A stretch of 64,000 nucleotides of DNA from Pseudonocardia sp. HH130630-07 (GTDB lineage: Bacteria; Actinomycetota; Actinomycetes; Mycobacteriales; Pseudonocardiaceae): the NCBI RefSeq assembly GCF_001698125.1, contig NZ_CP013854.1, forward strand, positions 5,022,001 to 5,086,000. The letters are read 5' to 3'. The notes under the pieces were generated by a model, which did no database searches, was not told where the DNA came from, and was given only the letters and a program-made list of their open reading frames with translations. The position numbers were made by a program, and so were the translations under genes. This document shows, piece by piece, positions 1 through 64,000 of this stretch. Every line of letters starts with the position of its first letter. Position 1 is the stretch's first letter.

Positions 1-897
1 GACTACCTCGGCCACCTCGCCGTCGAGCGCGGGCGGGCGCAGAACACCCTGCGCTCGTACCGCCTCGATCTCGACCGCTACACCGCACACCTGGCCGGTA
101 CCGGTGTCACCGACCTGGCCGGGGTGCGGGAGTCCGACGTCGCCGGGTTCGTCACCGCACTGCGGACCGGGGAGCGCCCGCTCGCCGCGTCGTCGGCGGC
201 GCGGGCGCTCGCCGCGGTCCGCGGCTTGCACCGGTTCGCGGTGCGGGAGGGGATCGTCGGGGTGGACGTCGCCGCGGCGGTGGCCCCGCCGTCGGCGCCC
301 TCGCGGCTGCCGTCGACGTTGTCGGTCGACCAGGTCGACCAGCTGCTCGCGGGGTGCGTGGCGGACGGCCCGACCGGGTTGCGCGACCGGGCCCTGCTGG
401 AACTGCTCTACTCGACCGGCGCCCGGATCTCCGAGGTCGTCGGCGCCGATCTCGACGACCTGGACGTCGACGCGCGGACGATCCTGCTGCACGGCAAGGG
501 CGCCAAGCAGCGGATCGTGCCGGTCGGGCGCCCCGCGCTGGCCGCGGTCGACGCCTACCGGGTGCGCGCCCGCCCCGCACTCGCCGGTCGCGGGCCCGGA
601 TCTCCGGCGCTGCTGCTCAACGCCCGGGGGGCCCGGCTGTCCCGGCAGAGCGCCTGGCACGTGCTGCGTGCCGCGGCGGACGCCTCCGGCCTGGAACGGT
701 CGGTGGTCGCGTCGGTCTCCCCGCACACCCTGCGGCACTGCTTCGCGACCCACCTGCTCTCCGGCGGTGCCGACGTCCGGGTGGTGCAGGAGCTGCTCGG
801 GCACGCCTCGGTCGCGACCACGCAGGTGTACACCCACGTCACCGTCGACACCCTGCGTGAGGTCTACGCGACGTCGCACCCGCGCGCCCTGGGCTGA
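1..897 (+). CDS. xerD: Tyrosine recombinase XerD (5' end outside the window)
   Basis: Site-specific tyrosine recombinase that resolves chromosome dimers at dif with XerC. The reading frame is open from base 1, so the start codon lies upstream; 298 residues are visible, nearly the full family length of about 300. The N-terminal core-binding domain begins at [11 protein letters not shown]. The catalytic set is present: Arg in STGARISE, His-x-x-Arg in HTLRHCF, His in LLGHAS and nucleophilic Tyr in QVYTHV near the C-terminus. Its place directly before a parA–scpA–scpB cluster is the usual actinobacterial context and separates it from phage integrases. Confidence 0.95.
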
Positions 898-950
898 GCG
901 GCGGACCCCGGCGCGGGCCGGGGTCGCCGGACCGCTACGTTGCGGTCCTC

Positions 951-1634
951 ATGCGATACGGAACGTGTATGGCCGCGCTGGCGGCGGGGATGCTGATGGC
1001 CGGTTGCGCCGGTTCCGGGACCGAGCAGCGGGAGACCGTCACCGACCGGGTCGACGGCGCGATCACCCGGGTCGAGGTCGACTCCGACGCCGGTGGCCTG
1101 CGGCTCACCGCGGGGGAGCAGGCCTCGGTGACCCAGGAGCTGGGCTGGACCGGCGACGCGCGGCCCGAGGTCGAGCACCGGGTCGAGGGCGGGGTCCTGC
1201 GCATCACCGTCCGCTGCCCGGACGACGGCGGTGAGCAGTGCCAGGCGAGCCTGGACGTCACCGTCCCGGCGGCGTCGTCGTCCCGGGTCGAGCTGGCCGC
1301 GGGCGGGATCGAGGTCAGCGGCCTGACCGGGGAGCAGGACCTGCGCTCGGCGGCGGGCTCGGTCAGGGGGACGGGTCTCGGGCCCGGCCCGGTCGCGGCG
1401 AACTCCTCCGCGGGCGGGGTGGACCTGACGTTCGCCGCCGCCGCTCCGGACGTGACCGCCGAGTCGTCGGCGGGCGGGGTGGACGTCCGGGTCCCGGTCG
1501 GTCCGGTCTACGAGGTCACCACCGAGACCTCGGCGGGATCGGTGCAGGTCGAGGTCCCGGACCAGCCGGGCGCCGACCACCGCATCACCGCGAAGAGCTC
1601 GGCGGGCAGCGTCTCGGTCGTCCCGGCGGGCTGA
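951..1634 (+). CDS. Secreted lipoprotein, DUF4097-like beta-repeat protein
   Basis: Predicted lipoprotein of 227 residues. A short signal peptide ends in the lipobox LMAGC, so the mature Cys would be lipidated and the protein anchored outside the membrane. The body is made of repeated short strands with recurring SSAGGV/SSAGSV turns (roughly residues 110-225), the pattern of DUF4097-type putative adhesin or beta-helix proteins. No catalytic motif is visible and the function is unknown. It stands alone between xerD and parA, about 50 bp after xerD and 190 bp before parA. Confidence 0.7.
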   Translation: MRYGTCMAALAAGMLMAGCAGSGTEQRETVTDRVDGAITRVEVDSDAGGLRLTAGEQASVTQELGWTGDARPEVEHRVEGGVLRITVRCPDDGGEQCQASLDVTVPAASSSRVELAAGGIEVSGLTGEQDLRSAAGSVRGTGLGPGPVAANSSAGGVDLTFAAAAPDVTAESSAGGVDVRVPVGPVYEVTTETSAGSVQVEVPDQPGADHRITAKSSAGSVSVVPAG

Positions 1635-1823
1635 GCCCCGCGACACGCCGCGCCGGGCGCCGCGGAGCCTCCGCCCGCCGCGGGTAGGGTGATCGCACAT
1701 CAGTTCGCGCCGTGCACGGCGGGGCGCGTTGCCGCACGTGGGGGCGGTTCCTAGGACGCGGGTGCCGGATCGCCGCCGCTGGTCCGGACCTGGTACGGAC
1801 CTCACGAGGAGACCGGAGAGCGC

Positions 1824-2705
1824 ATGAACCCGACACCGGAATCCCAGGCCCGGCACGACGATCCGGCGACCGAACCCCCGGCCGGCTCTCCCGGTACCAG
1901 CAGCAACCGTGCGCCCGAGCCCGCGCCGCTGGCCGTGCACGGCCCGGCCCGGGTGATCGCCGTCGCGAACCAGAAGGGCGGCGTCGGCAAGACGACGTCG
2001 ACCATCAACCTCGGTGCCGCGCTGGCCGAGTACGGCCGCCGGGTCCTGCTCGTCGACTTCGACCCGCAGGGCGCGCTGTCGGTGGGCCTCGGTGTGCAGC
2101 CGCACCAGCTCGAGTCGACGGTGCACAACCTGCTGCTGGAGCGGGACGCCGACCCGTCGGACGTCCTGCAGGACACCGGCGTCGAGAACATGGACCTGCT
2201 GCCGTCGAACATCGACCTGTCGGCGGCCGAGGTCCAGCTGGTCACCGAGGTCGGGCGGGAGCAGGCGCTGGGCCGGGCGCTCAAGCGGTTCCTCCCGGAC
2301 TACGACATCGTCCTCATCGACTGCCAGCCGTCGCTCGGGCTGCTGACGATCAACGCGCTGGCCTGCGCCGACGAGGTGCTCATCCCGCTGGCCTGCGAGT
2401 TCTTCTCGCTGCGCGGGGTCGCCCTGCTGATGGACACGATCGGCAAGGTGACCGAGCGCCTGAACCCGGACCTGCGGCTGCTCGGCGTGCTCGCCACCAT
2501 GTTCGACACCCGGACGCTGCACACCAAGGAGGTGCACGACCGGGTGGTCGAGGCGTTCGGTGACAAGGTGTTCGACGCCGTCATCAACCGCACGATCAAG
2601 TTCCCCGAGACGACCGTGGCCGGCGAGCCGATCACCACGTGGGCCCCGGCCTCGCACGCGGCCGCGGCGTACCGGATGCTCGCCCGCGAGGTCATCGCCC
2701 GGTGA
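1824..2705 (+). CDS. parA: ParA/Soj-family chromosome partitioning ATPase
   Basis: Deviant Walker-A ATPase of 293 residues. About 45 Pro/Ala-rich residues precede the ATPase domain. The deviant Walker A is NQKGGVGKTT with both signature lysines, followed by LLVDFDPQG (switch I/Walker A') and VLIDCQPSLG (Walker B). It probably binds DNA nonspecifically as an ATP dimer and helps chromosome segregation. It is the ParA-like gene linked to scpAB, not the origin-proximal parAB pair, because no parB follows. The ATG at 1824 has a GGAGA-type Shine-Dalgarno just upstream, and the stop overlaps the scpA start by 4 bp, indicating translational coupling. Confidence 0.9.
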   Translation: MNPTPESQARHDDPATEPPAGSPGTSSNRAPEPAPLAVHGPARVIAVANQKGGVGKTTSTINLGAALAEYGRRVLLVDFDPQGALSVGLGVQPHQLESTVHNLLLERDADPSDVLQDTGVENMDLLPSNIDLSAAEVQLVTEVGREQALGRALKRFLPDYDIVLIDCQPSLGLLTINALACADEVLIPLACEFFSLRGVALLMDTIGKVTERLNPDLRLLGVLATMFDTRTLHTKEVHDRVVEAFGDKVFDAVINRTIKFPETTVAGEPITTWAPASHAAAAYRMLAREVIAR

Positions 2706-3721
2706 CTCTGCTCGCCGACGATCCGACGGGCCCGACCGACACCCTCGGCACGGGTGACGTCGCCTCGCCGCGGAGCCGGCGTTTCACCGTCCGGCTGGCG
2801 AACTTCGAGGGCCCGTTCGACCTGCTGCTGCAGTTGATCGGCAAGCACGAGCTCGACGTCACCGAGATGGCGCTGCACAAGGTCACCGACGACTTCATCG
2901 CGCACCTCGCCGACCTCGGCGACGACTTCGATCTCGACGAGACCACGGAGTTCCTGGTCGTGGCCGCGACCCTGCTCGACCTGAAGGCGGCCCGGCTGGT
3001 GCCCGGCGCCGAGGTCGACGACGAGGAGGACCTGGCCCTGCTGGAGGCGCGCGACCTGCTGTTCGCGCGGCTGCTGCAGTACCGGGCGTACAAGCAGGCA
3101 GCGGAGCTGTTCGTCGAGCTCGAGAACGGCGCGATGCGCCGGTTCCCGCGGTCGGTGTCGGTCGAGGACCGCTACGCCGACCTGCTGCCCGAGGTGCTGC
3201 TCGGGGTGGACGCCCAGGCGTTCGCCGAGCTCGCGGCCGCGGTGTTCCGGCCCCGGCCGCCGGAGGAGGTGGGGGTCGACCACCTGCACGCGGCGCAGGT
3301 CTCGGTCCCCGAGCACGCCCAGCTGCTGCGGGAGTGGCTGGCGCAGCGCGGGGTCGCGAGCTTCGCCGAGCTGACCGCGGACTGCGTCGCGACGATCGAG
3401 GTCATCGCCCGGTTCATGGCGCTGCTGGAGCTGTACCGGGAGCGGTCCGTCGCACTGGACCAGCCGGAGCCGTTCGGGGACCTGACGGTCACCTGGACCG
3501 CGGACCGGGCCGACGACCCGGTCGCCTACGCCGCGGCGCTGGAGGACGAGGCCGCGGCCGCCGAGGAGGCCGTGCGGGCGCGGAACCGGCGCCGGCGTCG
3601 TCGGAACCGCACCGACGAGGGCACCGGCCCCGGCGACCCGGAGACCGGACCGCCGGAGGACGATCCGGACCCCGAGGACCCGGACGAGGCCGACGAGGCG
3701 CCCGGGACCATCGGTGACTGA
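2702..3721 (+). CDS. scpA: Segregation and condensation protein A
   Basis: Kleisin subunit of the bacterial SMC complex, bridging SMC heads and binding ScpB; 339 residues. I place the start at GTG 2702, which overlaps the parA stop (GTGA), rather than at upstream in-frame codons that would lie deep in parA. The kleisin N-terminal motif FEGPFDLLLQLI is near residue 37, followed by the acidic helical middle region and the C-terminal winged-helix segment. The tail (about residues 285-339) is unusually rich in Arg, then Asp/Glu/Pro, and probably disordered. The 3' end overlaps scpB by 8 bp. Confidence 0.93.
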   Translation: MTLLADDPTGPTDTLGTGDVASPRSRRFTVRLANFEGPFDLLLQLIGKHELDVTEMALHKVTDDFIAHLADLGDDFDLDETTEFLVVAATLLDLKAARLVPGAEVDDEEDLALLEARDLLFARLLQYRAYKQAAELFVELENGAMRRFPRSVSVEDRYADLLPEVLLGVDAQAFAELAAAVFRPRPPEEVGVDHLHAAQVSVPEHAQLLREWLAQRGVASFAELTADCVATIEVIARFMALLELYRERSVALDQPEPFGDLTVTWTADRADDPVAYAAALEDEAAAAEEAVRARNRRRRRRNRTDEGTGPGDPETGPPEDDPDPEDPDEADEAPGTIGD

Positions 3722-4580
3722 TCCGGACGACCGCCCGGGTTCCGACGACCCGGAGAGCCCGTCCGAGCTGCGGCGCCTGATCGGCCGCACGGTGCCCCGC
3801 AGCCCGCACGCGACCTTCCCGGACACCGTCCGCCCCACGCCACCGCCCGCCCCGGACGCCGACGCCCCGGAGGCCCCGGAGGCCCCGGAGGCCCCGGAGG
3901 CCCCGGACGATGATCGAGCGGCACGGTACGAGCCCGGCGGGGGTCGTTCCGTGCACGCCGACGGCGGGGGAGACGCGGGGAGCGAGCCGGAGCCGGGCGA
4001 GGCCGGTCCCGAGGAGCCGGATCCCGACGACCTCGCCGAGGACGCCGAGCTGGAGCGGGCGCTGGAGGCGCTGCTGCTCGTCGTGGACGCACCGATCGAC
4101 GAGGGCTCGCTCGCCGGCACCCTGAACCAGACGCCGTCGCGGGTCCGGCAGACCCTGAACCGGATGTCGCTGGCGTTCACCGCCGACCGGCGCGGCATCG
4201 ACCTGCGCCGGGCCGGTGAGGGCTGGCGCCTCTACACCCGGGACCGGTACGCGCCGTACGTCGAGAAACTGCTGCTCGACGGCCAGCGTGCCCGGTTGAC
4301 CCGGGCCGCGCTGGAGACCCTCGCCGTCGTCGCCTACCGCCAGCCGGTGACCCGCGCACGGGTCTCCGCGGTCCGCGGCGTGAACTGCGACGGCGTGCTG
4401 CGTACCCTGCTCACCCGCGGTCTGGTGGAGGAGGCGGGGACCGAGGAACAGACGGGAGGGACACTGTTCCGGACGACCGAGCTGTTCCTCGAGCGGCTCG
4501 GGCTCTCCTCGGTGCAGGAGCTGCCGCCGCTGGCGCCGCTGCTGCCCGACATCGACGCCATCGACGACCTGGACGGATAG
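3714..4580 (+). CDS. scpB: Segregation and condensation protein B
   Basis: Kleisin-interacting winged-helix protein of the SMC–ScpAB complex; 288 residues from GTG 3714, which overlaps the end of scpA. The first 110 residues are a low-complexity acidic/Pro extension that includes an Ala-Pro-Glu repeat; the conserved tandem winged-helix part starts near ELERALEALLLVVDAP and includes TLNRMSLAFTADRRG and ALETLAVVAYRQPVTR. The long N-terminal extension makes it larger than typical ScpB (about 200 residues), a common actinobacterial feature. It ends 2 bp before rluB. Confidence 0.93.
   Translation: MTDPDDRPGSDDPESPSELRRLIGRTVPRSPHATFPDTVRPTPPPAPDADAPEAPEAPEAPEAPDDDRAARYEPGGGRSVHADGGGDAGSEPEPGEAGPEEPDPDDLAEDAELERALEALLLVVDAPIDEGSLAGTLNQTPSRVRQTLNRMSLAFTADRRGIDLRRAGEGWRLYTRDRYAPYVEKLLLDGQRARLTRAALETLAVVAYRQPVTRARVSAVRGVNCDGVLRTLLTRGLVEEAGTEEQTGGTLFRTTELFLERLGLSSVQELPPLAPLLPDIDAIDDLDG
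3864..3908 (+). repeat. Tandem 9-bp repeat inside scpB
   Basis: Four perfect copies of GCCCCGGAG followed by one copy ending in C encode five Ala-Pro-Glu/Asp units in the disordered N-terminal extension of ScpB. Such in-frame repeats can change copy number without breaking the gene. Confidence 0.9.
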
Positions 4581-4582
4581 AC

Positions 4583-5344
4583 ATGAGTACCGCACACGAC
4601 CCCGACGGCGTACGCCTGCAGAAGGTGCTGGCCCGTGCGGGTGTCGCGTCCCGGCGCGCCGCGGAGAACCTGATCGCCCAGGGCCGGGTCAGCGTCGACG
4701 GCGAGACCGTCCGCGAGATGGGCCGCCGGATCGACCCCGACACCGCCGTCGTGCACGTCGACGGCGCCCGGGTGACCCTGCGTGACGACCAGGTCTACCT
4801 GGCCCTGAACAAGCCCGTCGGCCTGCACTCGACGATGTCCGACGACCTCGGCCGGCCGTGCGTCGGTGACCTGCTCGCCGACCGGGTCGAGCTGATGAAG
4901 GAGGCGCAGCGCCTGTTCCACGTCGGGCGGCTCGACGCCGACACCGAGGGACTGCTGCTCCTCACCAACGACGGCGAGCTGGGCAACCGGTTGATGCACC
5001 CGTCCTACGAGGTGCCCAAGACCTACCTGGCCGAGGTGGAGGGCAAGATCGCCCGCGACCTCGGGCGCCGGCTGCGCGACGGCATCGAGCTGGAGGACGG
5101 CATCGCGACCGTCGACTCGTTCAAGCTCGTCGACTCGGTGCCCGGCCGTTCGACCGTGCAGCTGATCCTGCACGAGGGGCGCAAGCACATCGTGCGCCGG
5201 ATGCTGGCCGAGGTCGGGCACCCGGTGCAGCGGCTGGTGCGCACCGCCGTCGGCGAGGTCCGGCTGGGCAACCAGCGGCCCGGCAAGCTCCGTCCGCTCG
5301 ATCGGGTCGAGGTCGGCTCGCTGTACCGGGCGGTGGGACTGTAG
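4583..5344 (+). CDS. rluB: 23S rRNA pseudouridine synthase, RluB family
   Basis: RsuA/RluB-type pseudouridine synthase of 253 residues that isomerises a uridine in 23S rRNA. An S4 RNA-binding domain is N-terminal (LQKVLARAGVASRRAAE, residues about 10-60). The catalytic motif GRLDADTEGLLLLTND carries the nucleophilic Asp near residue 116, and RKHIVRRML marks the C-terminal RsuA-family signature. Position after scpB is the standard actinobacterial order. Its TAG stop shares one base with the GTG start of the next gene. Confidence 0.93.
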   Translation: MSTAHDPDGVRLQKVLARAGVASRRAAENLIAQGRVSVDGETVREMGRRIDPDTAVVHVDGARVTLRDDQVYLALNKPVGLHSTMSDDLGRPCVGDLLADRVELMKEAQRLFHVGRLDADTEGLLLLTNDGELGNRLMHPSYEVPKTYLAEVEGKIARDLGRRLRDGIELEDGIATVDSFKLVDSVPGRSTVQLILHEGRKHIVRRMLAEVGHPVQRLVRTAVGEVRLGNQRPGKLRPLDRVEVGSLYRAVGL

Positions 5345-5706
5345 TGGCGGTACGTGCGCTGCGGGGTGCCACCCAGGTCGACGCCGACGACCGGACCCAG
5401 ATCCTCGACCGCTCGGCCGAGCTGGTCGGTGCGGTGCTGGAACGCAACGAGCTGGTCTCCGACGACATCATCTCGATCTGGTTCACCGCGACCCCGGACC
5501 TCACCGCCGAGTTCCCGGCCTACGCGGCCCGGCTGCTGGGCCTGACCGACGTCCCGCTGATGTGCGCCACCGAGATGTCGGTGCCGGGTGCGCTGCCCCG
5601 GGTGCTCCGGCTGCTCGCCCACGTCGAGACGCCGCGGCCGCGTGCCGAGATGCGGCACGTCTACCTGCACGGGGCCCGCGCCCTGCGGACCGATCTGCCC
5701 CAGTAG
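5344..5706 (+). CDS. aroH: Chorismate mutase, AroH class
   Basis: Monofunctional chorismate mutase (chorismate to prephenate) for Phe/Tyr synthesis; 120 residues, the usual size of the AroH pseudo-alpha/beta-barrel class. The N-terminus VRALRGATQVDADD carries the active-site Arg, DDIISIWFTATPDL is the central strand, and the motif MCATEMSVPGALPRVLRLL contains the second substrate-binding Arg. The GTG start at 5344 overlaps the rluB stop by 1 bp, so it is probably translated from the same mRNA. Confidence 0.9.
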   Translation: MAVRALRGATQVDADDRTQILDRSAELVGAVLERNELVSDDIISIWFTATPDLTAEFPAYAARLLGLTDVPLMCATEMSVPGALPRVLRLLAHVETPRPRAEMRHVYLHGARALRTDLPQ

Positions 5707-5785
5707 GACACCCCGCCCCGGGCTCCGGGGTCCGGACCGGCGAGAATGCCCGGGAACCATTCGGCTCGACCACACAGGGGGACAG

Positions 5786-6481
5786 GTGGCCTTGCGGGGC
5801 GTCGTCGCGATGGACGGTCCGTCCGGGACGGGCAAGTCGACCGTCTCCCGGCGGCTGGCTCGGGCCTGCTCGGCGGCCTATCTGGACACCGGGGCGATGT
5901 ACCGGGCCGCGACGCTGGCCGCGCTGCGGGCCGGTCTGACCGACCGGACCCCGGCCGAGGAGATCGCGCGGGCCGCGACGGGCGCCCGGCTGGAGTCGGG
6001 CACCGACCCGGCGGCGCCGACCATCACCCTGGACGGGGTCGACGTCTCCGCGGAGATCCGCGGCCCGGAGGTCACCGGCTTCGTGTCGGCGGTGTCGGCG
6101 GTCCCGGAGGTCCGCACCGAGATGGTGGCCCGCCAGCACGGCCTGATCCGCGCGGCGACCGCCGACGGCGGGATCGTCGTCGAGGGCCGCGACATCGGCA
6201 CGGTGGTGGTGCCGGACGCGCCGCTGAAGGTGTACCTGACCGCGTCGCCCGAGGTCCGTGCGGCCCGGCGGGACCGGCAGGACGCGCGGGCCGGGCGCGA
6301 GACCGACCTGCACACCACCCTGGCCGACGTCGAGCGGCGCGACCGCCTGGACTCCTCCCGCCGGATCTCGCCGCTCTACGCCGCGGCCGACGCCGTGGTG
6401 CTCGACACCGACCGGCTCTCCGCCGACGCGGTGCTGGAACGGCTGCACGAGCTGGTCGCGGAACGGGGGCTGATCGGGTGA
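5786..6481 (+). CDS. cmk: Cytidylate kinase
   Basis: Phosphorylates (d)CMP with ATP; 231 residues. The GTG at 5786 is chosen because AGGGGG lies 5-8 bp upstream and the P-loop DGPSGTGKST follows only 9 residues later, as in other Cmk proteins. Downstream are LDTGAMYRA (substrate site), VEGRDIGTVV and the LID-like RRDRQDARAG. The stop overlaps the next start by 4 bp (GTGA). Confidence 0.93.
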   Translation: MALRGVVAMDGPSGTGKSTVSRRLARACSAAYLDTGAMYRAATLAALRAGLTDRTPAEEIARAATGARLESGTDPAAPTITLDGVDVSAEIRGPEVTGFVSAVSAVPEVRTEMVARQHGLIRAATADGGIVVEGRDIGTVVVPDAPLKVYLTASPEVRAARRDRQDARAGRETDLHTTLADVERRDRLDSSRRISPLYAAADAVVLDTDRLSADAVLERLHELVAERGLIG

Positions 6482-7167
6482 GCCGTGCGCGTGCGCTGCC
6501 CGAGGACGGCCTCGGGTGGCTGCACGACCTGGCCCGCTGGATCGGGACCTGGCTGTGGGTGCCGTTCTACCGGGTCCGGCTCCGGCACGGTGAGCGGGTA
6601 CCGTCGTCCGGTCCGGTGGTGCTCGTCGCGAACCACAGCGCGTTCGTCGACGGGCCGCTGCTGTTCGGCATGTTCGGCCGGCGGACGGTGTTCCTGGTGA
6701 AGGCCGAGATGTTCGTCGGCCCGCTGCGGGTGCTCCTGCCGGCACTGGGACAGATCCCGGTCCGGCGGGACGTCGTCGACCGGCGGCCGCTGACCGCCGC
6801 GCTGGGCGTACTGCGCGGTGGTGGGATGGTCGCGGTGTTCCCGGAGGGGACGCGCGGCACGGGCGAGGTGGCGGCGGCCCGGCAGGGCGCGGCCTGGCTG
6901 GCCCGGTCGGCCGGGGCGGTGCTCCTGCCGGTGGCGGTGCGCGGCACCCGCCGTGCGGACGGCGCCCGGCGCCGGTTTCGCCCCCGGGTCGACGTGCTGG
7001 TCGGTCCGCCGCTGCCGGCGCCGTCGGCACCGGGACGGGACGGGCTGGCCACGGCGACCGCCGACGTCACGAGAGCACTGCGGGCACTGGTCCGCGAACT
7101 GGAGACGTCCCGAGAGGGACAGCAGAGCGGCCGGATCGATCCGGCCGGGGACGTGAGTGACAGGTGA
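6478..7167 (+). CDS. 1-acyl-sn-glycerol-3-phosphate acyltransferase (PlsC-like)
   Basis: Membrane-associated acyltransferase that probably acylates lysophosphatidic acid; 229 residues. The PlsC block I NHSAFVDG (N-H-x4-D) is near residue 55 and block III FPEGTRG near residue 121. It is sandwiched between cmk and der with overlapping starts and stops on both sides, an arrangement found widely in Actinobacteria. Exact acyl acceptor is not determinable from sequence. Confidence 0.87.
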
Positions 7168-8642
7168 GCGAGAACGAGAACGGCGGCGGCACCGCCGCCG
7201 ATGTGGTCGGCGCGGCCGACCGGCTGGAGATGGACCGGCTGGGCCTGGACCCGGCCGAGTTCGTCGCCGTCGACGACGAGGGCCGAGTGGCGGCGGGCAT
7301 CGACCCGGACGAGGTGCTGGCCACGCCGACCCTCGCCGTCGTCGGGCGGCCGAACGTGGGCAAGTCGACGCTGGTGAACCGGCTGCTGGGCCGGCGCGAG
7401 GCGGTCGTGCAGGACGTGCCGGGGGTGACCCGGGACCGGGTCGTCTACGACGCCCTGTGGAACGGCCGCCGGTTCAAGCTGATGGACACCGGCGGCTGGG
7501 AACCCGACGCCGAGGGTCTGCAGGGCTTCGTCGCCCAGCAGGCCGAGACGGCGATGCGCACGGCGGACGCGGTCCTGCTCGTCGTCGACGCCACGGTCGG
7601 CGCGACCGCGACCGACCAGGCCGCGGCCCGGGTGCTGCGCCGGGCCGACGTCCCGGTGCTGCTGGCCGCGACCAAGGTCGACGACGACCGGCTGACCTCG
7701 GACACCACCGAGCTGTGGCGGCTCGGTCTCGGCGAGCCGCGCCCGGTGTCCGGCCTGCACGGCCGCGGATCGGGCGACCTCCTCGACGCGATCCTGGAGG
7801 TGCTGCCGGAGACCCCGCGCGACGACGCGCTCGGCTCGGCCGGTGGTCCGCGCCGGATCGCGCTGGTCGGGAAGCCGAACGTGGGCAAGTCCAGCCTGCT
7901 GAACAAGCTCGCCGGCGAGGTGCGCTCGGTCGTGCACGACGTCGCCGGCACCACCGTCGACCCGGTCGACTCCCTGGTCGAGCTGGACGGCGAGGTCTTC
8001 CGGTTCGTCGACACCGCGGGCCTGCGCAAGCGGGTCAAGATGGCGTCGGGCATGGAGTACTACGCGAGCCTGCGGACCAGCTCGGCCGTGGAGGCCGCCG
8101 AGGTGGCGCTGGTGCTGATCGACGCCTCGCAGCCGATCGCCGAGCAGGACCAGCGGGTGCTGACGATGGTCGCCGAGGCGGGCCGGGCCCTGGTCATCCT
8201 GTTCAACAAGTGGGACCTCGTCGACGACGAGCGCCGCGACCAGCTCACCCGGGAGCTGGAGCGCGACCTGATCAGTGTCCGCTGGGCGGAGCGGGTCAAC
8301 GTGTCCGCGCTGACCGGACGCGCGACCCAGCGGGTGGCGCCGGCCCTGCGGCGGGCACTGGAGTCCTGGGACACCCGGATCCCGACCGGCCGGCTCAACC
8401 AGTGGCTCAACGACCTGGTCGCGGCGACCCCGCCGCCGGTGCGCGGCGGTAAGCAGCCGAAGATCATGTTCGCCACCCAGGCGCAGACCCGGCCGCCGAC
8501 CTTCGTGCTGTTCACCTCGGGCTTCCTGGAGGCGGGCTACCGCCGGTTCGTCGAGCGGAAGCTGCGTGAGGAGTTCGGGTTCGGCGGGTCGCCGATCCGT
8601 GTCTCGGTCCGGGTGCGGGAGAAGCGCCCGAGGAGGAAGTAG
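7164..8642 (+). CDS. der: Ribosome biogenesis GTPase Der (EngA)
   Basis: Double-GTPase involved in 50S subunit assembly; 492 residues. After a 50-residue acidic extension the first G domain shows GRPNVGKST (G1) and DTGG (G3); the second shows [17 protein letters not shown] and NKWD (G4). The C-terminal KH-like domain ends with the basic tail REKRPRRK. The first domain reads ATKVDD where NKxD is expected, so its G4 Asn is replaced by Thr. The GTG start overlaps the previous stop by 4 bp. Confidence 0.94.
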
Positions 8643-8645
8643 CGC

Positions 8646-9641
8646 ATGCGTGCCCTGCGAGGCGGCCGTCCGGGCGCCCGGACCTGGGACCTCACCGAGA
8701 TCCCGGCCCCGGAGCCCGGCCCCGGTGAACTGCTCGTCCGGGTCCGGGCGGCCGGGGTCAACCGGGCCGACCTGCTGGCGCTCGCCGGTGGCTACCCGGT
8801 CCCGCACGCCGGTCCCGACGGGACCTACACCGCCGGGATGGAACTGGCGGGCGAGGTCGTCGCCGCCGGCCCCGGCACCGGCGGAGCCCCCGGACGGCAC
8901 CTCGGCGACCGGATCCTGGCCACCGCGTCGGCGGCGTTCGCCGACTACGCCGTGGTCGACGCCCGGCGCGCGCTGCCGGTACCGGCCGGCCTGTGCTGGA
9001 CCGACGCCGCCGCGCTGCCGGTGGCGCTCGAGACGGTGCACGACGCGCTGGTCACCCAGGCCGGGTTCGGCGGCGGCTCGGTCCTCGTGCTCGGCGGCAC
9101 CACCGGTGTGGGCCAGGTGGCGATCCGGCTCGCGGCCGCGCTCGGGGCGTCCCCGGTGCTGGCGACGACGACGTCGGAGGTGAAGCGGGACGCGCTGCGT
9201 GCCGCCGGGGCGCAGGCCGTCGTCGGGACCGGCGGGCTCGCCGCTGCGATGCGCGACGCCACCGGGGGAGCGGGCGTCGACGTCGTCCTCGACCTGGTCG
9301 GCGGGGACCACCTCGCCGCGGCGTTGGGCGGTCTGCGGATCGGTGGGACCGCCGTCCAGATCGGCAGGCTCGCCGGTCCGGCGGCGACCCTGGACCTGGA
9401 CACCCTGTCGTTCCGGCGGCTGCGGCTGATCGGGACGACCTTCAGCGTCCGCAGTGCGGACGAGCGTGCCGCGGTGGCGGCGGCCGTCGTCCCGGTGCTG
9501 GACCTCGTCGCGGACGGCCGGGTCCGGGCGACCGTCGACCGGGTCGTGCCGGCCGCCGACGCGGCGAGGGTGCCCGATCTGCTCCGGTCCGGTGGGGCCG
9601 TCGGGAAGATCGTCCTCGACCTCGCGGACGGCGGTGCGTGA
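8646..9641 (+). CDS. NADPH:quinone oxidoreductase-like MDR protein
   Basis: Medium-chain dehydrogenase/reductase of 331 residues lacking the zinc-ligand cluster of alcohol dehydrogenases, thus quinone-oxidoreductase-like. The GroES-like fold occupies about residues 1-125 (AAGVNRADLLALAGGYPVP) and the Rossmann fold follows with LGGTTGVGQVAIRLAAALG as nucleotide loop. It begins 3 bp after der and may be cotranscribed. Substrate unknown. Confidence 0.85.
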   Translation: MRALRGGRPGARTWDLTEIPAPEPGPGELLVRVRAAGVNRADLLALAGGYPVPHAGPDGTYTAGMELAGEVVAAGPGTGGAPGRHLGDRILATASAAFADYAVVDARRALPVPAGLCWTDAAALPVALETVHDALVTQAGFGGGSVLVLGGTTGVGQVAIRLAAALGASPVLATTTSEVKRDALRAAGAQAVVGTGGLAAAMRDATGGAGVDVVLDLVGGDHLAAALGGLRIGGTAVQIGRLAGPAATLDLDTLSFRRLRLIGTTFSVRSADERAAVAAAVVPVLDLVADGRVRATVDRVVPAADAARVPDLLRSGGAVGKIVLDLADGGA

Positions 9642-9706
9642 GCGGGCCCCCGGGGGCCGTGCGGTAGTCGTGCGGTAGGGTTCTGCTCGTCCCCGTGAGG
9701 GGCGGC

Positions 9707-9780
<74 letters not shown>

Positions 9781-9792
9781 CGGTCGGAAGTA

Positions 9793-9825
9793 GGCGGTGT
9801 CACCTCCGGGTGGCGCCGCCTTTTT
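9793..9825 (+). terminator. Rho-independent terminator of tRNA-Pro
   Basis: GGCGGTGTCACC and GGTGGCGCCGCC form a 12-bp stem with two G-U pairs and a short TCC-type loop, followed immediately by TTTTT (9821-9825). It lies 12 bp downstream of the tRNA. Confidence 0.85.
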
Positions 9826-9962
9826 CGTGTCTGACCTGCGAGCGCGCGAACAACCATGATCCTCTGACGATCGTCTTAAATGATCATGCTGGCGTCCACT
9901 GTGGTCTTATCGTGGAGCAATCGTGGCGCACGTTGCGCCACGGTGGGAAATGGGGTCAGGCC
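9826..9962. other. Non-coding junction, nothing recognised
   Basis: Between the tRNA terminator and the first IS remnant the sequence is lower in GC than its neighbours and has no ORF with a ribosome-binding site. No direct repeat of the tRNA 3' end (attachment site) was found elsewhere in the window. Confidence 0.5.
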
Positions 9963-10709
9963 TGAACCGTCCCGGCTTCTCTGCCGCTCCGTTGTGAGCA
10001 GGCTGAGAGGATGGGTGTCGTGCCCAAGAAGATCGACCCAGCGGTTCGGAGCCAGGCTGTGCGTCTGGTGACCGAGCATCGTTCGGCGTACTCGACCGAG
10101 CGTGCCGTGCATGTCCAGGTCGCTGAGTCACTCGGGGTGTCGCGTGAGTCCGTGCGTCGCTGGGTGTCCCAGCACGACGTCGACACCGGCGTCGTAGCGG
10201 GCGTGACCAGCGATGACCGCGAGGAGCTGCGGCGGTTGCGGGCGGAGAACAAGCGCCTGCGCGAGGTCAACGAGGTCCTCAAGTCGGCGACGATTTTCTT
10301 CGTGGGGGAGCTCGACCCCCGAAACCGCTGATCGTCGCGTTCGTCGATCAGATGCGGGCTGCTGGTCATGCCGTCGAGTCGATCCTTGCTGCCCTCAACA
10401 CCCTGGGGCTCACGATCGCGGCACGAACCTTGCGGGCCTGGTGCGCTCGGACCGGCACCAGGAACGGCGCCGCCGGCCGGGTCGCGGCCCGGACCGTCAC
10501 CGACGCCCTGGTCGAAGACGCCGTCCGTGCGGCGGCGTTCACCACCAACCGCGCCGGCGAACCGGTGCTGGCCCCAGAGGGACTTTATGGGCGTCGCAAG
10601 ATGCTGGCCCTGATCCGTCGAACGGTGCTGCCCGAGGCTGGGTTCGGAGCGGTCGACCGGGCGATGCGCTCGGTGGGGCTGGCCGGAGTGGTCCGCGGGA
10701 AACTGCGCG
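9963..10709 (+). mobile_element. IS3-family remnant, 3' part deleted
   Basis: The left end TGAACCGTCCCGG resembles an IS3-type terminal repeat. OrfA is complete and OrfB begins in the -1 frame, but the sequence changes abruptly near 10700-10710 into a TPR gene fragment, so the catalytic core and right end are missing. No right inverted repeat was found. Confidence 0.7.
10011..10331 (+). CDS. IS3-family transposase OrfA
   Basis: 106-residue helix-turn-helix protein (VQVAESLGVSRESVRRWV) followed by a leucine-zipper-like coiled coil (EELRRLRAENKRLREVNEVL), the classical OrfA layout. Normally it regulates OrfB and supplies the DNA-binding half of OrfAB; here OrfB is truncated, so it is a relic that could still be translated. 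Confidence 0.8.
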   Translation: MGVVPKKIDPAVRSQAVRLVTEHRSAYSTERAVHVQVAESLGVSRESVRRWVSQHDVDTGVVAGVTSDDREELRRLRAENKRLREVNEVLKSATIFFVGELDPRNR

Positions 10710-10720
10710 GCGCTCGATGA
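10322..10720 (+). pseudogene. IS3-family OrfB, N-terminal fragment
   Basis: Frame -1 relative to OrfA. It encodes the start of an OrfB (FVDQMRAAGHAVESI, TLRAWCARTG and LYGRRKMLALIRR) but stops at LRGAR before any DDE residue. Family OrfBs are about 280-300 residues, so more than half is lost. Confidence 0.75.
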
Positions 10721-11030
10721 CGGGCTCGGCGGCTATGAGGCGCGGCGCGCGACCATCCAGCTCGCCAGCTCGTTGCGCAACCTCGGCCGGCCGCAGGACA
10801 GCCTCGCTCTGCTCGATCCCGAGTCCACGACCGTCGGCGACGGGCTCGACGACGCCGTCGTCGTGTTCCGGGCGCTCGCACTCGCCGACCTGGGCCGCCA
10901 CCCCGAGGCCACCGCGTCCTTGGTGCACGCGCTCGCCGATCACCTTCCCCGCTACACCGCGTCCGCACACCGTTACGCCGACGCGCTGCTCGCCGCCGAC
11001 GGCCGGGGCGGGAGCCCTGGAACGCACTGA
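10710..11030 (+). pseudogene. Tetratricopeptide-repeat protein, C-terminal fragment
   Basis: The open frame from the IS remnant junction to TGA 11028 encodes about 106 residues: YEARRATIQLASSLRNLG, then DSLALLDPES, VFRALALADLGRHPEAT and ALADHLPRYTASAHRYADAL. This matches the C-terminal TPR helices of small actinobacterial tetratricopeptide proteins. The N-terminal part and a native start are missing, most likely replaced when the IS3 remnant and this gene were joined by deletion. Confidence 0.65.
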
Positions 11031-11154
11031 GCGGAGCAGTGTGTCGGCGGCGTGGACGGCCACGGAGACTCGAGGTGTGGATCCCGTAGCCGGGGGAGGC
11101 AGGTCGGCCCCTGCCCGGGATCCGCGTGGTCCGGGAGGGGCCGACGCGGTGACG

Positions 11155-12024
11155 CTACTCGGTCAGCCCGGCTGCTCTGGGCCTGGTCTGCGGCGCTGTG
11201 GCCGGGCGGGTCAGTGGGCGGGTGATGGCGCCGTAGCCGCCGAGGGGGTCGGCGTGGTGTTGTCCGGGGGCCCACTGGGCGACGTCGATCAGACCGGGGG
11301 GTTCGAGGTCCCAGCCGGTGAGTAGTGCGTGGATCTCGGCGCGGTTGCGCATGGTGCCTGGGGTGCGGGTGGAGGCGTAGTGGCTGTTGGCGGCGGCGAT
11401 CTCGGCGGCGAGCTGGGGGTGGTCGGGGTAGTCGGTGCTGGACTGGGCGAGGACCAGGACGCTGCCCGGGGCCAGGGCGTCGCGGTAGGCGCGCAGGATC
11501 TGGGCGGGCTGATCGGTGTCGGAGACGAAGTGCAGTACCCCGATGAGCAGGACCGCGACCGGCTGGGTGAGGTCGAGCAGGTCGGCCACGCCGGGGCTGG
11601 TCAGGACTGCTCGGGGGTGGCGCAGGTCGGCCTGGGTGACGGTGACCTGGTCGGTGTCGCCGAGCAGGTGACGGCTGTAGGTGACCGCGACCGGTTCGAT
11701 GTCGACGTAGGCGACGCGCGCGGCCGGGTTGTGGGTCCAGGCGGTCTCGTGGACGTTGCCGACGGTGGGCAGCCCGGAGCCGAGGTCGAGGAGCTGGGTG
11801 ATGGCGAGGTCGCGGACGCAGTGGCGCACGGCGTGGCGCAGGAACACCCGGTTGGCCTGAGCCAAGGATACGGCGCCGGGGTAGGCGTCGCGCACGGTGC
11901 GGGCGAGCTGGCGGTCGGATTCGAAGTTGTGCGAGCCGCCGAGCAGGAAGTCATAGGCCCGGGCGGCGTTCGGCTGATTCAGGTCGATCGCTTCGGGATC
12001 ACTGATGTCGTTACGTTCGCGCAT
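11155..12024 (-). CDS. SAM-dependent methyltransferase (DUF574 / Methyltransf_19 type)
   Basis: 289-residue protein of a family common in Streptomyces and Pseudonocardia. The N-terminus DLNQPNAARAYDFLLGGSHNF is the family hallmark, with the SAM-binding Rossmann loop LLDLGSGLPT near residue 100 and the acidic strand AYVDIEP. LLIGVLHFVSD follows. The substrate is not known for this family. The 150-bp upstream region holds no recognisable operator. It stands alone between IS remnants and appears intact. Confidence 0.85.
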   Translation of the reverse strand: MRERNDISDPEAIDLNQPNAARAYDFLLGGSHNFESDRQLARTVRDAYPGAVSLAQANRVFLRHAVRHCVRDLAITQLLDLGSGLPTVGNVHETAWTHNPAARVAYVDIEPVAVTYSRHLLGDTDQVTVTQADLRHPRAVLTSPGVADLLDLTQPVAVLLIGVLHFVSDTDQPAQILRAYRDALAPGSVLVLAQSSTDYPDHPQLAAEIAAANSHYASTRTPGTMRNRAEIHALLTGWDLEPPGLIDVAQWAPGQHHADPLGGYGAITRPLTRPATAPQTRPRAAGLTE

Positions 12025-12174
12025 AGCGGGAGTATGCCTGCCCGAGTAGCTGATTCCGACCGCGTCTGCTCACCGCCTTCACCGACCTGGGTCGGTCGTC
12101 CTCTGCCTGGCGGGGGCGTGGAGCCGATCAGCCGTGCGGGGCTGACCTCAATAGATCACCTCCGGCTGGTGTTA

Positions 12175-13100
12175 GAGAGTGTTTGAGAAGATCATGTTGA
12201 GGGTGTGACTACGTACTTCTGCTGGCGTCGGGCGGGTTCGCCACGGGCGATGCGGCGGGTGATGGTGTTGATCGCCGCCCAGCGGATCATGGCCTCGGAC
12301 ACTGCGGGGTGGCGTTCGTAGTCGCGGGCCAGGCGGCGGTGTGCGGTGACCCAGGCCAGGGTCCGCTCGACGACCCACCGCCGCGGGAGGACGGCGAATC
12401 CGCGCTGTTCAGGCGGTTTGCGCACGATCTCGACGCTGGTGTGCAGGATCGTGGTCGCCCAAGAGTCCAGCAGGCGCCCGGCGAACCCGGCGTCGGCGTA
12501 GACGAACCGCACCCTCGTGCGCAGGTAGAGGTCGAGCAGGATCGACTTGGCGCCATCGCGGTCCTGCACCGAGGCCGAGCACACCATCGTGGTCAGCAGC
12601 AGGCCGAGGGTGTCGGTCACGATGAACCGCTTCCGACCGTTGACCTTCTTCCCGGCGTCATAGCCGCGGGTGTCCCGCCCGACCGTGTCAGCGCCCCTCA
12701 CCGACTGCGAGTCGATGATCCCCGCGCTGGGTTCGGGGTCGCGGCCCTCATCAGCGCGTAGCTGACGGCGCACGATCGGGAGGATCTGCTCGGTGACCCT
12801 CTGCTGCTCCCACCGGTTGAAGTACCAGTACACCGTCTGCCACGGCGGGAAATCCACTGGTAGAGCCCGCCACGCGCACCCGGCGCGCACGACGTAGAGG
12901 ATCGCATCCACCACATCACGGCGCGCGTGCTTCTCCGGCCGGCCTCCCGCCCCCGCCGCTGGCAGCAGCGGCTCGATCAACGCCCACTGCTCATCGCTGG
13001 TGTCCGAGGGGTACCGCCGCCTACGCCGAGCCACTCCTCCACGATGGACCACACCCGGACGCATCCAGCGCAGACACGCCGACCCTTCTCAAACACGCTC
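12175..13100 (-). mobile_element. Intact IS5-family element with TTA target duplication
   Basis: 926 bp. Terminal inverted repeats GAGAGTGTTTGAGAAG (12175-12190) and its near-perfect complement at 13085-13100 (15 of 16). Direct repeats TTA flank it at 12172-12174 and 13101-13103. One transposase ORF fills it. Confidence 0.9.
12192..13064 (-). CDS. IS5-family transposase
   Basis: 290-residue DDE transposase in a single frame. The N-terminal DUF4096-like part is YPSDTSDEQWALIEPLLP and WRALPVDFPPWQTVYWYFNRW. Catalytic residues: Asp in GIIDSQSV, Asp in VYADAGFAGR and Glu in RWVVERTLAWV. The annotated start may be some residues too early; the conserved region begins at RRRYPSD. Confidence 0.88.
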   Translation of the reverse strand: MRPGVVHRGGVARRRRRYPSDTSDEQWALIEPLLPAAGAGGRPEKHARRDVVDAILYVVRAGCAWRALPVDFPPWQTVYWYFNRWEQQRVTEQILPIVRRQLRADEGRDPEPSAGIIDSQSVRGADTVGRDTRGYDAGKKVNGRKRFIVTDTLGLLLTTMVCSASVQDRDGAKSILLDLYLRTRVRFVYADAGFAGRLLDSWATTILHTSVEIVRKPPEQRGFAVLPRRWVVERTLAWVTAHRRLARDYERHPAVSEAMIRWAAINTITRRIARGEPARRQQKYVVTPST

Positions 13101-13142
13101 TTAGACCGCTGGCGCGGAGAAGGATGAGTCGGCCCTGGCGGG

Positions 13143-14548
13143 GGGTCTGTAACAGGAACGGTGGTTCCGGCGTTGTTGGTCAGTAGTGCTCGGCGGACGG
13201 CCAGCGGTCACCGAACGTGATCGCGAAGGCGTTGATCACCGGCTTCCATCGGATCGTCCACCGTGCGCGGCCTCGCCCGGTCGGGTCGAGGCTGCGGGTC
13301 ACAAGGTACAGGCATTTCAACGCGGCCGCCTCGCTGGGGAAATGCCCTCGCGCCCGTACCGCTCGGCGGTAGCGGGCGTTGAGTGATTCGATCGCGTTCG
13401 TCGAACACAACACGGCACGGATCTCGGCATCGTAGTCGAGGAACGGAACGAACTCGGTCCAGGCGTTGCGCCACAACCGGATCATCGCCGGATAAGTGCG
13501 ACCCCATTTTTCGTCGAGGTCATCGAGAGCAGCGAGAGCGGCGTCGGCGGTGGGGGCCGTGTAGATCGCCCGAATCCCTCGCTTGATCGCATCGGTGTCA
13601 CGCCGCGACGTCAACCGGAACGAGATCCTGATCAAGTGCACGATGCATGTCTGCACGATGGTCTGTGGCCACACGTTCTCCACCACCTCGGGCAGGCCTT
13701 TCAACCCGTCGCAGACCAGGAAGAACACGTCCCGCATGCCGCGGTTACGCAGGTCGGTCAGCACCCCCAGCCAGAACTTCGCGCCCTCACCACCGGAGCC
13801 GGCCCACAGGCCCAGCACGTCCTTGCGGCCGTCGACGGTGACCCCGATCGCCGCGTAGACGGGCCGGTTGGCGACCTGCCCGTCGCGGACCTTCACCATG
13901 ATCGCGTCCACGAAGACCGCGACGTACACCGCATCGAGTGGCCGCGACACCCATTCCTGCATCTCGGCGATCACCGAGTCGGTGATCCGTGAGACGGTCT
14001 CCTTCGACACCGACGCCCCGTAGATCTCCGAGAAATGCGCCGAGATCTCCCCGGTCGTCAAACCCTTCGCGTACAGCGACAACACGATCTCATCGACATC
14101 CCCCAACCGCCGCTGTCGTTTCCGAACGATCTGGGGTTCGAACGTCGAGTCGCGGTCTCTCGGTACCTCGATCTCGACCTCCCCGACAGCATCGGAGATC
14201 ACCGTCTTCGACCGGTGACCGTTCCGGTTGTTCGTCGATTCCCGGTCCGGGTCGGCCCGGTTCTTTGCATGCCCGAGGTGCTCGGTCATCTCCTCCCCGA
14301 GCGCAGTCTCCAGAACGTTCTTGGTGAACAGCTTCAACAGCCCATCCGGGCCGGTCAGCTCCAGGCCGCGTGCTCGCGCGTCGGCCACCATCGCCGCCGC
14401 GGCGGCCTGCTCGGGCGAGAGCTGACGCCCTGAACCCGTCTCATCCTTGGCTGAACCCACAAGGTCCGATGTCATCACTCACAGTGCCCATCCCACCGGA
14501 CCCGAGCCCGGCGTGTCGGACCGGAACCACCGTTCCTTGCACAGGCCC
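13143..14548 (-). mobile_element. IS256-family element, intact copy A
   Basis: About 1406 bp. Ends GGGTCTGTAACAGGAACGG and (complement strand) GGGCCTGTGCAAGGAACGG, both continuing into TGGTTCCGG. The two 8-bp flanks differ, so this copy has taken part in a rearrangement. It is the uninterrupted reference for copy B at 17483-21998. Confidence 0.9.
13180..14478 (-). CDS. IS256-family transposase (mutator type), complete
   Basis: 432 residues, full length for the family. DDE residues: Asp in FVDAIMVKV, Asp in LVCDGLKGLP and Glu in STNAIESLNARYR. The codons for NAIES contain the exact site that is occupied by an IS110 element in copy B. It differs from copy B by few residues, such as HLIRISFR here against HLIRNSFR there. 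Confidence 0.93.
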   Translation of the reverse strand: MMTSDLVGSAKDETGSGRQLSPEQAAAAAMVADARARGLELTGPDGLLKLFTKNVLETALGEEMTEHLGHAKNRADPDRESTNNRNGHRSKTVISDAVGEVEIEVPRDRDSTFEPQIVRKRQRRLGDVDEIVLSLYAKGLTTGEISAHFSEIYGASVSKETVSRITDSVIAEMQEWVSRPLDAVYVAVFVDAIMVKVRDGQVANRPVYAAIGVTVDGRKDVLGLWAGSGGEGAKFWLGVLTDLRNRGMRDVFFLVCDGLKGLPEVVENVWPQTIVQTCIVHLIRISFRLTSRRDTDAIKRGIRAIYTAPTADAALAALDDLDEKWGRTYPAMIRLWRNAWTEFVPFLDYDAEIRAVLCSTNAIESLNARYRRAVRARGHFPSEAAALKCLYLVTRSLDPTGRGRARWTIRWKPVINAFAITFGDRWPSAEHY

Positions 14549-14560
14549 GGGGGAACCGCA
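14549..14560. repeat. 12-bp terminal remnant of the IS3 copy at 21999
   Basis: GGGGGAACCGCA abuts IS256 copy A and is identical to the terminal 12 bp of the IS3 elements at 21999-23265 and 40887-42157. It contains the complement of GTTCCCCC, the 8 bp that lie on the far side of IS256 copy B. It is best read as the other half of an 8-bp target duplication separated by inversion. Confidence 0.75.
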
Positions 14561-14599
14561 GATCGGCATTTACGTTAAAGCAGGTCACGGGCGGTTCAA

Positions 14600-15594
14600 C
14601 AGTGAGCCTTTCCCAGTAGGTGCTGGTTGATCATGTGGTTCGGTCGTGCTCGACGTGGAGGAGAACGAGCGCGGCGGCGGTGATCGCGCCGATCCGCCAG
14701 GGGCAGAAGCTGACCCGACGCAGCGCCTTGAAGGTGGTCTTGAGCAGGGAGTTCCCGCGTTCGGCCACAGCCCTGACGGCGGAGTGCAGCGTGTTGACGG
14801 TGCGCTTGTCCACCGACAGCCCACCGCCGGTGGGGGTCTTGAACGGGCAGGTCAGGCGGGTGTTCTCACCGTCGTAGCCGAGGTCGGCGAGCACGACGTG
14901 GGTGTCGTCGGTCCAGTCCTCGATCGCGTCGAGCAGGCCGGGGTGGCCGCGGGCGCAGGTGGTGTCGTGCTCGCGGCCCGGGCGCACCGGGGATGTCCAC
15001 AACGGCCACCCGTCAGGCGCGGTGAGGACCTGAACGTTCCCGCCGTGGACGTGGTGCTTGCCCGACCACCACAGATCCACTCCCGGGGTCGGTCCGGGAG
15101 TGCGGGAGCGGTCAGTGTGGATCACGGTGCCGTCGAGGTGAACGTGGGTGTGCCCGGCGGTGCGGGCCGCGAGCAGCGCGCCGGGCAGTCCAGGCGCGGC
15201 GGCGGCCAGAACGTCGATGCCTTCGTGCAGGTAGCGGTAGGTACTCGACAGGCTCAGCTGGTTGTCGGCGGCGAGCTGGGCGACCCGGGTCGCGTCGAGG
15301 AACCAGCGCAGCACCAGCACCGCGTGGCGGTCACAGTCCAGCGCCCGACGCCCGCTGCGAGTCCCGCGCCGGAGGCGTTCCTCGGCCAACAGCCGCGACA
15401 ACATGGACGCGGTGGGCTCCCCGATCGGGAGCACGGCGGTGTAGGTGACAGGATCGGGCACGCGGGACCTCGGTGGTGAGTCGATCTTTGAGCGGACCGA
15501 CCTCTTCTACCGGGGTCCCGCACCCTCGTTGAGCACCTCCACGCCCCCGGCGTGTCGCCGCCAGCCGCTCCCCACTACTGGGAAAGGCTCAGTG
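14600..15594 (-). mobile_element. IS element with DDE_4-type transposase
   Basis: About 995 bp bounded by 20-bp inverted repeats CAGTGAGCCTTTCCCAGTAG (14600-14619) and its complement at 15575-15594 with one mismatch. A convincing target duplication could not be assigned. Confidence 0.82.
14631..15461 (-). CDS. IS5-like DDE_4 transposase
   Basis: 276 residues. N-terminal HTH_Tnp_4-like segment (VAQLAADNQLSLSSTYRYLHEG), then the nuclease core with Asp in HLDGTVIHTDR, Asp in VLADLGYDGEN and Glu in AVAERGNSLLK. It looks intact and lies entirely between the terminal repeats. Confidence 0.85.
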   Translation of the reverse strand: MPDPVTYTAVLPIGEPTASMLSRLLAEERLRRGTRSGRRALDCDRHAVLVLRWFLDATRVAQLAADNQLSLSSTYRYLHEGIDVLAAAAPGLPGALLAARTAGHTHVHLDGTVIHTDRSRTPGPTPGVDLWWSGKHHVHGGNVQVLTAPDGWPLWTSPVRPGREHDTTCARGHPGLLDAIEDWTDDTHVVLADLGYDGENTRLTCPFKTPTGGGLSVDKRTVNTLHSAVRAVAERGNSLLKTTFKALRRVSFCPWRIGAITAAALVLLHVEHDRTT

Positions 15595-15806
15595 TCCAGC
15601 ACGAGTCGGCGTTGGTAACGTTCGGTGATTGCCGAACTAGGGGTTCTCCCCGATCGAAGTATGATGCACGCCAGCGGTGTCGACCGGTCGTTGATCCAGG
15701 TGTGGAGACGAACGCTAGCGACGTGACCGGTCCTATCTCCCTCGTATCTAGGAAGTCCGAGCTAAGATCCGGCCGACATCGCCTACGTGAGAACTGCGCG
15801 GGGGAT

Positions 15807-15938
15807 GTGACCGAGGCGGAAGTCTTAGCCGTTAACCCGGTCAGCTATGGAGGCTGGGTGGTGCTACTGATCCTCGGTTGCGCTCTGGTAGTAGCGATGT
15901 TGTTGATCACCGCCCTATGGACCGGAGCCCCGGCTTAG
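15807..15938 (+). CDS. Small single-pass membrane protein (hypothetical)
   Basis: 43 codons from GTG 15807 with GGGGGA just upstream. The peptide has one strongly hydrophobic segment, WVVLLILGCALVVAMLLI, with a short Ala/Pro tail. No family recognised. The surrounding 200 bp is lower in GC than the core genes. Its reality is uncertain; it could be a chance ORF in a remnant. Confidence 0.35.
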   Translation: MTEAEVLAVNPVSYGGWVVLLILGCALVVAMLLITALWTGAPA

Positions 15939-15994
15939 GGCTTACCCCAGGTCTTCCGGGTCGCCAAACGACGGTTCGGCTCAGCGACTGCTTG

Positions 15995-16936
15995 TCATAG
16001 CTGAGACTCGGGGTCGAGCAACTGGGTGGCGTGTTCGCGAAGTCGGCGTAGCCGCCCTGCGACGGTGTCTTTATTAAGGGGCGGTTCGACGAGCCGACCG
16101 AGCTCGGACAGCGATAGGGACGGATAGTCCACTCGAAGCCTCCCGATCGTCTGCAGGTGCTCTGGCGTCCGGTCGCCGAGGACCTGCAATGCCCAGCGGA
16201 TCTGCGCCGCGCTGGCATGACCGGCAACCGTAGCCCGCTCAGCGTTGACAGCCTGGAGCGAAATTGTAATCGCTGCGGGATGCGCGGTTCTGTGCCGCCA
16301 TTGGCGCAGCGCCTCAGACGCCGAGCGCGCCCCCAACACGCTGAGCAGCGTATCCACCGACGCGGCATCGCTGACGACCACCATGTGGCTGGTCGCCAAT
16401 TCGCGTGCCATAGCGCGTACCCCGAGTGAACGCGCAGCCCCCACTAGGGCCATCGCCACAGGCATCGTCGGGCAATCCACCTGTAGCCGGGCTACTCCAT
16501 GCGCTAGCACGACTCGACCAGCGGCTAACAACGCCGCCCGCCACACCCCGCCAGCCACGAGCGGCCCCCCAGCCACCACTGCCGGCACCAGCCCTTGCAC
16601 CCGTCGTCCCCGCCGATCAAGCGCGCCCACCATCCGAGCCAAGTCGCCGCCCCGGGCCCGCACTCGAAGGACGTAACGTAACGCACGATCGTCGGCCGGC
16701 ACCACGCTCATATCGAGCGGGCGATCGTAGATGCCGTCGACCAGACGACGTAACAGCCACGTCGCTTCCAGTACCGGACACTCCACACGGATTACCGTGT
16801 CACCATCCACGAAGCGGACATCGCCGTTTACGCGAACCATTGTCGCTACAATCGCTCGCGCAATCGACGGACGGTCGTCCTGCACGTCAGACAGCATCTG
16901 ATGTAACTCGCTAGTCACCTGCACGGGATCGACCAC
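15995..16936 (-). CDS. Divergent WhiA-like DNA-binding protein
   Basis: 313 residues, close to canonical WhiA (about 325). The N-terminal two-thirds has the layout of a degenerate LAGLIDADG homing-endonuclease fold (EATWLLRRLVDGIYDRP, RYVLRVR), and the C-terminus carries the WhiA helix-turn-helix signature: RLRVDYPSLSLSELGRLVEP followed by LNKDTVAGRLRRL. WhiA controls sporulation and division genes in actinobacteria. Canonical whiA sits after uvrC/rapZ/yvcK, which are absent here, and the gene lies among IS elements with lower GC and rarer codons, so it is a second, horizontally acquired paralogue. Start is a GTG at 16936; assignment rests on family recognition, not a search. Confidence 0.72.
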   Translation of the reverse strand: MVDPVQVTSELHQMLSDVQDDRPSIARAIVATMVRVNGDVRFVDGDTVIRVECPVLEATWLLRRLVDGIYDRPLDMSVVPADDRALRYVLRVRARGGDLARMVGALDRRGRRVQGLVPAVVAGGPLVAGGVWRAALLAAGRVVLAHGVARLQVDCPTMPVAMALVGAARSLGVRAMARELATSHMVVVSDAASVDTLLSVLGARSASEALRQWRHRTAHPAAITISLQAVNAERATVAGHASAAQIRWALQVLGDRTPEHLQTIGRLRVDYPSLSLSELGRLVEPPLNKDTVAGRLRRLREHATQLLDPESQL

Positions 16937-17076
16937 GCCTACGCCTTCTCGTTAGCAGTAAAAAAACTAGATAACGCGCCCGGCAATCTCATAGCGATCG
17001 TCCAGCGAACAGTACCGTGAGACTTCCACGCGCACCCCGGAATCAAAGCACCGGCCATGGATACTGCATTGCTGCG

Positions 17077-17310
17077 CTATCGCTGATTACTCGACGAGGG
17101 CCGTTCGGCGGCCGGAATGTCACCGGTGTGAAGCTCGCAAAGAGGATTGACACACGGCAAATCCTCGGCTCCGGCCCGGTAAGCCGCGTTAGCCAGAACC
17201 GAGCACACGCACCCCCGCGCTCGAGCTGCAGGCCCTCCTGGAGCACCGCCGTCGAAGTCTACTGACCGTTGATGCTGTTTCGCCGAACCAGAACCCGTCG
17301 CCGCCGACAT
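17077..17310 (-). CDS. Small Cys-rich protein upstream of the WhiA-like gene
   Basis: 77 residues from ATG 17310, preceded by a strong Shine-Dalgarno GAGGAGG (about 7 bp spacing). Four cysteines in the order CVCSVLANAAY then LPCVNPLCELH suggest a small metal-binding knuckle. No family recognised. It is on the same strand and 140 bp upstream of the WhiA-like gene, so they may form one transcription unit. Confidence 0.5.
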   Translation of the reverse strand: MSAATGSGSAKQHQRSVDFDGGAPGGPAARARGCVCSVLANAAYRAGAEDLPCVNPLCELHTGDIPAAERPSSSNQR

Positions 17311-18648
17311 GGCGCCCCTCCTCGCCGTCCCGGCACCTGGGAAAACGCCCCAACGTTCTACACCCGCCAGCACGTACAGTGATCTCGGCACTCGTAGAGC
17401 CTTCCTACGCTCACACACTGTACACCATACCGCTGGTAACACCCACCGTAGCCCCCGCCACAGGCGGCGACGCCAAGCTGCCGGGCCTGTGCAAGGAACG
17501 GTGGTTCCGGTCCGACACGCCGGGCTCGGGTCCGGTGGGATGGGCACTGTGAGTGATGACATCGGACCTTGTGGGTTCAGCCAAGGATGAGACGGGTTCA
17601 GGGCGTCAGCTCTCGCCCGAGCAGGCCGCCGCGGCGGCGATGGTGGCCGACGCGCGAGCACGCGGCCTGGAGCTGACCGGCCCGGATGGGCTGTTGAAGC
17701 TGTTCACCAAGAACGTTCTGGAGACTGCGCTCGGGGAGGAGATGACCGAGCACCTCGGGCATGCAAAGAACCGGGCCGACCCGGACCGGGAATCGACGAA
17801 CAACCGGAACGGTCACCGGTCGAAGACGGTGATCTCCGATGCTGTCGGGGAGGTCGAGATCGAGGTACCGAGAGACCGCGACTCGACGTTCGAACCCCAG
17901 ATCGTTCGGAAACGGCAACGGCGGTTGGGGGATGTCGATGAGATCGTGTTGTCGCTGTACGCGAAGGGTTTGACGACCGGGGAGATCTCGGCGCATTTCT
18001 CGGAGATCTACGGGGCGTCGGTGTCGAAGGAGACCGTCTCACGGATCACCGACTCGGTGATCGCCGAGATGCAGGAATGGGTGTCGCGGCCACTCGATGC
18101 GGTGTACGTCGCGGTCTTCGTGGACGCGATCATGGTGAAGGTCCGCGACGGGCAGGTCGCCAACCGGCCCGTCTACGCGGCGATCGGGGTCACCGTCGAC
18201 GGCCGCAAGGACGTGCTGGGCCTGTGGGCCGGCTCCGGTGGTGAGGGCGCGAAGTTCTGGCTGGGGGTGCTGACCGACCTGCGTAACCGCGGCATGCGGG
18301 ACGTGTTCTTCCTGGTCTGCGACGGGTTGAAAGGCCTGCCCGAGGTGGTGGAGAACGTGTGGCCACAGACCATCGTGCAGACATGCATCGTGCACTTGAT
18401 CAGGAACTCGTTCCGGTTGACGTCGCGGCGTGACACCGATGCGATCAAGCGAGGGATTCGGGCGATCTACACGGCCCCCACCGCCGACGCCGCTCTCGCT
18501 GCTCTCGATGACCTCGACGAAAAATGGGGTCGCACTTATCCGGCGATGATCCGGTTGTGGCGCAACGCCTGGACCGAGTTCGTTCCGTTCCTCGACTACC
18601 ACACTGAGATCCGTGCCGTGTTGTGTTCGACGAACGCGATCTGGGTGT

Positions 18649-18654
18649 TTAGAT
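18649..18654 (+). promoter_or_regulatory. Left half (-10) of the IS110 circle-junction promoter
   Basis: TTAGAT lies 7 bp inside the IS110 left end. When the ends join in the excised circle it comes 17 bp after TTGACA at 21736-21741. In the integrated form the -10 has no matching -35. Confidence 0.6.
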
Positions 18655-18717
18655 CAAGGAGTCGGTCAGGGCGTTGCTTCCCCGGCCGATGCTCGAGGCG
18701 GCCAGCCCTGACTCTGA

Positions 18718-20455
18718 CCCGAATCCGCGAGTTGCGCTGGTGGCCGGACTGGGGAGATGGCGATAGGTGCCCGCTGACCTGCGATGATCGTGTTTGCGAC
18801 GACACGACATTGCGGGTTGAGAGGACACCTATCAGGTGCGAACAGTACGCAAGCGACGCCCGCGGTGTGCGCGGGTGCGTCTCGGCGCGCCGGACGCGGC
18901 GCTGACCAGGTTCTCCGGGCTGGCCGCGGTGACCGAGCTGATCGACCGGCTCGGGATCATCGACAAGCTCGACGCCGCGGTCGGGCCCATCAAGGACCGC
19001 GACCGCGGGTGCAGCGCCGGGCAGATGCTGGTCGGCATGTCGGCGGCGCAGCTGTGCGGGGAGGACTTCCTGGTCGGGCTGGACCGGCACCGCGCCGACA
19101 CCGCCGGGCAGGCACTCACGCCGGTGCCGGGGTTGGCGTCCACGACCGCCGCCGGGCTCGCGCGCAAGTTCATCGAGGGGCAGTGGGCGGCGGTGGAGAC
19201 CGGGCTCGGTGACGTGCACACCACCGCGCTGGACCTGCTCGCCCAGGTCGACCCGGACCGGGCCGAGCAGCTGACGGCGGACGTGACGATCGATCTGGAC
19301 ACCACCGATGTCGAGGTTTACGGCCGGCTCAAGCAGGGCGTGGCGTTCAACCACCAAGGCCAGCGGGTCGCCCGCCCGCACGTCGCGACCTGGGCCGACA
19401 CCGCGGTGGTGCTGGCCGCTGACCTCGGTTCGGGCCGGGATGACCCCCGCGCCACCAGCGCCGAGCTGTTCCACCGGGCGCTGGCCGCGCTCCCCGCGCA
19501 GGCGCGGGCGGGGCGAGTCCGCGTGCGTGCGGACGCGGGCTACTTCGCCGGGCAGCTCGCCCGCGCAGCCCTGTTCGTCGGCGTGGAGTTCGCCATCGGC
19601 GCCCGACGCATCGCGCCGCTGTGGCGCATCCTCGACGGCGTCGCGGCCGACGGGTGGACCGACGCGATCGACATGACCGGCGCGCAGGTCGCGGTGGCCG
19701 ACTATTGCCCGAACTGGTGGCCCGCAGCGACCCAGCTGCTGATCCGTCGGGTCCGGCTCGACCTGGACCACGGCCAGGTCTCCGGTGACCCGCGAGCGCG
19801 GCGCCGACGCACCCTGCACCCCGCCCAGCGGGCGCTCCCGCTCGACGACCTCGCTACGGTGGCCAAGGTCGACGGGGTGTTCGCCTACTCGTTCATCGTG
19901 ACCAACCTCGACGTCTCCACACCTGCCGCAGCCGCGCAGGCCGAGTACTGGTACCGCCACCGCACGAAGGTGGAGAACCTGTTCCGCGACACCAAGCACG
20001 GCGCCGCGCTGCGCCACCTCCCCTCCGGACACCTCGCGGTGAACCGAGCCTGGATGTGGGGCGCACTCCTGGCCGCCACCACCAGCGGGTGGCTGCACCA
20101 CCTCACCGCCCGCACCCGCGACGGGCGCCTGGTCGGGCACGGCGTCCGCGGCGGCCAGGCCATGATCGCCACCCTGCGCCGGCGGCTGATCACCATCCCC
20201 GCCCGCCTCGTGCGCCACGCCCGCGGCCTCACCCTGCGCCTACCACCCGGCGAGCACCTACTCGCCGAGGTCCTCGCCCGCGTCCGCGCCCTGCCCGCTC
20301 CGTCCTGACCCGGCCGCACCGGCCCCGACCAGCACAGGAACCCGCCACCCGAGGCGACACTCGGGCCGCCCGCTTGCCCACCACCCAACTCCCGACCCAA
20401 GCAACATCAACTTTGGCCGACCAAGATCAGCTCATAGCCTACTCGCGGATTCGAG
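18718..20455 (+). mobile_element. IS1380-family element inside the IS110 left end
   Basis: 1738 bp. Ends CCCGAATCCGCGAGT and, on the other strand, CTCGAATCCGCGAGT (14 of 15). Direct repeats TCTGA flank it at 18713-18717 and 20456-20460; IS1380 elements usually duplicate 4 bp, so one base may be coincidental. One full transposase gene is present. Confidence 0.85.
18836..20308 (+). CDS. IS1380-family transposase
   Basis: 490 residues. Recognisable blocks are FSGLAAVTELIDRLGI, the first Asp region TIDLDTTDVEVYG, RVRADAGYFAGQLA with the second Asp, and YRHRTKVENLFRDTKHGAAL with the Glu. It appears intact, so this is probably the newest insertion of the nest and still able to move. Confidence 0.9.
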   Translation: MRTVRKRRPRCARVRLGAPDAALTRFSGLAAVTELIDRLGIIDKLDAAVGPIKDRDRGCSAGQMLVGMSAAQLCGEDFLVGLDRHRADTAGQALTPVPGLASTTAAGLARKFIEGQWAAVETGLGDVHTTALDLLAQVDPDRAEQLTADVTIDLDTTDVEVYGRLKQGVAFNHQGQRVARPHVATWADTAVVLAADLGSGRDDPRATSAELFHRALAALPAQARAGRVRVRADAGYFAGQLARAALFVGVEFAIGARRIAPLWRILDGVAADGWTDAIDMTGAQVAVADYCPNWWPAATQLLIRRVRLDLDHGQVSGDPRARRRRTLHPAQRALPLDDLATVAKVDGVFAYSFIVTNLDVSTPAAAAQAEYWYRHRTKVENLFRDTKHGAALRHLPSGHLAVNRAWMWGALLAATTSGWLHHLTARTRDGRLVGHGVRGGQAMIATLRRRLITIPARLVRHARGLTLRLPPGEHLLAEVLARVRALPAPS

Positions 20456-20623
20456 TCTGAACGCTATTGACGCCGTGAGGCTGTCTTCGATTCGAAGTGT
20501 CGGGCTGGCCGCGTGAGCGCAGGCCCGCGGTGCCTGGCTTGAAGAGAGCCTGCCTGACTCAACCCAGATCTGCCGACACCGCGGGCCTGCGCTGTCCACG
20601 ATAGGCCACGCAGACGGGAACAA

Positions 20624-21739
20624 GTGTTGACGCACGAACACGGTGTCGCGGGGATCGATCCTCACAAGAATACGGCTACCATCGCAGTCCTCGATCATCG
20701 AGGCGGCGTGGTCGACAACAAGTCCTTCTCCATCACCAAGGGCGGTATCGATGAGCTGCTGACGTTCCTGCTCGGTGTCGAGCTGACGATCGACCGGATC
20801 GGCATCGAAGGATCGGGATTTCTCGGCCAGCCGCTGGTCCTCGCGCTCGCGGCCGCGGGTTACGACGTGCGCGAAGTCCAAGCCAACCGCACCGCGGAGC
20901 GGCGTAAGCGTCGTCGTCGGGCCAAGACCGACGCCGAGGACGCGGAGGCCATCGCCCGAGAGGCCCTCAGCGACCCCGAGCTGCCTCCGGCCGGGAAGCA
21001 CACCGCGCCCAGCCCGACATGGCAGACGCTCACGGTGATCCGCGACTGGCGTGAATCTCTTGTCCTGCAGCGTGTTCGGCTGCTCACCGAGTCCGAAGCA
21101 GTACTCGTCACGCTCCCCGTCGCCATCCGCGCCACGTTGCCCTCGACCAGCCGCGTTCTCCCGCAGCTCCAGTCCCTGGTCGACGGCGTCGCGAACCCCG
21201 ATCTGCTCAGCCCAGCCGAGCGGCTCAAGCTCGACCGGCTCGCGGCCAGCCTGAACGACATCATCACCCTGACGGCGCGGATCAAGGAACTCGACCGACA
21301 GATTCCCGCCCTCCTCAGCGACCTTGGCTGCACCCTCACAGAGGTCCGCGGTGTCGGCGTGGTCACAGCCATGGATCTTCTGGTCGAGATCGGCGATCCG
21401 TGCCGGTTCACGACCGAGGCCCAGTTTGCACGCTGGTGCGGAATCGCGCCCGTCGCCCTCTCGTCGGGTGAAGGTCACGGGCCGGCCCGTCGGCACCGAC
21501 TCGACCTCGGCGGCAATCGAGCTGTCAACTCTGTTCTGCACATCGTGCACGTCACGCAAGTCCGATGCCACCCGCCGGCGAAAGAGTACATGGCGAAACG
21601 GGTCACCGACAACAAGACAAAACGTGAGGCTCGGCGAAGCCACAAGCGGCAGCTCGCGAACATCATCATCAGACACATGTGGACCGACGCAAGACGCTCC
21701 ACGGCGACCACACCGACCAGCTCCGCAGCTGCTGCTTGA
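20624..21739 (+). CDS. IS110-family recombinase (DEDD + serine)
   Basis: 371 residues. The N-terminal RuvC-like DEDD domain starts with GIDPHKNTATIAVL; further acidic positions are in IGIEGSG and AKTDAEDAEAIARE. The C-terminal Transposase_20 domain starts at LTEVRGVGVVTAMDLLVEIG and has the serine-containing stretch ALSSGEGHGPARRHRLDLGG. The enzyme uses a bridge RNA to pair donor and target DNA. The protein is intact, but its bridge RNA gene is broken by IS1380. The stop codon overlaps the TTGACA of the right end. Confidence 0.92.
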   Translation: MLTHEHGVAGIDPHKNTATIAVLDHRGGVVDNKSFSITKGGIDELLTFLLGVELTIDRIGIEGSGFLGQPLVLALAAAGYDVREVQANRTAERRKRRRRAKTDAEDAEAIAREALSDPELPPAGKHTAPSPTWQTLTVIRDWRESLVLQRVRLLTESEAVLVTLPVAIRATLPSTSRVLPQLQSLVDGVANPDLLSPAERLKLDRLAASLNDIITLTARIKELDRQIPALLSDLGCTLTEVRGVGVVTAMDLLVEIGDPCRFTTEAQFARWCGIAPVALSSGEGHGPARRHRLDLGGNRAVNSVLHIVHVTQVRCHPPAKEYMAKRVTDNKTKREARRSHKRQLANIIIRHMWTDARRSTATTPTSSAAAA

Positions 21740-21741
21740 CA
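21736..21741 (+). promoter_or_regulatory. Right half (-35) of the IS110 circle-junction promoter
   Basis: TTGACA, a perfect sigma70-type -35, sits 10 bp before the right boundary of IS110 and overlaps the stop codon of its recombinase. In the excised circle it would face TTAGAT of the left end at 17 bp spacing and drive the bridge RNA. Confidence 0.6.
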
Positions 21742-22040
21742 AGAGAGCTTCGAATCACTCAACGCCCGCTACCGCCGAGCGGTACGGGCGCGAGGGCATT
21801 TCCCCAGCGAGGCGGCCGCGTTGAAATGCCTGTACCTTGTGACCCGCAGCCTCGACCCGACCGGGCGAGGCCGCGCACGGTGGACGATCCGATGGAAGCC
21901 GGTGATCAACGCCTTCGCGATCACTTTCGGTGACCGCTGGCCGTCCGCCGAGCACTACTGACCAACAACGCCGGAACCACCGTTCCTGTTACAGACCCGT
22001 TCCCCCATGATCGGGGAGGCATCAGCTATAAGGGGTAGCG

Positions 22041-22331
22041 ATGCCAGAGGTACGGAAGCGCTACGACCGGGAGTTCCGTGACGGAGCGGTCCGGGTCGTG
22101 GAGGAGACGGGCAAGCCGATCGCCCAGGTCGCCCGTGACCTGGGGGTCAACGAGGGCACGCTGGGCAACTGGGTGGCCCGTGCACGAGAGGCCCGCGAGG
22201 ACACCGAGGGCCTGTCTCGCGGCGGCGTCGAGGAGCTCAAGCGGCTGCGCGCGGAGAACGCCGAGCTGCGGATGGAGCGTGATGTCCTCAAGCGATCCGT
22301 GGTCCTGTGGGTCAAGGAGGCGACGAAGTGA
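22041..22331 (+). CDS. IS3-family transposase OrfA
   Basis: 96 residues with helix-turn-helix IAQVARDLGVNEGTLGNWV and the leucine-zipper-like EELKRLRAENAELRMERDVL. It overlaps OrfB by 4 bp in the -1 frame. Intact. Confidence 0.9.
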   Translation: MPEVRKRYDREFRDGAVRVVEETGKPIAQVARDLGVNEGTLGNWVARAREAREDTEGLSRGGVEELKRLRAENAELRMERDVLKRSVVLWVKEATK

Positions 22332-23236
22332 GCGTGGCCCGTTTCATCGCCGACCAGAGGACCTTCCACCGGGTGCCGCACACGCTGGCCTGCGCCCTGT
22401 TGGGGGTGTCGATCTCCTGGTTGTACAAGTGGCTCGACCGCGCCGCGCGTTCCGACGGTGGTGCCACCGCGACCGAGAAGCGCCGCTGCGCGTTGGACGC
22501 CGCCGTGGCCGTGGCGTTCGACGACGCCCAGCGGCTACACGGCTCACCCCGTCTGCACGCCGACCTGTGTGAGGCCGGATGGCGGGTGTCGGAGAAGACC
22601 GTGGCGGACTCGATGCGCCGCCAGGGCCTGGTCGCCCGCCGGATCAAGCGGCACAACGGGCTGACCCGCCAGGACCGCACGGCGCCGAAGTTCCCGGACC
22701 TGCTTCGTCGGGGTTTCACTGCGGCCGAGCCGAACCGCAGATGGGTCGGGGACATGACCGAGATCCCCACCGCGGCCGGGAAGTTGTATCTGGCCACGGT
22801 GATCGACCTGTACTCGCGGCGGCTGCTCGGCGCGGCCACGGGGCTGCACCCGAACGCCGAGCTGGCGTGTGCGGCGATCCGGATGGCGGTGGCGGCCCGC
22901 GGCGGGGCGGACCGAATCGCCGGGGTGATCTTCCACACCGACCGCGGGTCGACCTACACCGCGGGCGCGTTCACCGCTCTGTGTCGGCGGCTCGACATCC
23001 GTCAGTCGATGGGCCGGGTCGGGTCGTGTTTCGACAATGCCGCGGCGGAGGCGTTCTTCTCCAGCCTGGAGTGGGAAGTGCTGTCCCGCAACGACTTCGA
23101 CACCATCAGTAGGGCGCGGGCGGCGGTCATCGACTGGTGTTACGGCTTCTACAACCACCGGCGGCGACACAGTGCCGCCGCCGGGCTCTCACCGATCAAC
23201 TACGAGAACGCCGCCCTCACCCGAGACGCGGCATAA
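22328..23236 (+). CDS. IS3-family transposase OrfB (DDE integrase)
   Basis: 302 residues from GTG 22328, which overlaps the OrfA stop (GTGA). Integrase core: Asp in VGDMTEIPT, Asp in FHTDRGSTYT and Glu in AAAEAFFSSLEWE, with the typical C-terminal WCYGFYNHRRRHSAAAGLSP. Complete. Confidence 0.92.
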   Translation: MSVARFIADQRTFHRVPHTLACALLGVSISWLYKWLDRAARSDGGATATEKRRCALDAAVAVAFDDAQRLHGSPRLHADLCEAGWRVSEKTVADSMRRQGLVARRIKRHNGLTRQDRTAPKFPDLLRRGFTAAEPNRRWVGDMTEIPTAAGKLYLATVIDLYSRRLLGAATGLHPNAELACAAIRMAVAARGGADRIAGVIFHTDRGSTYTAGAFTALCRRLDIRQSMGRVGSCFDNAAAEAFFSSLEWEVLSRNDFDTISRARAAVIDWCYGFYNHRRRHSAAAGLSPINYENAALTRDAA

Positions 23237-23265
23237 GAACCCTCCACGATCTCGGGGGAACCGCA

Positions 23266-23343
23266 CTCGACGACCTGCGTTCCGACCGGATCAACGTGCG
23301 CTTCGGCCGGGACGGCAAGGTTGTCTGGGCCGAGATCTACTAG
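23266..23343 (+). pseudogene. C-terminal fragment of an unrecognised small protein
   Basis: After the IS3 right end the frame continues as LDDLRSDRINVRFGRDGK then VVWAEIY and TAG. The RxDRxNVxxxxDGxV pattern is reminiscent of I78-type peptidase inhibitors, but 25 residues are too few to decide. Upstream part was lost at the IS3 junction, and an IS5 element begins at its stop codon. Confidence 0.4.
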
Positions 23344-23879
23344 GGCATGTCTCCCAATAGGCGTGACCAGGTGATGCAGGCGCTGAGGACGGTGGCGGCG
23401 CGATAGGTGATGGCGAGTTTGTCGTAGCGGGTGGCCAGCCCGCGCCACTGCTTGGTCAGGGTGAAGTGGCGTTCCACGACGTTGCGGCCCTTGTAGGTCT
23501 CAACGTCGAGTCCGGGTGGTCTGCCGCCGAGGGAGCCGCGGCGTTTGCGGGCGGCGATCTCGTCGCGTTTCTGCGGGATGACGGTGGTGATCGAGCGGCG
23601 GGCCAGTGCGCGCCGGTTGACCCCGGATGAGTAGGCCCGGTCGGCCACCACGGCGTCGGGTCGGGTGCGGGACCGTCCCGCGCCGAGGCGGGGGACGCGG
23701 ATGTCGGCCAGGACCTGCTCGAGCATGGCGCCGTCGTTGCGCTGCCCGCCGGTCACCACCACCGCCAGCGGCCGGCCCCGCCGGTCGACCGCGGCATGGA
23801 TCTTCGTCGTCAGCCCGCCACGGGAACGGCCGATGCCGTGACCTGCGGGTTCTCGCGGTCCGCCGAGCGGGCTGGGCAT
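23340..23879 (-). CDS. IS5 transposase OrfB
   Basis: C-terminal DDE half, 179 residues: GIGRSRGGLTTKIHAAVD, DAVVADRAYSSG with the second Asp, and RNVVERHFTLTKQWRGLATRYDK with the Glu. Normally made as a frameshift fusion with OrfA. The frame itself is intact. Confidence 0.8.
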   Translation of the reverse strand: MPSPLGGPREPAGHGIGRSRGGLTTKIHAAVDRRGRPLAVVVTGGQRNDGAMLEQVLADIRVPRLGAGRSRTRPDAVVADRAYSSGVNRRALARRSITTVIPQKRDEIAARKRRGSLGGRPPGLDVETYKGRNVVERHFTLTKQWRGLATRYDKLAITYRAATVLSACITWSRLLGDMP

Positions 23880-24345
23880 GAACCCGTCAGGGGATTTCGT
23901 GTAGTTCGACCGTGCCCCCTGTGTCCTGCTCGGGGCGGGTGGTGTTCGTGGCGTGCTGGTGCGCCCGGTTGATCGTGGCGTCCACCGACACCTGTCAACA
24001 CCGTCCAGTCGATCTCGCCCTTGGCGTCGGCCTGGGCCAACAGTGCGGCCAGCACGGTGTCCCAGGTGCCGTCAGCGGCGTAGCGGCGGTGTCGCTTCCA
24101 CACCGTTTGCCAGGGCCCGAACTGCTCCCGCGGCAGATCTCGCCAGGGGATCCCGGTTCGGTATCGGAAGATGATCCCCTCCACCACGCGGCGATCCTCG
24201 CCGAACGGGTGCCCACGCCGCCCGGCGTTGGAGGGCAGCAGCGGCCCGATCAACTGCCACTGAGCATCCGAGAGCAGCGCGAACCTCGACGAACTCACCG
24301 GCTCATCCTGCCGGCAGTCCGGACACCCATATGGGAGACACGCCC
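23343..24345 (-). mobile_element. IS5-family (IS427-like) element, full-length copy
   Basis: 1003 bp with ends GGGCATGTCTCCC and (complement) GGGCGTGTCTCCC and TA duplicated on both sides (23341-23342, 24346-24347). It has two overlapping transposase frames. Both this and the truncated copy at 42158 share a 10-bp insertion in the first frame. Confidence 0.88.
23810..24298 (-). pseudogene. IS5 transposase OrfA with 10-bp frameshift
   Basis: It starts normally (LLSDAQWQLIGPLLPSNAG, IPWRDLPREQFGPWQTVW) but after GEIDWTV an extra TTGACAGGTG shifts the frame. Deleting those 10 bp restores SVDATINRAHQHATNTTRP, including the first catalytic Asp. As it stands the product ends in unrelated sequence. 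Confidence 0.75.
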
Positions 24346-24405
24346 TAGCTGCCCTGCGGTACCGGTGCGGGCCCCGCCGGGTGGACGGCCCCGCCCGACG
24401 ACGGC

Positions 24406-26016
24406 TCAGACACCGAGCGCCACCCCCTCCTGACGGGAGTCGGCGCCGCCGGCCAGCGCGCCGGTGTCCCGGTCGACCGAGACCACCTGGGCGCTGCCGC
24501 CCCCGCCGAGGTCACCGGCTCGGACGACGTCGTGCCCGCGAGCGGCGAGATCGGCGAGCACGCCCGCGCCGAGCCGGTCCTCGCAGCGCAGCTCGGCCGG
24601 CGAGCCGAGGTCACCGGCGTCGCTGCCGGGGAACACCGAGAAGCGGGGCGCGTCGACCGCGTCCTGCGGACCGGCACCGTGGTCGAGCAGGTGCGAGATC
24701 AGCTGGGCGTTCCACTGCACCTGGCCGTCGCCGCCGGGGGTGTTGCCGACGTGGCGCAGGTGGCCCTCGGCGTCGGTGACGATCCAGCTGTTGAGGGTGT
24801 GCAGCGGCCGCCGCCGCGGGGCGACCTCGTTCGGGTGCCCGGGGACGAGGTAGGCGCCGCGGGCGAGCCGGTTGTTGAGCACGATCCCGGTGCCCGGCAC
24901 CGCCAGACCGGCCCCGAAGGTGAACGCCAGCGACTCGATCAGGCCGACCGCGCGCCCGTCCGCGTCGACGGCGACCATCGACGTGGTGTCCCCGTCCGGC
25001 CGGGCGCCCGCCGGGGCCGGCAGGTCCCCGGCCCGGATCCGCTCGCGGGCCGCGGCGAGCGCGTCGGCGGCTCCGCGCAGGTCGGGGGCCGGCCGGTCGC
25101 TGCCGGCCGAGCGGTAGCGCTCGTCGAACGCGATCCGGGCCGCGCCGGCCAGCCAGTGGACGGCCGGCGCACCGAGCGGCTCGTGCCCGCCGAGCTCGCC
25201 GTCGCAGATCGCCAGCTGGTCGAGGACCATCCAGCCGGGCGTCGGCAGCGGCGTCTGGTGGACCACGTGCCCGGCGTAGCTGCAGCTCAGCGGCTCCTCG
25301 GCGTGGACGTCGCCGCCCGCGACCCACTCGTCGCCGGAGAACGGGGCGCCGCCCGCGACGAGTGCCGTGACCGTCCGCTCGGCCAGGGAGCCCGTGTAGA
25401 GGTCGCCCGGGTCACGGGACAGCGCGGCGATCGTCGCCGCCAGTTCCGGCCGGATCAGCCGGGTCCCCACCGCCGGCGCGCGGCCGTCGCGCAGCAGCGA
25501 TGCCGTCGACGGGTCGGTCGCCAGCCGTTCCCGGTGCTCGTCGATGTCACCGCGGGTGCGTGCCGTGCACGGCAGCCCGGTCGTGGCGAGCCGTGCCGCG
25601 GGTTCCCACAGCTGCTCCAGCGACCGGGTCGCACCCGCCGCGTGCAGCGCGGACAGCGCGGCGACCGCGCCCGGACCGGCGACCGACAGCGCCCCGTACC
25701 GGGGCAGTCCACCGGCGGCGCGGTAGAACCCCGGTGTACCGCCGTCGGGACCGAACCCGCTCCCGCCGAACGACCGCACCGCTCCGCCGGGTTCCCGCAC
25801 CAGTGCGAAGGCGTCACCGCCGATGCCGCACTGACCGGGCAGGGCGAGCCAGGCGACGGCCGCCATCGCCAGGGCCGCGTCGACGGCGTTCCCGCCGGAG
25901 GCGAGGACGTCGGCGCCGGCCCGGCTGATCGCGGGATGGCTGGCGGACACCATCCCGTCCGCTCCGAGTGCGGAGACGCGGCCGGACTGCGGGAACGTGC
26001 GCGCGGAGACGGTCAT
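24406..26016 (-). CDS. Gamma-glutamyltransferase-family Ntn hydrolase
   Basis: 536 residues from ATG 26016. The proenzyme would cleave itself before the nucleophilic Thr in GDTTSMVAVD (about residue 355). Other marks: GGNAVDAALAMAAVAWLALP and GIGGDAFALV near the N-terminus and NNRLARGAYLVPGHPNE beyond the nucleophile. No signal peptide is evident, so it is probably cytoplasmic. Members act on gamma-glutamyl compounds or as acylases on other amides; the substrate cannot be read. It is divergent from a transporter gene 240 bp away, which suggests import and hydrolysis of one substrate. Confidence 0.85.
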   Translation of the reverse strand: MTVSARTFPQSGRVSALGADGMVSASHPAISRAGADVLASGGNAVDAALAMAAVAWLALPGQCGIGGDAFALVREPGGAVRSFGGSGFGPDGGTPGFYRAAGGLPRYGALSVAGPGAVAALSALHAAGATRSLEQLWEPAARLATTGLPCTARTRGDIDEHRERLATDPSTASLLRDGRAPAVGTRLIRPELAATIAALSRDPGDLYTGSLAERTVTALVAGGAPFSGDEWVAGGDVHAEEPLSCSYAGHVVHQTPLPTPGWMVLDQLAICDGELGGHEPLGAPAVHWLAGAARIAFDERYRSAGSDRPAPDLRGAADALAAARERIRAGDLPAPAGARPDGDTTSMVAVDADGRAVGLIESLAFTFGAGLAVPGTGIVLNNRLARGAYLVPGHPNEVAPRRRPLHTLNSWIVTDAEGHLRHVGNTPGGDGQVQWNAQLISHLLDHGAGPQDAVDAPRFSVFPGSDAGDLGSPAELRCEDRLGAGVLADLAARGHDVVRAGDLGGGGSAQVVSVDRDTGALAGGADSRQEGVALGV

Positions 26017-26256
26017 GCGCGCGACGGTCCCGCGCCCGGCGACCGCACCGCCATGTCGATCGTGCACAGGGGACGGGCCGCGCGATGGGCGATCTGACGT
26101 AACGGCACGATGCACAATCCGAAACCCGCGTGCTGTGCACTGTTGGCCTGGCCGGTGCCCACGGCGGAGTGTGAGTGTGTTCCGCCACACCCCCGAAGCT
26201 CTGCGAACGACACCTCCACCCACCACACCGCCCTGACCGGCGGGAAGGAGGCCGTA
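26017..26256. promoter_or_regulatory. Divergent intergenic region with TGCACA/TGTGCA motifs
   Basis: 240 bp between the gamma-glutamyltransferase and transporter genes. TGCACA occurs at 26063-26068 and 26111-26116 and its complement TGTGCA at 26134-26139, each with a G/C-flanked context. This spacing could be an operator for one regulator controlling both directions, but no regulator gene is adjacent. Confidence 0.3.
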
Positions 26257-27897
26257 GTGGGCCTGACTGCCGCGCACTGGGTCTATCTCGCCGGGATCGT
26301 GCTGATCCTGGGCACGACGATCGTCCGGCGGAACGTCGTCGTCCCCGCGCTGCTGGCGACGATCGCGACCGCCGCCACGCTGACCGGCGACCCCATCGTC
26401 GCGGTCCAGGCGGTCTTCAACGCCACGCTGACGGCCGCGTCCGAGCTGTTCAACATCTTCCTGATCATCGCGATGGTCACCGCGCTGCTCGGCACGCTGC
26501 GGGCGATGAACGCCGACCAGCGGATGGTCACCCCCTTCCAGAAGGTCATGCGGGGCGGATGGTCGGCCTGGCTGGTGCTGATCGTCGCCACCTACGGGAT
26601 CAGCCTGTTCTTCTGGCCGACGCCCGCGGTGCCGTTGATCGGCGCGATCCTGGTCCCGGCCGCGATCCGGGCCGGACTGCCGGCGATGGGCGCCGCGATG
26701 GCGATCGCCGTGGCCGGGCAGGGGATGGCGTTGTCGAGCGACTACGTCATGCAGGTGGCTCCCGGGCTGTCGGCCACCGCGGCCGGGGCCGACGCCGGCC
26801 GGGTCGCCGACGTCGCGCTCGTCCTCGCGCTCGTCACCGGGGCCGTCGCGCTGGCGATCATGGGTGTGATGCTGCGGCGGGAGATGCGCATACCGTCCGC
26901 CGCCCTGCTCGAGGCGTGGGAGAACGGGGTCGTCTCCGGCCCCCGCCCCGCGGTCGGCCTGCTGCGCCGGCTGCGGGCCCGCCTGACCGGGCCCGCCCCG
27001 GTCCCGGTGCCCGGCGACGTCGACGAGCGCGTCGTGGTCGGCGCCACCACCGGCGGCCCGCCGCACCACGGCGCGGGCGGGCCCGGCGCGACCCCGCCCC
27101 CGACCGGCGGTGGCGGTGGTGACGGTGGCGGTGGTGACGCCGGCGCCGGCGGAGCGGGCGACGAGCGGACCGCCGCCCCGCGGACCGAGCGGCTGGCGCG
27201 GTTCTTCGCCGTCGCCGTGCCGGTGGCGTTCGGCCTGATGATGGTCTACCTCGTCCTCGGCGGGCTCGGCTACGTCCCGTCGGTCAAGGAGGGTTCGGCC
27301 GCGGCGCTGGTCGGCGGGCTCGCCACCGTGCTCGTCGTGATCGCCTGCGTCGCGCTGGACGGCCCGAAGGAGGCGCTGACGTCGGTCGGCAACCATGTCA
27401 CCGACGGCCTGGTGTTCGCCTTCAGGGCGATGGGGATCGTGCTGCCCATCGCCGGCTTCTTCTTCATCGGCAACGAGAGTTTCGCGGGGGAGATCCTCGG
27501 GCTCGAGGACGGGGGGCCGCAGGCGCCCGCGCTGCTGGTCGACCTGGTCGTCGCGGCGGAGCACCACATCCCCGGCAATCCCGTCGTCATGTGCTTCGGG
27601 GTGCTGTTCATCGGGCTGCTGTGCGGGCTGGAGGGGTCCGGGTTCTCCGGCCTGCCGCTGACCGGGTCGCTGGCCGGTGCGCTCGGCCCGAGTGTCGGGA
27701 TGGACCCGGCGACCCTCGCGGCGGTGGGCCAGATGGGCTCGGTGTGGGCCGGTGGCGGTGTGCTCGTCGCCTGGTCGTCGTTGCTCGTGGTGGCGGGGGT
27801 GACCCGGGTCCCGGTGATTGAGCTGGCCCGGCGGTGCTTCCTGCCGGTGATGGCCGGGCTCGCGGTGTCGACGCTGGTGGCCGCGTTCTTCTTCTGA
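26257..27897 (+). CDS. Multi-pass membrane transporter, family uncertain
   Basis: 546 residues from GTG 26257, chosen for GGAAGGAGG 5 bp upstream. At least eleven hydrophobic segments, e.g. WVYLAGIVLILGTTIV, LFNIFLIIAMVTALL and WLVLIVATYGISLFFW. A long Gly/Pro-rich hydrophilic loop (about residues 240-310) splits the protein into two halves of similar size, as in ion-transporter superfamily permeases of the gluconate/citrate/NhaC kind. Substrate unknown. Context suggests uptake of the substrate of the divergent gamma-glutamyltransferase. Confidence 0.65.
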   Translation: MGLTAAHWVYLAGIVLILGTTIVRRNVVVPALLATIATAATLTGDPIVAVQAVFNATLTAASELFNIFLIIAMVTALLGTLRAMNADQRMVTPFQKVMRGGWSAWLVLIVATYGISLFFWPTPAVPLIGAILVPAAIRAGLPAMGAAMAIAVAGQGMALSSDYVMQVAPGLSATAAGADAGRVADVALVLALVTGAVALAIMGVMLRREMRIPSAALLEAWENGVVSGPRPAVGLLRRLRARLTGPAPVPVPGDVDERVVVGATTGGPPHHGAGGPGATPPPTGGGGGDGGGGDAGAGGAGDERTAAPRTERLARFFAVAVPVAFGLMMVYLVLGGLGYVPSVKEGSAAALVGGLATVLVVIACVALDGPKEALTSVGNHVTDGLVFAFRAMGIVLPIAGFFFIGNESFAGEILGLEDGGPQAPALLVDLVVAAEHHIPGNPVVMCFGVLFIGLLCGLEGSGFSGLPLTGSLAGALGPSVGMDPATLAAVGQMGSVWAGGGVLVAWSSLLVVAGVTRVPVIELARRCFLPVMAGLAVSTLVAAFFF

Positions 27898-27989
27898 TCC
27901 CGACGGCGGCCCGGACCGGCCCCGGTATCCCAGGTGACACCCGCCTGCGGACACCGGGGCCGTCGTCGTCCGTGCCGCGGTACGGAGGA

Positions 27990-28032
27990 GTGCAGATCAG
28001 TGCAGATCAGTGCAAGGAACCGCCGGTTCTTG
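27990..28032. promoter_or_regulatory. Tandem GTGCAGATCA repeats and inverted repeat
   Basis: GTGCAGATCA occurs twice in direct succession (27990-28009) with a third partial GTGCA. It is followed by GAACC-GCC-GGTTC, an interrupted palindrome with CAAG/TTG flanks. Located 110-150 bp before the diiron oxidase gene; probable operator or promoter region for the operon 28141-31670. Confidence 0.4.
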
Positions 28033-28140
28033 TGCTGCATGACCGACAAGATTTCCGCTCCGCCCGCATACGTTTCTTCCTACGGGCTCCGGTTCTTCCG
28101 GCCCGTTCACCCGCCCGACCATTCATCTGGAGGGTTCGTC

Positions 28141-28890
28141 ATGACCCTGACCGTCGACGGCACCACCGGCGCCACCGGCGCCACCGTTCCGGAACTGCTC
28201 GACCGAGACGACTTCCGGGCCGCGCTGGAGGACGCCATCAAGGGCCGCGAGGCCAAGAACGCGTCGTTCTCCAAGGCGTGGGCGGACGGTTCGCTGACCC
28301 GCGAGCACTTCGCCCGCTGGGCCGAGAACCACTACCACTACGTCGGACCGTTCGCCGACTACCTGGGCTACATCTACGGCAACACCCCGGACCACTTCAC
28401 CGACGCCAAGGACTTCACCCTCCAGAACATGTACGAGGAGGAACTGGCCGACATCCGGCACACCGATCTCCTCATCCGGTTCGGCGAGGCGTGCGGAACC
28501 AGCAAGGAGCGGATCGAGGACCCGGACAACATGAACGCGGTCACCCGCGGTCTGCAGTCCTGGTGCTACGCCGTCGCGATGCGGGAGCACTTCGTGGTGG
28601 CCACCGCCGCCCTGGTCGTGGGACTGGAGTCGCAGGTACCGGGGATCTACCGCAAGCAGATCGTGCCGCTGCGGGAGACCTACGGATTCACCGAGGACGA
28701 GATCGAGTTCTTCGACCTGCACATCACCTCCGACGAGGTGCACGGCGAGCGCGGATTCCAGATCGTGCTGGACCACGCCGACACCGTGGAGCTGCAGCAG
28801 CGCTGCCTCCGGTTCGTCCGGTGGGGGGCGGAGATGCGGTTCTCCTACACCCGTGCCCTGTTCGACACCTACGTCGCGCCCACCACCTGA
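28141..28890 (+). CDS. Heme-oxygenase-like diiron (TenA/PqqC-type) protein
   Basis: 249 residues. ATG 28141 is chosen because GGAGGG lies 6-8 bp upstream; an in-frame ATG at 28039 lacks this. The all-helical HDO fold is indicated by WAENHYHYVGPFADYLGY, MYEEELADIRHTDLL (Glu and His ligand positions) and FFDLHITSDEVHGERGF, the HxxxDxxH signature of the last ligand helix. Such proteins include PqqC, TenA and diiron oxygenases/decarboxylases; the full Glu/His/Asp set favours a metal-dependent oxidase over the thiaminase TenA. Following genes supply two Rieske proteins and a reductase, so it is probably the terminal oxygenase of a multicomponent system. Confidence 0.75.
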   Translation: MTLTVDGTTGATGATVPELLDRDDFRAALEDAIKGREAKNASFSKAWADGSLTREHFARWAENHYHYVGPFADYLGYIYGNTPDHFTDAKDFTLQNMYEEELADIRHTDLLIRFGEACGTSKERIEDPDNMNAVTRGLQSWCYAVAMREHFVVATAALVVGLESQVPGIYRKQIVPLRETYGFTEDEIEFFDLHITSDEVHGERGFQIVLDHADTVELQQRCLRFVRWGAEMRFSYTRALFDTYVAPTT

Positions 28891-28918
28891 CCGCGATCCG
28901 ATCGCGTTCGGACCGAAC

Positions 28919-28953
28919 GGCCGCGGCGGGTGCGCTCCGCACCCGCCGCGGCC
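28919..28953. terminator. Perfect 16-bp GC hairpin between diiron oxidase and Rieske gene
   Basis: GGCCGCGGCGGGTGCG (28919-28934) and its exact complement (28938-28953) with a 3-nt loop. No T-tract follows. It may attenuate transcription or stabilise the upstream mRNA segment so that the oxidase is made in excess over the electron-transfer proteins. Confidence 0.5.
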
Positions 28954-28972
28954 CCGACGCCCGGGAGCCCGC

Positions 28973-29341
28973 GTGAGCGACACCGACACCGACACGACGG
29001 CGGCCGGCGCCGGGACCACCGGCTGGGTCGCCACCGTCCCGTTGACCGCACTCGCCCGCCGCCGCCGGGCCCGGGTCGAGATCGGCGACCGGGCGGTCGC
29101 CCTGTTCCTCGTGGGGGAGCGGGTGTTCGCCTTCGACGACGTCTGCATCCACAAGGGACGTTCCCTGTCCCGCGGGGTCGTCTGGCAGGGCCGGGTGGTC
29201 TGCCCGGCGCACCAGTGGGCCTTCGACCCCGGGACCGGCCGGGCCGAGGGACGCGACGAGTGCCAGCCGGTCCACGACGTCGCCGTGATCGACGGTGTCG
29301 TGCACGTCGACCCGCACCCCCGTCGCACCGAGGAGATCTGA
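28973..29341 (+). CDS. Rieske [2Fe-2S] ferredoxin
   Basis: 122 residues from GTG 28973. Cluster ligands are Cys-x-His in DVCIHKGRSLSRG and Cys-x2-His in VVCPAHQWAFDPGTG. No membrane anchor, so a soluble electron carrier. The stop TGA overlaps the ATG of the ferredoxin reductase, indicating tight coupling; it probably accepts electrons from that reductase and passes them to the diiron oxidase upstream. Confidence 0.9.
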   Translation: MSDTDTDTTAAGAGTTGWVATVPLTALARRRRARVEIGDRAVALFLVGERVFAFDDVCIHKGRSLSRGVVWQGRVVCPAHQWAFDPGTGRAEGRDECQPVHDVAVIDGVVHVDPHPRRTEEI

Positions 29342-30567
29342 TGCCCGAGCTGCCCCGCAGCATCGTCACGGTGGGGGCCGGCCAGGCGGCCGTCGCCGCG
29401 GTGCGGACGCTGCGCCGTCGCGGGTTCGACGGCGCGGTCACCGTGCTGTCCGACGAACCCCACCTGCCCTACCAGCGGCCCCCGCTGTCCAAGGAGTTCC
29501 TGCGGGGCGAGACCGGTTCGTCCGATCTCGTCCTGCTCGACGAGTCGTGGGCGGCGGCCAACGACGTCGTACTGCGCACCGGGACCGCGGTCACCGCCGT
29601 CGCGCCCGGTGCGGTCACCCTCGGCGACGGCTCGTCGGTGGTCGCCGACGCCGTCCTGCTGGCGACGGGTGTCCGGGCGCGGACCCTGCCGGGCCTGACC
29701 GGTGACCGGGTGGTCCACCTGCGCACCGTCGCCGACGCGGTCCGGCTCCGCGACGCGCTGGCGGGAGTCCGCCGGCTGGCCGTCGTCGGCGGCGGGCTGA
29801 TCGGGGCCGAGGTCGCCTCGGCGGCCCGCGAACGCGGGGTGGAGGTCGTCGTCCTGGAGGCGGGGCAGCAGCCGATGCTGGCCCAGCTCGGCGAGCGGAT
29901 GGCCGGGTTCTGCGCCGATCTGCAGCGTTCCGCCGGGGTGGACCTGCGGTGCGGCCAGGAGGTGGGCGCGGTGCAGGAGGGCCCGTCCGGGGTGGTCGTG
30001 CCGACCTCGTCCGGGCCCGTCGAGGCCGATCTGCTGGTCGTCGCCGTGGGCTCGATGCCCAACGACGAGCTGGCCCGCGCGGCGGGTATCGCCACCGACC
30101 CGGTCCGCGGCGGCATCGTCGTCGACGACGCCTGCCGGACCTCGGCCGCCGGCGTGTTCGCCGCCGGTGACGTCGCGACCAGGGCGACCGGCGCCGGGTT
30201 CGCCCGTACCGAGCACGTCGACAACGCGACGACCCAGGGCGGCGTCGTGGCGCGCGTCCTGCTCGGGAAGCCGGCGCCCGCACCGGACGCCCCCTGGTTC
30301 TGGTCGGACCAGTTCGATCTCAACCTGCAGTTCGTCGGGCACGCCCCGGCCGGAGCGGAGATCGTGGTCCGGGGCAGCGTCGAGGACCGGGACTTCACCG
30401 CGTTCTACCTGACCGACGGGTGCGTCCGCGCCGCGTTCGCCGTCGAGCGCGGCGGTGACGTCGCCGCGGCCCGGCAGCTGCTCGCACTCGGCGCCCCGGT
30501 GCCTGCCGACCGGCTGGCCGACGACGACCACGACCTGTTCGACCTGCTCGACAGCATCACCGCGTGA
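29341..30567 (+). CDS. FAD-dependent ferredoxin reductase (NAD(P)H)
   Basis: 408 residues, the size of BphA4/camA-type reductases. First dinucleotide motif VGAGQAAVAAVRTLRRRG for FAD, LPYQRPPLSKEFL typical of this class, second motif VVGGGLIGAEVASAARERG for NAD(P)H, and VFAAGDVATRATG for the FAD C-terminal site. It transfers electrons from NAD(P)H to a Rieske ferredoxin. Overlaps the previous gene by 1 bp and the next reading frame at its stop. Confidence 0.92.
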   Translation: MPELPRSIVTVGAGQAAVAAVRTLRRRGFDGAVTVLSDEPHLPYQRPPLSKEFLRGETGSSDLVLLDESWAAANDVVLRTGTAVTAVAPGAVTLGDGSSVVADAVLLATGVRARTLPGLTGDRVVHLRTVADAVRLRDALAGVRRLAVVGGGLIGAEVASAARERGVEVVVLEAGQQPMLAQLGERMAGFCADLQRSAGVDLRCGQEVGAVQEGPSGVVVPTSSGPVEADLLVVAVGSMPNDELARAAGIATDPVRGGIVVDDACRTSAAGVFAAGDVATRATGAGFARTEHVDNATTQGGVVARVLLGKPAPAPDAPWFWSDQFDLNLQFVGHAPAGAEIVVRGSVEDRDFTAFYLTDGCVRAAFAVERGGDVAAARQLLALGAPVPADRLADDDHDLFDLLDSITA

Positions 30568-30578
30568 GGAGAGACGAC

Positions 30579-30956
30579 GTGGAGTACCACAGGATCGCCA
30601 GGTCCGGTCAGATCCCGGAGGGCGTCGTCCGGCGCTTCTTCGCCGGCGAGGTCGAGGTGGCGGTGTCCCGCTCCGACGGCGAGGTGCACGCGACCTCCAA
30701 CTACTGCAGCCATCTCGACTGCCTGCTCTCCAGCGGGAAGGTGACCGACGAGGGACTGCTGTGCTCGTGCCACGGCAGCGTCTTCGACTACGTCTCGGGG
30801 GAACCGCTCTGCCCGCCCGCGACGCGTCCGATCACCGTCTTCCCGGTCCGCGAGGAGGACGGGACGGTCTACGTCGGCATCAGTGCGGAGCTGGCCGAGG
30901 CGGCCATGCGCCGCCGGGCCGTGGGCGCCCGCCGCCTCGGCGACGCGGCCACCTGA
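30579..30956 (+). CDS. Second Rieske [2Fe-2S] protein
   Basis: 125 residues. GTG 30579 is preferred over GTG 30564 because GAGGAGA lies just upstream of it. Ligands: NYCSHLDCLLSSG (Cys-x-His) and LLCSCHGSVFDY (Cys-x2-His). It differs strongly from the first Rieske protein, so it is not a recent duplicate; it may be a ferredoxin for another partner or a subunit. Confidence 0.85.
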   Translation: MEYHRIARSGQIPEGVVRRFFAGEVEVAVSRSDGEVHATSNYCSHLDCLLSSGKVTDEGLLCSCHGSVFDYVSGEPLCPPATRPITVFPVREEDGTVYVGISAELAEAAMRRRAVGARRLGDAAT

Positions 30957-30959
30957 GCG

Positions 30960-31670
30960 GTGCGGACGGTGCGCGGCCGGGCGGAACCGGTGCTCGTGGC
31001 GATGCTGGTGCTGACGTTCACCACCGGCGTCGTCGACGCCGTCGGGTTCCTCGGGCTGGACCAGGTGTTCGCCGGCAACATGACCGGCAACGTGGTCATC
31101 CTCGGGATGGCCCTCGCCGGGAGCGCGGAGGTGCGCGTGCTCGGCCCCGGTGTCGCGCTCGCCGCGTTCGTCGCCGGTGCCTTCGGCGCCGGGCGGGTGC
31201 TGCGGGGCAGCACCGGATCGACCTGGGCGTTGCGGCACACGGTGCTGTTCACGCTCGTGGGCGGGCTGCTCGGAGCGGTCTCGGTGCTGCTGCTCGTCAC
31301 CGCGGACGGCGACGCGGTCACCGGCGCCGTCGCCGCCGGCGGACTGGCCGCTGCGATGGGCCTGCAGGCCGGGACCGCCCGGCACCTCGCGGTGAAGGAC
31401 GTGACCACGGTCGTCGTGACCTCGACGCTGACCGGGCTGGCCGCCGACGCCGCCCGGGGTCACGGGCAGCCGTGGGTCCGGCGGCTGCTGGCCGTCCTGC
31501 TGCTCGTCGCCGGTGCCGGCGTGGGCGCGCTGTCGCTGCGGCTCGACGGTGGCTGGGGGATCATGCTCGCCGCCGTCGCGACGCTCGGGGTGGCGGCCGC
31601 CGGGCACGCCGTCGCACGACGGGCCGGTCCGGGGCAGGTGGTCACGCGAGGTCGAGCACGCGCAGGCTGA
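30960..31670 (+). CDS. YoaK/DUF1275 family membrane protein
   Basis: 236 residues from GTG 30960, 3 bp after the Rieske gene. Six or more hydrophobic segments. Family signature near the start: TGVVDAVGFLGLDQVFAGN then MTGNVVILG. Function unknown in this family; location in the operon could mean export or import of its substrate. Its 3' end overlaps the convergent IclR gene by 29 bp. Confidence 0.85.
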   Translation: MRTVRGRAEPVLVAMLVLTFTTGVVDAVGFLGLDQVFAGNMTGNVVILGMALAGSAEVRVLGPGVALAAFVAGAFGAGRVLRGSTGSTWALRHTVLFTLVGGLLGAVSVLLLVTADGDAVTGAVAAGGLAAAMGLQAGTARHLAVKDVTTVVVTSTLTGLAADAARGHGQPWVRRLLAVLLLVAGAGVGALSLRLDGGWGIMLAAVATLGVAAAGHAVARRAGPGQVVTRGRARAG

Positions 31671-32388
31671 GATCGATCGCGTCGGCGGTGCGGCGCAGCT
31701 CGGTGATCCACGCGGACCGGCGGGCGGGGTCGTAGCGGGCGACCGGCATCGCGACGGAGACGGCCGCCCGCAGCTCGGCCGTCCCCGTCTCCAGCCGGCT
31801 CCCGATCGCGACCAGACCGGTCTCGGTCCTGCCGTGGTTGGTGGCGACGCCCTCGCGACGGACCCGGGCGAGCTCGCCGAGCAACCGGTCGACGTCGAGC
31901 CCCTCGACCTCGGCCAGCGCCGTGCGGACCTCGCCGGGGGACAGGTCGGCGAGCATCGCCCGGCCGAGCGACGCGAGGTGCGCGGGCAGCACGCGGCCCT
32001 CGCGTTCCCCGACGCGCAGCGTGTGCCGGCACTCCACGGTGGCGATCATCCGGACCTGCGAGCCGACCAGGACCCCCAGGTGACTCGTCTCGCCGGTGCG
32101 TGCGGTCAGCTCCTCCAGGTGGGGCAGGGCGAGCCGGCGCAGCGCGGCCACCGGCTCGGGTACGCCGGGGGTGCGCAGCACCGGGCCGGCCACGTAGCGG
32201 CGACGGTCGTCGCGGGCGGCGAAGTCGCGGTAGACCAGCATCGACAGCAACCGGTGCGCCGTGGACCGGGCCACGCCGAGCCGCTGGGCCGCCTCGCTGA
32301 CCCCCAGCGACCCCTCCTGCGCCAGGATGGTGGCGAGGTGCAGGGCGTGGTCGACCGAGTCGAGACCGTAGGCGGGACGGTTCTTCAC
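31642..32388 (-). CDS. IclR-family transcriptional regulator (downstream)
   Basis: 248 residues from GTG 32388. N-terminal winged helix (LGVSEAAQRLGVARSTAHRLLSMLVYRDF) and C-terminal effector domain with SLGRAMLADLSPGEV. The start overlaps the stop of the flavin monooxygenase gene by 4 bp (GTGA), so it is the last gene of the aromatic operon. IclR proteins of this kind often sense aromatic acids. Its pairing with another IclR at the operon head is unusual. Confidence 0.88.
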   Translation of the reverse strand: MKNRPAYGLDSVDHALHLATILAQEGSLGVSEAAQRLGVARSTAHRLLSMLVYRDFAARDDRRRYVAGPVLRTPGVPEPVAALRRLALPHLEELTARTGETSHLGVLVGSQVRMIATVECRHTLRVGEREGRVLPAHLASLGRAMLADLSPGEVRTALAEVEGLDVDRLLGELARVRREGVATNHGRTETGLVAIGSRLETGTAELRAAVSVAMPVARYDPARRSAWITELRRTADAIDLSLRVLDLA

Positions 32389-34295
32389 ACCGGCCCGGCC
32401 CCGGCCCGTGCCACCAGCACCTCGGACAGGAACGGACCGAGCTCGGACAGCGCGTCCAGCGCGACGACGTGGGCGACGTACTGGTCCGGCCGGACCAGTA
32501 CGGCGGCTCCGCGGTCGCGGTCCACGCCGCGCAGGTCGAACACGTCGGCCGCCGGGTCCGCGCAGAAGACCTTCTCGTGGTCGACGAGGCCGAAGCGGCC
32601 CTTGCGGGGCAGCAGCACCGGTGGCAGGTCGGCCACCGACACGCTGCGGTGGCCCGCCTGCAGCACCGCCCGGACGTCGACGACCGCGTCGGGCTCGGAA
32701 CCGGCGCCGCGGTAGGGGGCCAGCGGCGAGTCCGCGGAGTCCAGCAGGTCGCACGCGGTCCGCAGCCGTGACACCGACGCCGCCGGAGCGGCCCCGGCGG
32801 CGCGGTCGGCGAACAGGTAGAGCCGCCACGCCCCGTCGGCGCGGGCGACGTGCCCGAGCTGGACCCGCCTGCCGTCGGCCACCCGGACCACCGGTGCGGA
32901 GTGCAGCCGCATCCCGGCCGGGAAGCCCGTCGCCAGTTCCTGCTGCGCCGTGCCGGCGGTGAGCACCGACGTCGCGTACCGCACCGCGACGCCCGCGGTG
33001 AACCGGCCCTGCTGCCGGAAGAAGCGCTGGAACTCCGCCGGATCACCGCCGTGCGCGCTGAACCGGCCGGTGAACTCCCGGTCGAAGTCGATGAGCTCGC
33101 GCGCCACGGCCTGGCGTTCGCGCGAGTACGTGCCCAGCACCTCGGGCCGGGCCACCCCGCCGGCCACGGCGCCGAGCTTCCAGCCCAGGTTCCAGGTGTC
33201 GGCCATGGAGACGTTCATACCCTGCCCGGCCTTGGCGCTGTGGGTGTGGCAGGCGTCGCCCGCGATGAACACCCGGGGCCCGCGGGCGTCGCCACCCGCG
33301 GAGTCGTCGAACCGGTCGCACAACCGCTGCCCGATCTCGTACACCGCCCACCACCCGACGTCGCGCACGTCGATCGTGTACGGGTGCAGGATCCGGTTGG
33401 CGACCGCGGTCAGCTTCTCCGGGTCGGCGGAGCGCTCGCGCAGCATCTGCGCGTCGCGCTCGGGGTCCAGCTCGATGTAGAGCCGCACGAGGTGCCCGCC
33501 CTCGCGCGGGATGATCAGCAGGCTGCCGTTCTCGGAGGTGACCGCGGACTTGAACCGGATGTCGGGGAAGTCGGTGACGGCGAGGACGTCGAGCACGCCC
33601 CAGGAGCGGTCGGTCGCGTCGCCCTCCAGCCGCAGGCCCATCGCGGCGCGGGTGGCGCTGCGGGACCCGTCGCACCCCACGACGTAGCGGGCGCGGATCC
33701 GGCTGGTCTCCCCGGTCGGCCGGGAGCCGTGCACGTGCTGCAGCGTGACCGTCACCGGGTACGGCTCGTCCGGGTCGTCGGCGCGGTCGATCCCGCTCAG
33801 CTGCAGACCGTGGTACGGCGCGATCCGCGCGGCGGAGCGGTCCAGGTACTCGCGCAGGAACGCCTGCATGCGTGCCTGGTTGACGATCATGTGCGGCATC
33901 TCGGACAGGCCGTCCTCGACGTCGGGGACCCGTCCGGTCCGGACGATCCGGCCGGTGTCGCCGGGATCGGGGCGCCAGAACGTCACCTCGTTGACCTGGT
34001 AGCCCTCGGCGAGGACGCGGTCGGCGAGCCCGAACGCCTCGAACATCTCCATCGTGCGGCACGCGACGCCGTCGGCCTGCCCCACGGCCAGCGGCTCGTC
34101 GCGGCGGTCGACGACGACCGTGCGCAGTTCCGGGTACGCCGCCAGCTGCGCGGCGAGCACGAGGCCGGCGGGGCCGCTGCCGACGACGACGACGTCCGTG
34201 GTCGCGGGCAGGCCGTCGGGCCGGTCGGCGACGGAGGGGTGCGGCGGGTGGACGAACGGGTCACCCGGCCGGTAACCGTCGAGGTAGAACTGCAC
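32385..34295 (-). CDS. FAD-dependent aromatic monooxygenase (3-hydroxybenzoate 4-monooxygenase-like)
   Basis: 636 residues, matching MobA/phenol 2-monooxygenase class proteins. FAD motif VVVVGSGPAGLVLAAQLA near residue 35, the DG motif YVVGCDGSRSATR near 213, and GDACHTHSAKAGQGMNVSMAD near 355. A C-terminal thioredoxin-like domain follows (about 450-636). It most likely hydroxylates a phenolic acid using NAD(P)H and O2. It is in one operon with a ThDP decarboxylase-like enzyme and an aldehyde dehydrogenase, which could form its substrate. Confidence 0.87.
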   Translation of the reverse strand: MQFYLDGYRPGDPFVHPPHPSVADRPDGLPATTDVVVVGSGPAGLVLAAQLAAYPELRTVVVDRRDEPLAVGQADGVACRTMEMFEAFGLADRVLAEGYQVNEVTFWRPDPGDTGRIVRTGRVPDVEDGLSEMPHMIVNQARMQAFLREYLDRSAARIAPYHGLQLSGIDRADDPDEPYPVTVTLQHVHGSRPTGETSRIRARYVVGCDGSRSATRAAMGLRLEGDATDRSWGVLDVLAVTDFPDIRFKSAVTSENGSLLIIPREGGHLVRLYIELDPERDAQMLRERSADPEKLTAVANRILHPYTIDVRDVGWWAVYEIGQRLCDRFDDSAGGDARGPRVFIAGDACHTHSAKAGQGMNVSMADTWNLGWKLGAVAGGVARPEVLGTYSRERQAVARELIDFDREFTGRFSAHGGDPAEFQRFFRQQGRFTAGVAVRYATSVLTAGTAQQELATGFPAGMRLHSAPVVRVADGRRVQLGHVARADGAWRLYLFADRAAGAAPAASVSRLRTACDLLDSADSPLAPYRGAGSEPDAVVDVRAVLQAGHRSVSVADLPPVLLPRKGRFGLVDHEKVFCADPAADVFDLRGVDRDRGAAVLVRPDQYVAHVVALDALSELGPFLSEVLVARAGAGPV

Positions 34296-34333
34296 GGGTG
34301 CTCCAGAGGTCCGGGGGTCGTGGCTGCGGGGGG

Positions 34334-35674
34334 TCAGATGCCGGTGGCCGGCAGGACGAGGACGAGCCCGGTCAGGACCGGCCCGACGACGACCATGGCC
34401 GCGCTCCAGCGCAGCAGCGTCAGGTTCACCCTCGGCCGGTCGGCGTCCGCGGCGTTGCTCAGTACCAGCGCGCCGATGGAGGAGAACGGGGCGGCGTCGA
34501 CGACCGTCACGCAGATCGCCAGTGCCGCGACGACCGGGACCGGGTCGGCGCCGGACTGGGCGAGCAGCGGCACCAGGAGTGGGACGGTCGCCCCGATGAC
34601 GGCGGCGCTGGAGGCGAAGGCGCTGGTCAGGCCGCCCACCGCGCAGATCAGCACGGCGGCGAGCCCCACGCTGCCGATGCCGGTGATCAGCTGCCCGAAC
34701 ACGTCGAGCGTGCCGGCTTCCTGCAGCACGTCGAGGTAGGTGACGATGCCGCAGATCAGCAGGATGATGTTCCAGCCGACGAGCTTCATCGCCCCGGCGC
34801 TGGACCGCGGCGTCACGAGGGTGAGCAGTACCGCGGCGATCAGTGCACAGATGCCGATGTCGACGCCGAAGCCGAGCGCCGCGACCGCGACGGCGACCAG
34901 CAGCACCAGTGTCAGGGTCCGGTCGGCGACGCTCCCCGGCGCCGGGGCGTCGTCCGGGCGCGCGGGTGCCGGATCGGCCGGGGCGTCCCCGGCGTCCGCG
35001 GTGCCGGCGGTGTCCGGGGTGGGCGGTCCGGCCGGCACCGGTGCCCGGGAGGCGACGGCGCGCTGCTCCCGGATCAGGGCCGGCCCGCCGTTGAGCAGGT
35101 ACGCGGCCACCCCGACGCCGACGTTGACGGCGAACCCGGCGAGGTAGAGGAACAGCGGTGAGGTGGCCAGCCCGGCCCGCTGCATCGTCCCCTCGACGAT
35201 CGCGCCGAGCGGATTGAGCGGGGAGAAGTTGCCCGCCGTCGCGCCGAACACGACCATCAGCGCGACCAGCCGGGCGGGCACGGCGTAGCGCTCGCCCAGG
35301 CGCAGAGCGATCGGCGCGAGCATCGCCACGCCGGCGGGTGCGAGGGCACCGAGGCTGACCGGCACGGCGGTGACGACGAACAGCACGCCCGGCAGCAGCG
35401 CCCGGCGGTCGCCGATCAGGCCGGTGCAGCGGTCCACCAGCCAGCCGATCGTCCCGTTGACCGTGGCGACGGCGAACAGCAGCGTCACGCCGAGGACCAG
35501 CAGGAACAGATTGGCGGGGAAGGCGGCGAAGACGGTGTCGACCGGGACGCCGAACACCAGGGGACCGACCAGGAACGCGGCGACGAGCGCCAGCGCTCCG
35601 AGGTTGACCTGACGGACGGTCCCCACGACGAAGATGAGGAACAGGACGGCTACCGCGAGGATGTGGGACGACAT
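34334..35674 (-). CDS. MatC-like dicarboxylate/organic anion permease
   Basis: 446 residues, about eleven hydrophobic segments. The N-terminal half is typical of MatC_N (RQVNLGALALVAAFLVGPLV, FPANLFLLVLGVTLLFAVA). An Ala/Pro/Asp-rich loop (about 205-245) separates two halves, and SSAAVIGATVPLLVPLL plus VVDAAPFSSIGALVL mark the ion-transporter fold. Probably imports the acidic substrate of the surrounding operon. Confidence 0.8.
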   Translation of the reverse strand: MSSHILAVAVLFLIFVVGTVRQVNLGALALVAAFLVGPLVFGVPVDTVFAAFPANLFLLVLGVTLLFAVATVNGTIGWLVDRCTGLIGDRRALLPGVLFVVTAVPVSLGALAPAGVAMLAPIALRLGERYAVPARLVALMVVFGATAGNFSPLNPLGAIVEGTMQRAGLATSPLFLYLAGFAVNVGVGVAAYLLNGGPALIREQRAVASRAPVPAGPPTPDTAGTADAGDAPADPAPARPDDAPAPGSVADRTLTLVLLVAVAVAALGFGVDIGICALIAAVLLTLVTPRSSAGAMKLVGWNIILLICGIVTYLDVLQEAGTLDVFGQLITGIGSVGLAAVLICAVGGLTSAFASSAAVIGATVPLLVPLLAQSGADPVPVVAALAICVTVVDAAPFSSIGALVLSNAADADRPRVNLTLLRWSAAMVVVGPVLTGLVLVLPATGI

Positions 35675-35744
35675 CGGCCCTCCGGGCGTGAGGACAGCGC
35701 GTGACGACGGGACCGGGTGGTCCGCGCGCGCCGCCGGTGATCGG

Positions 35745-37466
35745 TCAGCTCGTGCCGACGGTCGAGGCGAAGGCGGGGGAGTAGCCGCGGTCGACCCGGA
35801 CGTCGACGACCACCTGCGCGCCGGCGACGACGCGGGCTACCGCGTCGGCGAGCACCTCCGGCAGCGCACCGGGGTCGGTGACCGGCCCGATCCCCTGGGC
35901 GCCCATGCTCCGTGCGAGCCCGGCGAAGTCGGTGACCGGGCCGTCCAGCGCGACGCCGACGGTGGCGTTCTCCGGCGGGCGCCCGCGGCGGGTGGCGACG
36001 GCGCGCTGGTGGACCTCGTCGTTGTAGAACGAGGCGTTGTTGGCGACCACCACGAGCAGCGGGATCTCGTGGCGGACCGCGGTCCACACGGCACCGTTGC
36101 CCATCAGGGTGTCGCCGTCGCCGAGTACGGCGACCGGCAACCGGCCGGTCCCGCGCAGCGCCAGTGCCGCGCCGACGGCCATGCCGGGGCCGGAGCCGAT
36201 CCCGCCGCCGCCGTCGTACCCGAGCGCGTCGAGCGGGTCCTCGAGCGGCCAGAGCTCCGCGTCCCAGGACAGCGGGGTGCGGATCAGGCACGGCGCGCAG
36301 CCGCGGGTGGCGTCCCACAGGGCCGTCTGCAGTACCGGGACCGCGATGTGGCCGGCTCCGTGTGGTGCGTCGGCGCGCGCGGCCGGGCGCCGGGGGCCCG
36401 GCTCCGCGACGGCGGGCGCGTCGCCGTCCCCGGCGAGCAGCTCCTCGACGACGACGTCGGGGGTCGCGGCCAGCGTGAGCGCCGCCGGTGCGGGGCCGTA
36501 CCCGTCCTTGCTCCAGCCGTTGTGCACCTGGTGGTCGACCGTCGCGGACACGACGGTCGCCCCGGTCGCACCGGCGGCCCGCAGGGTGCCGCCCAGGTCG
36601 GTCCAGTCGAGTGCGAGGACGACGTCGGCGTCGCGGAGCAGTGCCTTGTTCTCCTCGGCGAGGAAGAACGCCGGGGCGTGCCCGTGCAATGGATGGTGGG
36701 TGGGGAAGGCGGCCGGCAGCTTGGCGTCGGTGACCACCCGGGCACCGAGCCGCTCCGCCAGCGCGACGCGCCGGTCCCAGGCCCGCCGGGACCGGCCCAC
36801 CCGGCCGACCAGCAGCACCGGGCGGGCCGCGCCGGCGAGCAGCGCGGCGACCCGGTCGAGGTGGTGGCGGCGCGGCGCGGCCTCGCCGACGGGCTCGGCG
36901 GCCCGGGGATCCGGCTGCGGCACCCCCTCGGCGGGCTCCTCCTGCACCGTGACGTCGAGGCAGACGTAGGCCGGCCCGGCGGGCAGGGTCCTGGCCACCC
37001 GCGCGGCGTGCAGCACCGAGTCCACGCTCGCCCCCGCCGACGCCGGCTGGTCGTCCCACTTGACGAACGGGCGGATCAGCGCGCCCTGGTCGGCCGAGGT
37101 GTGGATCCAGTCGATCCACGGCCGCCGGCGGTGCGCGTCCACCGGGCCGGTGGCCCCGATCAGCAGCACCGGGACCCGGTCGCACCAGGCGTTGTAGACG
37201 GCCATGGTCGCGTGCATCAGGCCGACGTTGGCGTGCAGCCCGACGGCCAGCGGCTCACCGGTCACCTTGGCGTAGCCGTGGGCGATCGCGACCGAGTGCT
37301 CCTCGTGGGTGCACAGGAGCAGCTGCGGGCCGCCGGGGCCCAGGTGGTTGACCAGGCTGTCGTGCAGTCCCCGGAAGCTCGCCCCCGGTGTCAGCGCGAC
37401 GTAGGGCGTGCCGGTGGCGGCGACGGCCTCGGCGATGCGGTCGCTGCCCCACACCGTTGTGCTCAT
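35745..37466 (-). CDS. ThDP-dependent enzyme (benzoylformate decarboxylase-like)
   Basis: 573 residues from ATG 37466. The Glu that activates thiamin diphosphate is in LLCTHEEHSVAIAHGYAKV near residue 50. The central domain begins around RPVLLVGRVGRS and the C-terminal ThDP/Mg site is LGDGDTLMGNGAVWT followed by VVVANNASFYNDE (GDG...NN). Within the family it could be a 2-oxoacid decarboxylase, acetolactate-synthase-like or carboligase. An aldehyde dehydrogenase gene overlapping it by 4 bp favours decarboxylation of a 2-oxoacid to an aldehyde. Confidence 0.83.
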   Translation of the reverse strand: MSTTVWGSDRIAEAVAATGTPYVALTPGASFRGLHDSLVNHLGPGGPQLLLCTHEEHSVAIAHGYAKVTGEPLAVGLHANVGLMHATMAVYNAWCDRVPVLLIGATGPVDAHRRRPWIDWIHTSADQGALIRPFVKWDDQPASAGASVDSVLHAARVARTLPAGPAYVCLDVTVQEEPAEGVPQPDPRAAEPVGEAAPRRHHLDRVAALLAGAARPVLLVGRVGRSRRAWDRRVALAERLGARVVTDAKLPAAFPTHHPLHGHAPAFFLAEENKALLRDADVVLALDWTDLGGTLRAAGATGATVVSATVDHQVHNGWSKDGYGPAPAALTLAATPDVVVEELLAGDGDAPAVAEPGPRRPAARADAPHGAGHIAVPVLQTALWDATRGCAPCLIRTPLSWDAELWPLEDPLDALGYDGGGGIGSGPGMAVGAALALRGTGRLPVAVLGDGDTLMGNGAVWTAVRHEIPLLVVVANNASFYNDEVHQRAVATRRGRPPENATVGVALDGPVTDFAGLARSMGAQGIGPVTDPGALPEVLADAVARVVAGAQVVVDVRVDRGYSPAFASTVGTS

Positions 37467-38926
37467 GATCCGAACCTCACGTGGACGGTCTTGGTCTGGG
37501 TGTAGGACAGGAGCTCCTCGAAGTCCTCCTCGCGCCCGACGCCGCTGTCCTTGACACCGCCGTACGGTGCCCCGGGCAGGTGCCGGGAGACCTCGTTGAT
37601 CCACACGTAGCCGGCGTCGACCTGCTCGGCGACCCGGTGGGCGGTGCCGAGGTCGCGGGTGAACACGCTCGCGGTGAGCCCGTAGGAGACGCCGTTCGCG
37701 ATCTCGATCGCCTCCGCCTCGGTGCCGAACCGCAGCACCGCGAGCACCGGTCCGAAGATCTCCTCCTGGGCCAGCCGCGAACCCGCCTCGACGTCGGTGA
37801 ACACGGCGGGCCGTACGAACAGGCCGTCGGCCAGCCCCTCGTCGCCCACCCGCTCCCCGCCGGTCCGCAGCCGGGCGCCGTCCTCGACGCCGATCCGGAC
37901 GTGGCCGAGCACCTTCTCCAGCTGGGACCGGTTGACGATGGCCCCGGTGTCGGCGCCGGTGTCCTCGGGCAGCCCGGGGCGCAGGGCCGCGACCCGGGCG
38001 ACGAGCCGCTCGACGAACTCGTCGTGCACCGACTCGTGCACGACGACCCGCGACAGGGAGCCGCAGGACTGGCCCTGCCAGGTGAAGTTCATGCCGCGCA
38101 CGGCCGCGGCGACGGCCTCGTCCAGGTCGGCGTCCGGGAACACCAGCAGCGGGTTCTTCCCGCCGAGCTCGACGGTCACGGTCTTCACGCCGGTCTCGGC
38201 GGCCCGGCGCTGCACGGCCCGGCCGGTCGCGACCGATCCGGTGAAGGCGAGCCGGCGCACCGCGGGGTGCGCAGCGAGGGCGTCGCCGACGGTGGTCCCG
38301 AGACCGGTGACGACGTTCAGCACGCCGGCCGGGAGGACGTCGCGGGCCAGCTCGCCCAGCCGCAGGGCCGACAGGCTGGTGTGCTCGCTCGGCTTGAGCA
38401 CCACGCAGTTGCCCGCGACCAGCGGCGCGGCGATCTTGGCGGCCGCGAACATCAGCGGGTGGTTGAACGGGACGATCCGTCCTACCACGCCGAACGGGAT
38501 GCGGGTGGTCCAGGTCAGCTCCCCGCCGGGGGAGGGCACCGTCTCACCGCGCAGCTGCAGGGCCAGGCCCGCGAAGTAGCGCAGTGCCGCGACCGCGCTG
38601 GTCACGTCCCGGCGCATCTCGGTGAGCAGCCTGCCGTTGTCCGCCGCGTCGAGCCGGGCCAGCTCCTCGGCGTGCCCGGCGACGGCCGCGGCGAGTGCCT
38701 CGACGGCGGCGGCCCGGGGCAGCGGACCGGCGGCCCGCCACGCGGGGTACGCCGCGGCCGCGGCGCCGACGGCCGCGTCGACGTCGGCGGGGCCGCCGGC
38801 CGGGACGGTGCCGAGCAGGGCGCCGGTCGCGGGGGCGAGCGCGTCGAGCGTGCTGCCGTCGAGGGCGTCGCGCAGCTCGCCGCCGATCAGCATGCGACGG
38901 GCCGCGACGGGGATGGGGGGCGTCAT
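37463..38926 (-). CDS. Aldehyde dehydrogenase (NAD(P)+)
   Basis: 487 residues from ATG 38926 (AGGGAGA 5 bp upstream). Catalytic set: Asn in VPFNHPLMFA, cofactor loop FTGSVATGRAV, Glu in TVELGGKNPLLVF and the nucleophilic Cys in WQGQSCGSLSR near residue 287. EEIFGPVLAVLRF near the C-terminus is typical. It likely oxidises the aldehyde made by the ThDP enzyme whose start it overlaps. Confidence 0.93.
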   Translation of the reverse strand: MTPPIPVAARRMLIGGELRDALDGSTLDALAPATGALLGTVPAGGPADVDAAVGAAAAAYPAWRAAGPLPRAAAVEALAAAVAGHAEELARLDAADNGRLLTEMRRDVTSAVAALRYFAGLALQLRGETVPSPGGELTWTTRIPFGVVGRIVPFNHPLMFAAAKIAAPLVAGNCVVLKPSEHTSLSALRLGELARDVLPAGVLNVVTGLGTTVGDALAAHPAVRRLAFTGSVATGRAVQRRAAETGVKTVTVELGGKNPLLVFPDADLDEAVAAAVRGMNFTWQGQSCGSLSRVVVHESVHDEFVERLVARVAALRPGLPEDTGADTGAIVNRSQLEKVLGHVRIGVEDGARLRTGGERVGDEGLADGLFVRPAVFTDVEAGSRLAQEEIFGPVLAVLRFGTEAEAIEIANGVSYGLTASVFTRDLGTAHRVAEQVDAGYVWINEVSRHLPGAPYGGVKDSGVGREEDFEELLSYTQTKTVHVRFGS

Positions 38927-38948
38927 CGGAGTCTCCCTGGGTGGGCGG

Positions 38949-39632
38949 TCAGGCCGGCAACCGGCGGACGAGGAGGTCCCACACGGCGTGCACGGCCCGG
39001 TCGTTGTAGACGTGCTCGCGCTTCGCGCGGGCCTCCTCGTCGGGCGACCAGGACGGCCGGCCGCCGAAGGACCGGGTGAGCAACTGCTGGCGGCACGCCT
39101 GTTCCAGCACGACCGCGCGGACCGTCGCGGTCTGCAGGTCCGGGCCGACCGCGACGATGCCGTGGTTGACCAGGAACAGTGCGGGCGCGTCGCCGAGCGC
39201 GGCCGCGACCCGCGCGCCCAGCTCCGGGGTGAGGATGAGGTCGGCGGTGTCGGTGAACCGCGGCACGGCCGGCGGGACGAACATCGTCGCCGCGTGGCTG
39301 ACCGGCAGCAGCTCCTGCCCGGCGGCGGCGAGTGCCACCGCGTGCGGGGGATGGGTGTGCACCACGGCCCCCACGTCGGGGCGTGCGGCGAGGACCTCGG
39401 TGTGGATCGGGTACTCGCTGTGCCGGGGGCCGTCGCCGTCGAGGACGGCACCGTCACCACCGACCAGCTGCACCCGGTCCGCGGTGACCTCGGCCAGGCT
39501 CCACTCGGCGGACTTGATCCAGCACCCGCGCTCGTCGCGGACCGAGGCGTGGCCCCAGATGAAGTCGTCCTGGCCCTGGTCGGCGAGCACCCGGGAGGCG
39601 AGGGCGACCAGCTGTCGGGGGTCCGCTGTCAT
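38949..39632 (-). CDS. Class II aldolase/adducin-family protein
   Basis: 227 residues. Zinc-binding histidines in AVVHTHPPHAV and in FLVNHGIVAVG; acidic catalytic region around HSEYPIHTEVL. Family members are aldolases, epimerases or decarboxylases of hydroxy acids. In this operon it may cleave or decarboxylate a beta-hydroxy compound ahead of the ThDP enzyme. It is 22 bp upstream of the aldehyde dehydrogenase start. Confidence 0.83.
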   Translation of the reverse strand: MTADPRQLVALASRVLADQGQDDFIWGHASVRDERGCWIKSAEWSLAEVTADRVQLVGGDGAVLDGDGPRHSEYPIHTEVLAARPDVGAVVHTHPPHAVALAAAGQELLPVSHAATMFVPPAVPRFTDTADLILTPELGARVAAALGDAPALFLVNHGIVAVGPDLQTATVRAVVLEQACRQQLLTRSFGGRPSWSPDEEARAKREHVYNDRAVHAVWDLLVRRLPA

Positions 39633-39696
39633 CGGGCGGTCTCCTCTGCTGTGGGGAATACCCGCAGCGTAGGAGCCGTGATGTCTGTCTTGAAGA

Positions 39697-40491
39697 CTAG
39701 TTGTTCTGCACAGAAGAACGCTCGACGATGGTCGCGGCCGCCGCCCGCAGTGCCCGGACGGCCTGCTGCTCGGCGTGCCCGGTCCACCGGACCTCGGGAG
39801 CCGCGACGCTCAGTGCCGCGGGCGGTCCGGGCACCGTGCGGGGGAGCGCGATCGCCACCGAGGAGACGCCCGGCTCCATCTCCGCCGAGTTGCGGGCGTA
39901 CCCCCGCCGGCGGGTGGCGTCGAGCTCGGCGAGCAGCGCGTCGACGTCGGTGATGGTCCGGTCGGTCGGCGAGGACAGCCGGTGGCGGCCGCAGAGTGCG
40001 CGCACCTCGTCGTCGGTGAGCGTCGCGAGCATCGACTTGCCCATGCTCGTCGCGTGCGCCGGACGGGTGCCGCCGGTCCGGTCGGCGACGCGCAGCGCCC
40101 GCTCGCTCTCGATCCCCACCAGGTACCGGACGCCGGCCGGCTCCAGCACCCCGAGGTGGACGGTCTCGGCGCAGGTACGGGCGAGGGTGAGCAGCGCCGG
40201 GGCCGCGGCGTCGCGCAGGGTCGCGCCGCGCCCGGCCGCCGAACCCGCCGCGAGCAGCTCCGGCCCGGCCCGGTAGGCCCGCGACACCGGGTCCTGCACG
40301 GCGAAACCCCGGTAGACGAGCATCGCGACCAGCCGGTGGGCGGTGGACTGGCCGACCCCGAGGCGCTCCCGCACGTCGGCGAGGCGCAGCTCGGGGATCT
40401 CACCCAGCAGCTGCAGCAGCTGCAGCGTGCGGTCCACGGCCGCGACGGGATAGGCGGGCGGGGTGCGATCGGCCTCGTCGAAGCGGTGCAC
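39697..40491 (-). CDS. IclR-family transcriptional regulator (upstream)
   Basis: 264 residues. Helix-turn-helix LRLADVRERLGVGQSTAHRLVAMLVYRGF and effector domain with THATSMGKSMLA-type motif (AHATSMGKSMLATL). It precedes the aldolase by 64 bp on the same strand, so it may be transcribed with the operon it controls. Confidence 0.88.
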   Translation of the reverse strand: MHRFDEADRTPPAYPVAAVDRTLQLLQLLGEIPELRLADVRERLGVGQSTAHRLVAMLVYRGFAVQDPVSRAYRAGPELLAAGSAAGRGATLRDAAAPALLTLARTCAETVHLGVLEPAGVRYLVGIESERALRVADRTGGTRPAHATSMGKSMLATLTDDEVRALCGRHRLSSPTDRTITDVDALLAELDATRRRGYARNSAEMEPGVSSVAIALPRTVPGPPAALSVAAPEVRWTGHAEQQAVRALRAAAATIVERSSVQNN

Positions 40492-40562
40492 CGGCGCAGC
40501 CTACCGGGGGACGGGCCGGGCGGGCCGCCCGTGAACCGCCACCCGGCAGGCCGGCCGGACGG

Positions 40563-40886
40563 TCAGAACCCGCGGAAGACGCCGTCGTCGCCGACGTTGT
40601 CGCTGAAGTCCCCCCAGTCCATGTTCGCGATCGACAGGTTGTTCTCCACCGACCACAGCTCGGTCGCGACCACCCGGAACTCGGTGCGCGGCCGCGCGTC
40701 CTCGTCCTCGTCCTCGTCGGGGACCGGGACGACCAGGATCGGGTACCCGTCCGACGCGAGCGCGGTCCGGTCGGCGACGAAGAGGAAGTCCTCCTCGTAG
40801 TCCTCGGGGAGCAGGCTGCGCAGCTGCGCCGGGCCCGATCCGGAGTAGGCCCGGTCGTCCACGACGTCGACGCCGGCGAGGAACCC
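40563..40886 (-). pseudogene. DUF6924-like protein, C-terminal fragment
   Basis: About 107 residues remain from the IS3 boundary to the stop: FLFVADRTALASDGYPILVV, an Asp/Glu-rich stretch, FRVVATELWSVENNLSIANM and DWGDFSDNVGDDGVFRGF. That ending is characteristic of the DUF6924 family. The N-terminal part is missing upstream of the IS3 element. Confidence 0.65.
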
Positions 40887-40915
40887 TGCGGTTCCCCCGA
40901 GATCGTGGAGGGTTC

Positions 40916-41824
40916 TTATGCCGCGTCTCGGGTGAGGGCGGCGTTCTCGTAGTTGATCGGTGAGAGCCCGGCGGCGGCACTGTGTCGCCGCCGGTGGTTG
41001 TAGAAGCCGTAACACCAGTCGATGACCGCCGCCCGCGCCCTACTGATGGTGTCGAAGTCGTTGCGGGACAGCACTTCCCACTCCAGGCTGGAGAAGAACG
41101 CCTCCGCCGCGGCATTGTCGAAACACGACCCGACCCGGCCCATCGACTGACGGATGTCGAGCCGCCGACACAGAGCGGTGAACGCGCCCGCGGTGTAGGT
41201 CGACCCGCGGTCGGTGTGGAAGATCACCCCGGCGATTCGGTCCGCCCCGCCGCGGGCCGCCACCGCCATCCGGATCGCCGCACACGCCAGCTCGGCGTTC
41301 GGGTGCAGCCCCGTGGCCGCGCCGAGCAGCCGCCGCGAGTACAGGTCGATCACCGTGGCCAGATACAATTTCCCGGCCGCGGTGGGGATCTCGGTCATGT
41401 CCCCGACCCATCTGCGGTTCGGCTCGGCCGCAGTGAAACCCCGACGAAGCAGGTCCGGGAACTTCGGCGCCGTGCGGTCCTGGCGGGTCAGCCCGTTGTG
41501 CCGCTTGATCCGGCGGGCGACCAGGCCCTGGCGGCGCATCGAGTCCGCCACGGTCTTCTCCGACACCCGCCATCCGGCCTCACACAGGTCGGCGTGCAGA
41601 CGGGGTGAGCCGTGTAGCCGCTGGGCGTCGTCGAACGCCACGGCCACGGCGGCGTCCAACGCGCAGCGGCGCTTCTCGGTCGCGGTGGCACCACCGTCGG
41701 AACGCGCGGCGCGGTCGAGCCACTTGTACAGCCAGGAGATCGACACCCCCAACAGGGCGCAGGCCAGCGTGTGCGGCACCCGGTGGAAGGTCCTCTGGTC
41801 GGCGATGAAACGGGCCACGCTCAC
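40916..41824 (-). CDS. IS3-family transposase OrfB (DDE integrase), copy 2
   Basis: 302 residues, amino-acid sequence identical to OrfB at 22328 as far as can be read: Asp in VGDMTEIPT, Asp in FHTDRGSTYT, Glu in AAAEAFFSSLEWE. GTG start overlapping OrfA. Confidence 0.92.
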   Translation of the reverse strand: MSVARFIADQRTFHRVPHTLACALLGVSISWLYKWLDRAARSDGGATATEKRRCALDAAVAVAFDDAQRLHGSPRLHADLCEAGWRVSEKTVADSMRRQGLVARRIKRHNGLTRQDRTAPKFPDLLRRGFTAAEPNRRWVGDMTEIPTAAGKLYLATVIDLYSRRLLGAATGLHPNAELACAAIRMAVAARGGADRIAGVIFHTDRGSTYTAGAFTALCRRLDIRQSMGRVGSCFDNAAAEAFFSSLEWEVLSRNDFDTISRARAAVIDWCYGFYNHRRRHSAAAGLSPINYENAALTRDAA

Positions 41825-42111
41825 TTCGTCGCCTCCTTGACCCACAGGACCACGGATCGCTTGAGGACATCACGCTCCATCCGCAGCTCGGCGTTCTCCG
41901 CGCGCAGCCGCTTGAGCTCCTCGACGCCGCCGCGAGACAGGCCCTCGGTGTCCTCGCGGGCCTCTCGTGCACGGGCCACCCAGTTGCCCAGCGTGCCCTC
42001 GTTGACCCCCAGGTCACGGGCGACCTGGGCGATCGGCTTGCCCGTCTCCTCCACGACCCGGACCGCTCCGTCACGGAACTCCCGGTCGTAGCGCTTCCGT
42101 ACCTCTGGCAT
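41821..42111 (-). CDS. IS3-family transposase OrfA, copy 2
   Basis: 96 residues, identical to OrfA at 22041, with helix-turn-helix and leucine-zipper-like segment. Confidence 0.9.
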   Translation of the reverse strand: MPEVRKRYDREFRDGAVRVVEETGKPIAQVARDLGVNEGTLGNWVARAREAREDTEGLSRGGVEELKRLRAENAELRMERDVLKRSVVLWVKEATK

Positions 42112-42157
42112 CGCTACCCCTTATAGCTGATGCCTCCCCGATCATGGGGGAACCGCA

Positions 42158-42966
42158 ATCCCCTGGCGAGATCTGCCGCGGGAGCAGTTCGGGCCCTGGC
42201 AAACGGTGTGGAAGCGACACCGCCGCTACGCCGCTGACGGCACCTGGGACACCGTGCTGGCCGCACTGTTGGCCCAGGCCGACGCCAAGGGCGAGATCGA
42301 CTGGACGGTGTTGACAGGTGTCGGTGGACGCCACGATCAACCGGGCGCACCAGCACGCCACGAACACCACCCGCCCCGAGCAGGACACAGGGGGCACGGT
42401 CGAACTACACGAAATCCCCTGACGGGTTCATGCCCAGCCCGCTCGGCGGACCGCGAGAACCCGCAGGTCACGGCATCGGCCGTTCCCGTGGCGGGCTGAC
42501 GACGAAGATCCATGCCGCGGTCGACCGGCGGGGCCGGCCGCTGGCGGTGGTGGTGACCGGCGGGCAGCGCAACGACGGCGCCATGCTCGAGCAGGTCCTG
42601 GCCGACATCCGCGTCCCCCGCCTCGGCGCGGGACGGTCCCGCACCCGACCCGACGCCGTGGTGGCCGACCGGGCCTACTCATCCGGGGTCAACCGGCGCG
42701 CACTGGCCCGCCGCTCGATCACCACCGTCATCCCGCAGAAACGCGACGAGATCGCCGCCCGCAAACGCCGCGGCTCCCTCGGCGGCAGACCACCCGGACT
42801 CGACGTTGAGACCTACAAGGGCCGCAACGTCGTGGAACGCCACTTCACCCTGACCAAGCAGTGGCGCGGGCTGGCCACCCGCTACGACAAACTCGCCATC
42901 ACCTATCGCGCCGCCACCGTCCTCAGCGCCTGCATCACCTGGTCACGCCTATTGGGAGACATGCCC
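42158..42966 (+). mobile_element. IS5-family element truncated by IS3
   Basis: 809 bp matching the element at 23343-24345 from ATCCCCTGGCG onward; the first part with the start of OrfA is missing where IS3 copy 2 begins. The distal end GGGAGACATGCCC is intact and followed by TA. It carries the same 10-bp TTGACAGGTG lesion. Confidence 0.85.
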
Positions 42967-42969
42967 TAG
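42430..42969 (+). CDS. IS5 transposase OrfB, copy 2
   Basis: 179-residue C-terminal DDE half, same as at 23340 (DAVVADRAYSSG; RNVVERHFTLTKQW). With OrfA beheaded it cannot be expressed as the normal fusion. Confidence 0.75.
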   Translation: MPSPLGGPREPAGHGIGRSRGGLTTKIHAAVDRRGRPLAVVVTGGQRNDGAMLEQVLADIRVPRLGAGRSRTRPDAVVADRAYSSGVNRRALARRSITTVIPQKRDEIAARKRRGSLGGRPPGLDVETYKGRNVVERHFTLTKQWRGLATRYDKLAITYRAATVLSACITWSRLLGDMP

Positions 42970-43085
42970 CCGAGGACGAGGGCCACGGCTTCGAGAACGA
43001 GGGCAACCGGCTCCGCCTCTACCACGCGGTCGACCGGCACCTGGCCGAACACCTGGGCGGGCGGCGGGGCGGCCGCGCGCAGTAG
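42967..43085 (+). pseudogene. S9-type serine peptidase, C-terminal fragment
   Basis: About 38 codons after the IS5 end: AEDEGHGFENEGNRLRLYHA then VDRHLAEHLGG and stop. The D-E-G-H-G-F stretch carries the catalytic His of prolyl-oligopeptidase (S9) alpha/beta hydrolases and the rest is their usual last helix. The other 600 or so residues are not in the window. Confidence 0.65.
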
Positions 43086-43104
43086 CCGCCCCCGGGGAGT
43101 CCGG

Positions 43105-44001
43105 TCACGGCACCCGGTCCCCGGCGACGTCCGCCACGTGCCGGACGAAGTGCGCGACGTCGGGTGAGGTCGCGCTCTCCGACCAGCCGAGGTGCAGCTC
43201 GCTGGCGGAGACCCCGGTGACCCCGACGACCGCGATCCCCGTCGTCGTCATCTCGGCCAGCAGCGACTCCGCCACGAACCCGATCCCGTGACCGAGCCGG
43301 ATGGACGCGGTGTACTGGGCCGTGTCCGACACCGCCGGTCCCGGCGTCCACTCGTGCGGCGCCAGGTCCGTCGCGGTCCAGAACGCGGTCTCCGACGCGG
43401 TGTTCCCGGCCAGGACGACGACGGCCGCCCCGGCCAGCTCGGCGCGGTCGACCGTGTCCCGGTGCGCCAGCGGGTGCGCGGCCGGGAGCAGGGCGACGCG
43501 GGCGTCGGAGCGGAGCAGCTCGGTGTCGAGCCCGGTGCGGTCGAGCGGGGACCGGACCAGGGTGACGTCGGCGTCGCCGGTCCGGACCTCCTCGACCTGC
43601 ACCGATCCGTCGACGACGGCCCCGCGGGCGGGCAGCCGGGTGCCGCGGGCGGCGTTGTAGGAGGTGACGAGGGTGTCGAGCGCCTCGATGTCACAGCCGC
43701 GCGTGGTGACGCGCAGGTGCTTCGTGGCCCCGCTGTGCCGGCCCGGCCGCGTGATCGCGGTGCGGGCCAGCCGGTCGAGGGCGAGGGCGTCGTCGCGGAA
43801 CACCACGCCCGCCTCGGTGAGCACCGCGCCGCGCCGGCCGCGCTCGAACAGCGGCGAGCCCACCGTCGCCTCGACGGCACGGACCGCCCGGGACAGGGCG
43901 GGCTGGGTCATGCCGAGGCGCCGGGCGGCGGCGGTGAAGGTCCCCTCCTCGGCCACGGCCAGGACGTACCGGAAGTGGCGCAGCTCGATGCCGGTCTCCA
44001 T
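43105..44001 (-). CDS. LysR-family transcriptional regulator
   Basis: 298 residues from ATG 44001. N-terminal winged helix: FTAAARRLGMTQPALSRAV, followed by the linker helix and periplasmic-binding-like effector domain. Divergent from the SDR gene; a 15-bp palindrome with a T-N11-A core lies between them, the usual LysR arrangement, so it probably controls the SDR gene. Confidence 0.87.
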   Translation of the reverse strand: METGIELRHFRYVLAVAEEGTFTAAARRLGMTQPALSRAVRAVEATVGSPLFERGRRGAVLTEAGVVFRDDALALDRLARTAITRPGRHSGATKHLRVTTRGCDIEALDTLVTSYNAARGTRLPARGAVVDGSVQVEEVRTGDADVTLVRSPLDRTGLDTELLRSDARVALLPAAHPLAHRDTVDRAELAGAAVVVLAGNTASETAFWTATDLAPHEWTPGPAVSDTAQYTASIRLGHGIGFVAESLLAEMTTTGIAVVGVTGVSASELHLGWSESATSPDVAHFVRHVADVAGDRVP

Positions 44002-44028
44002 GCCCTCCATCATGCGTGCCGTGCACCG

Positions 44029-44043
44029 ATGCCCGCAGGGCAT
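44029..44043. promoter_or_regulatory. LysR box candidate
   Basis: ATGCCCGCAGGGCAT, a perfect interrupted palindrome with T-N11-A, between a divergent LysR gene and the SDR gene, 28 bp from the LysR start. Confidence 0.5.
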
Positions 44044-44128
44044 GGGTCCGGACCCGGCGGGCCTTGGACGCACCGGCCCCGGCGCGGTCCCCTGGGGTCT
44101 CCAGCGATCCACGAGGGAGACGAGAACG

Positions 44129-45001
44129 ATGCGCAGGGCGGTCGTCACGGGCGGGACCAGGGGTATCGGCGTGCACGTCGCGAGCCGGCTGCGGGAGCAC
44201 GGTCTGGCCGTGACCGTCATCGGCCGGGACGCGGCCCACGGCGCGGACGCGGTGCGCGAGATCGGCGGGGACACCCGGTTCCTGCAGGCCGACCTGTCCT
44301 CGCTGCGCGAGGCCGAGCGGGTCGGGGAGCGCATCGCGGCGGAGGGCCCGCTGCACGTACTGGTCAACAACGCGGGCGGGATGTGGCCGGCTCGGCGGGA
44401 GACGGTCGACGGGTTCGAGGCGAGCTTCGCGCTGAACCACCTGTCACCGGTCGTCCTCACCGCGACGCTGCTCGACGCGCTCCGGGCGGGCGCGCCCAGC
44501 CGGATCGTCGACGTCACGTCGTCGTCGATCACGACGGCGGTGCTCGACGGGCTGCCGTCCTACGACGCGGTGGAGCAGGACGGGGAGCACCACGGCATGG
44601 CCGTCGCCGGCCGGGCCAAGCTCGCGCACCTGGCGCACAACCAGGACCTGGCCCGGGAGCTGGCGGCCGACGGCGTCACGGTGCTCGCCGCCGACCCGCT
44701 CGGTCCTGCCGCGGCGGCGACACCGAACGCGGCGGAGATGACCCCGGAGATCCTGCCGCCGGCCCTGCGGCACCTGTGGGAGCAGATCCAGGACGGCCTG
44801 CGGCCCGCGTCGGAGGTCGTCGATCCGATCGTCGCGGCGGCGGTCGACCCGGCGTTCGACGGCCGGGCGGGCCTGGTGCTCGGCCCGGACGGCGTGCCGT
44901 CGCAGGACCTGCTGCGGTTCGTGACCCCGGAGGTGTCGGCGTCGGCCGGGGCGCTGACCCGGCGGGTGCTGGCCGGGCGGACGGACCCGGCCCGCGCCTG
45001 A
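44129..45001 (+). CDS. Short-chain dehydrogenase/reductase, atypical active site
   Basis: 290 residues from ATG 44129. Cofactor motif TGGTRGIGVHVASRL and VNNAGG are present. In the catalytic YxxxK position the sequence is MAVAGRAKLAHLAHNQ: the Lys is there but Tyr is replaced by Ala. It resembles the retinol-dehydrogenase/WW-oxidoreductase SDR group in overall layout. Whether it is catalytic is doubtful. Lies between two LysR genes beside the hydroxyquinol pathway. Confidence 0.8.
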   Translation: MRRAVVTGGTRGIGVHVASRLREHGLAVTVIGRDAAHGADAVREIGGDTRFLQADLSSLREAERVGERIAAEGPLHVLVNNAGGMWPARRETVDGFEASFALNHLSPVVLTATLLDALRAGAPSRIVDVTSSSITTAVLDGLPSYDAVEQDGEHHGMAVAGRAKLAHLAHNQDLARELAADGVTVLAADPLGPAAAATPNAAEMTPEILPPALRHLWEQIQDGLRPASEVVDPIVAAAVDPAFDGRAGLVLGPDGVPSQDLLRFVTPEVSASAGALTRRVLAGRTDPARA

Positions 45002-45013
45002 CGAGCAGGGGCC

Positions 45014-45937
45014 CTACCCGCCGAGGACGTTCGGTTCGGGGGTGGACAGCGCCGCGCGCAGGAACCGCTGCAGGACCGGGTTGTCATCGTCCGGGCGCCA
45101 GCAGACCCCGGTCTCGACGACGCCGGTGTGCTGGCGCAGCGGGCGTGCGACGAGCCCGGTGGGCAGGTGCGCGGCGTGCTGGGCGGGGAGCAGGCAGTAG
45201 GCGTCGCCTGCGGCCTGCACCATCGCGAGTGCCTGGACCACCGATCCGACCGGGACCGACCGGGCGGCGGTGCCGCCCGCGGCGCCCACGTGCGCGGCGA
45301 GGGCCTCGCCCGCCTGCTCGCCCAGCTCGACCCGCAGCGACGGCGCGGCCGCGAGGTCCAGCGGCTCCCGCGGGGCGGCGTCCCCGCCGGCGGGCACCAC
45401 TGCGACCAGGGGTTCACGTGCGACGACGGCGATCTCCAGCCCGCGGGCCCTGGCCGGCGGGTGCCGTACCGCTCCCGGCGCGGACGGCGGCAGGTGCACC
45501 AGCCCGGCGTGGGCGAGGTGCTGGTGGACCTGTTCGACGGCGTAGCGGTCCGGGCCGCAGTCGAGCCGGACGTCGACGCCGGGGCCCAGCTCACCGCCGG
45601 TGGTCAGGCGGGCGAGCAGGTGCGGCGACGTCGAGTGGCCCGCGACGACGGCCAGACGCCCCCGGGTCCCCCGGCCGACGGTGCGGACGGTCTCCGCGGC
45701 GTCGCCGATCTCGGCCAGCACCCGGCGGGCCCGCAGCGCCAGCTCGCGACCGGCGGCGGTCAGCTCGATCCCGCGGCCGTGCCGGACCAGCAGCGCGACG
45801 CCCAGCTCCCGCTCCAGGTTCTGCAACCGCACGGTGAGCGGCGGCTGCGTCATGTGCAGGGCCACCGCGGCGCGGCTGACGGACCCCTCGTCGGCGACGG
45901 CCAAGAAGCACTCCAGCGCGCGGACATCCATTCGCAC
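45014..45937 (-). CDS. LysR-family regulator of the hydroxyquinol genes
   Basis: 307 residues. Helix-turn-helix VSRAAVALHMTQPPLTVRLQ (Q-P-P-L rather than Q-P-A-L), effector domain beyond residue 90. Divergent from the flavin monooxygenase gene with 95 bp between; that gap has a T-N11-A palindrome. Likely activates the monooxygenase and fusion genes in response to a pathway intermediate. Confidence 0.87.
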   Translation of the reverse strand: MRMDVRALECFLAVADEGSVSRAAVALHMTQPPLTVRLQNLERELGVALLVRHGRGIELTAAGRELALRARRVLAEIGDAAETVRTVGRGTRGRLAVVAGHSTSPHLLARLTTGGELGPGVDVRLDCGPDRYAVEQVHQHLAHAGLVHLPPSAPGAVRHPPARARGLEIAVVAREPLVAVVPAGGDAAPREPLDLAAAPSLRVELGEQAGEALAAHVGAAGGTAARSVPVGSVVQALAMVQAAGDAYCLLPAQHAAHLPTGLVARPLRQHTGVVETGVCWRPDDDNPVLQRFLRAALSTPEPNVLGG

Positions 45938-45962
45938 AGCCTATGGCCGCCCGCGGCGATCG

Positions 45963-45977
45963 GTATTGGACGAATAC
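45963..45977. promoter_or_regulatory. LysR box upstream of the monooxygenase gene
   Basis: GTATTGGACGAATAC: arms GTATT/AATAC around 5 bp, with T-N11-A core, an AT-rich island in GC-rich DNA, 26 bp from the LysR start and 56 bp before the monooxygenase ATG. Confidence 0.55.
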
Positions 45978-46032
45978 GTCGGCGGGGCCCGACACTCGAC
46001 CCACAGCACCGCAGCTGGAGAGACGAGGCAGC

Positions 46033-47805
46033 ATGAACGAGAGCCGAACCACCGCGGACGACATGCTGACCACCGACGTCCTGATCATCGGCAGCGGCCC
46101 GGCCGGAGCGTCGATGGCGCTGTTCCTGGCGACCTACGGGATCGACCACATCGTCGTCACCAAGTACCGGTGGACGGCGAACACGCCGCGCGCGCACATC
46201 ACCAACCAGCGCACCGTGGAGATCTTCCGCGACATGGGCGTCGAGGACGACGTCCGCTCCCAGGGCGTGCCGTCGCACATGATGGGCGAGACGGTGTTCT
46301 GCACCAGCCTGACCGGCGACGAGATCGGCCGGGTCCGCTCCTGGGGCAACCATCCGGCGCGCCGGGCGGACTACACGCTCGCCAGCCCGGTGGAGAACTG
46401 CGACCTGCCGCAGACGCTGCTGGAGCCGATCGTCATCGGGCACGCCGCGGAGCGGGGCAGCCGGATCCGCTTCGACACCGAGTACGTCGGGCTGGAGCAG
46501 GACGACACCGGGGTCGTGGTCACCGTCCGGGACCGGCTGTCCGGGCACACCTACGCGATCCGGGCGAGGTACGTGATCGGCGCCGACGGCGGGCGCAGCG
46601 TGATCGCCCGGGACGTCGGGCTGCCGTTCGAGGGCCGGATGGACGTGGCCGGGTCGATGAACATCGTGTTCCACGCCGACCTGAGCCGGTTCGTGGAGAA
46701 GCGCCCGAGCGTCCTCTACTGGGTCGTGCAGCCGGGCTCGGACATCGGCGGGATCGGGATGGGCCTGGTCCGCATGGTCCGGCCCTGGGACGAGTGGCTG
46801 ATCGTGTGGGGCTACGACATCGACGGGCCGCCCCCGCAGGTCGACGACGCCATGGCGACCAAGGTGGTGCACGACCTCATCGGCGACGACACCGTGCCGG
46901 TCACCATCCGGTCGACCTCGCTGTGGGGGAACAACAAGATGTACGCGACCCGCTACCGCGCGGGCCGGGTGTTCTGCGCCGGGGACGCGGTGCACCGGCA
47001 CCCGCCGTCGAACGGGCTCGGCTCGAACACCTCGATCCAGGACTCCTACAACCTGGCCTGGAAGCTCGCGCTGGTCCTGAAGGGCCAGGCGGGGGAGGCG
47101 CTGCTCGACAGCTACGACGCCGAGCGGGCCCCGGTCGGCAGGCAGATCGTGCTGCGGGCCAACCGGTCCATCGAGGAGTTCGGGCCGATCTTCGACGCGC
47201 TCGGCGTCACCGGTACCTCGGACCCCGGGGAGCAGCTGGCCGCCATGGCGGCGCGCGGCGAGAACACCCCGGAGGCGGCCGCGCAGCGGGTCGCCCTGCG
47301 CACGGCGCTGGAGACGAAGGACTACGAGTTCAACGCGCACGGCGTGGAACTCGGCCAGCGCTACCGGTCGGGCGCGGTGGTCCCGGACGGCACGGAGGAG
47401 CCGGCCCACGACCGGGACCCGGAACTCTTCTACCACGCCACCACCTGGCCGGGGGCCCGGCTGCCGCACTGCTGGCTGGGCCGCGGCCAGGACCGGGTGA
47501 GCACCCACGACGTCACCGGCAAGGGCCGTTTCGCGCTGCTCACCGGCATCTCGGGGGAGGACTGGATCCCGGCGGCGGCGCAGGTGTCGGCCCGGTTCGG
47601 CATCGAAATCGACGCCCACGTGATCGGCCCCGGCCGGGACCTGACCGACCTCTACGACGACTGGTCCCGGCTGCGCGAGGTCACCGAGTCGGGCTGCGTG
47701 CTCGTGCGCCCGGACGCCCACGTCGCCTGGCGCTCGCACCGGCTCCCCGACGACCCGGCGGCCGAGCTGGGCGCGGCACTCGCCGCCGTCCTCGCCCGGC
47801 CCTGA
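46033..47805 (+). CDS. FAD-dependent phenol hydroxylase (TfdB-like)
   Basis: 590 residues, the length of 2,4-dichlorophenol 6-monooxygenase-type enzymes. FAD motif VLIIGSGPAGASMALFLATY, DG motif YVIGADGGRSVIARD, and GDAVHRHPPSNGLGSNTSIQD with the family's P-P-S-N-G-L-G-S-N-T. It uses NAD(P)H and O2 to ortho-hydroxylate a phenol. The next gene opens and reduces the hydroxyquinol ring, so the likely product here is hydroxyquinol (or a substituted catechol). Start at ATG 46033 with GAGGCAGC upstream. Confidence 0.87.
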   Translation: MNESRTTADDMLTTDVLIIGSGPAGASMALFLATYGIDHIVVTKYRWTANTPRAHITNQRTVEIFRDMGVEDDVRSQGVPSHMMGETVFCTSLTGDEIGRVRSWGNHPARRADYTLASPVENCDLPQTLLEPIVIGHAAERGSRIRFDTEYVGLEQDDTGVVVTVRDRLSGHTYAIRARYVIGADGGRSVIARDVGLPFEGRMDVAGSMNIVFHADLSRFVEKRPSVLYWVVQPGSDIGGIGMGLVRMVRPWDEWLIVWGYDIDGPPPQVDDAMATKVVHDLIGDDTVPVTIRSTSLWGNNKMYATRYRAGRVFCAGDAVHRHPPSNGLGSNTSIQDSYNLAWKLALVLKGQAGEALLDSYDAERAPVGRQIVLRANRSIEEFGPIFDALGVTGTSDPGEQLAAMAARGENTPEAAAQRVALRTALETKDYEFNAHGVELGQRYRSGAVVPDGTEEPAHDRDPELFYHATTWPGARLPHCWLGRGQDRVSTHDVTGKGRFALLTGISGEDWIPAAAQVSARFGIEIDAHVIGPGRDLTDLYDDWSRLREVTESGCVLVRPDAHVAWRSHRLPDDPAAELGAALAAVLARP

Positions 47806-47846
47806 CCGGCCCGGACCCGCCCGGCCGCGTACGGAAAGGATCTCCG

Positions 47847-49775
47847 ATGGACCAGTTCGACCTCACGACCCTCCCGTCGCGCATCGTGTTCGGCCGCGGG
47901 ACGCTCGACCGGACCGCGGAGGAGGTGCGCAGGCTGGGGCGGTCCCGGGTGCTGCTGCTCGCCACCCCGGAGCTGGCCGCGACCGGCGACCGGGTGGCTG
48001 CGGTCCTGGGCGGGCTGCTCGCCGGGCGTTTCGACGGCGCCGTCGTGCACACCCCGGTCGCGGTCACCGAGCAGGCACTGCTGGAGCTGCAGCGGACCGG
48101 CGCGGACTGCGTCGTCGCGGTCGGCGGCGGCTCGACGACCGGGCTGGCGAAGGCGCTGGCCGTCCGCACCGGCGTCGACCAGGTCGTGCTGCCCACCACC
48201 TACGCCGGTTCGGAGGTGACCCCGGTCCTCGGGGAGACCGAGGACGGGGTGAAGACGACCCGGTCGGATCCCGCCGTCCTGCCGGAGACGGTCGTCTACG
48301 ACGTGGAGCTGTCGGCCGGTCTCCCGCGGGCGATCGCGGTGACCAGCGCGGTCAACGCGCTGGCGCACGCCGTCGAGGCGCTGTACTCCGCGCAGGCCAA
48401 CCCGGTCACCGACGGGATGGCGCTCGACGCGGTCGAGCTGCTCACCGGCGGTCTGCGGGCGCTCGCCGACGGCACCGACGATCTCGGCGTCCGGTCCGGG
48501 CTGCTGCGCGGCGCGTGGCTCGCCGGGACCTGTCTCGGGACGGTCGGCATGGGGCTGCACCACAAGCTCTGCCACACCCTGGGCGGCTCCTTCGACCTGC
48601 CGCACGCGCCGGTGCACACCGTCGTGCTGCCGCACGCGATGGCCTACAACGCCGCCGCGGTGCCGGAGGTCATGGACCGGATCGCGGCGCGCATGGGCGT
48701 CGCCGACGCCCCCGGCGCGGTCCACGACCTCGTCCGGGCGGCGGGCGGCCCGACGTCGCTGGCCGCGATCGGGATGCCCGCCGACGGGCTGGACCGGGCG
48801 GCCGAGCTGGCCACGGCCGCGCCGTACCCGAACCCGGCCCCGGTCACCCGGGACGGGATCCGCGCGCTGCTCGACCGGGCCCAGCGCGGTGACCGCCCGG
48901 CGGCGGTCCCCGGTCTCCGCGGCGCGGTCGCCGGCCTCACCGAGCAGGTCACGCGATCGTTCGACGCGGACCGCGCCCCCCGCGCGACGGTCCTGCTGCG
49001 GGACCTCGTCCGCCGGTTGCACGGCTTCGCCGTCGACAACGACCTGACCCAGCAGGAGTGGCAGACCGGCATCGACTTCCTCACCCGGGCCGGTCACATC
49101 ACCACCGACACCCGCCAGGAGTTCATCCTGCTGTCGGACACGCTGGGCCTGTCCAGCGTCATCGACCTGCTCACGAACTCCCGGACGCCGGACAGCACGT
49201 CGTCGGCGGTGCTCGGCCCGTTCTACGTGGCGGACCCGCCGGAGCTCGCGCAGGGCACCGACATCTCGGCGGGGCTGCCCGGGGTGCCGCTGCACGCCGA
49301 CCTCACCGTGACCGACACCCGGGGGACACCGCTGGCGGGCGCGGTCGTCGACGTCTGGCAGTCCGACGACGACGGCTTCTACGACGTGCAGCAGCCCGAC
49401 CTGGAGGGACCCGTCCTGCGCGGACGGCTGCGCACCGACGGCGACGGCCGGCTCCGCTTCCGGTCGATCCTGCCCTCGGAGTACCCGATCCCGACCGACG
49501 GCCCGGTCGGCGGACTGCTGGCGGCGACCGGGCGGCACCCGTACCGGGCGCCGCACCTGCACGTCCTGATCGACGCCCCGGGCCACCGCAGGCTGGTGAC
49601 GCAGCTGTTCGTGCGCGGCGGGCGGCACCTGGACTCCGACGCCGTCTTCGGGGTGAAGGACGACCTGATCGTCGACTTCGTGCCGCGCACCGGCCCGATG
49701 CCCGACGGGACGGATCCCGGGGGCGAGTGGCGGGAGCTGTCGTTCACCTTCGAGGTGCAGCCGGAGGACGGGTGA
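47847..49775 (+). CDS. Fusion: maleylacetate reductase + hydroxyquinol 1,2-dioxygenase
   Basis: One open frame of 642 residues, no stop between the parts. Residues 1 to about 355 are an iron-alcohol-dehydrogenase-fold maleylacetate reductase: VAVGGGSTTGLAKALAV (NAD(P)H site), PTTYAGSEVTPVLGET, GLHHKLCHTLGG. From about 365 an intradiol dioxygenase follows: N-terminal helical cap (DLTQQEWQTGIDFLTRAGH), then Fe(III) ligands Tyr in VLGPFYVADPP, Tyr in ILPSEYPIPTDG and two His in YRAPHLHVLID. The dioxygenase converts hydroxyquinol to maleylacetate and the reductase makes 3-oxoadipate, so successive steps sit in one chain. ATG 47847 is preceded by GGAAAGGA, 41 bp after the monooxygenase. Confidence 0.92.
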   Translation: MDQFDLTTLPSRIVFGRGTLDRTAEEVRRLGRSRVLLLATPELAATGDRVAAVLGGLLAGRFDGAVVHTPVAVTEQALLELQRTGADCVVAVGGGSTTGLAKALAVRTGVDQVVLPTTYAGSEVTPVLGETEDGVKTTRSDPAVLPETVVYDVELSAGLPRAIAVTSAVNALAHAVEALYSAQANPVTDGMALDAVELLTGGLRALADGTDDLGVRSGLLRGAWLAGTCLGTVGMGLHHKLCHTLGGSFDLPHAPVHTVVLPHAMAYNAAAVPEVMDRIAARMGVADAPGAVHDLVRAAGGPTSLAAIGMPADGLDRAAELATAAPYPNPAPVTRDGIRALLDRAQRGDRPAAVPGLRGAVAGLTEQVTRSFDADRAPRATVLLRDLVRRLHGFAVDNDLTQQEWQTGIDFLTRAGHITTDTRQEFILLSDTLGLSSVIDLLTNSRTPDSTSSAVLGPFYVADPPELAQGTDISAGLPGVPLHADLTVTDTRGTPLAGAVVDVWQSDDDGFYDVQQPDLEGPVLRGRLRTDGDGRLRFRSILPSEYPIPTDGPVGGLLAATGRHPYRAPHLHVLIDAPGHRRLVTQLFVRGGRHLDSDAVFGVKDDLIVDFVPRTGPMPDGTDPGGEWRELSFTFEVQPEDG

Positions 49776-49781
49776 CGGGCA

Positions 49782-49991
49782 CTATCCGGTGAGCTCGCCG
49801 TTCGAGACGCCGCCGACGAAGGCCCGCCACTCGGCCGGGGCGAAGCTCAGGACCGGGCCGGTGCGGTCCTTGCTGTCGCGGACGTAGACGAGCCCGTTCG
49901 CGTCGATCAGGTTGTCGGCGATCTCGACGCAATTGCCGCCGTTGTTGCTACGAGTGCTCTTGCGCCAGATGGCGCCGTCGATCTCATTCAT
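49782..49991 (-). CDS. DUF397 protein
   Basis: 69 residues: AIWRKSTRSNNGGNCVEIAD, VRDSKDRTGPVLSFAPAEWRAF. Small partner protein usually found directly after an XRE/DUF5753 regulator in actinobacteria. Its ATG overlaps the end of the truncated regulator gene. Confidence 0.9.
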   Translation of the reverse strand: MNEIDGAIWRKSTRSNNGGNCVEIADNLIDANGLVYVRDSKDRTGPVLSFAPAEWRAFVGGVSNGELTG

Positions 49992-50208
49992 TTCCCAGTT
50001 CCTCCCGGGCTACGGTCAGTCTGTCGCGGGTCCGGTCCTCGTCGAGCGCGCGGCTCTGCAGGTCGTTCCACACGAGGTGGTAGGCGGCGACCTCCTCGGG
50101 CTTGTTGAGGTACATCGCCCCGGTCAGGGTCTCGGCGTAGACGAGCGGCGGTTCGAGGACCTCACCGCCATGCGGTGCTTGCGGGAAATCCAGGAACGCG
50201 AACGAACT
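49984..50208 (-). pseudogene. XRE/DUF5753 regulator, C-terminal fragment
   Basis: 74 residues remain from the IS boundary: FAFLDFPQAPHGGEVLE, PPLVYAETLTGAMYLNKPEE, VAAYHLVWNDLQ. This is the end of the DUF5753 ligand-like domain. The helix-turn-helix half is not found on the other side of the IS, where the bases read instead into a short frame preceded by AGGAGG, so the gene was already rearranged. Confidence 0.75.
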
Positions 50209-50760
50209 AGGGTGTGTCTCCCAATGCGCGGAGCCAGGTGACGATTGCCTTCAGGACGGCGCCGCCGCGGAAGGTCAGGGCGAGCTTGTCGTAACGGGTG
50301 GCCAGCCCGCGCCACTGCTTGACGTGGCAGAACCCGCGCTCGACGACGTTGCGGTTTCGGTAGTCGACCGGATCGAATGCGGGCGGTCGGCCGCCGCGTG
50401 AGCCCCGTCGTTTGCGGTGTCCCTGCTGGTCAGAGGGCTCCGGAATGACAGCGATGATCCGGCGCTCGCGCAGGTGCCGGCGGATCGCGCGTGAGGAGTA
50501 GGCCTTGTCCGCGCGCACGCGTTCAGGCCGGGTCCGGGGTCGTCCCGGGCCCGGTCGGGCGATGCTCAGGCGCGCCATCAGGTGCGGAAACATTGGCGAG
50601 TCGCCGCCCTGGCCGGGGCCGAGGAGGACCACCAGCGGGCGGCCGTGCCCGTCAACGAGCTGGTGGATCTTCGTCGACAGCCCTCCGCGGGACCGTCCCA
50701 GCGCGTGATCTGCTGGTTCGGCGAGCAGATTCGTGTAGTTCGATCCGGCCCCCTGTGTCG
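50207..50760 (-). CDS. IS5 transposase OrfB (C1)
   Basis: C-terminal DDE half read from the frameshift zone near 50750: DHALGRSRGGLSTKIHQLVD, RVRADKAYSSRAIRRHL with the second Asp, NVVERGFCHVKQWRGLATRYD with the Glu. Its stop TAG uses the duplicated TA. Confidence 0.85.
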
Positions 50761-51151
50761 CGCTTGAGGGTCGCGGCGTGCTGGTGGGCACGGATGATCG
50801 TGGAGTCCACGCTGACCGCCCACCCGAGCACCTCGGCGGCGTCGGCCTCGACCAGAAGAGCAGCCAGGATGTGGTCCCAGGTGCCGTCGCCGCTGTAGCG
50901 GCGGTGCCGCTTCCACAACGTCTGCCACGGCCCGAACTCGGCTGGGACGTCGCGCCAGGGAAGCCCGCACCGATACCGGTAGATGATCCCCTCGAGCACC
51001 CGGCGGTCATCGCGGAACGGGCGCCCGCGACGACCCTCGGAGGAGGGCAACAGCGGCGCCAGACGGGCCCACTGGGCATCAGTCAGGACAGCGGTACGCG
51101 GCACCGATCAAGCATCGCGCACCCCGCTCCGCCTATCTGGGAGACACGCCC
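50210..51151 (-). mobile_element. IS5-family (IS427-like) element, copy C1
   Basis: 942 bp with ends GGGTGTGTCTCCC and (complement) GGGCGTGTCTCCC; TA duplicated at 50208-50209 and 51152-51153. Nearly identical to C2 at 53202-54143 and in the same orientation, but a different element from that at 23343. Confidence 0.9.
50652..51104 (-). CDS. IS5 transposase OrfA (C1)
   Basis: 150 residues: VLTDAQWARLAPLLPSSEG, LPWRDVPAEFGPWQTLWKRH and the first catalytic Asp in WAVSVDSTIIRAHQHAA. The last part overlaps OrfB in another frame; a programmed frameshift would yield the full transposase. Confidence 0.88.
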   Translation of the reverse strand: MPRTAVLTDAQWARLAPLLPSSEGRRGRPFRDDRRVLEGIIYRYRCGLPWRDVPAEFGPWQTLWKRHRRYSGDGTWDHILAALLVEADAAEVLGWAVSVDSTIIRAHQHAATLKRDTGGRIELHESARRTSRSRAGTVPRRAVDEDPPAR

Positions 51152-51228
51152 TAGTCGTGGCTGTCGGTGGCACGACGACCTCCTGCGGATCGGGCGGGGC
51201 CGGGCGGCGCGGACGGGGTGGTGCGGCG

Positions 51229-52251
51229 TCACGCGACGACCGGGTCGGTGCGCAGGTCGACGGCGACGCCGTCGGCGGCCGAGCGGTACAGCGCGAGCGC
51301 CGCCGCGACCACCGACCTGCCGTAGTCGCCGTCGACGTGGCGGGCCCCCGGCTCACCGCGGACGGCGGCGACGAAGCCGTCGAGCTGGGCGCGCAGCGCC
51401 TGGTGCATCCGGTCCGGCGCGGCCGGGCGCAGCAGCTCGGACCGCCCGCCCTGCAACAGGAACAGGCCCTCGGTCCCGGACACCCGCAGGGTGGCGCCCT
51501 CCAGCGCGATCTCGGTCTCGTCGAAGTACGGCGCGCCCCGGCTGGTGAGCGTGAGACCGGCGGCGGTGCCGTCGGCCAGCTCCAGCAGGGCGATGGCGTC
51601 GGTCTCGACGGCGACCCCGGGCCGGCCGCGGACGACCCCGGTCACCCGGCCGATCCGGGAACCGGTGAGCCACTGGATGCGGTCCAGCCCGTGCGTGCCG
51701 ACGTTCAGCACGATCCCGCCACCGGCCTGCTGCGGGTCGAAGAACCAGCCCGGCCGGGAACCCGGGTCGTAGTGCGCGGACCGGCGGTGGGTCACGAGCA
51801 CCGGCTCGCCGTAGCGCCCGGACGCGACGATGTCGCGGGCGTGCCGGGCCACCGGATCGAAGTGCAGGATGTGCGCGACGGCGAGCAGCGTGCCGGCGCG
51901 GGCGCAGGCCGCGATCATCGCGGTGCAGTCCTCGACGGTGGTGGCCATCGGCTTCTCGACCAGCACCGGCAGCCCGGCGTCGGCGGCGTCGAGGACGATC
52001 GGTGTGTGCAGGGCGTGCGGTGCGGCGACGACCACGGCGTCCAGCGCCGCGGTGGCGAACATGGCGCGGTGGTCGGTGAACACCGCTGCGCCGTCCCCCG
52101 CCAGCTCCGCGGCCGCCGCCCGGCGCACGTCGCAGACGGCGGCGATCCGGTGGCCCGGGGCGCCGGCGGCGGCCCGGACGTGCGCGGCGCCGAAACCACC
52201 CGCTCCGACGACGCCGATACGGGCCCGGTCGTCCGGGGCTCGGTCGTTCAC
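51229..52251 (-). CDS. Gfo/Idh/MocA-family oxidoreductase
   Basis: 340 residues from GTG 52251, which overlaps the stop of the regulator fragment (GTGA). Rossmann motif VGAGGFGAAHVRAA and the family signature VLVEKPMATTVEDC with catalytic Lys near residue 95; HFDPVARHARD and NVGTHGLDRIQWLTG in the C-terminal domain. Typically an NAD(P)-dependent sugar or inositol dehydrogenase. Likely part of the same sugar system as the operon at 54497. Confidence 0.9.
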   Translation of the reverse strand: MNDRAPDDRARIGVVGAGGFGAAHVRAAAGAPGHRIAAVCDVRRAAAAELAGDGAAVFTDHRAMFATAALDAVVVAAPHALHTPIVLDAADAGLPVLVEKPMATTVEDCTAMIAACARAGTLLAVAHILHFDPVARHARDIVASGRYGEPVLVTHRRSAHYDPGSRPGWFFDPQQAGGGIVLNVGTHGLDRIQWLTGSRIGRVTGVVRGRPGVAVETDAIALLELADGTAAGLTLTSRGAPYFDETEIALEGATLRVSGTEGLFLLQGGRSELLRPAAPDRMHQALRAQLDGFVAAVRGEPGARHVDGDYGRSVVAAALALYRSAADGVAVDLRTDPVVA

Positions 52252-53198
52252 AGCACTCCCTGTCGGTCGATGGTCACGTGTTCGGAGGCACGAGGGGCCG
52301 CGGGCCGTCCGGCCGCGCCGCACGAGGCGCGGACCACCAGCCGCGGCAGGATCTGCGTCCGGTGGGTGAGCGGGGCCGCCCCGGTGCCGCCGAGCTGGCT
52401 CAGCAGCAGCTGTGCGGCGAGGGCGCCCACCTCGGTCTTCGGCGGTGAGACGGCCGTCAGGGGCAGGTCCCCGACCTCGGCGACCTCGTCGTCGTAGGCG
52501 ACGACCGCGAGGTCGCCGGGCACCGACACCCCCTGGCGCCGGGCCTCGACGACGAGGGCGGCGGCGTCCCGGTCGCCGTGGCAGAACACGGCCGACACCC
52601 CGGCGTCGGCGCAGTGTGCGGCGTAGGCGGCGATACCGGCGGTGTCCCACACCTCGCGGCGGGCCACGGCGCCCTCGACGACGTCGATGCCGAGCCGGGC
52701 CGCCGCGCGGTCGAACCCCGCGGCGATGATCTCGGAGGTCCCGGTGCGTTCCCGGCCGAGCAGCCCGATCCGGCGGTGCCCGAGCCGGTGCAGGTGACGC
52801 AGGGCCAGGTGCACGCCCCCGACGTGGTCGGTGGCGACGTAGGACGTCGGGTCGTCGGGGTCCGGCGCCGGGGGCACCCGTTCGGCCAGCACGTAGGGCA
52901 CCGGCAGCTCGCGGAGCCGGTCCAGGTGGGCCTGCGGGTCCTCGAGCAGGTGCAGGTTGGGCACCAGCAGCAGCCCGGACACCCCGCTGGCCAGCATCGC
53001 CCGCAGCTCGTCGCGTTCGACGCCCAGGTCGTACTGGGAGCAGGCGAGGACGACGCCGTGGCCCGCGTCGCGCAGCACGCGCTCGATCCCGTCGACCACC
53101 CGCGGGTAGTAGTACGTCGTCGACGGGACGAGCACGCCGACCAGGCGCCGGACCGCGCCGGTGCCCGCGGCCGGCGGCTCGGGGGTCCCGGGCGTCAC

Positions 53199-53752
53199 GT
53201 AGGGTGTGTCTCCCAATGCGCGGAGCCAGGTGACGATCGCCTTCAGGACGGCGCCGCCGCGGAAGGTCAGGGCGAGCTTGTCGTAACGGGTGGCCAGCCC
53301 GCGCCACTGCTTGACGTGGCAGAACCCGCACTCGACGACGTTGCGGTTTCGGTAGTCGACCGGATCGAATGCGGGCGGTCGGCCACCGCGTGAGCCCCGT
53401 CGTTTGCGGTGTCCCTGCTGGTCAGAGGGCTCCGGAATGACAGCGATGATCCGGCGCTCGCGCAGGTGCCGGCGGATCGCGCGTGAGGAGTAGGCCTTGT
53501 CCGCGCGCACGCGTTCAGGCCGGGTCCGGGGTCGTCCCGGGCCCGGTCGGGCGATGCTCAGGCGCGCCATCAGGTGCGGAAACATTGGCGAGTCGCCGCC
53601 CTGGCCGGGGCCGAGGAGGACCACCAGCGGGCGGCCGTGCCCGTCAACGAGCTGGTGGATCTTCGTCGACAGCCCTCCGCGGGACCGTCCCAGCGCGTGA
53701 TCTGCTGGTTCGGCGAGCAGATTCGTGTAGTTCGATCCGGCCCCCTGTGTCG
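53199..53752 (-). CDS. IS5 transposase OrfB (C2), open into the regulator
   Basis: Same DDE half as in C1 but with NVVECGF instead of NVVERGF. At the left end the frame reads LRALGDTP then YVTPGTPEPP of the interrupted regulator without a stop, ending only at 52248, so a transposase–effector-domain fusion would be made. Confidence 0.8.
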
Positions 53753-54143
53753 CGCTTGAGGGTCGCGGCGTGCTGGTGGGCACGGATGATCGTGGAGTCC
53801 ACGCTGACCGCCCACCCGAGCACCTCGGCGGCGTCGGCCTCGACCAGAAGAGCAGCCAGGATGTGGTCCCAGGTGCCGTCGCCGCTGTAGCGGCGGTGCC
53901 GCTTCCACAACGTCTGCCACGGCCCGAACTCGGCTGGGACGTCGCGCCAGGGAAGCCCGCACCGATACCGGTAGATGATCCCCTCGAGCACCCGGCGGTC
54001 ATCGCGGAACGGGCGCCCGCGACGACCCTCGGAGGAGGGCAACAGCGGCGCCAGACGGGCCCACTGGGCATCAGTCAGGACAGCGGTACGCGGCACCGAT
54101 CAAGCATCGCGCACCCCGCTCCGCCTATCTGGGAGACACGCCC
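53202..54143 (-). mobile_element. IS5-family element, copy C2
   Basis: 942 bp, same ends as C1; TA duplicated at 53200-53201 and 54144-54145. Only a few base differences from C1, such as C for T in the OrfB 3' part and one Arg-to-Cys change. Confidence 0.9.
53644..54096 (-). CDS. IS5 transposase OrfA (C2)
   Basis: 150 residues, identical to C1 OrfA as far as can be read. Confidence 0.88.
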   Translation of the reverse strand: MPRTAVLTDAQWARLAPLLPSSEGRRGRPFRDDRRVLEGIIYRYRCGLPWRDVPAEFGPWQTLWKRHRRYSGDGTWDHILAALLVEADAAEVLGWAVSVDSTIIRAHQHAATLKRDTGGRIELHESARRTSRSRAGTVPRRAVDEDPPAR

Positions 54144-54453
54144 TAGGTGCCGGACCCCTGCCGGCGCTGGACGAGCCCCTCGGCGACGAGGTCACGGACG
54201 GCCCGGCGCAGGGTGTTGATGCTGACCGCGTGCGAGTCGGCGAGCTCGCGCTCGACCGGCAGCCGGCTGCCGGCCGGCCAGGTGCCGTCCTCGATGTGGG
54301 ACCGCAGCTGCTCGGCGACATGCAGGTATTTGCGTCGCAGAGGGAATGAATCGCGCGTCGCTGCCGAATTCATGGGCAGAGAATCGGGGAAAACATCCTC
54401 TTGTGTCAACCCGATGGGTGATGTTCTGCTGATTCCAGCGAACGGATATGGCA

Positions 54454-54479
54454 ATTCATTCCGTTCTGTAGGAATGAAT
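54454..54479. promoter_or_regulatory. Operator candidate of the AraR-like regulator
   Basis: ATTCATTCC (54454-54462) and GGAATGAAT (54471-54479) form a perfect 9-bp inverted repeat, 17 bp before the epimerase ATG. GGAATGAAT also occurs at 54343-54351 in the first codons of the divergent regulator gene. AT-rich compared with everything around. Confidence 0.6.
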
Positions 54480-54496
54480 GCGCACGAGGAGGTGCC

Positions 54497-55430
54497 ATGA
54501 ACGGAGCGTCGGCGAACTCGGCCGAGCTCGAGCGTGAACTCGGCCGCCCGCGCGCTGACGGCGGCCGGGCGTACCGGTACCCGGGTGCTGGCGGTGTCGC
54601 GCTGGACCGACACCGCGGCCCGCGACCGGCTCGCCGCGCACGGCGTCGAGACCGTGACCGCCGACCTGGCCGACCCGGAGGCGGTGGCCGCCCTGCCCGA
54701 CGCCGGCGTGGTCGTGCACCTCGTCGGGGCCAAGTTCGGCACCGGCAGCGCCCCGGAACGGGCGTGGATGACCAACACCGTGCTGCCCGCGTACGTGGCC
54801 CGGCGGTGGCCCGGCGCGGCCACCGTGGCCCTGTCGACGGGCAACGTCTACCCGATGACGGCGCCGGTCACCGGCGGGGCGACCGAGGACGACGCGCCCG
54901 CCCCGCAGGGCGACTACGCCGTCACCTGCCTCGGGCGGGAGCAGGTCTTCACCCACGCCGCCCGCACCCGGGACACGCCGGTCGCGCTGATCCGGCTCAA
55001 CTACGCGGTCGAGCCCCGCTACGGGGTGCTCGCCGACCTGGCCCGCGCCCTGGTCGCCGGGGCCCCGATCGAGGTCGGTACCGGGGCGGTCAACGTGGTC
55101 TGGCAGCGCTATGCGAACGAGGTGGTGCTGCGCAGCATCGGGCACGCCCGTGGCGGCGAACCGTTCGTGCTCAACCTGACCGGCCCGGAGACGGCCGGGG
55201 TGGGGACGCTCGCCCGGCGCCTGGCCGACCGGCTCGGCGTCGCCGCGCACCTCACCGGGACGCCGCCGCAGACCAGCCTGCTCAGCGACGCGACGCGCTG
55301 CCACGAGCTGTTCGGCTACCCGGACCGCACGCTCGGCCAGCTCGTGGACCTGCAGGCCCGCTGGCTGCTGGCCGGCGGCGAGGTCTGGGATCTCCCGACC
55401 AAGTTCGAGCGCCGCGACGGCCGGTTCTGA
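54497..55430 (+). CDS. NAD-dependent epimerase/dehydratase-like protein, N-terminus doubtful
   Basis: The conserved frame is open from GTG 54534 to TGA 55428: RVLAVSRWTDTAARDRL, VVHLVGAKFGTGS, TVALSTGNVYPM, LIRLNYAVEPRYGV. The best Shine-Dalgarno (GAGGAGG) however precedes ATG 54497, whose frame reads MNGASANSA and then diverges. GAACTCGGCC occurs twice 22 bp apart; joining the copies would give MNGASANSAARALTAAG, a sensible Rossmann start. So a 22-bp duplication or sequencing error may have shifted the frame. First gene of the sugar operon. Confidence 0.65.
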
Positions 55431-56563
55431 TGCCGGCCGTCCTGGATCCCGCCGTCGCGCGGCTGCTGCACCACGGGACGGTGATCCCGGCGCACCCGCT
55501 GGCGCTGACCGCGGACCGGGTGCTCGACGAGGATCGCCAGCGCGCGCTGACCCGGTACTACCTGGCGGCCGGGGCGGGCGGGCTCGCCGTCGGCGTGCAC
55601 ACCACCCAGTTCGCGCTGCGCGAGCACGGGCTGCTGCCCACGGTGCTCGGGCTCGCCGCGCAGGAGGCCCGCGCCGCCGCACGGGAGCGGCCGTTCGTGC
55701 TGGTCGCCGGCGTCTGCGGACCCACCGTCCAGGCGGTCGCGGAGGCGGCCACGGCCCGCGAACTCGGGTACGACGCCGTGCTCGTCTCACCCGCCGGGCT
55801 GGACGACGTGGACCTCGACGGCCTGCTCGACCGCAGCGCGGCGGTCGGTGAGGTGCTCCCGGTCGTCGGGTTCTACCTGCAGGAGGCCGTCGGCGGGCGG
55901 TACCTGCCCGCGGGATTCTGGCGGCGGCTCGCCGACCAGCCGTCGACGGTCGCGGTCAAGGCGGCCCCGTTCGACCGCTACCGCACGCTGGAGCTGGTGG
56001 CGGGCGTCGCCGCGTCCGGCCGGGGCGCCGACGTCGCCCTCTACACCGGCAACGACGACGCGATCGTCGCCGACCTGCTCACGCCCTACCACGTGACGGG
56101 CCCGGACGGGCCGGTCGTGCGGCACTTCGTCGGGGGCCTGCTGGGGCACTGGGCGGTGTGGACCCGCTCGGCCGTCGACCTGCTCCGTGACGCGCACGCC
56201 GCCCGCGACGGCGACGCCGGCGCGCGGGCGCGCGCACTGGCCCGGCTCGCCGGTGACACCGACGCCAACGCCGCCGTCTACGACGTGCGGGGCGGTTTCG
56301 CCGGGTGCATCGCCGGGGTGCACGAGGTGCTGCGCACCCACGGTCTGCTGCGTGGCACCTGGTGCCTCGACCCCGCCGAGGACCTCTCGCCCGGCCAGGC
56401 CGCCGAGATCGCGCGGGTGCACGCGTCCTACCCCTGGTTGTCCGCCGAGGCCCGGTTCGTCGCCGACGGTCTGGCGCGGTGGCTGCCGGAGCCCGGCTCC
56501 GGTCGTACGGCCCGCACGTGCTCTGCCGACCCATCCGAGCGAACCACGGAGGAAACACAGTGA
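55430..56563 (+). CDS. Dihydrodipicolinate synthase-family aldolase
   Basis: 377 residues, ATG overlapping the epimerase stop by 1 bp. TIM-barrel features: VIPAHPLALTADRVLDEDRQ, YYLAAGAGGLAVGVHTTQF, VLPVVGFYLQEAVGG and Schiff-base Lys in STVAVKAAPFDRYRT. The family cleaves or condenses 2-oxoacids; in sugar clusters often a 2-keto-3-deoxy aldolase or dehydratase. A C-terminal extension of about 80 residues exceeds the usual 300. Confidence 0.83.
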   Translation: MPAVLDPAVARLLHHGTVIPAHPLALTADRVLDEDRQRALTRYYLAAGAGGLAVGVHTTQFALREHGLLPTVLGLAAQEARAAARERPFVLVAGVCGPTVQAVAEAATARELGYDAVLVSPAGLDDVDLDGLLDRSAAVGEVLPVVGFYLQEAVGGRYLPAGFWRRLADQPSTVAVKAAPFDRYRTLELVAGVAASGRGADVALYTGNDDAIVADLLTPYHVTGPDGPVVRHFVGGLLGHWAVWTRSAVDLLRDAHAARDGDAGARARALARLAGDTDANAAVYDVRGGFAGCIAGVHEVLRTHGLLRGTWCLDPAEDLSPGQAAEIARVHASYPWLSAEARFVADGLARWLPEPGSGRTARTCSADPSERTTEETQ

Positions 56564-57441
56564 GACATCGCAGAAGGACCCTGTCCCTGGTGACCGGCGC
56601 GACGACGGCGGCGCTGCTCGCCGCCGTCGTCCTGGCCCCGCAGGCGGTCGGTGCCCAGGCCGCGACGCTGCCGGACAACGGTTTCGAGCGGCCCGCCGCC
56701 GGTGGTGCCTACCCGCTGTCGGAGTGGATCGCGGACGGCTGGAACGCGCCGTGGGCGCTCGGCATGGAGGACCGGGTCGTCGTCGACGCCGAGGCGCCCG
56801 CGTACGAGGGCGACAAGTCACTGCGGGTGCTGTACCCGGAGGGGAAGATCGGCCCGGAGAACTCCGGTGCCTCCGCGCCCTTCACGCTGCCGAAGGCGCC
56901 CGAGTACTACCTCTCCTACGCGGTGCGGTTCGACGAGAACTTCAGCTGGGGCACCAGTGAGTACGCGGGCAAGGTCGGGCTCGGCCTCGCCGGGGGCAAG
57001 TCGTGCTCCGGCGGCCAGGTCTGCGACGGGACCAACGGCTTCAGCTCGCGGCCGATCTGGCGGCAGAACAACGGCCAGGCCGCGATCTACTACTACTCGA
57101 TGGGCCACGAGGGCGAGTACGGCGACTACACGGTGCTCAAGCGCGACGGCGCCGACATCCACTGGCCGCGGGGGGAGTGGGTCACCATCACCCAGCGGCT
57201 GAAGGTCAACACCGTCACGAACGGCGCCGCCAACCCCGACGGCGAGATCGAGATCTTCTTCAACGGCGTCTCCGCCGCGCTGGTCACCGACCTGCGCTTC
57301 GTGACCAACGCCGACCAGGTGGACCGCGCCTACCTCTCCAGCTTCGCCGGCGGTGCCGAGGAGACCTTCGCACCCGCCCACGACAGCTACATCTGGTACG
57401 ACGACCTGCGGGTGTCGACCACCCGGCCCGCCGACCTCTGA
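56560..57441 (+). CDS. Secreted polysaccharide lyase-like protein (PL14/PL20 type)
   Basis: 293 residues from GTG 56560 with GGAGGA upstream. Signal peptide: RHRRRTLSLVTG start, hydrophobic AALLAAVVLAP, cleavage near AVGAQA. The body is a jelly-roll: YYLSYAVRFDENFSWG, KVGLGLAGGKSCSGG, WPRGEWVTITQRLKVNT, GEIEIFFNGVSAALVTDLRF. That arrangement matches polysaccharide lyases of the glucuronan/alginate type. Probably acts outside the cell on a uronic-acid polymer. Sits between aldolase and GH20-like genes. Confidence 0.75.
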   Translation: MRHRRRTLSLVTGATTAALLAAVVLAPQAVGAQAATLPDNGFERPAAGGAYPLSEWIADGWNAPWALGMEDRVVVDAEAPAYEGDKSLRVLYPEGKIGPENSGASAPFTLPKAPEYYLSYAVRFDENFSWGTSEYAGKVGLGLAGGKSCSGGQVCDGTNGFSSRPIWRQNNGQAAIYYYSMGHEGEYGDYTVLKRDGADIHWPRGEWVTITQRLKVNTVTNGAANPDGEIEIFFNGVSAALVTDLRFVTNADQVDRAYLSSFAGGAEETFAPAHDSYIWYDDLRVSTTRPADL

Positions 57442-57481
57442 GTCGTCCGCCCGATCCGACGAACCTCGGAAGGAGGGCCCC

Positions 57482-59278
57482 GTGCCCGCCACCCCGTTCC
57501 CCGTACCGCGCTCGCTGGTCACCTCACCCGGCGGTGCCGCGCTCGACGCGGCCGTGACCGCGGAGACCGACACCGCGATCCCCGCCCAGGGGTACCGGCT
57601 GCGCACCGGGCCGGACGGGGTGGCGGTCCGGTACTCCGACGCCGCCGGGCTGCGCTACGCGCTGCAGACCCTGGACCAGCTACGGGCGTCGCCGGACTAC
57701 ACCGACGTCGGCTACGACATCGCCGACCATCCCAACATCGGGTGCCGGGGGTTCCTGCTCGACGTCAGCCGGGACCGCGTCCCCACCCGGGCCACCCTGG
57801 CCCGGTGGGTCGAGATCCTCGCGCTCGCCCGCTTCACCCAGCTGGAGCTCTACACCGAGCACACCTACGCCTTCGCCGAGCACCGTGCGGTGTGGCAGGA
57901 CGCGTCCCCGCTCACCGCGGCCGACCTGCACTGGCTCGACGGGGTCTGCGCCGCCGCCGGGATCGAGCTGGTGGCCAACCAGAACACGTTCGGCCACATG
58001 GAGCGCTTCCTGGCCCACCCGGAGTACGCGCCGCGCGCGGAGAACCCCGACGGGTTCGAGCGCGGCGGCGGCCACCATCCCCCGAGCACGCTGGCCCCGA
58101 CCCCGGACAACGCCGCGTTCGCGCACGGCCTGCTCGCCGAGGTCACCGCGCAGGTGCGCAGCCGGCGGGTGAACATCGGCGCCGACGAGCCGTTCGAGCT
58201 GGGCACCGGCCACTCCGCCGAGCGGGTACGCCGCGACGGCCGCGGCCCGGTCTACATGGACCACATCACCGCGGTGATGGCGCCCTGGCTGGCCGAGGGC
58301 TACACGGTCGAGTTCTGGGCCGACGTGTTCCTCGACCATCCCGAGCTGCTGGACCGGGTCCCGCCCGGCGCGGTGCCGGTGGTGTGGCAGTACGACGGCC
58401 CCCGGCACACCGCGGAGGTGCTCGCCGCGGACGGCGCGGAGGCCGGTGCCTGGTCCGGGCGCGGGGCGGACCTGCACCGCCTGCGCGACGGCTTCGGCGC
58501 CGCCGCCCGCCGGCTGCGGGCCGCGGGCGTCCCGTACTGGGTGGCGCCGGGCGCGGCGAACTGGAACAGCGTGCTCGGCCGGTTCGACAACGCGGTGGAG
58601 AACATCCTGGACGCCGCCGCAGCCGGGATCGAGCACGGCGCCGCCGGATTCCTGCTCACCTCCTGGGGCGACCACGGCATGTGGGACCCGCCGCCGGTGG
58701 CGTTCGGGCCCGCGGTGCTCGGCGGGGCGGTGAGCTGGTGCCTGGAGGCGAACCGGGACCTCGACGTCGCCGCCGTCCTCGACGAGCGGGTGCTGGGCGA
58801 TCCGGCCGGTCTGCTCGGCGGCGTGCTGGTCCGGCTCGGCGGGGTGTACCGCCACTTCGGCGTGCCGCTGCTCAACGGCTCGCCGGTGGCCCGGGTGCTG
58901 TTCGGCGAGCCGGGCCTGCCGTTGCCCGAGCTGCCGGCGGCGGACGCGCTGGACCGGGTGTCCGCGGTCCTGGCGGGGTGCCGCCGCGACCTGGCCGCCG
59001 CCGACCCGGCGTCCGCGGACGGGCCGGTGGTGCGCCGCGAGCTGGAGCACGCGGTCGCGCTGGCCGAGTTCGCCGTCGACGTCCTCGCCGCCCGCGCCGC
59101 GGCGGGCCCGGACGGTCCCGGCGCGGACACGGCCCGCCGGTTGCTGAACCGGCTCGATCCGCTGCTCGCCGAGCAGCGCGCCTGCTGGCTGCTGCGCGCC
59201 CGCCCCGGCGGGCTCGACGACAGCATCCGGCGGATCGACGGGCTCCGCCACGAGCTGCTGCGGGCGGCCGCCCGATGA
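57482..59278 (+). CDS. GH20-like glycoside hydrolase (beta-N-acetylhexosaminidase-like)
   Basis: 598 residues from GTG 57482 (GGAAGGAGGG upstream). GH20b-like N-terminal domain, then the TIM barrel: GCRGFLLDVSRDRVPTRATL, QLELYTEHTYAFAEH, NQNTFGHMERF and the catalytic Asp-Glu in RRVNIGADEPFELGTG. No signal peptide, so cytoplasmic. It would cleave N-acetylhexosamine-type residues from oligosaccharides. Ends 4 bp into the next gene. Confidence 0.83.
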   Translation: MPATPFPVPRSLVTSPGGAALDAAVTAETDTAIPAQGYRLRTGPDGVAVRYSDAAGLRYALQTLDQLRASPDYTDVGYDIADHPNIGCRGFLLDVSRDRVPTRATLARWVEILALARFTQLELYTEHTYAFAEHRAVWQDASPLTAADLHWLDGVCAAAGIELVANQNTFGHMERFLAHPEYAPRAENPDGFERGGGHHPPSTLAPTPDNAAFAHGLLAEVTAQVRSRRVNIGADEPFELGTGHSAERVRRDGRGPVYMDHITAVMAPWLAEGYTVEFWADVFLDHPELLDRVPPGAVPVVWQYDGPRHTAEVLAADGAEAGAWSGRGADLHRLRDGFGAAARRLRAAGVPYWVAPGAANWNSVLGRFDNAVENILDAAAAGIEHGAAGFLLTSWGDHGMWDPPPVAFGPAVLGGAVSWCLEANRDLDVAAVLDERVLGDPAGLLGGVLVRLGGVYRHFGVPLLNGSPVARVLFGEPGLPLPELPAADALDRVSAVLAGCRRDLAAADPASADGPVVRRELEHAVALAEFAVDVLAARAAAGPDGPGADTARRLLNRLDPLLAEQRACWLLRARPGGLDDSIRRIDGLRHELLRAAAR

Positions 59279-60291
59279 CCGCCGCCGCGACCGCGCCGGT
59301 GCGGGACTGGCTCGCGACGCTGACCGGGGACGACCCGCGGTCCGCACTCGCCTGGGACCCCGGCCCGCTCCCGGCGGCGCAGGCCCGCGACCGGCTCGGA
59401 CCGCTCGGGGTACCGGAGGAGGACCGGGCCGCGGTACTGGCGACCCTGCCGGACCCGCGGCACGACCCCGACCGGTGGCGGGCCCTGTGCGGGTGCCTGC
59501 GGACGCTGTTCTCCGGGCCGCCGGGACGCGAGCCGGACTGGCCCGACGCCCCGGCCGGGCTCGGCGCCGCCGGCCGCTACTTCTACGTCCACCTCTGCCT
59601 GCTGGCCCTTCCGGCCGCGCGGGACCGGCAGCACGGGGCCGGCGTCACCGACGACGTCGCGGACGCCACGTTCGCCGACGTCGGCGCGAAGATGACCATG
59701 TACCGGCGGGCGCACGGGACCGGCGGGTTCGACCGGCAGCGCTGGGTCGTCCGGCACCTGCGGGGCACGCTGCACCGCTTCGGGCGCCTGCAGTTCGAGC
59801 GCGCCCGCTTCGCCGCGGCGGCGGTCGGCGGCCCGGCCGGGCCCGCCGGGCCCGCCGACGGCGACCCGGTACTGGCGGTGCACATACCCGGCGACGGGCC
59901 GATGCGTCCCGGGGACTGCGACGACTCGTTCCGGGCCGCGCACGCCGCCGTGGCCGCCGAGCCGCCCGCCGCCCGCCCCCGGTTCGCCACCTGCAGCTCG
60001 TGGCTGCTCGACGACCAGCTCGCGGAGTACCTGCGCCCGGACAGCAACATCGTCGACTTCCAGCGCCGGTTCACCCCGGTCGGCCGGTCCGCCGCGGGGG
60101 ACGCCGACATCCTGGAGTTCGTCCTCGACATCCCACCCGGCCGGGCGTTCCCGGCGCACCCGCCGCAGGACACCGCGCTGCAGCGTGCGATCGTCGGGCA
60201 CCGCCGGGCGGGGCGGACGTGGCGGGTGGCGCACGGGTGGGTGCCGCTCGGGCCCGCGGCGGGCGCGGGCGCCCGGTTCAGCAGCCGGTGA
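59275..60291 (+). CDS. Acyltransferase-domain protein (GNAT-like, unassigned)
   Basis: 338 residues, ATG overlapping the glycosidase stop (ATGA). Helical N-terminal part with AAGRYFYVHLCLLALPAARD and a C-terminal domain with RFGRLQFERARF, VLAVHIPGDGPMRP, FATCSSWLLDDQLAEYL. The layout resembles proteins annotated as acyltransferase domain (DUF5596/GNAT_C) that often lie beside glycosidases. Substrate unknown; deacetylated sugar acylation is one possibility. Overlaps the convergent next gene by 14 bp. Confidence 0.7.
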   Translation: MTAAATAPVRDWLATLTGDDPRSALAWDPGPLPAAQARDRLGPLGVPEEDRAAVLATLPDPRHDPDRWRALCGCLRTLFSGPPGREPDWPDAPAGLGAAGRYFYVHLCLLALPAARDRQHGAGVTDDVADATFADVGAKMTMYRRAHGTGGFDRQRWVVRHLRGTLHRFGRLQFERARFAAAAVGGPAGPAGPADGDPVLAVHIPGDGPMRPGDCDDSFRAAHAAVAAEPPAARPRFATCSSWLLDDQLAEYLRPDSNIVDFQRRFTPVGRSAAGDADILEFVLDIPPGRAFPAHPPQDTALQRAIVGHRRAGRTWRVAHGWVPLGPAAGAGARFSSR

Positions 60292-61027
60292 ACCGCGGGT
60301 CGGCGGACCAGCCCGCGTTCGCCCACTGCTCGGGGGCGGCCGGGACGATCCCCGGCCGGACCACGGCGAGCTTCTCGACGAGCCAGGTGGCGAACCGGGC
60401 CGCGCCCTGCTGGCAGGCGTGGATGCCGTCGGCGCTGCGATCGGGCAGCCCGTCCCGGGTCTGCTGGTAGGCCGGGCCCCAGACCGTCTCGGCGTCGAGG
60501 GCGACGACCCGGCCACCGGATCCGTCGGCGACGGACAGGACGGCGTCGCGGGTCGCGGCCAGCTCGCCCATGTGCGGGGCGTAGAAGTCGTCGGGCCGGA
60601 TCGGCGGCGCCGTGACCAGCGCGAGCACGGCCCCGGTCCCCGACACCGTGTCGGCCAGCCGCTGGTAGGCGTCCCGCTGTTCCTGCGGGGTGCCCCAGTC
60701 GTAGGTCGTGACCTGGTAGACGACGACCGTCGGTGCGGCGGCGGCGATCCGGCCGGGCAGCTCCGGCCAGTGCCGGTCGGCGAACGGTCCGACGACGTTG
60801 CCGCCCCCGTCGGCGGCGAGGGACTCGAACCCCGCCCCGGCGGCGTCCAGCGCGGCGCCCAGCGGGAGGGCCAGTCCCTCGGCCACCGAGTCGCCGAGCA
60901 GCAGCACCGTCTCCGGTCCGCCGGCGCCGGCCGCCCCCTCCGCCGGTCCGGCGGTCCGGTCGGCGCAGGCCGCGGTCGTCAGGAGTGCACAGGTCAGCAG
61001 GGCGATGAGTCTCGCGGTCGTGGTCAC
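60278..61027 (-). CDS. SGNH/GDSL-hydrolase lipoprotein
   Basis: 249 residues from GTG 61027. Signal peptide with lipobox TTAAC. Block I LLLGDSVAEGLALP carries the nucleophilic Ser; block V is DGIHACQQGAARF with Asp-x2-His. Probably an extracellular esterase or acetylase of cell-wall or polysaccharide substrates. Confidence 0.85.
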   Translation of the reverse strand: MTTTARLIALLTCALLTTAACADRTAGPAEGAAGAGGPETVLLLGDSVAEGLALPLGAALDAAGAGFESLAADGGGNVVGPFADRHWPELPGRIAAAAPTVVVYQVTTYDWGTPQEQRDAYQRLADTVSGTGAVLALVTAPPIRPDDFYAPHMGELAATRDAVLSVADGSGGRVVALDAETVWGPAYQQTRDGLPDRSADGIHACQQGAARFATWLVEKLAVVRPGIVPAAPEQWANAGWSADPRFTGC

Positions 61028-61139
61028 GGTGCCGACCGTCCCGCCCGTGCGTCGCGGCGGCTCCACCGTCGTGTCGCGGTCGTGTCGCAGCCTGCGCGTC
61101 ACCGCGACGGGGCCGCGTCCGGGACCCGATACTGGCGTC

Positions 61140-61820
61140 GTGGCCGCGGTACTGCTGATCGAGGACGACCCGCTGGTGCGGCGTGGTCTCGAACTCGCGC
61201 TGAGCCGCCTGGGCCACGGCGTCCAGCTGGCGGGGACCGGCGAGGACGGGCTGCGGGAGTTCGGCGCGCGCCGCCCCGACCTGGTGGTGCTCGACCTGAT
61301 GCTGCCCGGGATGGACGGGTTCGAGGTCTGCCGGCGGATCAGGGCGGCCGGGGAGACCCCGGTGATCATGCTGACGGCCCGCGGCGAGGACACCGACGTC
61401 GTCGGGGGCCTGGCCGCCGGGGCGGACGACTTCGTGGTCAAGCCGGCCCGGCCCGCCGTGCTCGACGCGCGCATCCGCGCCGTGCTGCGGCGGGCCGGTA
61501 CCACCCCCGCCGACGGCGCCGTGCACGTCCACCGGGACCTGCGGGTCGACACCGCCTCGCTGGCGGTGTCGGTGCGCGACGAGCCGGTGGCGCTGACCCC
61601 CACCGAGCTGCGGCTGCTGCTGACCCTGCTGCGGGCACCGGGCCGGGTGTTCAGCCGGCGCCAGTTGCTGCAGGAGGTGTGGGAGCACGACTACCTCGGC
61701 GACTCGCGCCTGGTCGACAACAGCGTGCAACGGCTGCGGGCCAAGATCGAGACCGTCCCGGCGGAGCCGGAGTACGTCCAGACCGTGCGGGGGTTCGGCT
61801 ATCGCTTCGGGCCGGTGTGA
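61140..61820 (+). CDS. OmpR-family response regulator
   Basis: 226 residues from GTG 61140. Receiver domain: VLLIEDDPLVRR (acidic pocket), phospho-acceptor Asp in LVVLDLMLPGMDG, VIMLTAR and a Lys in VVKPARP. C-terminal winged helix: ALTPTELRLLLTLLRAPG and RLVDNSVQRLRAKIE, VRGFGYRF. Cognate kinase follows. Divergent from the SGNH lipoprotein with 112 bp between. Confidence 0.93.
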   Translation: MAAVLLIEDDPLVRRGLELALSRLGHGVQLAGTGEDGLREFGARRPDLVVLDLMLPGMDGFEVCRRIRAAGETPVIMLTARGEDTDVVGGLAAGADDFVVKPARPAVLDARIRAVLRRAGTTPADGAVHVHRDLRVDTASLAVSVRDEPVALTPTELRLLLTLLRAPGRVFSRRQLLQEVWEHDYLGDSRLVDNSVQRLRAKIETVPAEPEYVQTVRGFGYRFGPV

Positions 61821-61881
61821 CGCCGGGACGCGGACCCGGCCGCGGACGCGTGGGCTGCGCGTCCGGTTCGTCGTCGCGTTC

Positions 61882-63240
61882 GTGCTGGTGACGGTGGCCG
61901 GTGCCGGTGCGGCGGCGTGGGCGGCGGCCGGTGCGGCCGGTGCGGCGCTGACCGGGTCGTTGCAGAGCGGGCTGGTCACCGACGTCGGCTCCTCGGTCGC
62001 CGCCCTCGCCCCGACCCTGACCTTCCCGCCCGACCGGGACGCGCTGGACCGGCTCCGGACGGCGGTGGGCCCGGACGCGCTCGTCGTCGCCGGGGACCGG
62101 GAGTCCGCGGGTGGGGCCGCCGGCCGGGTCGTCACCGACGCCCTGCGCGCCGGGGTCCGGGGCGGCGACCGCACGCTCACCGAGCGGGTCGTCGACGGCG
62201 GACGGCCGTGGCTGGTGATCGGCGTCCCGGTCGTGCGGACCGGCCTGGACGGTGCCCGGACGGCCTCCGGCGTCGAGGTCTACGCCGCGCGCGATCTCAC
62301 CGCCGTCGACACCGAGGTCGGCGGCGTCGCCGGTGCCGCGGCCGGTGCCGCGGCGCTGACCGTGCCGTTCGCCGTGGTCCTCGCGGTGCTCGCCGCCGGG
62401 AGCGTGCTGCGGCCGGTCCGCGACCTGCGGGACACCGCCCGGCGGCTCACGGCCGGTGACCTCACCGCGCGGGCCGCCCCGACCGGTGCCGACGAGCTGG
62501 CCGACCTCGCCCGGACCGTGGACGAGATGGCAAGCTCGCTGCAGGCGTCGATGGCCACGATGGAACGGATGCAGGACGACGCGCGCCGCTTCGCCGCCGA
62601 CGTCTCGCACGAGCTGCGCACCCCGCTCTCGACGCTGACGGCGGTCGCCGACGTGCTGGACGCCGCGGCCGCCGACCTGCCGCCCGACGGCCGCGAGTCC
62701 GTGCAGCTCGCCGTGACCGAGATCCAGCGGCTGGTCCGGCTGGTGGAGGACCTCATGGAGATCTCGCGCCTCGACGCCGGGACCGCCACCCTGCGCCGGG
62801 AACCGGTGGACGTGGCCGAGGCGGTGGGCGAGAGCCTGCGCGCCCGGGGCTGGGCCGCGGAGGTCGAGCTCGTCGCCCCGCCGGGGCCGCCGCTGCTGCT
62901 CGACCGTCGCCGGCTGGACGTGATCGTGGCCAACCTCGTCGGCAACGCGCTGCGGCACGGGGCCCCGCCGGTCGTCGTACGGGTGGGCGGGGATGCGGAC
63001 CGGCTGCTGGTCGAGGTCGTCGATCACGGGCCCGGTCTTGCCGACGACGTGCTCCCGCAGGTGTTCGACCGGTTCTTCAAGGCCGACCCGGCCCGTGGCC
63101 GCACCCCGGGCAGCGGCCTCGGCCTCGGGATCGCCCGGGAGAACGCCCGCCTGCACGGTGGCGACCTGACGGTGGGGACGGCCGGGGCCCGCGGGACGCG
63201 CTTCGTGCTGTGGCTGCCGCGCGAGGCGGGGGACCGGTGA
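61882..63240 (+). CDS. Sensor histidine kinase
   Basis: Two membrane segments (start region VTVAGAGAAAWAAAGAAGAAL; AALTVPFAVVLAVLAAGSVL), an extracellular sensor of about 130 residues, HAMP, then phospho-acceptor His in FAADVSHELRTPLSTL, N box NLVGNALRHG, and G boxes VDHGPGL and GSGLGLGIARENA. The earliest normal start is GTG 61882, but in-frame codons from 61819 encode RTRGLRVRFVVAFVLVTV, a typical kinase N-terminus with no ATG/GTG; translation may begin at CTG 61855. Overlaps the lipoprotein gene by 4 bp. Confidence 0.9.
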   Translation: MLVTVAGAGAAAWAAAGAAGAALTGSLQSGLVTDVGSSVAALAPTLTFPPDRDALDRLRTAVGPDALVVAGDRESAGGAAGRVVTDALRAGVRGGDRTLTERVVDGGRPWLVIGVPVVRTGLDGARTASGVEVYAARDLTAVDTEVGGVAGAAAGAAALTVPFAVVLAVLAAGSVLRPVRDLRDTARRLTAGDLTARAAPTGADELADLARTVDEMASSLQASMATMERMQDDARRFAADVSHELRTPLSTLTAVADVLDAAAADLPPDGRESVQLAVTEIQRLVRLVEDLMEISRLDAGTATLRREPVDVAEAVGESLRARGWAAEVELVAPPGPPLLLDRRRLDVIVANLVGNALRHGAPPVVVRVGGDADRLLVEVVDHGPGLADDVLPQVFDRFFKADPARGRTPGSGLGLGIARENARLHGGDLTVGTAGARGTRFVLWLPREAGDR

Positions 63241-63719
63241 GCGGCGCCCGGCGGGCGGCCTGCGGGCTGCTGCTCCTGGTGCTCGCCGGGTGCGGCGTGA
63301 CGCCCGCCGGCGTCACCGATGCGGGCCCGGCCCCGACCGGGGTGGCACCGGGGCCGACGGTGTTCTTCCTGGGGCCGGCGGGGGAGCTGCGCGGACAGGT
63401 GCGCCCGATCGGGCACCTGGGCACGATCTCCGACGCGCTCGCGCTGCTGCTCGCCGGTCCGGGCGGCTCGGGTCTGGGCACCGGGATCGCTCCGGCCGGT
63501 GTGCAACGGGCCGGTGTCGTGCTGACCCCGGCCGGCATCGACGTCCGCGTGCCGCTGACGATCGGGGACGTGACGCCGGCCGGCGTCGACCAGATCGTCT
63601 GCACCGCGCTCGCCGTCCACGTGGTCGGGGGCGGGGCCCGGGACACGACCGTCCGGGTGGACTTCGTCCAGCCGACGCCCGAGTCGGACGTGCGGCGTCG
63701 CTGCCCGGTGATCCGCTGA
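63237..63719 (+). CDS. Lipoprotein with GerMN-like domain
   Basis: 160 residues from GTG 63237 (GTGA overlap with the kinase). Signal peptide with lipobox VLAGC. Body: TVFFLGPAGELRGQVRPIG, DALALLLAGPGGSGLGTGI and VDQIVCTALAV, the GerMN pattern. Response regulator–kinase–lipoprotein order resembles actinobacterial MtrAB-LpqB-like and Cse systems, where the lipoprotein tunes the kinase. Confidence 0.8.
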   Translation: MSGARRAACGLLLLVLAGCGVTPAGVTDAGPAPTGVAPGPTVFFLGPAGELRGQVRPIGHLGTISDALALLLAGPGGSGLGTGIAPAGVQRAGVVLTPAGIDVRVPLTIGDVTPAGVDQIVCTALAVHVVGGGARDTTVRVDFVQPTPESDVRRRCPVIR

Positions 63720-63742
63720 GCCCGTCCGCTCGGCCCGGCCGC

Positions 63743-64000
63743 TCAGCCCAGCCGGGAGACGTCCACCACCACCGGCGGCGGGGCGGGCAGCACCACCCAC
63801 AACACCGCCCACAGCACGGCCAGCCCGATCGTCACCGTGACCACGGCGGCGAGACCGCTCCGCCCGCGGGCCCAGCCCGCGCGGAACCGGACCGGGTCCT
63901 CGACCAGCACGGTCGACAGGATGGCCGCCCCGACCGAGACCGCGCACACCGTGACCGTCCACAGTGGGTCCCCCGGGCCGCCCGGGAGCAGCACGATCAC
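63743..64000 (-). CDS. Acyltransferase-3-like membrane protein (5' end outside the window)
   Basis: At least 85 residues up to the window end. Hydrophobic segments VTVCAVSVGAAILSTVLVED and VTVTIGLAVLWAVLWVVLP. The stretch STVLVEDPVRFR looks like the conserved E-x-P-[VI]-R that ends the last core helix of OafA/YrhL-type acyltransferases. Convergent with the lipoprotein gene. Confidence 0.65.
   Translation of the reverse strand: MIVLLPGGPGDPLWTVTVCAVSVGAAILSTVLVEDPVRFRAGWARGRSGLAAVVTVTIGLAVLWAVLWVVLPAPPPVVVDVSRLG

Follow-up and report, generated by a model that had tools for sequence, protein, structure and literature searches.

Which oxygenase is served by a Rieske-type electron chain whose genes lie directly behind that of a heme-oxygenase-like diiron protein (HDO)? 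The question is raised by a 64,000-nt stretch of DNA (the window) from a soil actinobacterium, in which a small operon at 28141-30956 encodes an HDO, a Rieske ferredoxin (Rieske 1), a reductase of the TodA/BphA4 type, and a second Rieske ferredoxin (Rieske 2). The tight clustering of four genes described in the initial annotation was borne out, as this interval extends from the HDO start codon to the Rieske 2 stop, and ORF translation found all four frames intact, each open with a single terminal stop (Table 1). The spacing is close throughout, with a gap of 82 nt between HDO and Rieske 1, an overlap of 1 nt between Rieske 1 and the reductase, and a gap of 11 nt between the reductase and Rieske 2. 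An alternative in-frame start of Rieske 2 is possible upstream at 30564.

Table 1. Features of the HDO locus, in window positions
Feature	Position	Strand	Remarks
Gamma-glutamyltransferase (GGT)-like Ntn hydrolase	24406..25980 (start approximate)	-	relatives align to 24409-25980
Permease-like membrane protein	26110..27897 (open frame)	+	true start probably ~26257, where relatives align
HDO, the proposed terminal oxygenase	28141..28890	+	ATG, 249 aa
Intercistronic hairpin, 16-bp perfect stem	28919..28953	+	between HDO and Rieske 1
Rieske ferredoxin 1	28973..29341	+	GTG, 122 aa
FAD-dependent ferredoxin reductase, TodA/BphA4 type	29341..30567	+	ATG, 408 aa
Rieske ferredoxin 2	30579..30956	+	GTG, 125 aa
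DUF1275 membrane protein	30960..31670	+	PF06912, E = 2.1e-32; directly downstream of Rieske 2

Family and predicted metal ligands of the HDO

The best Pfam model for the HDO was PF14518 (E = 1.3e-35; 123 bits versus a cut-off of 28.9), while PF03070 (TENA/THI-4/PQQC) scored 33.6 bits, above its cut-off of 22 but far below PF14518. At E ≤ 1e-3, the NCBIfam models matched were limited to (i) the CADD-type model TIGR04305, at 83.7 bits versus a curated cut-off of 200; and (ii) the PqqC model TIGR02111, at 42.3 bits versus 240; no TenA model was among these matches. Thus, membership in TenA, which the initial annotation had named as the finding that would overturn it, was not indicated by the profile scores. 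The nearest solved structures were found to be p-aminobenzoate synthases, followed by PqqC. Alignment of the HDO to CADD placed the predicted metal ligands at E100, H107, E163, H194, D198, and H201, and these residues were invariant in 95 of 95 aligned HDO copies (the 80 loci described below; L082, L083, L085, L129, and L130; and ten Pseudonocardia matches, L087 to L096). Several of these matches are likely duplicates of loci already named, and the copies do not represent 95 independent genomes. The protein alignment is without L019 and L061, the former left out because its match contains a stop. By sequence, the six residues correspond to the three-histidine/three-carboxylate ligand motif of the HDO superfamily given in the excerpted text of PMC13108848, and they would be expected to hold a diiron site. 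The AlphaFold2 (AF2) model of the HDO, based on an alignment of the window copy with 33 of the 80 loci, was of low quality (mean pLDDT of 50.4), insufficient for modeling the metal site or comparing the fold.

A conserved redox chain adjoins the HDO gene

Both Rieske proteins matched PF00355 (Rieske 1, E = 1.4e-14, with the motif CIH...CPAH; Rieske 2, E = 1.6e-17) and carry the C-x-H...C-x2-H motif, with the toluene and biphenyl dioxygenase ferredoxins as the closest solved structures of Rieske 2. The reductase is composed of PF07992 and PF14759 domains, scored 3.5e-59 for TodA and about 1e-58 for the BphA4 family, and probably uses NADH. The combination of a TodA/BphA4-type reductase with a Rieske ferredoxin, characteristic of three-component Rieske oxygenases, is therefore present at this locus.

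Conservation was examined in one genome collection, in which 494 stretches encode an HDO relative (E ≤ 1e-3); the best 80 of these were the loci compared. In these 80 loci the HDO was 80-91% identical to the window copy, although its apparent conservation is inflated by the ranking of loci on HDO similarity. Among the same best 80 of 494, a Rieske gene was detected ahead of the reductase in 79, the reductase itself in 78, and a Rieske gene behind the reductase in 74, the last rising to 70 of 70 where the downstream DNA suffices. Of the 70 loci with at least 4.5 kb of downstream sequence, 69 carry the complete set of redox genes behind the HDO, the sole exception (L070) being without a Rieske 1 match; a redox partner that both adjoins the HDO gene and is conserved with it, as would be expected of an HDO with a dedicated partner of the MboA/MboB kind, was thus found at 69 of 70 loci. 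By contrast, when the 30 best-scoring PF14518 loci from a separate search, all remote from this HDO, were inspected, the reductase was found in none and a weak Rieske match in one. Furthermore, a Streptomyces locus (L078) has Rieske 1, reductase, and Rieske 2 fused in one 737-aa ORF. A seeming fusion of Rieske 1 to the reductase at L009 was set aside, as the reductase is split there. Since neither TenA membership nor a lack of conservation (the second outcome held to be damaging) emerged from these comparisons, a dedicated chain for the HDO is well supported.

Other [2Fe-2S] modules were found beside some further copies. On six Burkholderiaceae replicons the HDO is 69-72% identical to the window copy, and at two loci in this range (L082 and L083) the genes beside it encode a pair of Fer2 ferredoxins, a protein of 116 aa, and a reductase resembling BenC/MmoC that scored under both model cut-offs. 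A further type (L061, L127, and L129) combines an Asp-variant Fer2-like ferredoxin with one Rieske protein; no reductase was found in the 17.5 kb covered for L127 or in the short contigs of L061 and L129. The L061 contig is 3 kb long with 52% GC, and its Planctomycete label is doubtful. Different [2Fe-2S] chains thus adjoin the same HDO in different lineages.

Gene neighborhood and intercistronic hairpin

The conserved unit exceeds four genes: the window has the permease and GGT-like genes upstream, and many relatives also have genes for an aldehyde dehydrogenase (ALDH) and an HbpS-like protein. The four-gene set of the initial annotation is accordingly real and conserved but required amendment, as the unit is larger and many relatives have an ALDH gene inserted between the reductase and Rieske 2. 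The permease-like protein, which matched no Pfam family and is a probable importer of the substrate, is encoded near the HDO in 62 of the best 80 of 494 loci; a homologue was present on all six HDO-bearing plasmid records and one other record and was not found in L127. Its AF2 model, with a mean pLDDT of 54.4 (8-sequence alignment), was likewise of insufficient quality for a fold comparison. The GGT-like gene was detected near the HDO in 68 of these 80 loci and was not found in L082; its solved relatives are 2nlz and 2i3o, and the copy of one relative (L028) matched TIGR00066 below cut-off. DUF1275-like genes form two clusters, one represented in 21 and the other in 11 of the best 80 of 494 loci, and whether the DUF1275 protein is part of the oxygenase system is uncertain. 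Genes of the ALDH and HbpS-like kinds were encountered repeatedly, in actinomycetes as well as in L082/L083 and L127. In the window genome no HbpS-like gene was detected by one search with one query and no positive control, and the window's sole ALDH match shares 34-39% identity with the ALDHs of relatives. For the latter, the highest-scoring models were those of 2,5-dioxovalerate and alpha-ketoglutaric semialdehyde dehydrogenases; the ornithine-cyclodeaminase-family protein of other lineages came closest to the models of ornithine cyclodeaminase and pyrroline-2-carboxylate reductase, and every one of these scores lay below the curated cut-off. The identified linked genes look catabolic.

The gap at 28891-28973 was found to fold with z = -4.43, with none of 200 shuffles equally stable. 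Counting the window, 38 of 81 loci have a stem of at least 10 bp behind the HDO, compared with 2 of 405 dinucleotide shuffles; behind the three downstream genes, such a stem occurs in 1 of 75, 0 of 74, and 2 of 72. A hairpin 3′ of the HDO would fit a higher output of HDO than of its carriers.

Proposed function of the HDO and its redox chain

We consider it probable that the operon encodes an NADH-driven multicomponent catabolic oxygenase, most likely with the stoichiometry of a monooxygenase, whose terminal component is the 3H/3C diiron HDO. Electrons would pass from NADH to the FAD reductase, then to the Rieske ferredoxin(s), and finally to the diferric HDO; the reduced diiron site would bind O2 and oxidize a small substrate imported by the neighboring permease, with re-reduction of the site at every turnover. 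The product would probably give an aldehyde to be oxidized by the linked ALDH. The GGT-like hydrolase, and at other loci the ornithine-cyclodeaminase-family and Rid-like proteins, may handle amide or imine steps, which suggests a nitrogen-containing substrate.

Four other explanations were weighed. First, the HDO may be an oxidase, desaturase, or C-C/C-N lyase, with the chain merely priming or rescuing the diferric site. HDOs catalyze varied reactions according to excerpts of PMC13108848 and PMC13185094; the latter excerpt further describes MboA as performing its first oxidation with Fe(II) alone and requiring MboB for the second, such that MboB enables a second turnover, and other HDOs as driven with ascorbate or redox mediators. 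Three proteins that include two ferredoxins, are conserved together, and are fused in one instance look more like a supply for every turnover, and we regard priming or rescue as rather unlikely. This explanation overlaps in part with that of a catabolic oxygenase.

Second, the chain may serve another enzyme, such as a Rieske oxygenase or a P450 whose gene lies elsewhere, with the HDO a co-regulated pathway enzyme needing none of its electrons. The carriers are of the sort that normally feed Rieske oxygenases, and at the Burkholderiaceae locus L083 the alpha and beta genes of an aromatic-ring-hydroxylating dioxygenase (198-1989) lie about 10 kb from the HDO, making this enzyme a possible other user of the redox chain at that locus. 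No such partner was detected by motif in the window or the called ORFs of the 80 loci: (i) among window frames of at least 100 aa, P450 motifs were absent, and the only further Rieske motif was a chance match present in each of two IS copies of the same kind; and (ii) the called ORFs included no large Rieske-motif ORF other than the L078 fusion, no Rieske oxygenase alpha subunit, and no P450 motif. The earlier statement that neither a Rieske oxygenase alpha subunit nor a P450 lies nearby therefore holds for the window by motif scan. With the HDO adjacent to the chain at 69 of 70 loci, and a different [2Fe-2S] chain beside the HDO at loci without the three-gene Rieske chain, service to another oxygenase appears improbable.

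Third, the system type may already be known. PicB, the 6-hydroxypicolinate 3-monooxygenase of picolinic acid degraders, is a four-component monooxygenase and could be an HDO with such a chain. The excerpt of PMC10142695 describes it as the 6HPA monooxygenase encoded by picB1B2B3B4. A loose search of plasmids returned six close relatives of the HDO, and the other matches listed (60 of 112) were remote, with the annotated ones labeled PqqC, which leaves the PicB explanation little likelihood; it would be compatible with the catabolic oxygenase proposed here.

Finally, though the nearest solved structures favor it, a self-sacrificing p-aminobenzoate synthase of the CADD type or a PqqC-type oxidase is hardly credible, as all 95 copies have Ser44 and Gln173 at the positions of CADD Tyr27 and Lys152, whose sacrificial roles are described in the excerpt of PMC11965152, the TIGR04305 and PqqC scores fall short of their cut-offs, and those neighbors that could be identified seem to be catabolic.

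Returning to the NADH-driven oxygenase, we tentatively suggest, as a nearly even call, that it represents a distinct multicomponent class in which the terminal oxygenase is a single-subunit diiron protein of the heme-oxygenase fold, instead of a P450, a Rieske oxygenase, or a hydroxylase of the ferritin-like type, and has been joined to three delivery modules (Rieske-reductase-Rieske; Asp-variant Fer2 plus Rieske; and two Fer2 plus BenC-like reductase) at 62-92% identity to the window copy. Of the new oxygenase type proposed initially, the dedicated chain is thus well supported, while the type itself is what we infer, and an HDO redox partner has already been published. How HDOs are reduced in cells is largely an open question, for which this operon offers concrete partner proteins, and the varied redox modules around a near-constant oxygenase form a natural series for the study of partner recognition. 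No description of a Rieske-fed HDO was found among the matches listed in the open-access literature; if correct, our explanation would extend HDOs from natural-product biosynthesis into catabolism and provide the first catabolic and first Rieske-fed HDO system within the literature searched.

Comparison with known systems

The CADD and NePabS p-aminobenzoate synthases are the nearest solved HDOs, and their six ligand positions align with those of the window HDO, whereas their sacrificial Tyr and Lys are Ser and Gln here. Toluene and biphenyl dioxygenases, as three-component Rieske oxygenases, have a reductase and a Rieske ferredoxin of the same type as those found here; they differ in that no alpha/beta oxygenase was found adjoining here, where the HDO would replace it, and in that a second Rieske protein is encoded at all 70 loci with sufficient downstream sequence. 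Soluble diiron monooxygenases of the sMMO/T4MO kind consist of a ferritin-like multi-subunit hydroxylase, an effector protein, a reductase, and sometimes a Rieske ferredoxin. Like the present system, they join a diiron oxygenase to a reductase, and certain members use a Rieske ferredoxin as well, but the proposed oxygenase here is a single small subunit of the heme-oxygenase fold. Closest in arrangement is the mangotoxin HDO acetylenase MboA with its reductase MboB, which the excerpt of PMC13185094 (2026) presents as perhaps the first case of an HDO paired with a dedicated redox partner. There, too, the HDO gene is next to that of its own flavin/[2Fe-2S] partner, which is driven by NAD(P)H. 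MboB is one protein and acts in a biosynthetic peptide desaturation, in contrast to the two Rieske proteins and TodA-like reductase of this catabolic-looking operon; the Burkholderiaceae version, with its BenC/MmoC-like reductase, looks closer to MboB. Given the publication of MboA/MboB, the novelty of the present system lies in its Rieske-type multi-protein chain and its catabolic setting.

Conservation of the HDO gene cluster

In the window (positions 5022001-5086000 within the 6.68-Mb genome), the genes for the heme-oxygenase-like diiron protein (HDO), two Rieske ferredoxins and a ferredoxin reductase had intact frames (4/4). Their tight clustering, as described in the initial annotation, was confirmed: 82 nt separate HDO from Rieske 1, Rieske 1 overlaps the reductase by 1 nt, and 11 nt lie between the reductase and Rieske 2. 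The reductase was closest to TodA and BphA4; for Rieske 2, the nearest proteins were the ferredoxins of toluene and biphenyl dioxygenase, and the closest matches of Rieske 1, naphthalene and carbazole dioxygenase ferredoxins, were weaker. An acidic residue closing strand 2 of the nucleotide-binding motif marks a preference for NADH over NADPH, and because one ends this strand in the reductase (...VVVLEAG), the enzyme would be expected to use NADH rather than NADPH.

Features of the HDO cluster, its relatives and its surroundings
Feature	Location	Strand	Match or context
HDO	first of four genes, window 28141-30956	+	PF14518, 1.3e-35
Rieske ferredoxin 1	second gene in 28141-30956	+	PF00355, 1.4e-14
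FAD ferredoxin reductase	third gene in 28141-30956	+	PF07992 and PF14759
Rieske ferredoxin 2	fourth gene in 28141-30956	+	PF00355, 1.6e-17
Perfect stem, 16 bp	window 28919-28953		between HDO and Rieske 1
Permease	window 26110-27897	+	no Pfam or NCBIfam match for its family
IS elements (two)	window 21999-24159 and 40887-42969		two inverted copies of each (1267 and 820 nt), 100% identical
Second catabolic block	window 31642-40491	-	phenol-2-monooxygenase-family flavoprotein, MatC/CitMHS carrier, ThDP enzyme, aldehyde dehydrogenase, two IclR regulators
CGTD ferredoxin-like protein (three genomes)	L061:2136-2519, L127:7633-8184, L129:3320-3682		adjoins HDO
116-aa protein	L083:11072-11422, L082:8397-8735		no Pfam/NCBIfam family; between two ferredoxins of HDO operon
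Permease, Arthrobacter plasmid	L086:9001-10488		37% identical, same unnamed family as window permease

Relatives of the HDO were profiled in genome contigs and the best 80 of 494 retained, at 80-91% identity to the window HDO over the matched part. By record titles, these 80 loci came from 18 named genera of actinobacteria, plus a MAG labelled Pirellula, with Pseudonocardia home to the best named relatives among them. The initial annotation had let its reading hang on conservation of the four-gene set, and this was borne out: where at least 4.5 kb followed the HDO (70 of 80 loci), all three redox genes were downstream in 69, and the reductase and later Rieske in all 70. The exception was L070, which gave no Rieske 1 match. 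Across the 80 loci, a Rieske gene was detected upstream of the reductase in 79, the reductase in 78, a downstream Rieske gene in 74, a GGT-like hydrolase in 68, the permease in 62 and an aldehyde dehydrogenase (ALDH; any same-strand similarity to the window ALDH near HDO) in 63, with an ALDH gene between the reductase and Rieske 2 in many. Median identity was 85% for HDO, 50% for Rieske 1, 50% for the reductase and 62% for Rieske 2, an order favored by the ranking of loci on HDO. Thirty control loci, the best-scoring for PF14518 in a class-wide search, included no match to the window HDO at E ≤ 1e-4, and their flanks (~1.5 kb per side) held no reductase and one weak Rieske match. An equal flank showed Rieske 1 and the reductase in 10/10 other Pseudonocardia HDO loci. 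The distribution of the system is patchy, with HDO detected at E ≤ 1e-40 in 2/396 genomes of a phylum sample, 9/249 of an order sample and 11/62 of the genus, its own genome counted each time.

Identity of the HDO

Most HDOs have three His and three carboxylates as ligands, according to a review (PMC13108848). Taken from an alignment to CADD, the p-aminobenzoate synthase type, these six positions (E100, H107, E163, H194, D198 and H201) were invariant in 95/95 HDO copies aligned by tblastn, among them the 62%-identical L129 and Burkholderiaceae copies as well as 10 Pseudonocardia matches partly repeating named loci. Together with the PF14518 match, this upholds the HDO-type assignment. CADD consumes its Tyr27 and Lys152 in making p-aminobenzoate (PMC11965152); these positions were Ser44 and Gln173 in 95/95 copies. 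The window HDO could not be filed under CADD, PqqC or TenA, the last being the kinship that the initial annotation had held would count against it, and PF03070 (TENA/THI-4/PQQC) scored 33.6 bits, above its own cut-off. The AlphaFold2 model had a mean pLDDT of 50.4, from which site geometry is not supportable.

Relationship of the redox chain to the HDO

The gene set is real and conserved; probably it encodes an oxygenase of the HDO type, accompanied by a reductase and two Rieske carriers. The strongest argument that the chain serves the HDO is that chains differ between lineages. On Caballeronia plasmid pSBC2-4 (L083; HDO 69% identical) and on the megaplasmid of Cupriavidus metallidurans CH34 (L082; 72%), the HDO occurs together with an ALDH, an HbpS-like protein and a permease of the same family as the window's, and the carrier set consists of two Fer2 ferredoxins, a BenC/MmoC-like reductase and a 116-aa protein without an assigned family, which might serve as an effector or in coupling. 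At L061 (82%), L127 (genome G031, 75%) and L129 (genome G787, 62%), the HDO gene precedes a Fer2-like ferredoxin gene and a single Rieske gene. These Fer2-like proteins have Asp at the third cluster cysteine position (CxxxxCGTD); both L083 Fer2 proteins have Cys there. With the Rieske trio, Fer2 plus BenC/MmoC-like or Fer2-like plus Rieske proteins beside it, the HDO is therefore adjoined by a [2Fe-2S] chain, of varying type, in every lineage whose neighbors were read. At a Streptomyces locus (L078), a single ORF, 737 aa long when counted from the Rieske 1 start at 8825, encodes all three redox proteins, and a linker rich in Pro, Ala and Glu precedes Rieske 2; this fusion supports the pairing of HDO and chain without generalizing, because it was the sole reductase-Rieske 2 fusion among 75 junctions tested. 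Against this, dioxygenase alpha and beta genes, whose products could also draw on a chain there, lie ~10 kb from the L083 HDO, and no reductase was seen within 17.5 kb at L127. Apart from the one fusion, neither a large Rieske-motif ORF nor a P450 motif was present among 1054 ORFs of the 80 loci, called by a simple caller that misses genes. A motif scan of the window likewise gave neither, in agreement with the earlier statement that no Rieske oxygenase alpha subunit or P450 is nearby.

Hairpin downstream of HDO

The HDO-Rieske 1 gap contains a perfect stem, and the entire gap folded at z = -4.43. Perfect stems of at least 10 bp within 110 nt downstream of the HDO stop were found in 38/81 loci versus 2/405 dinucleotide shuffles, and none in the other 43/81; such stems followed Rieske 1 in 1/75, the reductase in 0/74 and Rieske 2 in 2/72. 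Stem sequences varied between the loci displayed. The hairpin may act as an mRNA stabilizer or partial terminator that holds HDO above its carriers.

Pathway setting and genomic surroundings

The genes linked to HDO look catabolic: permease, ALDH, GGT-like hydrolase and HbpS-like protein (some checked by Pfam or NCBIfam), with a PucR-like regulator and MFS transporter named by eye. OCD-family genes are present in L083, L082 and L127, and L129 has a protein taken by eye as Rid-like. Our best guess at the substrate is a small nitrogen-containing carboxylate. The pathway may be rearranged in the window organism, since an HbpS-like gene was not found there (one query, without positive control) and the window's left side has transposase genes where Pseudonocardia relatives carry ALDH, HbpS and MFS genes. 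The IS pairs flank a catabolic block at ~24.3-40.9 kb, which may be mobile or recently rearranged. The L083 homologue of the permease had no solved-structure match; the L086 permease clusters with Rieske, LLM, amidase, ALDH and Rid genes, with no HDO among the 18 annotated features shown.

Comparison with known systems

If the cluster is a new multicomponent oxygenase type, as the initial annotation suggested, its novelty would lie in the Rieske chain. No description of an HDO with Rieske ferredoxins was found in the literature searched, which was largely open-access. The principle of a dedicated HDO redox partner has a published precedent in MboA/MboB: according to PMC13185094, a second oxidation by the HDO MboA requires the reductase MboB, and the authors regard the two as possibly the first characterized dedicated HDO-redox partner pair. 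Like MboA/MboB, the cluster described here would join an HDO to a dedicated redox partner.
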